This document shows, in pieces, positions 1 to 36,575 of a stretch of 36,575 nt of DNA. Each line of letters opens with the position of its first letter. Position 1 is the first letter of the stretch. The DNA comes from Zoogloea sp. (lineage in GTDB: Bacteria; Pseudomonadota; Gammaproteobacteria; Burkholderiales; Rhodocyclaceae), in assembly GCA_023150095.1 (NCBI GenBank), contig JAKLLO010000030.1:1-36575 (forward strand). The letters run 5' to 3'. The notes beneath the pieces were generated by a model, which was not told the origin of the DNA, did not search any database, and was given only the letters and a program-made list of their open reading frames with translations. The translations under genes were made by a program, and so were the position numbers.

Positions 1-51
1 CGGGCCTAGACTTTTCCGACTGAATTGCTCAACTATTTTTGCGAGACCACG

Positions 52-360
52 ATGGACGTCCAACAAATCATCGACGAACAAGTCAAATCCCACCCGGTCG
101 TGCTGTACATGAAGGGCTCGCCCTCCATGCCCCGCTGCGGCTTCTCGGCCACCGCCGTGCAGATCCTGCAGGCCTGTGGTGCGAAGGAGATCTTTGCGGT
201 GGACGTGCTGGCCGACGAAGGCATTCGCCAGGGCATCAAGGAGTACGCCAACTGGCCGACCATCCCGCAGCTCTACATCAATGGCGAGTTTGTCGGCGGC
301 TCCGACATCATGCGCGAGATGTACCAGTCGGGCGAACTGCAGCAGATGCTGGCTGCCTGA
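52..360 (+). CDS. grxD: Monothiol glutaredoxin (Grx4/GrxD, CGFS type)
   Basis: A 102-residue protein that matches the usual length of Grx4-type CGFS glutaredoxins, which carry and transfer [2Fe-2S] clusters and act with BolA partners in the cytoplasm. The sequence shows the substrate-positioning lysine in YMKGSP, the active site PRCGFS with its single cysteine, the conserved WPTIPQLYINGEF block with the cis-proline, and GGSDI, which contacts glutathione. The frame stays open upstream to a TTG at 25, but the family N-terminus begins at MDVQQIID, so the ATG at 52 is chosen. Only a weak ribosome site is visible. The gene stands alone on the plus strand, is followed by a strong terminator and converges with the nucleotidyltransferase gene. 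Confidence 0.95.
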   Translation: MDVQQIIDEQVKSHPVVLYMKGSPSMPRCGFSATAVQILQACGAKEIFAVDVLADEGIRQGIKEYANWPTIPQLYINGEFVGGSDIMREMYQSGELQQMLAA

Positions 361-377
361 GCGGGTTTGCACCAAGC

Positions 378-409
378 GTAAAAAAAGCGGCTCAGGCCGC
401 TTTTTTTAC
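378..409. terminator. Perfect bidirectional terminator
   Basis: A perfect 14-bp inverted repeat (378-391 with 396-409, loop TCAG) with a GC core flanked by seven A and seven T residues, so either strand gives a stem followed by a U-tract. It ends grxD and the convergent operon. The stop codon of the minus-strand nucleotidyltransferase (392-394) lies in the loop, so the last six sense codons of that gene (DVKKAA) are read from the terminator arm. Confidence 0.9.
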
Positions 410-1513
410 GTCTGCCGGCAGCGCGACCTGCTCGGTGCTGAGGGGGTGAGTTTCCTGCTTGGCGGGCAGGACCGCCTTGTGGGCCAGATGGTAGGCCAGG
501 AGCAGCGGCGGCATCCGCAGCCAGTGGGCACGGATGTACAGGCTGCGGCGGGCCAGTGGGGTGAGGGCGTCGGCGGTGCTGGGATGCTGCGGGCGCAGCA
601 CCCGGGCGTACATGGCGTCGAGCAGGCGCTGGCCGATGCCGCCTTCGAGGCAGCGGGTGCGGGCCTGGATGCGCTCCGGCAGCGGGGTGTCGAGCATCCG
701 GTGGCAGTAGCGCAGGGCGAGGCGCAGCGGGCCGGCGAGCTGGAGCTGCTCGGCCCGATGGGCCAGCACGTCCCAGGCGGACGCGTCGCGGGCCAGGTGG
801 CGCAGCAGCAGGTCGAGGTCGGTGAGGTCGCGCAGCAGGTTGTCCGGCTCGCCCTCGTGGAAGAGGTGGGACGCGCTGTGCAGGATCAGATCCGGCAGCG
901 ACAGGGTGCTCACGCCGGGCAGGTCAGGCAGCGGCACCGCGGCTTCGATCAGCAGGTTGGCGTCCGGCTTGAGGCGCGCGGTGGGCGGCAGGATGGTGTG
1001 GTGCACGTCGAGGGCCGAGCCGCGGAAGACGTGGCGCATCGCCGGCAGCTCGTGCATCCAGCGGCGGTAGTAGCGCTGGTCGTAGTCGTCGGTGGCGCTG
1101 CTGATCCAGCCCTTGAGCTGGAGGGCCGATTCGGCGTCGGCCAGGCGCGCCTTGGGCAGCAGGATGTCTACGTCCGAGAACAGCCGGCCCTGGGCGGCGG
1201 GCAGCGCGCCGGCCACGTAGGCGGCGCCCTTCAGCAGGATGACGGGAATGCCCAGGGGTTCGAGGGCTTCGCGCAGGAAACGGGCTTCGCGGCGGATCGC
1301 GTGGCGCTGCTCGCCGGCCATCTGGGCGCCGGAGAGCAGGTGGTTGCGGGGCCGTTCCGGGATGTCGTCCTCGACGCCGGCGGCCTGCAGGCGCAGGTAG
1401 AGCCGGCCGAGCAGATTGGCGTGGCGGGCCTGGCGGACGAGCAGATCCCATTGCGAGGGGCCGAGCCGGCGGACCGACTGGGGATCGCGGTAGGCCTGGA
1501 GGAGCAGGTTCAT
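392..1513 (-). CDS. Nucleotidyltransferase family protein (NTP_transf_5 type) of an HprK-related/PqqD-like operon
   Basis: A 373-residue protein of the uncharacterised NTP_transf_5 nucleotidyltransferase family. Visible marks are LLKG (K95, G96) and RLFSDVDILLP, where D114 and D116 form the metal-binding D-x-D of the polymerase-beta fold. The substrate is unknown. Members occur beside HprK-like kinases and PqqD-like proteins, including some lasso-peptide clusters where they are implicated in further modification of phosphorylated peptides. The ATG at 1513 overlaps the kinase stop codon as ATGA, so the genes are translationally coupled. The open frame runs upstream to 2125, but that part is a shadow of the kinase gene. 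The C-terminal DVKKAA is encoded by the terminator arm. Confidence 0.85.
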   Translation of the reverse strand: MNLLLQAYRDPQSVRRLGPSQWDLLVRQARHANLLGRLYLRLQAAGVEDDIPERPRNHLLSGAQMAGEQRHAIRREARFLREALEPLGIPVILLKGAAYVAGALPAAQGRLFSDVDILLPKARLADAESALQLKGWISSATDDYDQRYYRRWMHELPAMRHVFRGSALDVHHTILPPTARLKPDANLLIEAAVPLPDLPGVSTLSLPDLILHSASHLFHEGEPDNLLRDLTDLDLLLRHLARDASAWDVLAHRAEQLQLAGPLRLALRYCHRMLDTPLPERIQARTRCLEGGIGQRLLDAMYARVLRPQHPSTADALTPLARRSLYIRAHWLRMPPLLLAYHLAHKAVLPAKQETHPLSTEQVALPADVKKAA

Positions 1514-2427
1514 CGGGCGTCCTCGGTGGCGAGGCGGTCGAACACCGCGATGGCGTCGTCGAGGCGGCTGTACTCGAAGCTGTAGTTGCGGCAGCGGTCG
1601 ATGGTGCGGCCGACGGTGTCGAAGCCCAGGGGGCCGAGCACGTGGTAGTTCATCGCGTTGTCGGCTAGCTGCATGAAAGCGGCGCCGCTGCCCATCGGAG
1701 TGAGCACGGCGTCGGCACCGGCGCGGTAGCGGGGCAGCACCATCCAGGCGGGATCGGCCCACTCGCCGACGGCGTCGACGCTGGCCCGGGTGGGCGCCAT
1801 CAGGGCCACGGTGCCCTTGGTGGTGTCGCGCACCGGCTGGGTGAGAAAGGCGTCCGGCGCGTAGGTGCGGATGATGTCGATGGAGGCGTTCTTCAGATTG
1901 ACCGGCCGGGCGAGGCCCATGATCTGGCCGGTGTCGAGCCGGATCAGGGTGAGTTCGTCGGACAGCAGGCGCCAGCCCCGATTGACCAGCGCGGCGCACA
2001 GGGTGCTCTTGCCCGAGCCCGGCGGTGCGGGCAGGATCGCGGCGCGATTGCCACGGGCGACGGCGGCGGCGTGGATCACCAGGATGTGGTGGCAGTAGGC
2101 CGTGACGCACCAGTTGAGGCCCCACTCGAGCATCGGCAGGGCCTGGGCGCGGGGCAGCGGCGTGAAGGGCTCGACGGCATCGACCACGAAGCGGGCCTGG
2201 GGTTTGACCCAGCGGCGCACGCCGTGGCCGGGCTGGACGGCGACGTGGAAGTCGGTGAAGTCCGAGGCGTCGGCCAGCGGGTGGTGGGCGTAGAGCCGGG
2301 CGAGCTCGTCGGCGATCTCGGGGATGCCGCTCTGGAGCCGGCAGTTGAACGGGCCGGCGGCGAGCCGGATGCCGTCGCCCGTCAGCCGCTTGCGGAACTC
2401 GGCGGGGGACAGGTCACGGATTCTCAA
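1510..2427 (-). CDS. HprK-related kinase A
   Basis: A 305-residue P-loop protein related to the catalytic part of HPr kinase/phosphorylase. It shows a conserved HAAAV before the loop (H119), the Walker A PPGSGKST (G137 to S141) and LLSDE (about 155-158) in place of the Walker B acidic pair. No HPr gene lies nearby and the HPr-binding C-terminal signature is not recognisable, so the substrate is probably different. An HprK-like enzyme in paeninodin-type lasso clusters phosphorylates a serine of the precursor peptide. The TTG at 2427 is chosen because the family starts at a MRIRDLSPAEFR-like sequence and because it overlaps the PqqD-like gene by 14 bases; an in-frame upstream extension to 2484 exists but reads as non-family sequence. 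Confidence 0.85.
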   Translation of the reverse strand: MRIRDLSPAEFRKRLTGDGIRLAAGPFNCRLQSGIPEIADELARLYAHHPLADASDFTDFHVAVQPGHGVRRWVKPQARFVVDAVEPFTPLPRAQALPMLEWGLNWCVTAYCHHILVIHAAAVARGNRAAILPAPPGSGKSTLCAALVNRGWRLLSDELTLIRLDTGQIMGLARPVNLKNASIDIIRTYAPDAFLTQPVRDTTKGTVALMAPTRASVDAVGEWADPAWMVLPRYRAGADAVLTPMGSGAAFMQLADNAMNYHVLGPLGFDTVGRTIDRCRNYSFEYSRLDDAIAVFDRLATEDAR

Positions 2428-2746
2428 GGCGGGGGCTCGACTGGGCTCGGATGAGGCGCGCGCCGAGCAGTGCCTCGAGGGCAACGGCGACGAATTCGCG
2501 ACAGGCTTCGGGGGCGGCTTCGGGTTCTTCGCGCAGCACGGCGGCGACGAGGTCGTCGGCGTTCAGGCGGCGGCCGGGGATGGCCAGCTGGTCGAGCACG
2601 AAGCGGGTGACCGGGGCGAGCAGTAGGGTCTCGCCGGCGGATGGGTCGTAACGGACCCATCCTTCATCCACTTCTTTCCAACGTACTTCGGCCAGGCCCT
2701 CGAACAGGGTTTCAGAGGCGATGTACTGGGCGCCGGCCGACAGCAA
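2414..2746 (-). CDS. PqqD-like (RRE-type) protein of the HprK-related system
   Basis: About 110 residues with the PqqD-type pattern: an N-terminal strand region (RWKEVDEGWVRYDPSAGETLLL), then helices ending in ALEALLGARLI. PqqD folds bind the leader part of precursor peptides and deliver it to modifying enzymes, so here it is inferred to present a substrate to the kinase and/or nucleotidyltransferase. The frame has no ATG after the upstream stop. The TTG at 2746, 14 bases downstream of the stop of the secreted-protein gene, is the best start; the longer in-frame ATG at 2872 lies inside that gene. The 3' end overlaps the kinase start. Divergent sequence and the non-ATG start make the exact N-terminus uncertain. 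Confidence 0.75.
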   Translation of the reverse strand: MLSAGAQYIASETLFEGLAEVRWKEVDEGWVRYDPSAGETLLLAPVTRFVLDQLAIPGRRLNADDLVAAVLREEPEAAPEACREFVAVALEALLGARLIRAQSSPRLENP

Positions 2747-2760
2747 GACTCGATGCAGGA

Positions 2761-3339
2761 TCAGGCGTTGAGGACGTAATCCAGGTACTGCTTGACCTGG
2801 ACCTTGCCCCACGAGACGCTGGGCACGCTCGGGTTCGGATGCCAGGAGCCGCCGACGACGCCTTCGTTCCACATGGCGATGGCCTGGGCGGCGGTGAACA
2901 GCGGGCTGCCCGCCTTGGCGCTGAGCCAGGCGGCGACGATCTGCCGTTCGAGGGGAGCGTCGCCCGCGGTGTCGGTGCCGGTGATGATGGTGCGGATGGT
3001 TTCGGTGCGGCCAGCCGATGCGGTGAACACGCTGCCGAAGGTCTTGTTGTCGAGGTCATCGACGGTCGGCGGGTTGGCAGCCGCGTAGGCCTGCCAGAAG
3101 GTCACGCCGTTCATCTTCGGGGCGCAGGGGGTGGTGCCGTTCTGGCTCAGGTTGCCGGACGCGGAAAAACCGGACGGCTGCTTGCATTCGGCGGCGAGCG
3201 CGGGGACGCTCTTCAGTGCCATCAGCAGCGGCGCGCCAGCCAGGCCGGTCTGGATGAGCTTGCGTCGATTGGCCTTGGGCGCCTGACCGTCGGTGCTGGG
3301 CTGCAGCTCGGCAGATTTTTCGGGGTGTTCCAGATTCAT
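2761..3339 (-). CDS. Secreted protein with RR-type leader, first gene of the HprK-related operon
   Basis: A 192-residue protein of unknown function. It has an unusually long polar N-terminus (about 24 residues), then NRRKLIQTG (R25, R26), a hydrophobic stretch (about 31-46) and an AxA-like site near 47-50, which resembles a Tat-type or late Sec leader. Two cysteines follow (C52, C72) around an SGFSASGNLS segment. The rest has aromatic and Ala-rich helical segments (FWQAY, VAAWLSAKAG, AMWNEG, VKQYLDYVL). A GAGG ribosome site precedes the ATG. Being first in the operon and ahead of an RRE-like protein, it is the natural candidate substrate of the downstream enzymes, but this is inference. I do not recognise a catalytic motif. 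Confidence 0.75.
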   Translation of the reverse strand: MNLEHPEKSAELQPSTDGQAPKANRRKLIQTGLAGAPLLMALKSVPALAAECKQPSGFSASGNLSQNGTTPCAPKMNGVTFWQAYAAANPPTVDDLDNKTFGSVFTASAGRTETIRTIITGTDTAGDAPLERQIVAAWLSAKAGSPLFTAAQAIAMWNEGVVGGSWHPNPSVPSVSWGKVQVKQYLDYVLNA

Positions 3340-3381
3340 CCTAAACCTCGTTGAACTGACGCCATGGGGGCGTGATTAATT

Positions 3382-3394
3382 TGCAGTATATGCA
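3382..3394 (-). promoter_or_regulatory. Candidate -10 region within a TGCA...TGCA dyad, upstream of the HprK-related operon
   Basis: On the minus strand the sequence reads TGCATATACTGCA, with TATACT (3385-3390) as a good -10 box about 46 bases from the start codon. No convincing -35 lies 16-18 bases upstream, so an activator or an alternative arrangement would be needed. The 252-base gap 3340-3591 holds nothing else I can name; it is visibly richer in A and T than its surroundings. Confidence 0.3.
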
Positions 3395-3591
3395 GGCCCG
3401 CTGATCACGAGTGTGACATGGGTCCGCTTCTTGGTCGGATTAGGTAAAGCAATTTTCATTCCCCTTTCCCTTTGTGGTAGTAGGGGCATGATTTTTAAAG
3501 AGATAAAACGGGGTGCCGAAATCGTCAGGGGAAATCAGCTGGCGCGTGTAAAAAATGCCGACAAAATCCCGTCCATGGTGCCGGCGTGGTG

Positions 3592-4872
3592 TCAGACGTT
3601 GGCGATGCGGCTGTTGGCGAGGGACAGGCGGCTGGCCAGGACTTCCAGGAATCCCTTGTAGAAGTGCATCTGGCACAGGCTGGTGGCTCGTAGCAGGGCC
3701 GGGGCGCGGATGGTGAGGATGCGCGTTTCGCCGATGGTCTCGACCGAGGCCGTGCGGGCGCCACGCCCTGCCGCGAAGAGCGCCATCTCGCCGAAGCAGT
3801 CGCCGGGGCTGAGGGTGTTGAGCAGATGGCCCTTCTTGACGATGCGCATGTTGCCATCGACGACGAAGCAGAAGTAGTTGCCGGGTTCGCCTTCCTTCAT
3901 CACCACCGCGTTGGGCGGGAACAGCCGCCATTCGGCAAAGCGGACGATCTCCCAGATCTCGACGTCGGTGAACTCGCGGAAGAAGCGGAAGGCGCGCAGG
4001 CGCTCGAACTTCTCGCTGTCGGGCATCTCGCGGGGGTCGGTGGTGAGGCCGCGGTTGCGGTAGGCCTGGGCGAGGTCGTGGGAGAACTCGAGCCAGGTGG
4101 CATAGCGCTCGGACACGTCGCGGCGGATGGCCTTGCAGACGATGGCGTCGAGTTCCGGCGGGATCTCGGGGCGGATGCTCGAGGGCGGCGGCGGGGTCTC
4201 GTGGGCGATCTGGTAGATCAGGCCCACGTTGCTGCTGCTCTCGAAGGGCAGGCGGCCGGTGAGGAGCTGGTACATCACCACGCCGAGGGAGTAGATGTCG
4301 GTGCGGTGGTCGAGGGGCTGTTCGCGGACCTGCTCGGGCGACATGTAGGCCGGCGAGCCGAGGGCTGCGAGCTGGGTGGTCTCGGTGGCGGTGAAGATGG
4401 CCGCGCCGAAATCGGAGATCTTGATGTCCTGGCCTTCGGGTGAGACCAGCAGGATGTTGGCCGGCTTGATGTCCCGGTGGGTGACGCCCTGCAGGTAGGC
4501 GTAGTCCAGCGCGCGGGTGCACTTGAAGATGATCTCGACGAGCCGCTCGAAGGGCAGCAGGTGGTCGGGATGGGTGAAGGCTTCGAGGGTGCCGCCGGGG
4601 ACGTATTCCATCACCACGTAGGCGTCGCGCTCGTCGATCACCGCGTCGTGGATCTGGATGATGTGGGGGTGCTGCAGCTTGCCCGCGAGGGAGGCCTCGT
4701 TGAGCAGCATGTGGTGGTAGAGGGTGGTGTGGTCGGTGACCCGCAGCATCTCGGGGTGGAGCTGCTTGACGGCCACCTCCCGCTGGGAGAAAGGATCGTA
4801 GCCGAGATAGACGTTGCTGGTCGCCCCGGCGCCCAGCAGCCGCCTGACCTCGTATTTGCCGATCCTTTCCAT
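3592..4872 (-). CDS. Eukaryotic-like Ser/Thr protein kinase with C-terminal cyclic-nucleotide-binding domain
   Basis: A 426-residue soluble protein. Residues 7-270 form a Hanks-type kinase: GAGATSNVYLG (14-24), ATP lysine K36, catalytic HRDIKPAN (H132, D134), DFG (154-156) and the activation-segment SPEQ. Residues about 285-420 form a cNMP-binding domain with the phosphate-binding cassette FGEMAL and RTAS (G361, E362, R373). There is no transmembrane segment or PASTA/sensor domain. The plan suggests that cAMP or cGMP gates kinase activity in the same chain; the substrate is unknown. It starts 13 bases after argH and is probably co-transcribed with it. All key kinase residues are present, so it should be active. 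Confidence 0.93.
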   Translation of the reverse strand: MERIGKYEVRRLLGAGATSNVYLGYDPFSQREVAVKQLHPEMLRVTDHTTLYHHMLLNEASLAGKLQHPHIIQIHDAVIDERDAYVVMEYVPGGTLEAFTHPDHLLPFERLVEIIFKCTRALDYAYLQGVTHRDIKPANILLVSPEGQDIKISDFGAAIFTATETTQLAALGSPAYMSPEQVREQPLDHRTDIYSLGVVMYQLLTGRLPFESSSNVGLIYQIAHETPPPPSSIRPEIPPELDAIVCKAIRRDVSERYATWLEFSHDLAQAYRNRGLTTDPREMPDSEKFERLRAFRFFREFTDVEIWEIVRFAEWRLFPPNAVVMKEGEPGNYFCFVVDGNMRIVKKGHLLNTLSPGDCFGEMALFAAGRGARTASVETIGETRILTIRAPALLRATSLCQMHFYKGFLEVLASRLSLANSRIANV

Positions 4873-4885
4873 GCCCGTCTCCTTC

Positions 4886-6346
<1,461 letters not shown>

Positions 6347-6430
6347 AATTGAAAATGCTCTCTGCGATAAAGGGGGGCTATCTGCGGCGAGAATCCCGTG
6401 GATTCAAGCTGTTGGCCCGGATTTCGATTC

Positions 6431-7450
6431 ATGAGTATAAAGCAAAAAGCGCGCCCCGCCGGTCGAAGCCGGTATCCGGCGAGCCTGCCTGATTTTCGCA
6501 ACCTCGGCGTCGTGCTGCGCACGGTGGTGCTGGTCAATGCCCTCGGGCTGGCCGCGGTGCTCGTGCGCAACGATCAGATCGAGGCCTTGTTCGGCGAATT
6601 CCTCGACATGGCGGTGAGGGTGGAGTTTCCGCTGATCCTCTGCGTGGCCGCCTTGTTCCTCCTCAAGCCGATGCTGTTCAGATTGTCTTACGCGGGCGGG
6701 GTGGCGGTGGTGATGCTGGTGGTGGCGGGCGTCGCGATGCTGAGCGGCAGCCTGCTCGCGCCGGTCGAGGTGGACGAGGGCCCGCGCCCGCTGGTGTGGT
6801 CGCTGGTGGTGGGGGCGATCGTGCTGATCTACTTCCACCTGCGCAGCGCGGCGCTGGCGCCGGTGCTGGCGGAGGCGCGTCTGCTGGCGCTCACCGCGCG
6901 GATCCGGCCGCACTTCCTGTTCAACAGCCTGAACGGCGTGCTGGGCGTGCTCCGGCGCGATCCGCGGCGGGCCGAGGAGGGCCTGGAGGAGCTCGCCGAT
7001 CTGTTCCGCGCGCTGATGCAGGACAACCGCGAGCTGGTGCCGCTCTCCGACGAGATCGCCCTGTGCGAGCGTTACCTCAACCTCGAACGCCTTCGCCTGG
7101 GTGACCGCCTGCAGGTGGATTGGCAGCGCGACACCTCGGCGGGCGCCGCGCTGGTGCCGCCGCTGCTGCTCCAGCCGCTGATCGAGAACGCCGTCTATCA
7201 CGGCATCGAGCCCGGCGCGGCGCCGGGCACGGTTTCGATTAACATCGCGCGGCGCGGGGCGGAGGTGTTCATCACCATCGCCAACCCGCTGCTCGACGCC
7301 GAAAGCCACCACGCGGGCAACCGCATGGCCCTGGACAACATCCGCGAACGACTGATGCTTTTCTACGACCTCGAAGCCACCCTCGATACCGAGCAGGATG
7401 CCGACGCCTTCCGCGTGCGCATCCGCCTGCCTTTCCGGAGCGCGCCATGA
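6431..7450 (+). CDS. algZ: AlgZ/LytS-type membrane sensor histidine kinase
   Basis: A 339-residue protein with four predicted membrane segments (about 28-45, 64-80, 88-108, 121-137) and a His_kinase domain. The H-box is ARIRPHFLFNSLN (H161) and the N-box is PLIENAVYHGIEPG. An obvious D-F-D/G-x-G box is weak, as usual for this LytS/YehU/AlgZ family. It should phosphorylate the downstream response regulator. A GTG 33 bases upstream would add 11 residues; the ATG at 6431 (MSIKQKAR) looks better although neither has a good ribosome site. The stop overlaps the regulator's start as ATGA. The argH-algZR neighbourhood supports the name; the signal is unknown. Confidence 0.88.
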   Translation: MSIKQKARPAGRSRYPASLPDFRNLGVVLRTVVLVNALGLAAVLVRNDQIEALFGEFLDMAVRVEFPLILCVAALFLLKPMLFRLSYAGGVAVVMLVVAGVAMLSGSLLAPVEVDEGPRPLVWSLVVGAIVLIYFHLRSAALAPVLAEARLLALTARIRPHFLFNSLNGVLGVLRRDPRRAEEGLEELADLFRALMQDNRELVPLSDEIALCERYLNLERLRLGDRLQVDWQRDTSAGAALVPPLLLQPLIENAVYHGIEPGAAPGTVSINIARRGAEVFITIANPLLDAESHHAGNRMALDNIRERLMLFYDLEATLDTEQDADAFRVRIRLPFRSAP

Positions 7451-8229
7451 GCGAGTCGGCCGACCACGCCGTCGCCCCTCTGTCGGTGCTGATCGTCGAT
7501 GACGAGGCGCCGGCCCGGGAGCGGCTGCAGGATCTGCTCGGCGACATCGCCGACATCCAGCCCACCCGCGTCGCCGGGATGGCGGCCAATGGCGTCGAGG
7601 CGCTGGCGATCCTCGAGCAGGCGCCGGTGGATCTGATCCTCACCGACATCCAGATGCCGGTGATGGCGGGCATCGAGCTGGCCCGTCACGTGGGGCGGCT
7701 TGAGCGTCCGCCGGCGGTGATCTTCACCACCGCCTACGACGAATACGCGGTGCGGGCCTTCGAGCTGGCGGCGGTGGATTACCTGCTCAAGCCGGTGCGC
7801 GCCGGGCGGCTCGCCGAAGCCATCGCCAAGGCCCGCCGCCTGCGTCCGCCGGCCGACGAGGTGCTGCGCCGGATCGCGCCCACCACCCGCAGCCATTTCA
7901 GCGTGAGCGAGCGCGGGCGCATCCTGCTGGTGCCGGTGGCCGACGTGCTCTACCTCAAGGCCGAGCAGAAGTACGTGGTGGCGCGCAGCCTGGAGCGGGA
8001 ATACCTGCTGGACGAATCCCTGGTGCAGCTGGAAGAGGAGTTCCCCGGCCGTTTCCTGCGCATCCACCGCAACTGCCTGATCGCCCGGGACGCCGTGCGC
8101 GGCGTGGCCCGGGCCACCACCGGCGTGGATGGCGAAGCCCACTGGGTGATCCTCCTCGAAGGCCTGCCGGAGCAGCTGCCGGTGAGCCGCCGCCAATGGC
8201 CGGCGGTGAAGGACGCGCTCGGCGTCTGA
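7447..8229 (+). CDS. algR: LytTR-family response regulator (AlgR type)
   Basis: A 260-residue regulator. The receiver domain (about 12-125) has the acidic pair D18/D19 in LIVDDE, phospho-acceptor D67 in ILTDIQMP and K116 in LLKP. The C-terminal LytTR DNA-binding domain (about 150-258) shows the conserved ...VADVLYLKAEQKYVVARS... and FLRIHRNCLIA blocks. It forms a pair with the overlapping kinase gene. In Pseudomonas AlgR controls alginate and surface functions; here the downstream surface-glycan genes make a similar role attractive, but no binding site was identified. Confidence 0.93.
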   Translation: MSESADHAVAPLSVLIVDDEAPARERLQDLLGDIADIQPTRVAGMAANGVEALAILEQAPVDLILTDIQMPVMAGIELARHVGRLERPPAVIFTTAYDEYAVRAFELAAVDYLLKPVRAGRLAEAIAKARRLRPPADEVLRRIAPTTRSHFSVSERGRILLVPVADVLYLKAEQKYVVARSLEREYLLDESLVQLEEEFPGRFLRIHRNCLIARDAVRGVARATTGVDGEAHWVILLEGLPEQLPVSRRQWPAVKDALGV

Positions 8230-8253
8230 GTTCCGGCTGACAACAATGTCACG

Positions 8254-8277
8254 GACGCCCGCCGATTGCCGGGCGTC
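8254..8277 (+). terminator. Hairpin after the response regulator (no U-tract)
   Basis: GACGCCCG (8254-8261) pairs perfectly with CGGGCGTC (8270-8277) around an 8-base loop, 25 bases after the stop codon. It lacks a T-run, so it may be a weak terminator or a 3'-end stabiliser rather than a classic intrinsic terminator. Confidence 0.35.
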
Positions 8278-8331
8278 ATGATCGTTAAAGACTGTAAATT
8301 CCCCGTTCGCATATGATGCTGGAGCGGTGGA

Positions 8332-9417
8332 GTGGGGCGGGCCTTTTCGATCTATCTTGACCTGATACGGGTTTCGGCGGCGTTTCTGGTCTATCTGTAC
8401 CACTCGAACCAGCGCTTCCTGAGTGAAGCCGAGCTTCCCTTCAGCGGCTACGGCCACAGCGTGGTGGTGGTGTTCTTCGTGCTGTCGGGTTTCGTCATCC
8501 GCCACGTCACCGACACCAAGGAGATGCACTGGCCGGACTACGCCGCCAGCCGCATCGCCCGCATCTTCTCGGTCACCGTGCCGACGATCTTCCTGACCCT
8601 GCTCTGCGACGCCATCGGGCGCGCTGTCGAGCCGGCGATCTACGAACACAGCGCATCGGGCCAGGTGCTGGCGCGGGTCGTGTTGAGCCTGCTGCTGCTC
8701 AACGAGGTGTGGCTGATGTCGGTGATGAGCTTCTCGAACCTGCCGTTCTGGTCGATCTGCGTGGAGTTCTGGTACTACGCCGCGTTTGCGCTGGTGGTCT
8801 TCCTGCCCCGGCGCAAGGGCTGGATTGCGGCGGGGCTGCTGGCGATCGCGCTGGGGCCGAAGTTCATCCTGCTGGCGCCGATCTGGTGCTCGGGCGTCGT
8901 GCTGTACCGCTGGCGCTGGCCGAGGCGGCTGGGGCCGAGGTCGTCCCTGGCGCTGGTGGTGTTGAGCCTGGTGGGCATCTGGCAGTTCCACGCCCGGGGG
9001 ATCGACGCCTGGAGCTGTGACTGGCTCAAGGCCACGCTGGGGCAGGATCGAGCTCAGTACCTCGGCTTTGCCAACTACGTGGTCGGCGACTACCTGCTGG
9101 CGGTGCTGGTGTGCATGAACTTCGCCGGCATGCGCAATCTGCTGGCCACGCCGGGCGGCTGGCTGATTGCCGTGGAGCGACCGGTGCGGCGCGCGGCGGG
9201 CTGCACCTTCACGCTCTACCTGCTGCACATGCCGCTGTTCCTGATGTGGAGCGCGGTCGTGCGCGGAAATCCGGCGCAGCCGTGGTACTGGCTGGCGGTG
9301 ACGGGGCTGGTCCTCGCCAGTGTGGTGCTGATCAGCGCCCAGACGGAGGCGCACCGCTACCGGCTGCGCGGCTGGCTGCTCGGGTTTCTCACGCGGCGCG
9401 GCGTGGCGATGGCCTGA
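8332..9417 (+). CDS. Acyltransferase family 3 (OafA-like) integral membrane protein
   Basis: A 361-residue polytopic membrane protein of the acyltransferase-3 family, which transfers acyl (often acetyl) groups to surface sugars from the cytoplasmic side. It has the family N-terminal helix with a conserved His ([11 protein letters not shown]), the [10 protein letters not shown] motif, and about ten hydrophobic segments ending in [10 protein letters not shown] and a final helix. The start is GTG 8332 with GGAG seven bases upstream; no in-frame ATG fits. It is the first gene of the block separating algR from hemC, so O-acetylation of the glycan built by downstream genes is plausible but not shown. 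Confidence 0.88.
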
Positions 9418-9467
9418 TCCGCGGGTGGGAACGTCCGCTTTCGCGGGTGTTCCAACATGGGCTCCCG

Positions 9468-9473
9468 TACAAT
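9468..9473 (+). promoter_or_regulatory. Candidate -10 box (TACAAT) for a leaderless ygiQ transcript
   Basis: TACAAT ends eight bases before the ygiQ ATG, so transcription would begin at or next to the start codon. No ribosome site precedes the ATG, which fits a leaderless transcript. The -35 region is poor, so confidence is low. Confidence 0.3.
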
Positions 9474-9481
9474 CGCGCCCC

Positions 9482-11659
<2,178 letters not shown>

Positions 11660-11873
11660 GGTAAATTTGTGCGTCGCAGCGCCAGGGCTGCACGGGGCGC
11701 TCTCACCTGTCGCCGGTATCATCCGGCCACCCATGTCGGATGGGTTCTCGCGTGTGTGCTGCAGGCAGCATGAGCCGGCCCCCACGGCGCGAGACGGTTT
11801 CATTTGTCGATGAAGTGTTGTTACGCTCACGCAAGCGGACACCTCATGTCCATTAAATACGGGTGGTGAAAGA

Positions 11874-12485
11874 GTGGAAAAGCTGGTCTATAGCCCGAGT
11901 CTCTCCGGACGGCTCGCCTCGCTGATCGATGTGGGTTTCGGGACCTTCCGCGGCTTCGTGCGGCTGGTCCTGGGCGAGGTCGAGTTTCTCGGCGGCCGCC
12001 TCGGCCCCTTCGTGCAGATCCGCCCGAAGGCAGTGAAGCGGCTGGTCTTCGTGTGCCTCGGCAACATCAACCGCAGCGCCTTTGGCCATGTGGTGGCCGA
12101 GGGCTATGGCGCCCGGGTGGCGTCGCTGGGCCTGTCCACCACCACCGGCGCGCCGGCCTTCGAGAAGGCCGTGGCCGCGGCGCCGGTGTATGGCTTTGAT
12201 CTCACCGCCCACCGGGCCACCAACTTCACCGATTTCAAATATCAGCCCGGCGACCTGCTGCTGGCGATGGAGGTGCGCCACGCCCGCGAGCTGATCCGCC
12301 GCGGCATCCCCGCCGACGCCATCGCCCTGCTGGGGCACTGGTCGCGGCCCCACCGCATCCACATCCACGATCCGCACCTGCACACCGACCAGTATTTCCG
12401 GACCTGCTTCGCGATCATCCACTCCGCTGTTGCCAACCTGATCGAGGAGCTGCGCGAGGGGGAAAGCCCATGCCTGACCCGGTAA
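11874..12485 (+). CDS. Low-molecular-weight protein-tyrosine-phosphatase-like protein
   Basis: A 203-residue protein with an LMW-PTP domain from about residue 56. The phosphate loop CLGNINRS (C61, R67, S68) and the general acid HDPH (D166 in the D-P motif) are present, so it should be an active phosphatase. In polysaccharide clusters such enzymes usually dephosphorylate a BY-kinase or act on phosphorylated sugar enzymes; no BY-kinase is present here. The first 55 residues are an extra segment that does not belong to the core domain and includes hydrophobic stretches. Start is GTG 11874 behind GAAAGA. The 3' end overlaps the deacetylase gene by 16 bases. The 214-base gap before it has no clear promoter. 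Confidence 0.85.
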   Translation: MEKLVYSPSLSGRLASLIDVGFGTFRGFVRLVLGEVEFLGGRLGPFVQIRPKAVKRLVFVCLGNINRSAFGHVVAEGYGARVASLGLSTTTGAPAFEKAVAAAPVYGFDLTAHRATNFTDFKYQPGDLLLAMEVRHARELIRRGIPADAIALLGHWSRPHRIHIHDPHLHTDQYFRTCFAIIHSAVANLIEELREGESPCLTR

Positions 12486-13441
12486 AGGTCTATCTGACCT
12501 TCGATATCGAAGTCTGGTGCGGAGGCTGGAAGGATCTCGACGCCAAGTTTCCGGCGAGCTTCGAGCGCTACGTGTACGGCCGCTCGGCCGCCGGCGACTA
12601 CGCGCTGCCGAAAACCCTCGAGATCCTCGACCGTAACGGCCTGAAAGGCGTGTTCTTCGTCGAGCCGCTGTTTGCCGCCCGGTTTGGCGTCGAGCACCTC
12701 GCCACCATCGTCGACCTGATCCGCGCCGGCGGTCACGACGTGCAGCTCCATCTTCACCCGGAATGGTCGGACGAGCTGCGGCCGCTGCCTTTTCCCGGCG
12801 CTAGCCGCAAGCGCCAGCATCTGGCCTACTACACGCTCGAAGAACAGACCATCCTGATCCGCAAGGGGCTCGACCTGATGGCTCAGGTGGATTGCCACCC
12901 GATCGCCTTCCGGGCCGGCAGCTTCGCCGCCAACGCCGACACCTTCCGCGCGCTGGAGGCCTGCGGGCTTCAGCTCGATTTCAGCCTCAACGAAGTGAGC
13001 GCCGACAGCGCGCCCGACCTCCGCGGGAAGGCGGATTTCATCCAGCCCAGCCACATCGGGGCGGTCAAAAGCGTTCCGATGACGGTCTTTCGTGACGGCA
13101 TCGGGCGCCTGCGTCCGGCCCAGCTCGGCAGCTGCAGCGTGTCCGAACTGGAAGGTGCGCTGGAATCGACCCGCGCGCTGGGCGTCGGTCATTTCGTGCT
13201 GCTCTCCCACAATTTCGAAATGCTGAAACAGGGACGAAGCAACCCAGATGGTATCGTTGTGCGCCGGTTTGAAAAATTGTGCAAACTTTTGGCGGCGCGG
13301 CGTGACGAATTTACTGTATCCACCACGGCTATGCTGCCAACATCTGGGGTCAGTCCACAGAAGGTGTTGTTGCCTTCCGTCGGTTTGCCGGCAACGCTGT
13401 GGCGTCTTGGCGAGCAGGCTGCGCGGCGTTTTATTGGCTGA
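12470..13441 (+). CDS. Polysaccharide deacetylase (NodB-like)
   Basis: A 323-residue carbohydrate-esterase-4-type protein without a signal peptide, so a cytoplasmic or lipid-linked sugar substrate is likely. The catalytic pattern is LTFDIE (D12), GHDVQLHLHPEW (H94, H96 as metal ligands) and FRAGSF. Such proteins remove N-acetyl (or formyl) groups from sugars in surface polysaccharide and glycolipid pathways. It overlaps the phosphatase gene by 16 bases and is followed by a 141-base gap before gtrA. The substrate cannot be read from the sequence. Confidence 0.9.
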   Translation: MPDPVKVYLTFDIEVWCGGWKDLDAKFPASFERYVYGRSAAGDYALPKTLEILDRNGLKGVFFVEPLFAARFGVEHLATIVDLIRAGGHDVQLHLHPEWSDELRPLPFPGASRKRQHLAYYTLEEQTILIRKGLDLMAQVDCHPIAFRAGSFAANADTFRALEACGLQLDFSLNEVSADSAPDLRGKADFIQPSHIGAVKSVPMTVFRDGIGRLRPAQLGSCSVSELEGALESTRALGVGHFVLLSHNFEMLKQGRSNPDGIVVRRFEKLCKLLAARRDEFTVSTTAMLPTSGVSPQKVLLPSVGLPATLWRLGEQAARRFIG

Positions 13442-13582
13442 GGCCGGCCACCTGTCCGCCCAGCCCGCGCCTGAGCGCCTGGCCGAGCGGAGCGGGCGAT
13501 CCATTGAATCCAGCCCGTGGTGTGCCATGAAATCTGCCTTCGATCAGAGTCCGGCGCGGACTTTCACCGTGCGGAGCCCTTC

Positions 13583-14005
13583 TTGACCGGGCCGGCCGAC
13601 GCCGGGCCCACGTCGCTGCTGCGCGATCAACGGCGGGCAACGGTGGCCCGCTATGCCTTGACGGGTGTCGGACTGCTGGTGATCGACATGTGTGTCTTCT
13701 TCGTGCTCGCCCGGGTCTTCCAGGTCACGCCGGCGGCCTCGCAGCTGGCGGCGCGAACGGCCGGGGCGGTGGCCGGATTTTTCGGGCACAAGTATTTCTC
13801 GTTCGGCAACGGGCGCCAGGGCGCGGCCGTACCCGTGCGCCAGGCGCTGCTCTACGGCCTCGTGACGGTGGTGACGATCTGCATCTCGCCGCTGGTGCTG
13901 GTGGGGCTGCTCGCGCTGATCGACAACCTGGTGGTGGCCAAGCTCGGCACCGAGGTGGTCATGGTGGCCTTCAATTACTTCTGCCTCAGTAGGGTGTTTC
14001 GATGA
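13583..14005 (+). CDS. GtrA-family membrane protein (putative lipid-linked sugar flippase)
   Basis: A 140-residue protein with four membrane segments and the GtrA signature GHKYFSF followed by a C-terminal YFCLSRVF. GtrA proteins are thought to flip undecaprenyl-phosphate-linked sugars. The TTG at 13583 has GGAG at 13573-13576, six bases upstream, and makes the family length; a GTG at 13517 is in frame but adds non-family sequence. The stop overlaps the glycosyltransferase start (ATGA at 14002), so it works with that enzyme. A 19-codon frame (13527-13586) ends with its stop overlapping this TTG and may couple translation. Confidence 0.85.
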   Translation: MTGPADAGPTSLLRDQRRATVARYALTGVGLLVIDMCVFFVLARVFQVTPAASQLAARTAGAVAGFFGHKYFSFGNGRQGAAVPVRQALLYGLVTVVTICISPLVLVGLLALIDNLVVAKLGTEVVMVAFNYFCLSRVFR

Positions 14006-15012
14006 AGCTCGATGCTGAACGGGTCGATATGTCGGTGGTTGTGCCGGCCTTCAACGAGGCTGACGGGCTGCCCCGTTTCGTCGAGGCGCTCGACCGGGTG
14101 CTGACGCCGCTGAACGTCCGCGTCGAACTGGTCATCGTCAATGACGGCTCGCGGGATGCCACCGAACGGGTGCTCGCCGACATCGCCCGGCACCGGGCCG
14201 ATGTGGTGCCGGTCAATTTCTCGCGCAATTTCGGCAAGGAGGCCGCGCTGGCCGCGGGCCTGGCCGTGGCGACGGGGGCCTGCGTGCTGTTCATGGACGC
14301 CGACCTCCAGCATCCGCCCGAAGCCCTCCCCGAGATGCTTGCCCGGTGGCGCGAAGGCTTCGACGTGGTGAATGGCCGCAAGCGGCGGCGCAGCCACGAG
14401 CCGGCGCTTTACCGCAAGTTCGCGGCGCTCTTCAACGGGCTGATGAGCCACGCGGTGGGCGGCGACATGGCCGGGGCGAGCGATTTCAAGCTGCTCGACC
14501 GCCAGGTGGTCAATACCCTGCTGCAGTTTCCCGAGCGCAACCGCTTCTTCCGCGGCATGGTGACGTGGGTTGGCTACCGCGTGGCCGATGTCGAGTTCGA
14601 CGTGCAGGAGCGCGAGATCGGCAGCACCAAGTGGTCGCTGGGCGGGTTGATCCGCTACTCCCTCGGCAACCTGCTGGCGTTCTCGTCGCTGCCGCTGGTG
14701 GCGGTGGCCTACGTGGGCTTCGCCACCGTTGGTTTCGGTACCTTGCTGCTCATCCAGACGCTTTACCGTTATTTCACCGGCACCGCGGCGATCGGCTTCA
14801 CCACCGTGATCGCGGTGCAGGTGATGCTGGGCGGGATGATCCTGACCGCGCTGGGGGTGATCGCGATCTACCTGGCGCGCATGTACGACGAACAGAAGCA
14901 GCGGCCGATGTTCATCATCCGCCGACCGCGTGCCCACCAGCCCCCGGGCGGCGGTAGCGAGCGCCCGCCACTGGTGATCGCCGGCGGCCGCGATTTCGGA
15001 GATGGTGAATGA
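14002..15012 (+). CDS. GtrB/DPM1-like family 2 glycosyltransferase
   Basis: A 336-residue enzyme with a GT-A catalytic domain ([33 protein letters not shown] with D99 and D101) and two C-terminal transmembrane helices (about 229-256 and 268-291). This plan matches undecaprenyl-phosphate glycosyltransferases (GtrB, ArnC, DPM1-like) that load a sugar onto the lipid carrier at the cytoplasmic face. It pairs with the overlapping GtrA gene, and its own stop overlaps the next gene as ATGA. The sugar is not predictable. Confidence 0.92.
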
Positions 15013-16802
15013 TCTATTCCCCTTCGGCCCCGGCGTCGATGAGCCTTCGGCAGGGCGTGAGCGCCTTCTGCCTGCTTCTCGCGCTTGCGCTGGTGCTGCA
15101 TTTCCCTCATTTCGGCTCGCACACTGGCGACCCGAACTTTGACTTCTACCTGCACTACCACTGGGCCAAGGAATACGCCCAGCGCTTTGCCGAGGGCTGG
15201 CTCTATCCGCGCTGGACCTTCTTCGCCCGCTACGGGCTGGGCGAGCCGGTGTTCGTGTTCTATTCGCCGCTGTACTACCTGCTCACGGCGCTGCTCACCC
15301 TGACGGGCCTCGGCACCTGGAACGCCATGCATGTGGTGGAGGTGTTGAGCAACGCAGTGTTCGGGTACTTCATTTACCTTACCTGCCGCCACTACACGTC
15401 CAACCGGCTGGCGCTGGTGGCCGCGTTTGCCGCCTCGGCCAACCCCTTCCTGGTGATGCTGCACTACAAGTTCCAGGGCTTTGCGTGGGCGTCGGTGGGC
15501 TATGCAGCCCACGGCATGCTGCTGTGGTCGATGTTCCGTCCCAGGGCGTCGTTCGAGCGCATCAACCTGTGGGCGGCGGCGGCCCTGGGCATTGCGGTGG
15601 TGGGCCACACCATGAGCACCCTGGTGATGCTGATCTCGTATTCGGCCGCGGTGCTGGTGGCGCCCACGGCGTGGGGCGGGGTGAGCTTTGCCGGCCTCCT
15701 GCGGCGGCTGATGGCGTGGGCCGGGACTGTGGCCATCGGGCTGGGGCTGGGTGCCTTCTACCTGCTGCCGGCGCTGGGCTCCACCTCGCTGATCAACGTG
15801 GAAGGCTGGACGGGCCCGCATATCCTGCAGGCCTTCGCGTGGCCCACGTTCTCGGCGCTCATCAACGGGGTGCAGTGGTTCTCCTTCCAGTGGCCGCTGG
15901 CGGTGCCGGTGCTGGCGCTGGTGGTCGTCGAGGGCTGGTTCCTGTTCCGCCTGCGGGCCGGGGCCGGGCAGGCGGCCAATCCGCTGCTGATCCGGCTGTT
16001 CCTGGTGCTGGGCACGGCGGTGTTCTTCGCCTCCGAGCTGTCGTATCCGCTGTGGACCTTCGAATGGCCGCTGCTGCGCATCCAGCTGCCTTACCGCTTC
16101 CTGTCGGTGGGCTACGTGATGGTGATCGTCATCGGCGTGGTGGGGGCGCAGGTGGCGGGCAACGTCGGGCGGCGGGGCTGGGCGGCCGGGCTGGTGCGCT
16201 CGGTGCTGGCCATCGGCGTGCTGGGCCTGCTGATCGCCGCCAAGGCCACCTATCTCGATGGCGGCCCGCTGCCGTCCACGGTGGTCAAGGACGAATACAC
16301 CTTCACCCACCTCAGCAAGTGGACGCGCACACCCAACGGTGGTTTCCGCTGCGATCTGGCGCCGGCCGATTGCGAGGAGCTGCCCTTCAGCGCCGGGGCC
16401 TTCCGGGGCACCTCGGAGTACGCCACGCGCTTCGCGCCGCCGGCCTGGGTGGATTACGCCATCGCCGGTTTTGAAAAGGAATGTCAAAACGACGGCGCCC
16501 GCTGCGGCCCTGCGCACCACGTGGCCAACACCGTCACATGGAAAATCGAGGCGCTGGCGGACACTACCGTGCATCTGCCGGTGTTTTATTTCCCGATGTG
16601 GGCCCTGGAGCGCGATCGGCAGCCGGTGCCGATGCAGTACGACACCAAAAACGGGTTGATGCAGGTGAATCTGCCTGCCGGCCCCCACGAAGTGCGCCTG
16701 ATCTGGACTGAAACCCCGCTTTTCGAGCGGGCCCGCTGGATCTCGATGGCATCGCTCGGCGTGTTGATTGCCCTGGCTGTTGCTGGCAGAGTGCGGCGCT
16801 GA
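15009..16802 (+). CDS. GT-C-like multipass membrane protein (6-pyruvoyl-tetrahydropterin synthase-related domain type)
   Basis: A 597-residue membrane protein with about ten helices and a C-terminal extracytoplasmic domain (about 430-570, with C466-like CQNDGARC and CDLAPADC cysteines) before a last helix. The first loop carries the acidic pattern GDPNFDFYLHYHW, typical of GT-C glycosyltransferases using lipid-phosphate sugars in the periplasm. It should transfer the sugar prepared by the GtrB/GtrA pair. Translation is coupled to the upstream gene (ATGA at 15009). The exact family name is from memory and less certain than the membrane plan. Confidence 0.8.
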   Translation: MIYSPSAPASMSLRQGVSAFCLLLALALVLHFPHFGSHTGDPNFDFYLHYHWAKEYAQRFAEGWLYPRWTFFARYGLGEPVFVFYSPLYYLLTALLTLTGLGTWNAMHVVEVLSNAVFGYFIYLTCRHYTSNRLALVAAFAASANPFLVMLHYKFQGFAWASVGYAAHGMLLWSMFRPRASFERINLWAAAALGIAVVGHTMSTLVMLISYSAAVLVAPTAWGGVSFAGLLRRLMAWAGTVAIGLGLGAFYLLPALGSTSLINVEGWTGPHILQAFAWPTFSALINGVQWFSFQWPLAVPVLALVVVEGWFLFRLRAGAGQAANPLLIRLFLVLGTAVFFASELSYPLWTFEWPLLRIQLPYRFLSVGYVMVIVIGVVGAQVAGNVGRRGWAAGLVRSVLAIGVLGLLIAAKATYLDGGPLPSTVVKDEYTFTHLSKWTRTPNGGFRCDLAPADCEELPFSAGAFRGTSEYATRFAPPAWVDYAIAGFEKECQNDGARCGPAHHVANTVTWKIEALADTTVHLPVFYFPMWALERDRQPVPMQYDTKNGLMQVNLPAGPHEVRLIWTETPLFERARWISMASLGVLIALAVAGRVRR

Positions 16803-16838
16803 GCCCGATTTGGGCGCCTGTTTCAACGAGTAATCCGA

Positions 16839-18050
16839 ATGACCGACAAGCAAGTCCGCCCGCCGTGTTACGTGCTGGGCATCGAGACCCAGATTGGCCT
16901 GAGCCTCGTCCGCGAGCTGGGCGAGGCGGGCGTGCCGGTGGTCGGCATCGCCACCGGCGACAAGGCCATCGGCCTGCAGTCACGCTACCTCGCCCACGGC
17001 GAGATCCTCAAAAAACCGCGCACCGACGCCGGCCTGGCCGAGCTGCGCGCCATCGGCGAACGCTACGGCGCCGGTTATCTGCTCACGGTCTCGGAAGCCA
17101 ACACCACCTGGCTGATCGAGAATCGCGACCGGCTTGGCGTCATCACGCCGCTGCTGCCCTCGAAGGACGCCTTCGCCATCGTGCTCGACAAGGGCCGCAC
17201 CCTCGAAGCCGCCGAGGCGGTGGGCATCGACGTGCCCAAGAGCGCCAGCCCGGCCACCTGGGCCGACGTGGAGCGGGTGGCGGCGAGCTTCCCTTTCCCG
17301 GCGGTGCTCAAGTGGTCCGACCCCAACGGCGTGGCGCCGGCGCTCCACGCGGCGGGCATCGAGCTGGTGAAGGCTGAATATGTTTATACCGCCGACGAGT
17401 TCCTGCGCGCCGCCGAGCGCTATCGGCCGGTGGAGATGTGGCCGCTGGTGCAGGAATACTGCCCGGGCGTGGGCCTCGGCCAGTTCTTCTTCATGCACGA
17501 AGGCAAGGCCGTGCGGCGCTTCCAGCATCTGCGGGTGGCCGAGTGGCCGCCCGAGGGCGGGTTCTCCAGCGTGTGTGACGGGGTGCCGCTGGACCAGTTC
17601 AAGGATCTGCAGGAGAAATCCATCCGCCTGCTCCAGTCGATCGGCTGGGAAGGCGTGGCGATGGTCGAGTACCGCTACGACCCGGCCTCGGGCCGCGCGG
17701 TGCTGATGGAGGTGAACGGCCGCTTCTGGGGCAGCTTTCCGCTGGCGATGTACAGCGGCGCCGGCTTCGGCCTGCTGGCCTACAGCCTGCAGGGCCAGGG
17801 CGTGATGCCCAGCCTGCCGGCCCTGCGCGAGAACCTGCGCTGCCGGATGGTGGCTACCGAGATCAAGCGCCTGCGGCGCATCCTGCTGCAGCCCGGGCTG
17901 ATCCGCGACCGGACCTTCCGGGTGCGTCCGGTGCATGAGGTGCTGCGCTTCGTGGGCGACTTCCTGCGCCCGTCGGTGTGCTACTACGTGTGGAACCCGA
18001 AGGACGTGAAGCCCTTCATCCGCGACGTGAGGAACGCCATCGGCGTGTGA
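16839..18050 (+). CDS. ATP-grasp domain protein (carboxylate-amine ligase type)
   Basis: A 403-residue soluble protein with an ATP-grasp fold: a preATP-grasp N-terminus (CYVLGIETQIGLSLVREL), an ATP-binding middle (FPAVLKWSD, VQEYCPG) and the metal-binding LMEVNGRFWGSF block (E and N). ATP-grasp ligases join a carboxylate to an amine or other nucleophile through an acyl-phosphate, and in surface-glycan loci they may attach amino acids to sugars. It follows the membrane protein by 36 bases with a weak ribosome site and ends the unit just before a strong terminator. Substrate unknown. Confidence 0.88.
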   Translation: MTDKQVRPPCYVLGIETQIGLSLVRELGEAGVPVVGIATGDKAIGLQSRYLAHGEILKKPRTDAGLAELRAIGERYGAGYLLTVSEANTTWLIENRDRLGVITPLLPSKDAFAIVLDKGRTLEAAEAVGIDVPKSASPATWADVERVAASFPFPAVLKWSDPNGVAPALHAAGIELVKAEYVYTADEFLRAAERYRPVEMWPLVQEYCPGVGLGQFFFMHEGKAVRRFQHLRVAEWPPEGGFSSVCDGVPLDQFKDLQEKSIRLLQSIGWEGVAMVEYRYDPASGRAVLMEVNGRFWGSFPLAMYSGAGFGLLAYSLQGQGVMPSLPALRENLRCRMVATEIKRLRRILLQPGLIRDRTFRVRPVHEVLRFVGDFLRPSVCYYVWNPKDVKPFIRDVRNAIGV

Positions 18051-18072
18051 GCGGCATCGCGGCAGATCAACG

Positions 18073-18110
18073 CAAGACGGCCAGGCAACGCGCCTGGCCG
18101 TCTTGTTTTT
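18073..18110 (+). terminator. Strong intrinsic terminator ending the glycan gene set
   Basis: A perfect 14-bp stem (18073-18086 with 18092-18105, loop AACGC) followed by TTTTT. It lies 23 bases after the ATP-grasp stop and only acts on the plus strand, as the other side has no T-run after the stem. Confidence 0.92.
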
Positions 18111-18125
18111 GGTCTTGCGGATCGC

Positions 18126-18740
18126 TCAGGCGCGGCGGCGGAGCGCGCCCAGGCCGGCCAGACCGAGAGCGGTGAGTGCCGCAGTGGCCGGCTCGGGCAC
18201 GGCGCTGCCGGTGTCGGTGATGATCGGCGACTGGGATACGCTGACGCCAGCCGGTGGCGTGCCGGCAAAGCTGAAGCTGATGCCGGTGACGAAGGCCAGC
18301 GGGTCGGCCGGATCGAGCGCCGCGCTGGTCTCGATGCCGGTGATGCGGAAGGACGTGACCGCGCTGCCGAAGGTGAACTGCGCGCCGGTGGCGAGGGTGG
18401 TGCTGAGGAGCACTTCGCCGCCGCCGGTGGTGTCGTAGAGGTTGTAGAGCCCGTCGCCGGCGTTGGTGCTCACCTGCACGCCGGCAAAGCTCACGCCGGC
18501 GGTGGAGACGGCGTAGTTGTAGCCGGTGGCCACCAGCGGGTCGATGAACCACCAGCCGGGCGCGCCCGGCACCACGAAGGCAAACCCGCTTGCTGGCGCA
18601 CCTTCGCCTGAAATGGGCATCAGCGGGTCGGAGGGCGTAGAGCCAGACGGCGGCGTGATGATGGCGACTGCGGCGATGGCCTGGGTGGAGGCGGCGAGGG
18701 CGATGGCGCCGATCATGCTGGCGAGCAAGCGATTCATCAT
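18126..18740 (-). CDS. PEP-CTERM sorting domain protein
   Basis: A 204-residue secreted protein. It has a Sec signal peptide (MMNRLLASMIGAIALAASTQAIAA-like start), a Gly/Ala/Thr-rich beta-type body without catalytic motifs, and a C-terminal VPEP (181-184), hydrophobic helix and RRRA tail, the PEP-CTERM anchor that exosortase recognises. Such proteins are surface or biofilm-matrix components in EPS-producing bacteria. The exosortase itself is not in the window. The start (ATG at 18740, or 18737) sits behind a strong GGAAGGAAG ribosome site. It converges with the glycan set and diverges from the carbonic anhydrase gene (210-base gap, no clear promoter seen). Confidence 0.93.
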   Translation of the reverse strand: MMNRLLASMIGAIALAASTQAIAAVAIITPPSGSTPSDPLMPISGEGAPASGFAFVVPGAPGWWFIDPLVATGYNYAVSTAGVSFAGVQVSTNAGDGLYNLYDTTGGGEVLLSTTLATGAQFTFGSAVTSFRITGIETSAALDPADPLAFVTGISFSFAGTPPAGVSVSQSPIITDTGSAVPEPATAALTALGLAGLGALRRRA

Positions 18741-18950
18741 GGGGCTTCCTTCCGGGTGGGTGAGAAAACCATTCTAATGCTGTGGGTATTTGCGCGGGAT
18801 GAATGCTCCCCATCCTGGGGCACCCGGCGCGTCAGGGCCCAGAGGGCAGGTGCGTTCCGTCGCCATTGCCCAGGCCAGCGGCCACGCCGTTGACCTGGCG
18901 GCGTGGGTGATGCACTTTTCCTCATACAAGAGAACAAGGCGGGAGACATC

Positions 18951-20009
18951 ATGAGCATCCACCGGAAGCCCATCGGCGAACGCATCGACTGGCTCTACGA
19001 CGTGGCACGCCGGTACTCGGCGGCTTACTGCGACCCGGAGGCCAGCATGGCCCGGGAGCGCCATCGGGCGCGGCATCCTACCGCCATCGCCGTGCTCAAG
19101 TGCATGGACGGACGCATCAACATCCCCATCGCCACCAACACCCCGCCTGGCATCATCCAGCCCTTCCGCAACCTGGGCGGCTTCTTCGATCTGGGGTGGC
19201 CGCACCTGGGCGAGGTGATCGAGCATTACGTCCACGACCGGGTGCGCAGTGGTCAGCGGGTGCTGATGTTCATCACCTACCACTTCTCCCGGGGCGAGCC
19301 CCATCGCTGCTGCGCCGGCTTCAACTATCACACGGACCAGGCCATCGCCCACGTGTTCGGCGTCAAGGGCCAGGTGGAGCACGTGTTCGGGCGCGGGCAT
19401 GCCACGGTTTATCCCCTGGTCTGCGGCTTTGAAACCGACGTGGACGCGCTGGTGCTGCACGGGGCGGGCGGCGCAACCCTGGATGTGTCCGCCCTGGGCG
19501 CCGACGCAACCGAGGCCAGCTTGCGGGCGCGCCTGCAACCGCTGTTTCCGGACATGCCGGGTGTGATGCTGGCCGATCTGGCCCGGCTGGTGGCGGGGAA
19601 TGTCGCCCACGTGGCCGAGGTGCGCAAGCTTGACCGACAGCTCGACATCGAACACCGGGAGTGGATGATCTGCGTCGGGCGCGGCTTCGACTTCCTGCAC
19701 GCCCCCAACCTGGCGCTGATCATCGGCCCTTACAGCCCCGATCTCGCCGACCCCATCCGCAAGGCCGGCGCGATCATCGCGTCCAACATGCGCAGCGGGC
19801 GCATTCCGGATGACGGCTTCCTGCTGCTGGCGTCCTCGCCCTATCAGGACATCGGCTCGGACCGGGCCCGGGCCGAGCTGAAGGCGCGATTCATGGCGCA
19901 CTTTGCCGCCGAGGTGATCCGCCGCGATTTACCCGATCTGGCGCCCCGGATGACGGTGCACTCGGCCGTGCTCAACTGGGCCACCCGGGGGCTGGAAGCG
20001 CTGGACTGA
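18951..20009 (+). CDS. Carbonic-anhydrase-like protein related to carboxysome shell CsoSCA
   Basis: A 352-residue protein with the beta-type carbonic anhydrase zinc pattern: C51-x-D53-x-R55 in LKCMDGRIN, then YH (H111) and HRCC (C120 or C121). The spacing (60 residues, then 9-10) is close to that described for CsoSCA. No carboxysome shell or Rubisco gene is in the window, so it is probably a stand-alone cytoplasmic enzyme making bicarbonate. The ATG at 18951 has GGGAG upstream. It converges with ppk2, eight bases away, and ppc, a bicarbonate user, is the next gene after that. Activity is inferred from motif conservation. Confidence 0.75.
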   Translation: MSIHRKPIGERIDWLYDVARRYSAAYCDPEASMARERHRARHPTAIAVLKCMDGRINIPIATNTPPGIIQPFRNLGGFFDLGWPHLGEVIEHYVHDRVRSGQRVLMFITYHFSRGEPHRCCAGFNYHTDQAIAHVFGVKGQVEHVFGRGHATVYPLVCGFETDVDALVLHGAGGATLDVSALGADATEASLRARLQPLFPDMPGVMLADLARLVAGNVAHVAEVRKLDRQLDIEHREWMICVGRGFDFLHAPNLALIIGPYSPDLADPIRKAGAIIASNMRSGRIPDDGFLLLASSPYQDIGSDRARAELKARFMAHFAAEVIRRDLPDLAPRMTVHSAVLNWATRGLEALD

Positions 20010-20017
20010 GCCTCGCC

Positions 20018-20941
20018 TCAGCGGAAGTAGTCCGGCACGAACATCTCGGGCGGCACCTCGTGGCGCACGTAGTCCGGGTGCCGCACCCGCTCGGGCAGGT
20101 CCACCAGCGGGCGCTCGACCTCGGCGTAGGGGATCTCGCCCAGCAGGTGGTGGATGCAGTTGAGGCGGGCGGCCTTCTTGTCGTCGGCCTGGACGATCCA
20201 CCAGGGCGCTTCCGGGATGTGGGTGCGTTCCAGCATGATCTCCTTGGCTTCGGTGTATTTCTCCCAGCGGGCGCGGGATTCCAGATCCATGGGGCTCAGC
20301 TTCCACTGTTTGAGGGGGTCGTGGATGCGTGACAGGAAGCGGAAGTGCTGTTCGTCGTCGGTGATCGAGAACCAGTACTTGATCAGCTGGATGCCGGAGC
20401 GCACCAGCATGCGCTCGAACTCGGGCACCGAGCGGAAGAACTCCTCGTAGTCGTCGTCGGAGCAAAAGCCCATGACCCGTTCCACGCCCGCCCGGTTGTA
20501 CCAGCTGCGGTCGAACAGCACCATCTCGCCTGCCGCGGGGAGGTGCGGAACGTAGCGCTGGAAGTACCACTGGGTACGTTCCCGGTCATTGGGGGCGGGC
20601 AGGGCGACGACCCGGCACACCCGGGGGTTGAGGCGCTGGGTGATGCGCTTGATGACGCCACCCTTGCCGGCGGCGTCGCGCCCTTCGAAGAGGATCACCA
20701 CCCGGTGCTGGGTGGTGGCCACCCAGTCCTGCAGCTTGACCAGCTCGCCCTGCAGGCGCAGCAGCTCCTTGAAATAGCGCTGACGCTGCGCCTTCTCCTC
20801 GTCGGTGGGCGGGTGGGCCGTGCCGCTGCCGATCTCCTCGAAACGACGGTCGTCGAGTTCCAGTTCGAGCTCTTCGTCGTAGCTGTCGAGGAGTTCGCGT
20901 TCCAGGCGACGGTGCAGGTCGCCGATTTCCTGATTATCCAT
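20018..20941 (-). CDS. ppk2: Polyphosphate kinase 2 (PPK2)
   Basis: A 307-residue PPK2, which transfers phosphate between polyphosphate and nucleotides in the cytoplasm (usually making GTP or ATP from diphosphates). Walker A is EGRDAAGKGG (86-95) and the second loop is DRSWYNRAG (144-152). The length matches one-domain PPK2 enzymes. The ATG at 20941 has GGAGA upstream; the open frame extending further is a shadow of ppc. It follows ppc by 86 bases with a terminator-like hairpin between, so it probably has separate regulation. Confidence 0.95.
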   Translation of the reverse strand: MDNQEIGDLHRRLERELLDSYDEELELELDDRRFEEIGSGTAHPPTDEEKAQRQRYFKELLRLQGELVKLQDWVATTQHRVVILFEGRDAAGKGGVIKRITQRLNPRVCRVVALPAPNDRERTQWYFQRYVPHLPAAGEMVLFDRSWYNRAGVERVMGFCSDDDYEEFFRSVPEFERMLVRSGIQLIKYWFSITDDEQHFRFLSRIHDPLKQWKLSPMDLESRARWEKYTEAKEIMLERTHIPEAPWWIVQADDKKAARLNCIHHLLGEIPYAEVERPLVDLPERVRHPDYVRHEVPPEMFVPDYFR

Positions 20942-20963
20942 GGGGTCTCCGGTCGGGGGGCAA

Positions 20964-20998
20964 GAAAAGCCGGTTGCAGGGGCTAGCCTGCACCGGCT
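20964..20998 (-). terminator. Candidate terminator after ppc
   Basis: On the minus strand AGCCGG-TGCAGG pairs with CCTGCA-(A)-CCGGCT with one bulge and is followed by TTTTC. It lies about 30 bases beyond the ppc stop and before ppk2. The short T-run makes it weak. Confidence 0.5.
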
Positions 20999-21027
20999 GT
21001 ATTGCACCTTGTCGACCGGGGCCGCGC

Positions 21028-23790
21028 TCAGCCGCTGTTGCGCAGCCCCGCAGCCACACCGTTGATCGACAGCAGGATGCCGCGCCGCACGCGCTCGTCC
21101 TGGTGGCCTTCCCGGTAGCGGTGGAGGAGCTCGACCTGCACGTGGTTGAGCGGGTCGAGGTAGGGGAAGCGGTTGTGGATCGAGCGCTTGAGGAGCGGGT
21201 TGGCGTCGAGCAGCGCCTGCTGGCCGGTGATGGTGAGCAGGGCCTGCAGGGTGTCGGCGTGCTCCTTCTCGATGCGCGGGAAGATCGCCTCGCGCAGGGC
21301 GCCGTCCTTCACCAGATCGGCGTAGCGGCTGGCGATGGCGATGTCGCTCTTGGCGAGCACCATGTCCATGTTGGAGAGCAGGGTGGCGAAGAACGACCAC
21401 TCCTTGTGCATCGCCGCGAGGCGCGCCATGCCGGCCTCGCCGTGCTTCGCGATGTAGGCCTGCACCGCCGAGCCGAAGCCGTACCAGCCCGGCAGCATCA
21501 GCCGGCACTGGGCCCAGCTGAACACCCACGGGATCGCCCGCAGGTCTTCGATGGCGGTGGATTTCTTGCGCGACGCGGGGCGGCTGCCGATGTTGAGGGC
21601 GGCGATTTCCGAGATCACGGTGGATTCCCAGAAATAGCGCTCGAAGCCGTCGGTCTCGTACACCAGATTGCGGTAGGCCTTGAAGGCGCCGTCCGAGAGC
21701 TCGTCCATCGCCTCGAGGTATTCGGGGCGCGGGGCCGGGTCGCGCGGGGCGAACAGCGTGGCTTCCATCGTGGCGGCGGCGAGCACCTCGAGGTTGCGGC
21801 GGCCGACTTCGGGGTTGGCGTACTTGGAGGCGATGACTTCGCCTTGCTCGGTCAGGCGGATCTGGCCCTGCACGGCGCCGCCCGGCTGGGCCAGGATGGC
21901 CTGGTAGCTGGGGCCGCCGCCACGGCCGACGGAGCCGCCACGGCCGTGGAACAGGCGCAGGCGCACCTTGTGGCGGGCGAAGGTGTCCACGAGGCCGATC
22001 TCGGCCTTGTAGAGCTCCCAGCCGGAGGTGAGGAAGCCGCCATCCTTGTTGCTGTCGGAGTAGCCGAGCATCACTTCCTGCTCCAGCTTGCGGGATTCCA
22101 GCAGCGCCATGTAGGCGGGGATGGAGAACAGGCGGTCCATCACGCCGGCGGCGTTCTGCAGGTCGCCGATGGTTTCGAAGAGCGGGATGATGTTCACGTC
22201 GAGCACGCCTTCGGCCGGGCGCAGCAGGCCGGCTTCCTTGGCGAGCACGGCGACTTCCAGCAGGTCGGAGACGTCGTCGGTCTTGGAGATGATGCAGTTG
22301 GGCACCGCGGCCTTGCCGTAGCGCAGGTGGGCGGCGCGGGCGGCGCGGAAGATCGCCAGCTCGCCGCGGGTCTCGTCGGAGTAGTCCAGCCACGGTGAGG
22401 CGAGCAGGCGGGGCGTGGCGAGCTCTTCGAGCAGCATCGCGGTGCGGCCGGCTTCGTCGAGCGCCAGGTAGTCGCGGGTCGGGTCGATGGACTTGATGAG
22501 CTCGGCCACCACGCGCTCATGCACGTCGGAGTTCTGGCGCAGGTCGATGGGCGCCAGATGGAAGCCGAACACCGACACCGCCCGGCGCAGCAGGCGCAGG
22601 CGGCCGCGGGCGAGGCTGCCCAGGCCGTTGGCGGTGAGGGAGCGATGGATGACTTCGAGCTCGTCGGCCAGCGCCTCAGGGCTGTCGTAGGGGGCGGCGG
22701 GCGCCACCGCGTGGCGCGGCGGCTGGTGGCCCAGCAGGCGCGCGTAGGTGGCGGCGAGGCGCGCGTACACGCCGGTGAGGGCGCGGCGGTAGGGTTCGTC
22801 GGAGCGATGCGGCGAGCCGTCGGGGGAGGCTTCGGCGAGGCGCAGCAGGGCGTCGGAGGCGCTCACCAGGCCCTGGGCGATGGACAGCTGGGAGCCGAGG
22901 GTGTGCACCTCGTCCATGTAGTAGGTGAGGACCTTCTCGGCCTGCACGGCCAGCGCCTTTTCAAGGATCTCGGCGGTGACGAAGGGGTTGCCGTCCCGGT
23001 CGCCGCCGATCCAGCTGCCCACCTTCATGAAGTTTGGCAGCTCCAGCGCGCCCCAGCTGCGGTCGCGGGTGGCGAGGCGGTCCTCGACGTTGGCGTAGAG
23101 GCGCGGCAGCTCGCGCAGGAAGGTGTAGTCGAAGTACGACAGGCCGTTGCTCACCTCGTCCATCACCGACAGCTTCTCGGTGCGCAGCATGCGGGTCTGC
23201 CACAGGGTGAGCACGGCGCGGCGCAGTGCTTCGTCGTTGGCGTCCTGCTCTTCCGGGGTGAGCTGCATGCGGTCGCGCTCGTCGAGCAGGCGGGCGATCA
23301 CCATCTGGCAGTTGAGGATGCTCTTGCGCTGGACTTCGGTCGGGTGGGCAGTGAGCACCGGCACCACGTTGGCGGTCTCGAAGAAGGCGGTGAGTTCGGC
23401 GCTGCCCATGCCGGCGTCGAAGGCGCGGGCCAGGGCGTGGGCCAGGCTGCCTTCACGCGGGGCCGAGCCGGCGATCTGGTGCGCGCGGGAGCGGCGGATG
23501 TGGTGCTGGTCCTCGGCGATGTTGGCCAGGTGCGAGAAGTAGCTGAAGGCGCGCACCACGTCGATGGTCTGGTCGCGGGAGAGGGAATCCAGCGTGGCTT
23601 CCAGCTCGCGGCGGGCGGCGTGATCTTCGTGGCGACGGAAGCGGATCGAGCACTGGCGGATGGCCTCGACCAGATCGAACACGGCTTCGCCTTCCTGGGC
23701 GCGGACGGTGTCGCCGAGAATGCGGCCGAGCAGACGGATGTCGTCGCGCAGGGGGAGGTCTTTGTCGTCGCTCTTGTTGTGTTCGCTCAT
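21028..23790 (-). CDS. ppc: Phosphoenolpyruvate carboxylase
   Basis: A 920-residue enzyme of the usual length that makes oxaloacetate from PEP and bicarbonate, filling the TCA cycle. Conserved blocks are [14 protein letters not shown] (catalytic His), [28 protein letters not shown] (PEP-binding Arg-rich loop) and the family C-terminus [13 protein letters not shown]. The ATG at 23790 has AGGA upstream; the frame continues upstream only by read-through. It diverges from hemC with a 188-base gap. In this window it lies close to the carbonic anhydrase gene that could supply bicarbonate. Confidence 0.97.
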
Positions 23791-23845
23791 CGGAAATCCT
23801 GTCCAGTCGGTTGCGGTCGGCGCGGGAGGCGCAGCAGGGGGGCAT

Positions 23846-23853
23846 GCTAGAAT
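23846..23853 (+). promoter_or_regulatory. Candidate extended -10 for hemC
   Basis: TG-C-TAGAAT (TAGAAT at 23848-23853) fits an extended -10 element on the plus strand, about 125 bases before the hemC GTG. No good -35 is seen, which is acceptable for extended -10 promoters. Confidence 0.35.
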
Positions 23854-23978
23854 CGCGGCCCGGATGACCGCCATAGGTGGCAACCCTGATGCTGCACTGC
23901 AGAAGCTGCAGATTGCCGTCCAAGGCCGCCGCTGTCCATCCCCGAACTACCCCTCAACCCTTGCCGAGCCCGAATACC

Positions 23979-24908
23979 GTGAGCGCCCCTACGCCCGACC
24001 GCATCGTCATCGCCACCCGTGAAAGCCGCCTCGCCCTGTGGCAGGCCGAGCACGTCAAGGCCCGCCTCGAAGCCCTCTACCCGTCCTGCAAGGTCGAACT
24101 GCTGGGCATGACCACCCGCGGCGACCAGATCCTCGACCGGCCGCTGGCCAAGGTCGGCGGCAAGGGCCTGTTCGTGAAGGAACTCGAAACCGCGCTCCTC
24201 GACCGCGCCGCCGACATCGCCGTGCATTCGATGAAGGACGTCCCGATGACCCTCGCGCCCGAATTCGCGCTGGTGGCCATCGCCGAGCGCGAAGTGCCGC
24301 TCGACGCCTTCGTCTCCAACAAGTACGAGAGCCTCGACGACATGCCGCCGGGCGCCGTGGTGGGCACCTCCAGCCTGCGCCGCGAATCGCAGATCCACGC
24401 CCAGTACCCGATGCTGGCCGTCACCAGCCTGCGTGGCAACCTCGACACCCGCCTGCGCAAGCTCGACGAAGGCCAGTACGACGCGATCATCCTCGCCGCC
24501 GCCGGCCTGACCCGTCTGGGCCTTGCCAGCCGCATCCGTGGCACGCTGCCGTCCGAAGTGTCGCTGCCGGCCGCCGGCCAGGGCGCGCTGGGCATCGAGG
24601 CGCTGTCCGACCGGCCCGAAGTCGCCGCGTGGATCGCACCGCTGGCCGATGCCAACTCTGCCGCCTGCGTGCGTGCCGAACGCGCCACTTCCCGCGCGCT
24701 GGCTGGCAGCTGCGAAGTGCCGCTGGGCGCTTACGCCGAGGTCAAGGACGGCGAGCTGTGGCTGCGCGGCTTCGTCGCCCTGCCCGACGGCTCGCGCATC
24801 GCCCGCGCCGAGCGCCGTGGCCCGATCGACCAGCCGGAAGCCCTCGGCCTCGCGCTGGCCGAAGACCTGCGCGCCGACGGCGCCGACGAAATCCTCGCCG
24901 GCCTGTAA
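23979..24908 (+). CDS. hemC: Hydroxymethylbilane synthase (porphobilinogen deaminase)
   Basis: A 309-residue enzyme that joins four porphobilinogens into hydroxymethylbilane. It carries [40 protein letters not shown] and the cofactor-attachment cysteine in [12 protein letters not shown] (C245). The GTG at 23979 gives the family start ([15 protein letters not shown]); the longer open frame to 23877 has no family match. It begins a hemC-hemD-hemX-hemY operon. In Pseudomonas hemC follows algR directly, but here 15.7 kb separate them. Confidence 0.96.
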
Positions 24909-24917
24909 GCCCGCGCC

Positions 24918-25709
24918 ATGGGCGGCCAGCCTCTCGCCGGGCGCAGCATCGTCGTCACCCGCCCGGCCGGGCAGGCCGACAGCCTGTGCGCGGCGCTGGC
25001 GGCCCTCGGCGCCGAGCCGCTGCGTTTCCCGCTCCTGACCATCACGCCGGTGGCCGATTCGACCCCGCTGCACGCGGTGGCCCGGCGCCTGGCGGATTTT
25101 TCTCTGGCCTTCTTCGTCAGCCCCAACGCCGTCAATCTGGCGCTGGACGCGATGCTGCCGGTCGCCCCGTGGCCGGGTTCGACCCGCATCGCCACGGTGG
25201 GCAAGGGCAGCGAGGCGGCGCTCGCGGCCCGCGGCTTTGCCGACGTGATCGCCCCGCAAAGCGGTTTCGACAGCGAATCCGTGCTCGCCCTGCCGGCCTT
25301 CCAGGCCAGCGCCGTGGCCGGCAAGCGGGTGCTGATCCTGCGCGGCGACGGCGGGCGTGACCTCCTCGGCGACACCCTCGCCCAGCGCGGCGCCCACGTC
25401 GAATACCTCACCTGTTACCACCGCAGCGGCCCGGCGGATGATCCCGCGCAGCTCGTCGCCCGGGCCCGCGAAGGCCGGCTCGACGCGCTGACCCTCACCA
25501 GCAGCGAAGGCGTCGTCCATCTGGCGGCCCTGCCGGGCGCGGCCGAGCTGCGTCCGGTGCCGGTCTTCGTGCCCCATCCGCGCATCGCGGCGGCGGCCCG
25601 GGACGCCGGATTCTCCACCGTCATCGCCACCGGAGCGGGCGACCCGGGCCTCATCGGCGGCCTTGTCGACCACTTTGCCGCGCGCAACCACAACGCCTAT
25701 CCGGGTTAA
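24918..25709 (+). CDS. hemD: Uroporphyrinogen-III synthase
   Basis: A 263-residue enzyme of usual length that closes hydroxymethylbilane to uroporphyrinogen III with inversion of ring D. The family is poorly conserved; visible marks are VVTRPAGQA at the start, FFVSPNAVN, ATVGKGSEAAL, VLILRGDGGRDLL, LTLTSSEGV and VFVPHPRIAAAARDAG. It starts nine bases after hemC and ends ten bases before hemX, so it is in the same operon. Confidence 0.95.
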   Translation: MGGQPLAGRSIVVTRPAGQADSLCAALAALGAEPLRFPLLTITPVADSTPLHAVARRLADFSLAFFVSPNAVNLALDAMLPVAPWPGSTRIATVGKGSEAALAARGFADVIAPQSGFDSESVLALPAFQASAVAGKRVLILRGDGGRDLLGDTLAQRGAHVEYLTCYHRSGPADDPAQLVARAREGRLDALTLTSSEGVVHLAALPGAAELRPVPVFVPHPRIAAAARDAGFSTVIATGAGDPGLIGGLVDHFAARNHNAYPG

Positions 25710-25719
25710 ACTCACGCCC

Positions 25720-26787
25720 ATGAGCAGCGAAAATCCCAGCCTCCCGCCCGCGCCCTCGTTGTGGCGCCGCCCCTCCGCCGTTGTCGCCGCCGTCGCGCTG
25801 GCCCTGCTCGGCTGGCAGTGGGTCGAAACCCGCAGCCGCCTTGCCGACGTGCAGGAAGCGCTGGCCCGCCGCCTCTCCACCAGCGACGCCGCGGCCACCG
25901 AAAGCCGCGCGCTGGCCAAGCAGGCCCAGGAAAACCTGCAGGACATCCAGGCCAAGGTCGGCGCGCTGGAATCCCGCTTCTCCGAATCCCAGAGCCAGCA
26001 GGTGGCCCTCGAGGCCATGTACCACGAGTTCTCCCGCTCGCGGGACGACCGCCTGCTGTCCGAAGTCGAACAGGCCGTGCTGATCGCCGCCCAGCAGCTC
26101 CAGCTGGCCGGTAACGTGCAGGCCGCGCTGTTCGCGCTGCAGACCGCCGACGCCCGCCTCGGCACCGTTGATCGGCCTCACTGGCTGCCGCTGCGCAAGG
26201 CCATTGCAGCCGATCTCGACACCCTCAAGGCGCTGCCGCAGGTGGATTCCTCCGGCGTCGCCCTCAAGCTCGAAACCCTCATCGGGCGCATCGACAGCCT
26301 GCCGCTGGCCTTCGAGGCCCGGCCCAAGGCCGAAGCGCTCAAGGCCGACGAAGCGCCGCCCTCGTGGGCCAAGCGCCTGTGGCTCGATTTCTGGGCCGAG
26401 TTCAGCCAGCTGGTGCGCGTCGAGCGCATGGACCGCCCCGATCCGGCGCTCCTCGCTCCAAGCAACGCCGTCTTCCTGCGCGAAAACCTCAAGCTGCGCC
26501 TGATGAACGCCCGCCTCGCGCTGCTCTCCCGCGATGGCAACACCTTCCGCGAGGACATGCGGATCAGCGCCGAATGGCTGGGCCGCTACTTCGACCTCAC
26601 CAACGCGGGCGTCGACGCCGCCAAGGCCGATCTGGTCGAGCTGCAGAAGACCCCGGTGGGCGTCGACCTGCCCAACCTGCAGGCCAGCCTCACCGCCCTG
26701 CGCGGCCTGCAGGCTGTGCCCGACCGGCGCATCGAGGCAGCAGCCCCGGCAGCCGCCAAGCCCGCCGCCCCGGCGAAGAAGAACTGA
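25720..26787 (+). CDS. hemX: HemX-like membrane protein (uroporphyrinogen-III C-methyltransferase-related in name only)
   Basis: A 355-residue protein with a Pro-rich cytoplasmic start, one membrane helix (about 16-34) and a long periplasmic region with a coiled-coil-like segment (about 36-110), then a helical domain and an Ala/Pro/Lys-rich tail. It matches the HemX proteins found after hemD; no methyltransferase motif is present. Its role is not established. The start is the ATG at 25720, ten bases after hemD; an upstream in-frame extension overlaps hemD and is rejected. Confidence 0.9.
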   Translation: MSSENPSLPPAPSLWRRPSAVVAAVALALLGWQWVETRSRLADVQEALARRLSTSDAAATESRALAKQAQENLQDIQAKVGALESRFSESQSQQVALEAMYHEFSRSRDDRLLSEVEQAVLIAAQQLQLAGNVQAALFALQTADARLGTVDRPHWLPLRKAIAADLDTLKALPQVDSSGVALKLETLIGRIDSLPLAFEARPKAEALKADEAPPSWAKRLWLDFWAEFSQLVRVERMDRPDPALLAPSNAVFLRENLKLRLMNARLALLSRDGNTFREDMRISAEWLGRYFDLTNAGVDAAKADLVELQKTPVGVDLPNLQASLTALRGLQAVPDRRIEAAAPAAAKPAAPAKKN

Positions 26788-26794
26788 GGCGGCC

Positions 26795-27970
26795 ATGCGC
26801 GGATTGCTCTGGCTGCTCGGCCTCTTCGCCCTGGCTGCCGCCCTCGCGGTGGCCGGCCGTTACAACGAAGGCTACGCTCTGCTGGTGTGGCCCCCGTATC
26901 GGGTCCAGATTTCCCTCAACCTGCTGATCGTCCTGCTGGTTGGTGGTTTTGCGGCGATTTACGCCCTGACCCGCCTCGTCGCGCGCACCCTGGCTTTGCC
27001 GCGTGCGGTGCAGCGTTATCGCCAGCGGGTTGGCCGCGAACGCGCCGCCCAGGCCATCTACGATGCCGTCCGGCTGCGCATCGAGGGCCGCTTCGGCCAG
27101 GCGCTCAAGCAGGCCACCGCCGCCTACGAGGCCGGCGAATCCCGCGGCCTTGCGGCGCTGCTGGCGGCCCGCGCCGCCCATTCGCTGCGCGATGAAACCC
27201 GTTACCGCTACTGGCTCGGTAAGGTGGCCGAGCAGGGCGACGAGATGCGCCTGGCGCGCCTGATGACCGAGGCCAAGCTGGCGGTCGAGGATCGCCGCTT
27301 CGACGACGCCGCCGAGAGCCTCGCCGAACTCCAGACCGGCGGCCAACGCCACATCGCCGCGCTGCGTCTGGCCCTGCGTACCGCCCAGGCCAAGGGCGAC
27401 TGGGCCGAGGCTGCGCGGGTGGTGCGCCAGCTGGTCAAGGTCAAGGCGCTCACGCCCGAGCTCGCCGAGCCGATCAAGCGCCGCGCCCATCAGGAAGGCC
27501 TCAAGCAGCGGGCGGGCGATCCGCTCGCCATCAATGCCTACTGGCAGGACGTGCCCCGTGACGAGCAGCGCGATGCGCGTCTGGTGGCATCCCTGGCCCG
27601 CGCGCTGATTGCCGCGGGCGACGGTACCAGCGCCCAGAAAGTCATCGAGACCCAGCTCGCGCTGGGTTGGGACACCACCCTCGCCGGGATCTACGGCCGC
27701 TGCGAAGGTGGTGAGGTGCGCAGCCGGCTCGCCAAGGCCGAAGACTGGCTCACCCGCAACCCGCGTGATCCGCAGCTCCTGCTCACCCTTGGCCGGCTGT
27801 GCGTGCAGTCGCAGCTGTGGGGCAAGGCCGAGAGCTATCTCGAGGCGTCGCTGGCCATCGAGCCGGGCTGGGAAGCCCACGTCGAGCTCGCCCATCTGGC
27901 CGAACGCATCAACCGTACCGACGATGCCAACCGGCATTACCGCGCCGCGGCAGAGCTCTCGCTCCGCTGA
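26795..27970 (+). CDS. hemY: HemY-like TPR membrane protein
   Basis: A 391-residue protein with two N-terminal membrane helices (about 4-20 and 40-62) followed by a tetratricopeptide-rich helical domain (repeated AxxLxxxGxxxxA patterns, e.g. AESYLEASLAIEPGWEAHVELAHLAE). It is the HemY of the hemCDXY gene order, not the protoporphyrinogen oxidase of the same name, and may organise haem-synthesis proteins at the membrane. A GAGG site precedes the ATG, seven bases after hemX. It ends the operon. Confidence 0.92.
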   Translation: MRGLLWLLGLFALAAALAVAGRYNEGYALLVWPPYRVQISLNLLIVLLVGGFAAIYALTRLVARTLALPRAVQRYRQRVGRERAAQAIYDAVRLRIEGRFGQALKQATAAYEAGESRGLAALLAARAAHSLRDETRYRYWLGKVAEQGDEMRLARLMTEAKLAVEDRRFDDAAESLAELQTGGQRHIAALRLALRTAQAKGDWAEAARVVRQLVKVKALTPELAEPIKRRAHQEGLKQRAGDPLAINAYWQDVPRDEQRDARLVASLARALIAAGDGTSAQKVIETQLALGWDTTLAGIYGRCEGGEVRSRLAKAEDWLTRNPRDPQLLLTLGRLCVQSQLWGKAESYLEASLAIEPGWEAHVELAHLAERINRTDDANRHYRAAAELSLR

Positions 27971-27977
27971 CCCTTCC

Positions 27978-27999
27978 GGGGCGAAGCCTGCTTCGCCCC
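27978..27999 (+). repeat. REP-like palindrome after hemY
   Basis: GGGGCGAAGC and GCTTCGCCCC form a perfect 10-bp stem with a CT loop eight bases after the hemY stop. It is not followed by a T-run. It shares the GGGGCGA...TCGCCC form with the palindrome in ygiQ, so both may be REP-type; it could protect or end the hem transcript. Confidence 0.45.
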
Positions 28000-28039
28000 G
28001 CGCATCTCCCGCATTCTCCCGTCTTCCCACTTTGTTTCT

Positions 28040-28064
28040 GCCGGAATAATATTGTCATTCCGGC
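28040..28064. repeat. 8-bp inverted repeat in the hemY-ahpC gap
   Basis: GCCGGAAT (28040-28047) and ATTCCGGC (28057-28064) enclose a nine-base loop. It stands in an otherwise unassigned part of the gap and has no T-run directly after it; function not evident. Confidence 0.4.
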
Positions 28065-28089
28065 GCACCCCTGTGGGCTGTGTTGCTTG

Positions 28090-28126
28090 ATAGTTTTTTT
28101 TAATCTGGATGATTTCATCAATCAAT
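28090..28126 (+). promoter_or_regulatory. OxyR-like operator upstream of ahpC
   Basis: ATAG-N7-TAAT-N7-ATTT-N7-CAAT matches the OxyR tetranucleotide spacing (ATAG-N7-CTAT-N7-ATAG-N7-CTAT) exactly, with 11 of 16 positions agreeing. It ends one base before the -35 box, the usual position for OxyR activation through RNA polymerase contact. Confidence 0.55.
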
Positions 28127-28155
28127 TTGAGCGATGGCGCATCCAGGCCTATCAT
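28127..28155 (+). promoter_or_regulatory. Sigma-70 promoter of ahpC
   Basis: TTGAGC (28127-28132), a 17-base spacer and TATCAT (28150-28155) make a good sigma-70 promoter. Transcription would begin near 28162, giving a leader of about 38 bases with the GAAGGA ribosome site. Confidence 0.65.
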
Positions 28156-28199
28156 GTGACTTCCGAACACCCAACTCCCAACCTGTGAAGGAAACATCA

Positions 28200-28763
28200 A
28201 TGTCCCTGATCAACACCGAAATCAAGCCGTTCAAGTCCACCGCTTTCCACAATGGCAAGTTCGTTGACGTGACTGAAGCCGACGTCAAGGGCAAGTGGTC
28301 CGTGTTTTTCTTCTACCCCGCCGACTTCACCTTTGTCTGCCCGACCGAGCTGGGCGACATGGCTGATGTGTACCCCGAATTCCAGAAGCTGGGCGTCGAG
28401 GTGTACTCCGTGTCCACCGACACCCACTTCGTGCACAAGGCCTGGGCCGACGCTTCCGACACCATCAAGAAGATCAAGTACCCGATGCTGGGCGATCCCA
28501 CCGGCACCATCTCCCGCAACTTCGACGTGATGATCGAAGAAGCTGGCCTGGCGCTGCGCGGTACCTTCGTGGTGAACCCGGAAGGCCAGATCAAGGTCGC
28601 CGAAATCCACGACCTGGGCATCGGCCGTGACGCGTCCGAGCTGCTGCGCAAGGTCAAGGCTGCCCAGTACGTCGCCTCCCACCCGGGCGAAGTCTGCCCC
28701 GCCAAGTGGCAGGAAGGCGCCGAGACCCTGAAGCCGTCCCTGGACCTGGTCGGCAAGATCTAA
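28200..28763 (+). CDS. ahpC: Alkyl hydroperoxide reductase subunit C (peroxiredoxin)
   Basis: A 187-residue 2-Cys peroxiredoxin of standard length that reduces H2O2 and organic peroxides. The peroxidatic cysteine is C47 (FTFVCPTE) and the resolving cysteine C166 (GEVCPAKW). It is re-reduced by AhpF, the next gene. The ATG at 28200 with a GAAGGA site is the start; the open frame upstream is not coding. Its codon choice appears more biased to preferred codons than its neighbours', as expected for a highly expressed gene (by eye only). Confidence 0.97.
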
Positions 28764-28799
28764 GTCTCACGCCGGACAGCGCTTCACGCTGTTCCAGAA

Positions 28800-28833
28800 C
28801 GCCCGGGCGTCTTCAGGCGCGCCGGGCGTTTTT
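28800..28833 (+). terminator. Terminator between ahpC and ahpF
   Basis: CGCCCGG (28800-28806) pairs with CCGGGCG (28822-28828) and is followed by TTTTT (28829-28833). It would allow much more AhpC than AhpF to be made, with read-through for ahpF. Confidence 0.75.
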
Positions 28834-28866
28834 ACTTTTGCGCATTGAAAAGAAAAGGAATTCGTC

Positions 28867-30411
28867 ATGCTGGATGCCGACCTCAAGAACCAGTTGCAAG
28901 CCTATCTGACCAGGGTGAGCCGCCCGGTGGAGATCGTCGCGTCCCTCGATGACAGCGACACCGCCCGCCAGATGCGCGAACTGCTGCAGGAGATCGCCAG
29001 CCTGTCGCCGCTGGTCAGCCTCGTCGAACGCGACGACGGCGCCGAGCGCAAGCCCTCCTTCCGCATCACCCGCCCGGGCGAGCCGATCGGCATCCGCTTT
29101 GCGGCGATTCCCCTGGGCCACGAATTCACCTCGCTGGTGCTGGCCCTGCTGCAGGTGGGCGGCCATCCGCCCAAGGTGAGTGACGAGGTGCTCGCGCAGA
29201 TCCGCGACCTGGACGGCGAATACAACTTCGTCACCTACATTTCGCTCTCGTGCCAGAACTGCCCGGAGGTGGTGCAATCCCTCAACCTGATGGCGCTGGT
29301 CAATCCGAAGATCCGCCATGAGACGGTGGATGGCGCGCTGTTCCAGGATGAAGTCACTCGCCTGCAGATCATGGCGGTGCCGACCATCCTCCTCAACGGC
29401 CAGGAGTTCGGCCAGGGCCGGATGGAACTCGAGCAGATCCTCGCCAAGGTCGACGCCGGCGCCGAAGTCCGCGCTGCCGCCAAGATCGCCGCCAAGGAGG
29501 CCTTCGACGTGCTGGTAGTGGGCGGCGGGCCGGCCGGCGCGGCGGCTGCCGTCTACGCGGGACGCAAGGGCATTCGCACCGGCGTGGTCACCGAGCGCTT
29601 CGGCGGTCAGGTGCTGGACACCCTGGCCATCGAGAACTTCATCTCGGTGAAGGAAACCGAAGGCCCGCGCCTTGCCGCGGCGCTGGAAGAGCACGTCAAA
29701 CAGTACGCCGTGGACATCATGAACCTGCAGCGCGCCGAGGCCCTGGTGCCGGGCGAGCTGATCGAGGTGAAGCTGGCCAGCGGCGCGAGCCTCAAGTCGA
29801 AAACGGTGATCCTCTCCACCGGCGCCCGCTGGCGCGACATGAACGTGCCCGGCGAGACCGAGTACCGCACCAAGGGCGTGACCTACTGCCCCCACTGCGA
29901 CGGCCCGCTGTTCAAGGGCAAGCCGGTGGCGGTGATCGGTGGCGGCAACTCGGGCGTCGAAGCGGCCATCGATCTGGCCGGCGTGGTGGCGCATGTGACG
30001 CTGCTGGAGTTCGACAGCAAGCTGCGCGCCGACGCGGTGCTGGTGAAGAAGCTCGAGAGCCTGCCCAACGTGAAGATCATCGTGAACGCCCAGACCACCG
30101 AGGTAAATGGCGACGGCCAGAAGGTGACCGGCCTCACTTACAAGGATCGCGTCTCCGGCGAGATGCATCAGGTTCTGCTTGCCGGCATCTTCGTGCAGAT
30201 CGGCCTGCTGCCCAACACCCAGTGGCTGAAGGGCACGATCGAGCTGTCGCCGCGGGGCGAGATCATCGTCGATGACCACGGCCGCACCTCGGTGCCGGGC
30301 GTGTTTGCTGCCGGTGACGTGACGACGGTGCCCTACAAGCAGATCATCATCGCGATGGGTGAGGGCGCCAAGGCGTCGTTGTCGGCCTTCGATCACCTGA
30401 TCCGCAACTGA
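28867..30411 (+). CDS. ahpF: Alkyl hydroperoxide reductase subunit F
   Basis: A 514-residue flavoprotein that passes electrons from NADH through FAD and two disulfides to AhpC. It has the N-terminal double thioredoxin fold with SCQNC (C129, C132), FAD-binding [19 protein letters not shown] (about 217-235), the thioredoxin-reductase-type YCPHCDG (C341, C344) and the NADH-binding [12 protein letters not shown]. Length matches the family. The ATG has AGGA upstream. It lies 103 bases after ahpC, across a terminator hairpin, and ends before a strong terminator. Confidence 0.97.
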
Positions 30412-30437
30412 ACGCTGCCGGCCCGGCCGGCTGTCGC

Positions 30438-30476
30438 AAAAGGCCTCCCGGGTGTTGCCGCCCGGGAGGCCTTTTT
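30438..30476. terminator. Strong terminator after ahpF
   Basis: AAAAGGCCTCCCGGG (30438-30452) pairs with CCCGGGAGGCCTTTT (30461-30475) around an eight-base loop and continues with T. A-rich and T-rich flanks make it symmetrical. Confidence 0.92.
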
Positions 30477-30487
30477 ACATTCTCGCC

Positions 30488-30517
30488 TTGGGGGCGGCCG
30501 TCGGGGCTGACTATAGT
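30488..30517 (+). promoter_or_regulatory. Candidate promoter of the muramidase gene
   Basis: TTGGGG (30488-30493), an 18-base spacer and TATAGT (30512-30517), directly after the ahpF terminator and 35 bases before the muramidase ATG, which has a GAGAGG ribosome site. Confidence 0.45.
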
Positions 30518-30552
30518 GAGATGGCGTATCCATTCCTGTTGGGGAGAGGTTC

Positions 30553-31356
30553 ATGGCCAGTCTCACACGTGCGGTCGGGCGCGGCGCCGACAAGCCGCTC
30601 AAGCGCGAAGTCCTGCTCGTCCAGCAGCTGCTCAACCGCCATCGACCGCCGTCCCTGCCGCGGATCGCTGAAGATGGCGGCCAGGGCGATGAAACCTATG
30701 GCGCCATCGAGGAGTTCCAGCGTCGGGTGATGAAGCTCAAGAAGCCCGACGGCCGGGTGGACCCGGGCGGCAAGACATGGACGGCCCTCAACCAGCCGCC
30801 TGCGGTGGTCGTCACCCCTACGCCGCTGACCGAGCCGCCTGCCGCCCAGCCGGCAGGCGCGATGCGCATGAGTACCGCGGCCCGGGAACTGCTGCGCAAG
30901 CTCGAGAGCCTGTTCCTGTTCACCTACGACGACCAGACCGGCAAGGCGACCCACGTGTGGGTGAAGGGCGCGACGATCGGCTACGGCCACCTGATTTCCA
31001 AGGCGGAGTGGGACACTTATAAGGCCGGCATCACCGAGGCGGGCGCGAACGCGCTGCTCGACAAGGATCTGCAGCCCTTCGAGGCGGCAGTCAATTCCAC
31101 GATCACCGCGAAGCTCAGCCAGAACCAGTTCGACGCGCTGGTGATCCTCACCTTCAACATCGGCGCGGCCAATCTGGCCCGCTCGTCGGTGGCGAAGATG
31201 GTCAATGACCCCACCGCCCAGACCATGTATAAGACGCTGGAAGCCGCCTGGAAGTCCTGGAACAAGTCCCAGGGCAAGGTGATGCTGGGGCTCGAGCGGC
31301 GCCGGCAGTGCGAGTGGAACGTCTATTCCCAGGGGAAATATGAGAAGAACTGGTGA
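30553..31356 (+). CDS. GH24 (T4/lambdoid-endolysin type) muramidase with N-terminal peptidoglycan-binding domain
   Basis: A 267-residue protein without a signal peptide. Residues about 15-80 form a PG_binding_1 domain (LLVQQLLN, AIEEFQ, DGRVDPGGKTWTAL), a Pro-rich linker follows (82-102), then a GH24 lysozyme domain with the Glu...Asp...Thr pattern: E118 in KLES, D126/D127 in TYDDQTG and T141 in TIGYGH, plus LSQNQFDALVILTFNIG. It should cut the glycan strands of peptidoglycan once exported. There are no holin or phage genes next to it. The end overlaps the LprI-like gene by 17 bases. It may be a phage-derived enzyme or a secreted antibacterial effector. Confidence 0.88.
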   Translation: MASLTRAVGRGADKPLKREVLLVQQLLNRHRPPSLPRIAEDGGQGDETYGAIEEFQRRVMKLKKPDGRVDPGGKTWTALNQPPAVVVTPTPLTEPPAAQPAGAMRMSTAARELLRKLESLFLFTYDDQTGKATHVWVKGATIGYGHLISKAEWDTYKAGITEAGANALLDKDLQPFEAAVNSTITAKLSQNQFDALVILTFNIGAANLARSSVAKMVNDPTAQTMYKTLEAAWKSWNKSQGKVMLGLERRRQCEWNVYSQGKYEKNW

Positions 31357-31834
31357 GCGCTTTACGGCCCGGCTGGCCGGGTGGGTGCTGGTGCTTGCGC
31401 TGGGCCTGCCCGCCGGCGCGGCACTGGCCATCGACAACCCGGACCGGCCCGATCCGGTGGCCGAGTTTGCGTCCCGTGCGGGCGATTTTGAAACACGCAT
31501 CGCCGGCGCGGGGAATGATCGGGACGCGCTGGCGACCTACGCCCAATATGAGCAGTTTCTCGACCGGGAGTTGAACCTCGCCTACACCGCGCTGGTGCGC
31601 CAGGGGCGCGACAGCCGCCGTCAGGATCTGGTGCGCAGCCAGAAGAGCTGGCTGATCTTTCGGGACGCGGAACTGCGCTTCATCGCCAACAACTGGACGC
31701 CGCAGGATTTTGGCTCGTCGTCGGCTACGTCGCGGGCGGCGTATCGGGCGGCGTTGATCCGTGGGCGGGTCGAGACGTTGCTGGGCTATCTGCGCAGCTA
31801 TCCGCCGGGCGGGCTCGTCGCGCCGGCCCGCTGA
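31340..31834 (+). CDS. LprI/DUF1311-family secreted protein (possible lysozyme inhibitor)
   Basis: A 164-residue protein with a Sec signal peptide (about 1-30, ending AALA) and a DUF1311-like helical domain (QYEQFLDRELNLAYTALVRQ, LVRSQKSWLIFRDAE). This family includes LprI of Mycobacterium tuberculosis, described as a lysozyme inhibitor. It lacks the usual paired cysteines, so it is a divergent member. It overlaps the muramidase gene by 17 bases in another frame, so the two are made together; that favours a protective role against the muramidase in the periplasm. Its 3' end overlaps the small membrane protein gene on the other strand. Confidence 0.75.
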   Translation: MRRTGERFTARLAGWVLVLALGLPAGAALAIDNPDRPDPVAEFASRAGDFETRIAGAGNDRDALATYAQYEQFLDRELNLAYTALVRQGRDSRRQDLVRSQKSWLIFRDAELRFIANNWTPQDFGSSSATSRAAYRAALIRGRVETLLGYLRSYPPGGLVAPAR

Positions 31835-32028
31835 TCCGCTGCGGCCTGCTTCCGGCTGCGGGCAAAGCGCAGGCCGACCCCGACCACGATCATCCCCAAA
31901 AGCCCGGCGAGCAGCAGCTTGCCGAGGAGCAGCGCCATCGGCACGCCGAGGGCCGACAGCACGCCGATGCCCAGCTCAACACCCGCCATCAGCTGCGCCT
32001 TGAGCTTCTGGCGGGCGGCGCCGAACAT
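31798..32028 (-). CDS. Small membrane protein, last gene of the purine/haem operon
   Basis: A 76-residue protein with two adjacent hydrophobic stretches (about 14-35 and 36-54), a basic flank (RFARSRKQ) and a short polar tail. I do not recognise the family. The ATG at 32028 lies eight bases after the hemF stop with no strong ribosome site, so it depends on coupling to hemF. The last 37 bases overlap the LprI-like gene on the plus strand. Coding status is supported by position and hydrophobic pattern, not by homology. Confidence 0.55.
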   Translation of the reverse strand: MFGAARQKLKAQLMAGVELGIGVLSALGVPMALLLGKLLLAGLLGMIVVGVGLRFARSRKQAAADQRAGATSPPGG

Positions 32029-32036
32029 CAGCGGGA

Positions 32037-32945
32037 TCAGGCCCAGTCGCGGGGCACGAGGAAGTCGGAGTACAGCCGTGCTTCGGGGCTGCCGGCTTCC
32101 GGGTGCCAGTCGTAGCGCCACTTCACGATGGGCGGCATGGACATCAGGATGGATTCGGTGCGCCCGCCGGACTGCAGGCCGAACAGCGTGCCGCGGTCGA
32201 AGACCAGGTTGAACTCGACGTAGCGGCCACGGCGATAGGCCTGGAAGTCGCGTTCCCGCTCGCCATAGGGCGTGTCGCGGCGGCGTTCGACGATGGGGAT
32301 GTAGGCCGGCAGGAAGGCGTCGCCGACGCTGCGGGTCATGGCGAAGGCCGCGTCGAAATCCACCTTGCCGTCGGCACCGTGGTCGTCGAAGAACAGGCCG
32401 CCCACTCCGCGGGGTTCGTTGCGGTGCTTGAGGAAGAAGTAGCGGTCGCACCAGTCCTTGAGGCGCTGGTATTCGGCCTCGCCCCAGGGCAGCACGGCGG
32501 CCTTGCAGGTGGCGTGGAAGTGGCGGACGTCTTCCTCGAAGGGGTAATAGGGGGTGAGGTCCATCCCGCCGCCGAACCACCACACGTCGTCCTTGCCCGG
32601 GGCGGAGGCGATGAAGAAGCGCACGTTCATGTGCACCGTGGGGCAATACGGGTTGCGTGGGTGGAGCACCAGGGAGACGCCCATCGCCTCGTAGCTGCGG
32701 CCGGCGAGCTCGGGCCGGGCGGCGGTGGCGGAAGGCGGCAGGCCTTCGCCCATCACGTGGGAGAAGTTGCAGCCGCCGCGCTCGAAGAAGTTGCCTTCCT
32801 CGATCAGGCGGGTGAGGCCGCCGCCGCCGGCGGGGCGGGTCCAGCTGTCGGTGACGAAGGGCTTGCCGTCGAAGGCTTCGAGGGCGGCGACGATGCGGGC
32901 CTGAAGGTCGAGGAGATAGGCTTTGACAGCGGCGCGGTCAGGCAT
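32037..32945 (-). CDS. hemF: Oxygen-dependent coproporphyrinogen III oxidase
   Basis: A 302-residue enzyme of usual length that decarboxylates coproporphyrinogen III to protoporphyrinogen IX with O2. Conserved blocks: [78 protein letters not shown] and [18 protein letters not shown]. It needs oxygen, so the organism has an aerobic haem route. It follows the tautomerase gene by 48 bases, with a terminator hairpin between, in the dusB-fis-purH-purD unit. Confidence 0.97.
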
Positions 32946-32964
32946 GGGTGGGCTCCGGGGATGG

Positions 32965-32985
32965 AAAAAACCGGCCAGCGGCCGG
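32965..32985 (-). terminator. Terminator upstream of hemF
   Basis: On the minus strand CCGGCC-GCT-GGCCGG is followed by six T residues (32965-32970), between the tautomerase stop and the hemF ATG. It may end or attenuate the pur transcript, so hemF would depend on read-through. Confidence 0.7.
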
Positions 32986-32993
32986 CGGATGAA

Positions 32994-33359
32994 TCAGGCG
33001 CCGGGAATGAGGCGCTTCGAGTAGGTGTCGCGTTCCATGTCGCGGGCTTCGGAGGTGATCTGAACCACCTGCGGGCCGGGTGCGACGAGGGGGGTGATGG
33101 CGTCCACCAGGGCAGCGGTGAGGCGCTGTTTGGTGGCGTTGTCGCGGCCGGAGAGCAGGGCCAGCCCGGCGTGGATGAAGCCGTGGTCGGCGCCGCTGCC
33201 AACCCGGAAATGCTCGACCGGCATCAGGCGGGCCTTGATGGCGTCGGCCGGGGCGAACACGCCGCTGGCCACCAGCGCATCGGTGGTGGCTGCCAGCAAC
33301 GCGACCGGGTCGAACCGGCCGGCGATGTTGATGCTGTACTCGATGCGAAGGTGGGGCAT
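32994..33359 (-). CDS. 5-carboxymethyl-2-hydroxymuconate isomerase-like tautomerase
   Basis: A 121-residue protein of the CHMI (HpaF-type) branch of the tautomerase superfamily, with the catalytic proline directly after the initiator methionine (MPHLRIEYS) and LLALLSGRD-like middle and ...FVHAGL/HGFIHAGL motif as in the family. Known members isomerise an intermediate of homoprotocatechuate breakdown, but no other gene of that pathway lies here, so the real substrate is open. The ATG is three bases after the purD stop. It is inserted between purD and hemF. Confidence 0.82.
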   Translation of the reverse strand: MPHLRIEYSINIAGRFDPVALLAATTDALVASGVFAPADAIKARLMPVEHFRVGSGADHGFIHAGLALLSGRDNATKQRLTAALVDAITPLVAPGPQVVQITSEARDMERDTYSKRLIPGA

Positions 33360-33362
33360 GGC

Positions 33363-34652
33363 TCAGCCCTTGCGGGCGACGGCGCGGTAGCCGATGTCGC
33401 GGCGGCACTGCATGCCGTCGAAGTGGATCTGATCGAGCTGCTCGTAGGCGCGCTTCTGGGCGCTACGCACGTTGTCGCCCAAGGCGGTGACGCACAGCAC
33501 GCGGCCACCGCTCGTGACGATCTGACCGTCCTTCTCGGTGGTGCCGGCGTGGAAGACGTGCACGTCTTCCGGGGCGCTGGCGGGCAGGCCGTGGATGGCG
33601 TCGCCCTTGCGGGGGCTGTCCGGGTAGCCGGCGGCGGCCATCACCACGCCCAGGGCGAAGCGGCGGTCCCATTCGGCTTCGATCTTGTCGAGCTTGCCGG
33701 CGATGGCGGCTTCGACGAGATCGACCAGATCGGTCTTGAGCCGCATCATGATCGGCTGGGTTTCCGGGTCGCCCATGCGGCAGTTGAACTCGACGACGCG
33801 GGGCGCGCCCTTGGCGTCGATCATCAGGCCGGCGTACAGGAAGCCGGTGTAGGGCAGCCCTTCGGCGGCCATGCCGGCGAGGGTCGGCATGATGATCTCG
33901 CGCATGGCGCGGGCGTGGACTTCGGGCGTGACCACCGGGGCGGGCGAGTAGGCGCCCATGCCGCCGGTGTTGGGGCCCTGGTCGGCGTCGCGCAGGCGCT
34001 TGTGATCCTGGGAGGTGGCCAGCGGCAGGGCGTGACGGCCGTCGGCCATCACGATGAAGCTGGCTTCCTCGCCGTCCATGAACTCCTCGATCACCACCCG
34101 CGGGCCGCGCTCGTCGTACTGCACGCCCAGCGTGTTGTGGGTGAGCATGGCGTCGATGGCTTCGTGGGCTTCGTCGGGGGTCATCGCCACGACCACGCCC
34201 TTGCCGGCGGCGAGGCCGTCGGCCTTGATGACGATCGGCGCACCTTCGGCGTCCACGTAGGCGTGGGCGGCGGCGGAGTCGGAGAAGGTCTGGTACTTGG
34301 CCGTCGGGATCTTGTGGCGGATCAGGAACTGCTTGGCGAAGTCCTTGGAGCTCTCGAGCTGGGCTGCGAGCTTGGTGGGCCCGAAGATCAGCAGCCCGGC
34401 GGCGCGGAAGGCATCCACCACGCCGGCGGCCAGCGGTGCTTCGGGGCCGACGACGGTGAGGCCGATCTGCTCGCGGCGGACGAGCTCGATGAGCTCGGGG
34501 ATGGCGGTGACGGCGACGTTCTCGATGCCGGGCTCACGGGCGGTGCCCGGGTTGCCCGGGGCTACCAGCACCTTCTGCACGCGCGGCGAACGGGAGAGTT
34601 TCCAGGCCAGCGCGTGTTCGCGTCCGCCGGAGCCGATGACGAGGATCTTCAT
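33363..34652 (-). CDS. purD: Phosphoribosylamine-glycine ligase (GAR synthetase)
   Basis: A 429-residue ATP-grasp enzyme of standard length, the second step of de novo purine synthesis. Marks: MKILVIGSGGREHALAW, VAPGNPGT, VGPEAPLAAG, ATP-grasp KADGLAAGKGVVVA, and metal-binding VVEFNCRMGDPETQ. It starts 13 bases after purH in the same operon, and is followed at three bases by the tautomerase. Confidence 0.97.
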   Translation of the reverse strand: MKILVIGSGGREHALAWKLSRSPRVQKVLVAPGNPGTAREPGIENVAVTAIPELIELVRREQIGLTVVGPEAPLAAGVVDAFRAAGLLIFGPTKLAAQLESSKDFAKQFLIRHKIPTAKYQTFSDSAAAHAYVDAEGAPIVIKADGLAAGKGVVVAMTPDEAHEAIDAMLTHNTLGVQYDERGPRVVIEEFMDGEEASFIVMADGRHALPLATSQDHKRLRDADQGPNTGGMGAYSPAPVVTPEVHARAMREIIMPTLAGMAAEGLPYTGFLYAGLMIDAKGAPRVVEFNCRMGDPETQPIMMRLKTDLVDLVEAAIAGKLDKIEAEWDRRFALGVVMAAAGYPDSPRKGDAIHGLPASAPEDVHVFHAGTTEKDGQIVTSGGRVLCVTALGDNVRSAQKRAYEQLDQIHFDGMQCRRDIGYRAVARKG

Positions 34653-34665
34653 GGGGGTGTCCGGA

Positions 34666-36234
34666 TCAGTGACGGAAGTGGCGGAAGCCGGTGAGGACCA
34701 TCGCGATGCCCTGCTCGTCGGCGGCGGCGATCACTTCGGCGTCGCGCACCGAGCCACCCGGCTGGATGACGGCGGTGGCGCCGGCCTGGGCCAGCACGTC
34801 GAGGCCGTCACGGAACGGGAAGAAGGCATCCGACGCCACCACGCAGCCCGGGATCACCAGGCCGGCGTTCTCGGCCTTGATCTTGGCGATGCGGGCGGAA
34901 TCCACGCGGCTCATCTGGCCGGCGCCGACGCCGATGGTCATGCCGTCCTTGCAGTAGACGATGGCGTTGGACTTGACGTACTTGGCCACGCGCCAGGCGA
35001 ACAGCAGGTCGCCGAGCTCCTGCTCGGTGGGGGCGCGCTTGGTGACGACCTTCAGATCCGCTGCGGTGATCGGGGCGAAGTCGGCGCTCTGCACCAGCAG
35101 GCCGCCGCCGACGCGCTTGTAGTCGGGCTGGCGGACGGTGCCCAGCGGATTGACCAGCACGCGGACGTTCTGCTTGGCCTTGAGGAGTTCGAGGGCTTCG
35201 TCGGTGTAGGCGGGGGCGATCAGCACTTCGAGGAACTGAGCGCTGACGGCTTCGGCAGCGGCGCGGTCGACGGTGGTGTTGAAGGCGATGATGCCGCCGA
35301 AGGCCGAGGTGGGATCGGTGGAGAAGGCCTTCTTGTAGGCTTCCAGCGGGCTGGCGGCAACGGCCACGCCACACGGATTGGCGTGCTTGACGATCACGCA
35401 CGCGACGCCATCAAAAGCCTTGACGCATTCCCAGGCGGCGTCGGAGTCGGCGATGTTGTTGTACGACAGCTCCTTGCCTTGCAGCTGGGTGTAGGCGGCG
35501 ATGGCGCCGGCCTGGGGCTCGGACTCGCGGTAGAAGGCGGCGGTCTGGTGGGGGTTCTCGCCGTAGCGCAGATCCTGCACCTTGTCGAAGGCCAACTGGA
35601 AGCGCTCCGGGTAGGCCATCTTGCTGCCGTCGTCGGCGAGGGCGGTGAGGTGGTTGGAGATGGCCGAGTCGTAGCGGGCGGTGTGGGTGAAGGCCTTGCG
35701 GGCGAGGTCGAAGCGGGTCTTGTAGCTGAGCGCGCCGCCATTGGCCTTGAGCTCGGCGACGATGCCGGCGTAGTCGACCGGGTCGGTCACGATGCCGACG
35801 CCGCCGGCTTCATTGCCGTGGTTCTTGGCCGCGGCGCGGACCATGGTCGGGCCGCCGATGTCGATGTTCTCGATGGCGTCTTCGAGGCTGCAGTCGGGCT
35901 TGGCGACGGTGGCCTGGAACGGGTAGAGGTTGACCACCACGAGGTCGATGCGCGGGATGCTGTGCTCTTCGAGCTTGGCCAGGTGCTCCGGCAGGTCGCG
36001 ACGGGCGAGGATGCCGCCGTGCACCTTCGGGTGCAGGGTCTTCACGCGGCCGTCGAGCATCTCGGGGAAGCCGGTGTAGTCGGACACGTCGGTGACCGGC
36101 AGGCCGGCGTCGCGCAGGGACTTGGCGGTGCCGCCAGTGGACAGCAGCTTGATGCCGAGAGCGGACAGTTCGCGGGCGAATTCGATGACGCCGGTCTTGT
36201 CGGAGACGCTGAGCAGGGCTTGGGTGACTTTCAT
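34666..36234 (-). CDS. purH: Bifunctional AICAR transformylase/IMP cyclohydrolase
   Basis: A 522-residue protein with the N-terminal IMP cyclohydrolase (MGS-like) domain ([40 protein letters not shown]) and the C-terminal AICAR formyltransferase domain ([57 protein letters not shown]). It performs the last two steps of purine synthesis. It follows fis by 55 bases and precedes purD by 13. Confidence 0.97.
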
Positions 36235-36289
36235 GGGGTGTTCTCTGGATGGCCGCGGAGGATGCGGCTCGAAAATGACGGAAAGGCGA

Positions 36290-36529
36290 TTACAGGAGTT
36301 CGTGCTCGGACAGCTTGCGCCGCAGGGTGTTGCGGTTGATGCCGAGCATCTCTGCGCAGAGGGTCTGGTTGCCGCCGGCCTGCTTGAGGACGAACTCGAG
36401 CATCGGGCGTTCGACGTTCTTGATCACCATCTCGTAGAGGGCGTTGGGCTTCTCGCCGTCGAGATCGCGGAAGTAGGTGTCGAGGGCGCGGCAGACAGAT
36501 TCCGCGATGTCATTGCTGGTGCTGCTCAT
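36290..36529 (-). CDS. fis: Fis family nucleoid-associated regulator
   Basis: A 79-residue protein, shorter than the 98-residue E. coli Fis but typical for betaproteobacteria. The C-terminal helix-turn-helix is complete ([25 protein letters not shown]). It bends DNA and adjusts transcription with growth. The ATG overlaps the stop of the upstream gene as ATGA, a translational coupling consistent with a dusB-fis operon. Confidence 0.95.
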
Positions 36530-36575
36530 GCTGCAAGCTCCTGAGGGAATTCTTCTTCGGTATAAACCAGGCGGC
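36526..36575 (-). CDS. dusB: 3' end of the gene upstream of fis (probably dusB)
   Basis: Only the last 15 sense codons are in the window (ending [15 protein letters not shown]), with TGA overlapping the fis ATG. The position just upstream of fis is that of tRNA-dihydrouridine synthase B in many proteobacteria; the fragment itself is too short to identify, so the name rests on gene order. Confidence 0.45.
   Translation of the reverse strand, partial: RLVYTEEEFPQELAA

Follow-up and report, generated by a model that had tools for sequence, protein, structure and literature searches.

We propose that four linked genes of Zoogloea sp. probably serve to mark a small exported protein with a phosphate-based tag. 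Their expression appears to respond to DNA signals shared with the matrix-linked surface-protein genes of floc and biofilm formers. The four genes lie in a stretch of 36,575 nucleotides (the window; Table 1). More specifically, we lean towards a system like that of the linear polyphosphorylated peptides (LPP), a RiPP family of Bacillota (PMC13381572), in which a RiPP recognition element (RRE), a kinase, and a nucleotidyltransferase would modify a matrix protein that leaves the cell by Tat and belongs to the XrtA exopolysaccharide programme, with a chemistry suggested by published relatives. The gene set, the precursor family, the conserved residues, the shared control sites, and the co-occurrence with XrtA are shown by sequence.

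Table 1. Features of the operon and its upstream region (positions in the window).
Feature	Position	Strand	Remarks
Secreted protein (192 aa), presumed substrate, Tat-type precursor	2761..3339	-	without Pfam or NCBIfam model
Tat-type signal, codons 25-49	3193..3267	-	twin arginine to likely cleavage site V45-P-A-L-A49
Mature N-terminal motif, codons 52-65, candidate modification site	3145..3186	-	alignment of 99 members
PqqD-like RiPP recognition element (RRE), 110 aa	2414..2746	-	TTG start, inferred
HprK-related kinase A, 305 aa	1510..2427	-	TTG start, predicted; TIGR04352
NTP_transf_5 nucleotidyltransferase (NTase), 373 aa	392..1513	-	ATG start; PF14907
17-base enhancer box TGTCG-N6-TTTACA (gene strand)	3547..3563	-	PEP-CTERM motif 1 type, predicted PrsR site
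Degenerate sigma-54 (-24/-12) site GGGAATGAAAATTGC	3449..3463	-	GG and GC kept, 3 mismatches to TGGCACN5TTGC

The operon and its enzymes

An earlier sequence-only reading had described four tightly coupled minus-strand genes, and the open reading frames confirm this exactly: there is a 14-base gap between the secreted-protein and RRE genes (2747-2760), a 14-base overlap of the RRE and kinase genes (2414-2427), and an ATGA overlap of the kinase and NTase genes (1510-1513). The operon is flanked by genes for glutaredoxin and a Ser/Thr kinase and then by argH (named by eye), and dN/dS for its four genes is 0.08-0.31 relative to Zoogloea sp. 1C4.

Whether homologues of the secreted protein adjoin these enzymes elsewhere had been set beforehand as a refuting test, and in a comparison of neighbourhoods they do. 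Of 113 kinase-bearing loci (three of them duplicates), 111 have a member of the secreted family at most 1.6 kb upstream of the kinase gene, 111 have the RRE next to it (weakest E = 0.016), and 109 have the NTase at most 400 bases downstream. Given these counts, the four-gene arrangement is not due to chance. (A search of the plus strand of the 113 loci gave only one further copy of the secreted family.) We also sampled 369 genomes, 41 with the kinase and 328 without it. Matches of at least 70 bits to the secreted family were found in 33 of the 369, and 32 of those 33 encode the kinase; 9 of the 41 kinase genomes have no match at this level.

Family matches uphold the proposed trio of RRE, HprK-like kinase, and nucleotidyltransferase, with the RRE below the cut-offs. 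The NTase matches PF14907 (182.7 bits, cut-off 31.2) and carries the signature KGxAY ... SDVD ... D. Its DxD and third aspartate are invariant in 106 sequences, and these residues are the presumed catalytic set, as in the fold family. The kinase is a full member of TIGR04352, HprK-related kinase A (380.7 bits, cut-off 200), versus 14 bits for the HPr(Ser) kinase model TIGR00679, and it distantly matches HPr kinase structures (1jb1, E = 0.003). H119, K140 (Walker A), D157, and E158 are invariant in an alignment of 27 kinase sequences; lasso kinases require His-Lys-Asp-Asp (PMC9266682). In NCBIfam, TIGR04352 and the peptide chaperone TIGR04353 form the "HPr-rel-A system." The sequence-only reading had the families right and missed these names. 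The names give no substrate or function, and we found none for either family; full-text searches of an openly licensed library yielded no paper on HprK-related kinase A.

The RRE scores 23.2 bits against TIGR04353 (cut-off 35) and 16.6 bits against PF05402 (cut-off 23.4). Its own TIGR04353 score is below the cut-off, but of 90 aligned relatives that occupy this place in the operon, 89 match the model (E <= 0.01); we therefore call it by position a divergent relative of the HPr-rel-A PqqD family, not a scored member. A profile of the 90 relatives aligns over most of its length with the lasso RREs TbiB1 (5v1u, E = 9e-4) and TfuB1 (6jx3, E = 0.013), and by this sequence relation to solved structures we class the protein as a RiPP recognition element, with a predicted winged-helix fold and predicted binding of the precursor leader. 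(The profile's best PDB match is a designed helical protein, with E = 1.7e-4 over 33 positions only.) We rejected a role with PQQ on the grounds of the PF05402 score and because there is no other pqq gene among the four. With kinase distance removed, the co-variation of distance matrices was higher between the signal and the NTase (0.34) than between the signal and the RRE (0.23), and the serine motif co-varied with neither enzyme gene product (0.03 and -0.04). This comparison did not single out the RRE as partner of the leader.

The secreted protein family

By its sequences, the secreted family is an undescribed family of Tat type. When 99 members were compared with Pfam and NCBIfam, no model was matched by more than two of them, and a profile search for relatives in the PDB gave none that were credible (best E = 0.12). 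The sequence-only interpretation is partly supported: its core, with a secreted protein as the likely substrate of the neighbouring enzymes, stands, but the Tat-type nature of the paired-arginine leader was missed. The window protein has a twin arginine, a hydrophobic stretch, and a cleavage site, and its genome encodes TatC (243.4 bits); export by Tat is predicted on these grounds.

Mean column identity in the family is 11%, and the conserved positions cluster within the signal and directly behind it. The best-conserved positions of the 99 aligned members are the twin arginine (R25 in 98 and R26 in 99) and a short segment at the mature N-terminus (C52 in 97, S56 in 97, S61 in 99, and S65 in 77). 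Past the twin arginine, the signal keeps T41 (75/99), L42 (77/99), S44 (81/99), and P46 (77/99), and the control for this TLxSRP pattern consists of only two other Tat signals in the loci, too few for calling the pattern unusual. Five precursors outside the alignment do not have the SGN motif (L014, L016, L028, L030, and L116).

Control sites and the XrtA programme

Genes of the PEP-CTERM regulon are preceded by a 17-base motif ending in TTTACA, a spacer of 32-92 bases, a sigma-54 motif, and the start codon (PMC1569441, compared by its text and not its logos). The window has a box of this kind, an 83-base spacer, and a degenerate sigma-54 site, with the start codon 207 bases past the box. The sequence-only reading had missed these sites of the RpoN/PrsR-controlled PEP-CTERM programme. 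Taken alone, the window's box is weakly significant (1 match versus 0.15 expected, and at least one match in 14 of 100 shuffles). Upstream of the secreted gene across the loci, the box is present in 67 of 108 regions (0 in the opposite orientation and 0.12 in shuffles), with a pattern that was composed after inspecting those same 108 sequences. Sigma-54 sites are present in 66 of the 108, versus 7 on the reverse strand; 53 regions have both elements and 28 have neither. A search of the window's own genome is independent of the 108 sequences: it gave 10 matches to the box (control, 0), and of the nine outside the window, five precede PEP-CTERM genes and a sixth precedes an atypical one. By its arrangement of sites, the operon is a predicted member of the PEP-CTERM/PrsR-RpoN regulon, on which PrsR and RpoN may act.

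Because mean coverage by the simple gene caller was about 69% of the bases, with one locus left entirely uncovered, counts of exopolysaccharide (EPS) markers in the neighbourhoods were unsuitable as main evidence, and the tests of control sites and of co-occurrence with XrtA were added. (Among those markers, the deacetylase and the FemAB-like protein were named by eye only, and the NtrC cluster, whose representative is a true NtrC, was excluded.) The exosortase XrtA is found in 35 of the 41 kinase genomes versus 38 of the 328 others (P = 1.4e-22), and 6 of the 41 have no XrtA above its cut-off. Within families that include both kinds of genome, the counts are 12 of 16 versus 3 of 16 among the matches listed (P = 0.002).

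The XrtA/PEP-CTERM system with PrsK, PrsR, and PrsT (PMC1569441, PMC9850573) has the same kind of 17-base box and sigma-54 site; it also shares a locus with the kinase module in many genomes. In contrast to PEP-CTERM proteins, which have a C-terminal PEP motif, a transmembrane helix, and a basic end, the window protein has a Tat-type signal and a C-terminus (...QYLDYVLNA) with none of these features and no Pfam match. Thus, it would be a member of the regulon without being a substrate of the exosortase.

Proposed modification, alternatives, and known systems

We propose that the HPr-rel-A module is part of the XrtA/PEP-CTERM exopolysaccharide programme, and we infer every chemical step, the binding of the leader by the RRE, the modified residue, control by PrsR and RpoN, and location in the matrix. 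PrsR and sigma-54 RNA polymerase would turn on the operon jointly with the genes for PEP-CTERM proteins. The secreted protein would be synthesised with its Tat-type signal, and in the cytoplasm the RRE would bind the leader and offer it to the kinase, which would phosphorylate a conserved serine right after the signal, either S61 or S56 in the window protein. The NTase may then extend this phosphate by a nucleotidyl or sugar group. Export of the folded protein via Tat would be followed by cleavage by signal peptidase, which would uncover the modified segment at the new N-terminus. The protein would then become a component of the extracellular matrix. These data suggest a substrate family for HprK-related kinase A, point to residues that may be modified, and tie the kinase to a cellular programme. 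If the proposal is true, then RRE-guided modification, known for small peptides, extends to a whole Tat-exported protein, and the floc-linked XrtA/PEP-CTERM matrix programme has a second, exosortase-independent class of secreted protein with a phosphate-based mark. A bolder version, which we consider quite unlikely, is that the module forges a covalent link between protein and exopolysaccharide: the phosphoserine, capped by the NTase with a nucleotidyl or sugar group, would be a primer or anchor for XrtA-dependent polysaccharide outside the cell.

The secreted protein might instead be a RiPP with a role in diffusible signalling or antibacterial action, with the leader and serine motif modified and the C-terminal part as the active agent. 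The enzyme set is that of LPP and paeninodin clusters, the C-terminal part varies in length and sequence, and one precursor (L028) has just 74 aa, with about 12 residues following the signal. However, in most aligned members the C-terminal part belongs to a single recognisable family with GYW and AAxLNA motifs, and a similar domain occurs inside a longer frame in which the precursor part is absent (L135). Also, the control sites are shared with PEP-CTERM genes, and we recognised no exporter or immunity gene by eye in the 45 largest neighbour clusters. Overall, this reading seems unlikely to us.

Another possibility is that the PqqD-like protein serves Tat proofreading, as a chaperone that retains the precursor until folding is complete. 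The kinase would regulate this retention through phosphorylation of the chaperone or the signal, and the exported protein would be unmodified. Tat exports folded proteins, and the conservation of the signal beyond its twin arginine would fit such a role. This seems very unlikely because two serines of the mature segment exceed T41, L42, S44, and P46 in conservation, because the NTase would be left unexplained, and because published RRE relatives hand precursors to processing or modifying enzymes (PMC9266682, PMC13381572). Least probable is that the kinase is a regulatory HPr-type kinase with another target, its neighbours being carried along. Its distant match to HPr kinases and one orphan copy (L069), with neither precursor nor RRE alongside, point that way, but precursor and RRE each adjoin nearly all of the other kinases in the loci, the kinase genomes are distributed over 28 families of the sample, and the kinase scores far higher against TIGR04352 than against TIGR00679.

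As compared with the HPr-rel-A system as named, in which the kinase is a full member and the RRE a divergent relative in the same position, the new elements are the secreted family, its conserved serine motif, and the PEP-CTERM-type control sites. The sequence-only reading drew the parallel with lasso peptides and missed the published LPP system, which has the same enzyme set. Paeninodin and pseudomycoidin clusters (PadeK, ThcoK, PsmK, PsmN) share an RRE and an HprK-like kinase with the window, and pseudomycoidin also shares a nucleotidyltransferase-type protein; in clusters of this type the kinase targets a serine of the precursor and PsmN acts on the phosphate, adding a hexose onto the phosphorylated serine (PMC9266682). 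Unlike those clusters, the window operon is without a cyclase (C) and a B2 peptidase, as the sequence-only reading had said of the macrocyclase and protease, and the family's conserved serines are near the mature N-terminus and not the C-terminus. We rejected a lasso peptide because the cyclase is absent from the operon; inspection by eye of the remaining window and of the largest neighbour clusters revealed no macrolactam synthetase or B2 peptidase either.

The LPP system (PMC13381572) and that of the window both have a discrete RRE, an HprK-like kinase, and an NTP transferase without a macrolactam cyclase; a precursor with a conserved N-terminus and a variable C-terminus; signal-peptidase-type cleavage with the modified serine (a candidate here) close to the new N-terminus; and, often, polysaccharide loci nearby. 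The LPP kinase phosphorylates Ser3 of the core, beside a signal-peptidase-type site, and deletion of the NTase gave no detectable change. In contrast to LPP, the window's leader is a Tat-type signal, its kinase is of TIGR04352, its control sites are of PEP-CTERM type, and its precursor, at about 200 residues, is a protein in which a domain can be recognised. None of the four genes encodes the SipW-like SpI leader peptidase or the MsbA-like exporter of LPP (elsewhere in the window and in the neighbour clusters, inspection was by eye). Also, the window leader (GLAGAPLLMAL) does not have the LPP leader motif [Y/W]xxP, as there is no Tyr or Trp three before its Pro. In a sister group, 15 short precursors do carry YxAP.

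The module and its secreted partner

Across loci, the secreted protein accompanies the kinase module almost without exception. The sequence-only reading had tied it to these enzymes, and the gene neighbourhoods bear this out: in 111 of 113 kinase loci, including the window, a profile search of the + strand found a member of its family within 1.6 kb upstream of the kinase. (The sole other + strand match came from the doubled module of L099.) The RRE was also present in 111 of the 113 loci (weakest E 0.016), and the NTase lay downstream of the kinase in 109. Among the four loci without an NTase, L087 and L074 are close to a contig end and L028 and L030 are away from one. The short frame on the Vibrio plasmid locus L115 (see the table) may be a divergent RRE.

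The loci came from a 369-genome sample of the class (30 loci, returned for 41 genomes with a kinase over the cut-off), from named relatives (the best 80 of 478), and from plasmids (two annotated loci), with the window added; they include duplicates (L021 is the window itself, L106 repeats L004, and L058 repeats L007). The secreted-family profile was grown from 56 seeds, picked with RR and SGNxS patterns from the stretch upstream of the kinase. It matched 54 of the 369 genomes at E ≤ 0.001 and 33 with at least 70 bits; 32 of these 33 are kinase genomes and the remaining one is G080. Nine of the 41 kinase genomes had no match of at least 70 bits (G057, G091, G134, G213, G259, G286, G303, G314, and G323). 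Scans of 99 members against Pfam and NCBIfam gave no family, as did scans of the window's own copy, and profile comparison gave no credible relative in the PDB.

The assembly from which the window comes has 317 contigs, with 88.8% completeness and 5.9% contamination, and the window spans one of them (36.6 kb). The open reading frames bore out the spacing that the sequence-only reading gave for the four minus-strand genes, namely a 14-base gap, a 14-base overlap, and an ATGA overlap; the second and third genes (PqqD-like protein and kinase) appear to start with TTG. The kinase belongs to TIGR04352, "HprK-related kinase A" (380.7 bits, cut-off 200), and the NTase to PF14907 (182.7 bits). The PqqD-like protein scored 23.2 bits against TIGR04353, "HPr-rel-A system PqqD family peptide chaperone," below the cut-off of 35. 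Among the relatives listed, the closest named one by kinase is Zoogloea sp. 1C4 (96% identity), relative to which dN/dS of the four genes is 0.08 to 0.31. Elsewhere in this genome, the open frames around two further PqqD-domain matches (L002 and L003) are long, at 731 and 750 aa, so these matches are probably fused RRE domains. At the position that the Ser/Thr kinase takes in the window, L035, L036, and L041 have members of one gene cluster, c48.

Features and their coordinates in the window and in loci fetched for comparison
Feature	Sequence	Position (strand)	Remarks
Four-gene operon	window	3339 to 392 (-)	secreted protein 192 aa, PqqD-like 110 aa, kinase 305 aa, NTase 373 aa
Degenerate sigma-54 site	window	3449-3463	83 bases past box; three mismatches
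Enhancer box	window	3547-3563	one match to slightly longer pattern, one mismatch allowed
Ser/Thr protein kinase with cyclic-nucleotide-binding domain	window	3592-4872 (-)	between argH and operon
Acyltransferase, low-molecular-weight phosphatase, GtrA-like, family 2 glycosyltransferase, PEP-CTERM protein	window	8332-18740	~5 to 15 kb from operon, same contig; PEP-CTERM protein at 18126-18740
PqqD-domain match	G000:C188 (L002)	11168-11362	window's genome
PqqD-domain match	G000:C36 (L003)	26963-27157	window's genome
Serine protease, trypsin-like/HtrA-like	L046	7380-8192 (+)	near XrtA export protein gene and module
Kinase	L069	10001-10897	no precursor or RRE alongside
Doubled module	L099	10001-14000	second precursor and NTase copy downstream
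Unannotated frame, ~80 codons	L115	11733-12018 (+)	between secreted protein and kinase
GYWK...AAYLNA domain of secreted family	L135	1443-2315 (-)	longer frame without precursor part
Paralogue with GYWK...AAYLNA domain	L136	3405-4610 (-)	own RR signal; no kinase in stretch examined

Conserved residues

We aligned 99 of the 111 secreted proteins. (The 12 omitted are three duplicates; L033 and L097, which are cut by a contig end; L053, whose start is uncertain; the plasmid records L115 and L116; and the outliers L014, L016, L028, and L030.) Mean column identity was 11%. R26 and S61 were invariant (99/99), R25 was found in 98, C52 and S56 in 97, and L139 in 93. In 93 of the 99 members, S61 lies 10 to 15 residues, and S56 6 to 11 residues, past the position aligned with A49. 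S61 itself is an aligned serine; of 110 signal regions examined, 56 have the literal SGNxS string. Among omitted members, SGN is present in L033, L053, L097, and L115 and absent from L014, L016, L028, L030, and L116; the L028 precursor is just 74 aa long and ends about 12 residues past the signal.

The enzymes of the module look active, as judged from their residues. H119, K140 (Walker A), D157, and E158 were invariant in 27 kinases; lasso-peptide kinases require a His-Lys-Asp-Asp set, according to PMC9266682. The kinase profile matched HPr kinase structures (1jb1, E 0.003). In 106 NTases, the DxD motif and a third Asp were invariant. The RRE profile matched lasso RREs over most of its length (TbiB1, 5v1u, E 9e-4; TfuB1, 6jx3, E 0.013). 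Its lowest-E match in the PDB was a designed helical protein (5h7c, E 1.7e-4, 33 positions), which we take as chance.

Control sites and the PEP-CTERM programme

In the 260 bases before the secreted gene, 66 of 108 regions had a candidate sigma-54 site (GG and GC kept, at most two mismatches); the reverse strand had 7. When no more than one mismatch was allowed, sites were present in 27 of 104 regions (shuffles, 0.9; reverse strand, 2). Farther upstream than the sigma-54 site, the 17-base box TGTCG-N6-TTTACA was present in 67 of 108 regions when matched loosely and in 43 when matched strictly; the loose form gave 0 in the opposite orientation and 0.12 in shuffles, the strict form 0 and 0.0. 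Box and sigma-54 site occurred together in 53 of the 108 regions and neither occurred in 28. The window's box is weaker evidence taken singly: 0.15 matches were expected, and 14 of 100 shuffles had at least one.

We wrote the box pattern after viewing these upstream sequences; independent tests therefore come from published work and from the remainder of the genome. In PMC1569441, motif 1 is 17 nucleotides long, ends in TTTACA, has a spacer of 32-92 nucleotides to a sigma-54 motif, precedes 99 of 167 proteobacterial PEP-CTERM genes, and is predicted to bind PrsR; a few further sites precede other, unnamed genes. The box of the secreted gene agrees with motif 1 as worded there (text compared, logos apart). 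A PEP-CTERM gene that depends on RpoN is involved in floc formation in an Aquincola strain, as stated in PMC9850573.

The whole genome of the window holds 10 strict boxes (backwards control, 0). Five of the nine others (L137 and L139-L142) precede, by 67 to 161 bases, frames with a PEP-CTERM-like tail by our script's pattern, and the L138 box precedes a frame with an atypical tail (judged by eye). At these six boxes the sigma-54 site has 0, 0, 1, 1, 1, and 3 mismatches. The remaining three (L143-L145) had no PEP-CTERM-like frame within the stretch examined. The list for the 80 named loci adds 24 strict boxes, 19 of which the script assigned to PEP-CTERM; we kept 18 of these. (The box on the minus strand of L066 was a false call by eye.) The others include the secreted gene's own box in L053 and one inside the kinase gene in L052.

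Together with the gene content of loci and genomes, this suggests that the module belongs to the PEP-CTERM/exopolysaccharide programme. At least two XrtA-type exopolysaccharide markers lay within 10 kb in 25 of the 80 named loci, and one marker in 10; these counts are lower bounds, as our simple gene caller covered 69% of bases on average and 61 of the 80 loci reach 10 kb before the kinase. Representatives of PrsT, PrsK, the chain-length determinant, the export protein, the tyrosine autokinase, TIGR03016, the XrtA ATPase, and the EpsB2 glycosyltransferase were checked against NCBIfam; we named two other markers, deacetylase and FemAB-like, by eye. Eighteen loci, none among the 25, had at least two of hemA, prfA, prmC, grx4, and ntrB nearby. 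The Zoogloea relative L035 shows this type of neighbourhood, and the window itself has grx4.

Across the 369 genomes, the kinase was over its cut-off in 41 and XrtA in 73. XrtA was found in 35 of the 41 kinase genomes (the exceptions are G008, G052, G057, G186, G249, and G286), compared with 38 of the 328 others (p 1.4e-22). To limit lineage effects, we also counted within families that hold both kinds of genome: XrtA was in 12 of 16 kinase genomes and 3 of 16 others (p 0.002), a partial count made by hand among the matches listed, from which most matchless genomes are absent. A serine protease of the L046 type has a member in 18 loci, mostly about 2.7 kb upstream of the kinase, and is a possible processing protease.

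Proposed mechanism and related systems

We infer that the module is of the RRE/HprK/NTP phosphopeptide kind and that its substrate is a protein exported by Tat within the PEP-CTERM matrix programme. The sequence-only reading, in which an RRE, a kinase, and an NTase modify a secreted protein, is supported as regards the partner (111/113 loci) and is extended to this programme. By analogy with the published systems below, the RRE would capture the Tat leader, the kinase would phosphorylate S61 or S56, the NTase would elaborate the phosphorylated residue, and Tat export and signal cleavage would follow. Binding of the leader by the RRE is proposed from knowledge of the family, since co-variation analysis did not single out this pair. 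Phosphorylation before export fits because an ATP-using kinase works in the cytoplasm and proteins leave by Tat already folded.

Among published systems, the LPP of Bacillota comes closest; in the open-licence full texts searched (some judged by listing), we know of no description of the module itself. As described in PMC13381572, LPP genes often lie close to loci for capsular polysaccharide and encode an RRE, an HprK-like kinase, an NTP transferase, an exporter, and a SipW-like leader peptidase. The LPP kinase places phosphates (one to four were seen) on core Ser3, beside the cleavage site; in the host used for the test, the NTP transferase made no visible difference. For pseudomycoidin, PMC9266682 has PsmK phosphorylate a serine and PsmN then add one or two hexoses to it, although the paper leaves room for nucleotidylation with a host enzyme acting afterwards.

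A sister group of short precursors points the same way, as far as its sequences go. The secreted-family search of the 369 genomes also matched short frames, and we fetched 20 regions around these, around weaker kinase matches, and around two lone domain matches. They hold 15 short precursors with the signal RRxF..YxAPx[ILV] and, by eye, Gly-Ser among the first few residues of the mature part. The first motif position was Y in all 15 (the pattern allowed Y, F, W, or A), and this YxxPx[IVL] motif is of the type of the RRE-binding motif [Y/W]xxPx[L/V/I/F/A], as given in PMC13381572. Three short precursors scanned matched no NCBIfam family. Seven other kinase regions (L127-L133) had no such precursor, and four regions (L118, L123, L125, and L134) had one without a kinase in the stretch examined. 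Kinase and short precursor occurred together in seven regions (L117, L119, L120, L121, L122, L124, and L126), with an RRE match in all except L121 and L122. Six sister kinases scanned scored 49 to 85 bits, all under the TIGR04352 cut-off, and among the frames scanned PF14907 was found in L119, L124, and L126. The sister systems consist of a PqqD-like protein, an HprK-like kinase, between one and three short precursors of the Tat type, and in some cases NTP_transf_5.
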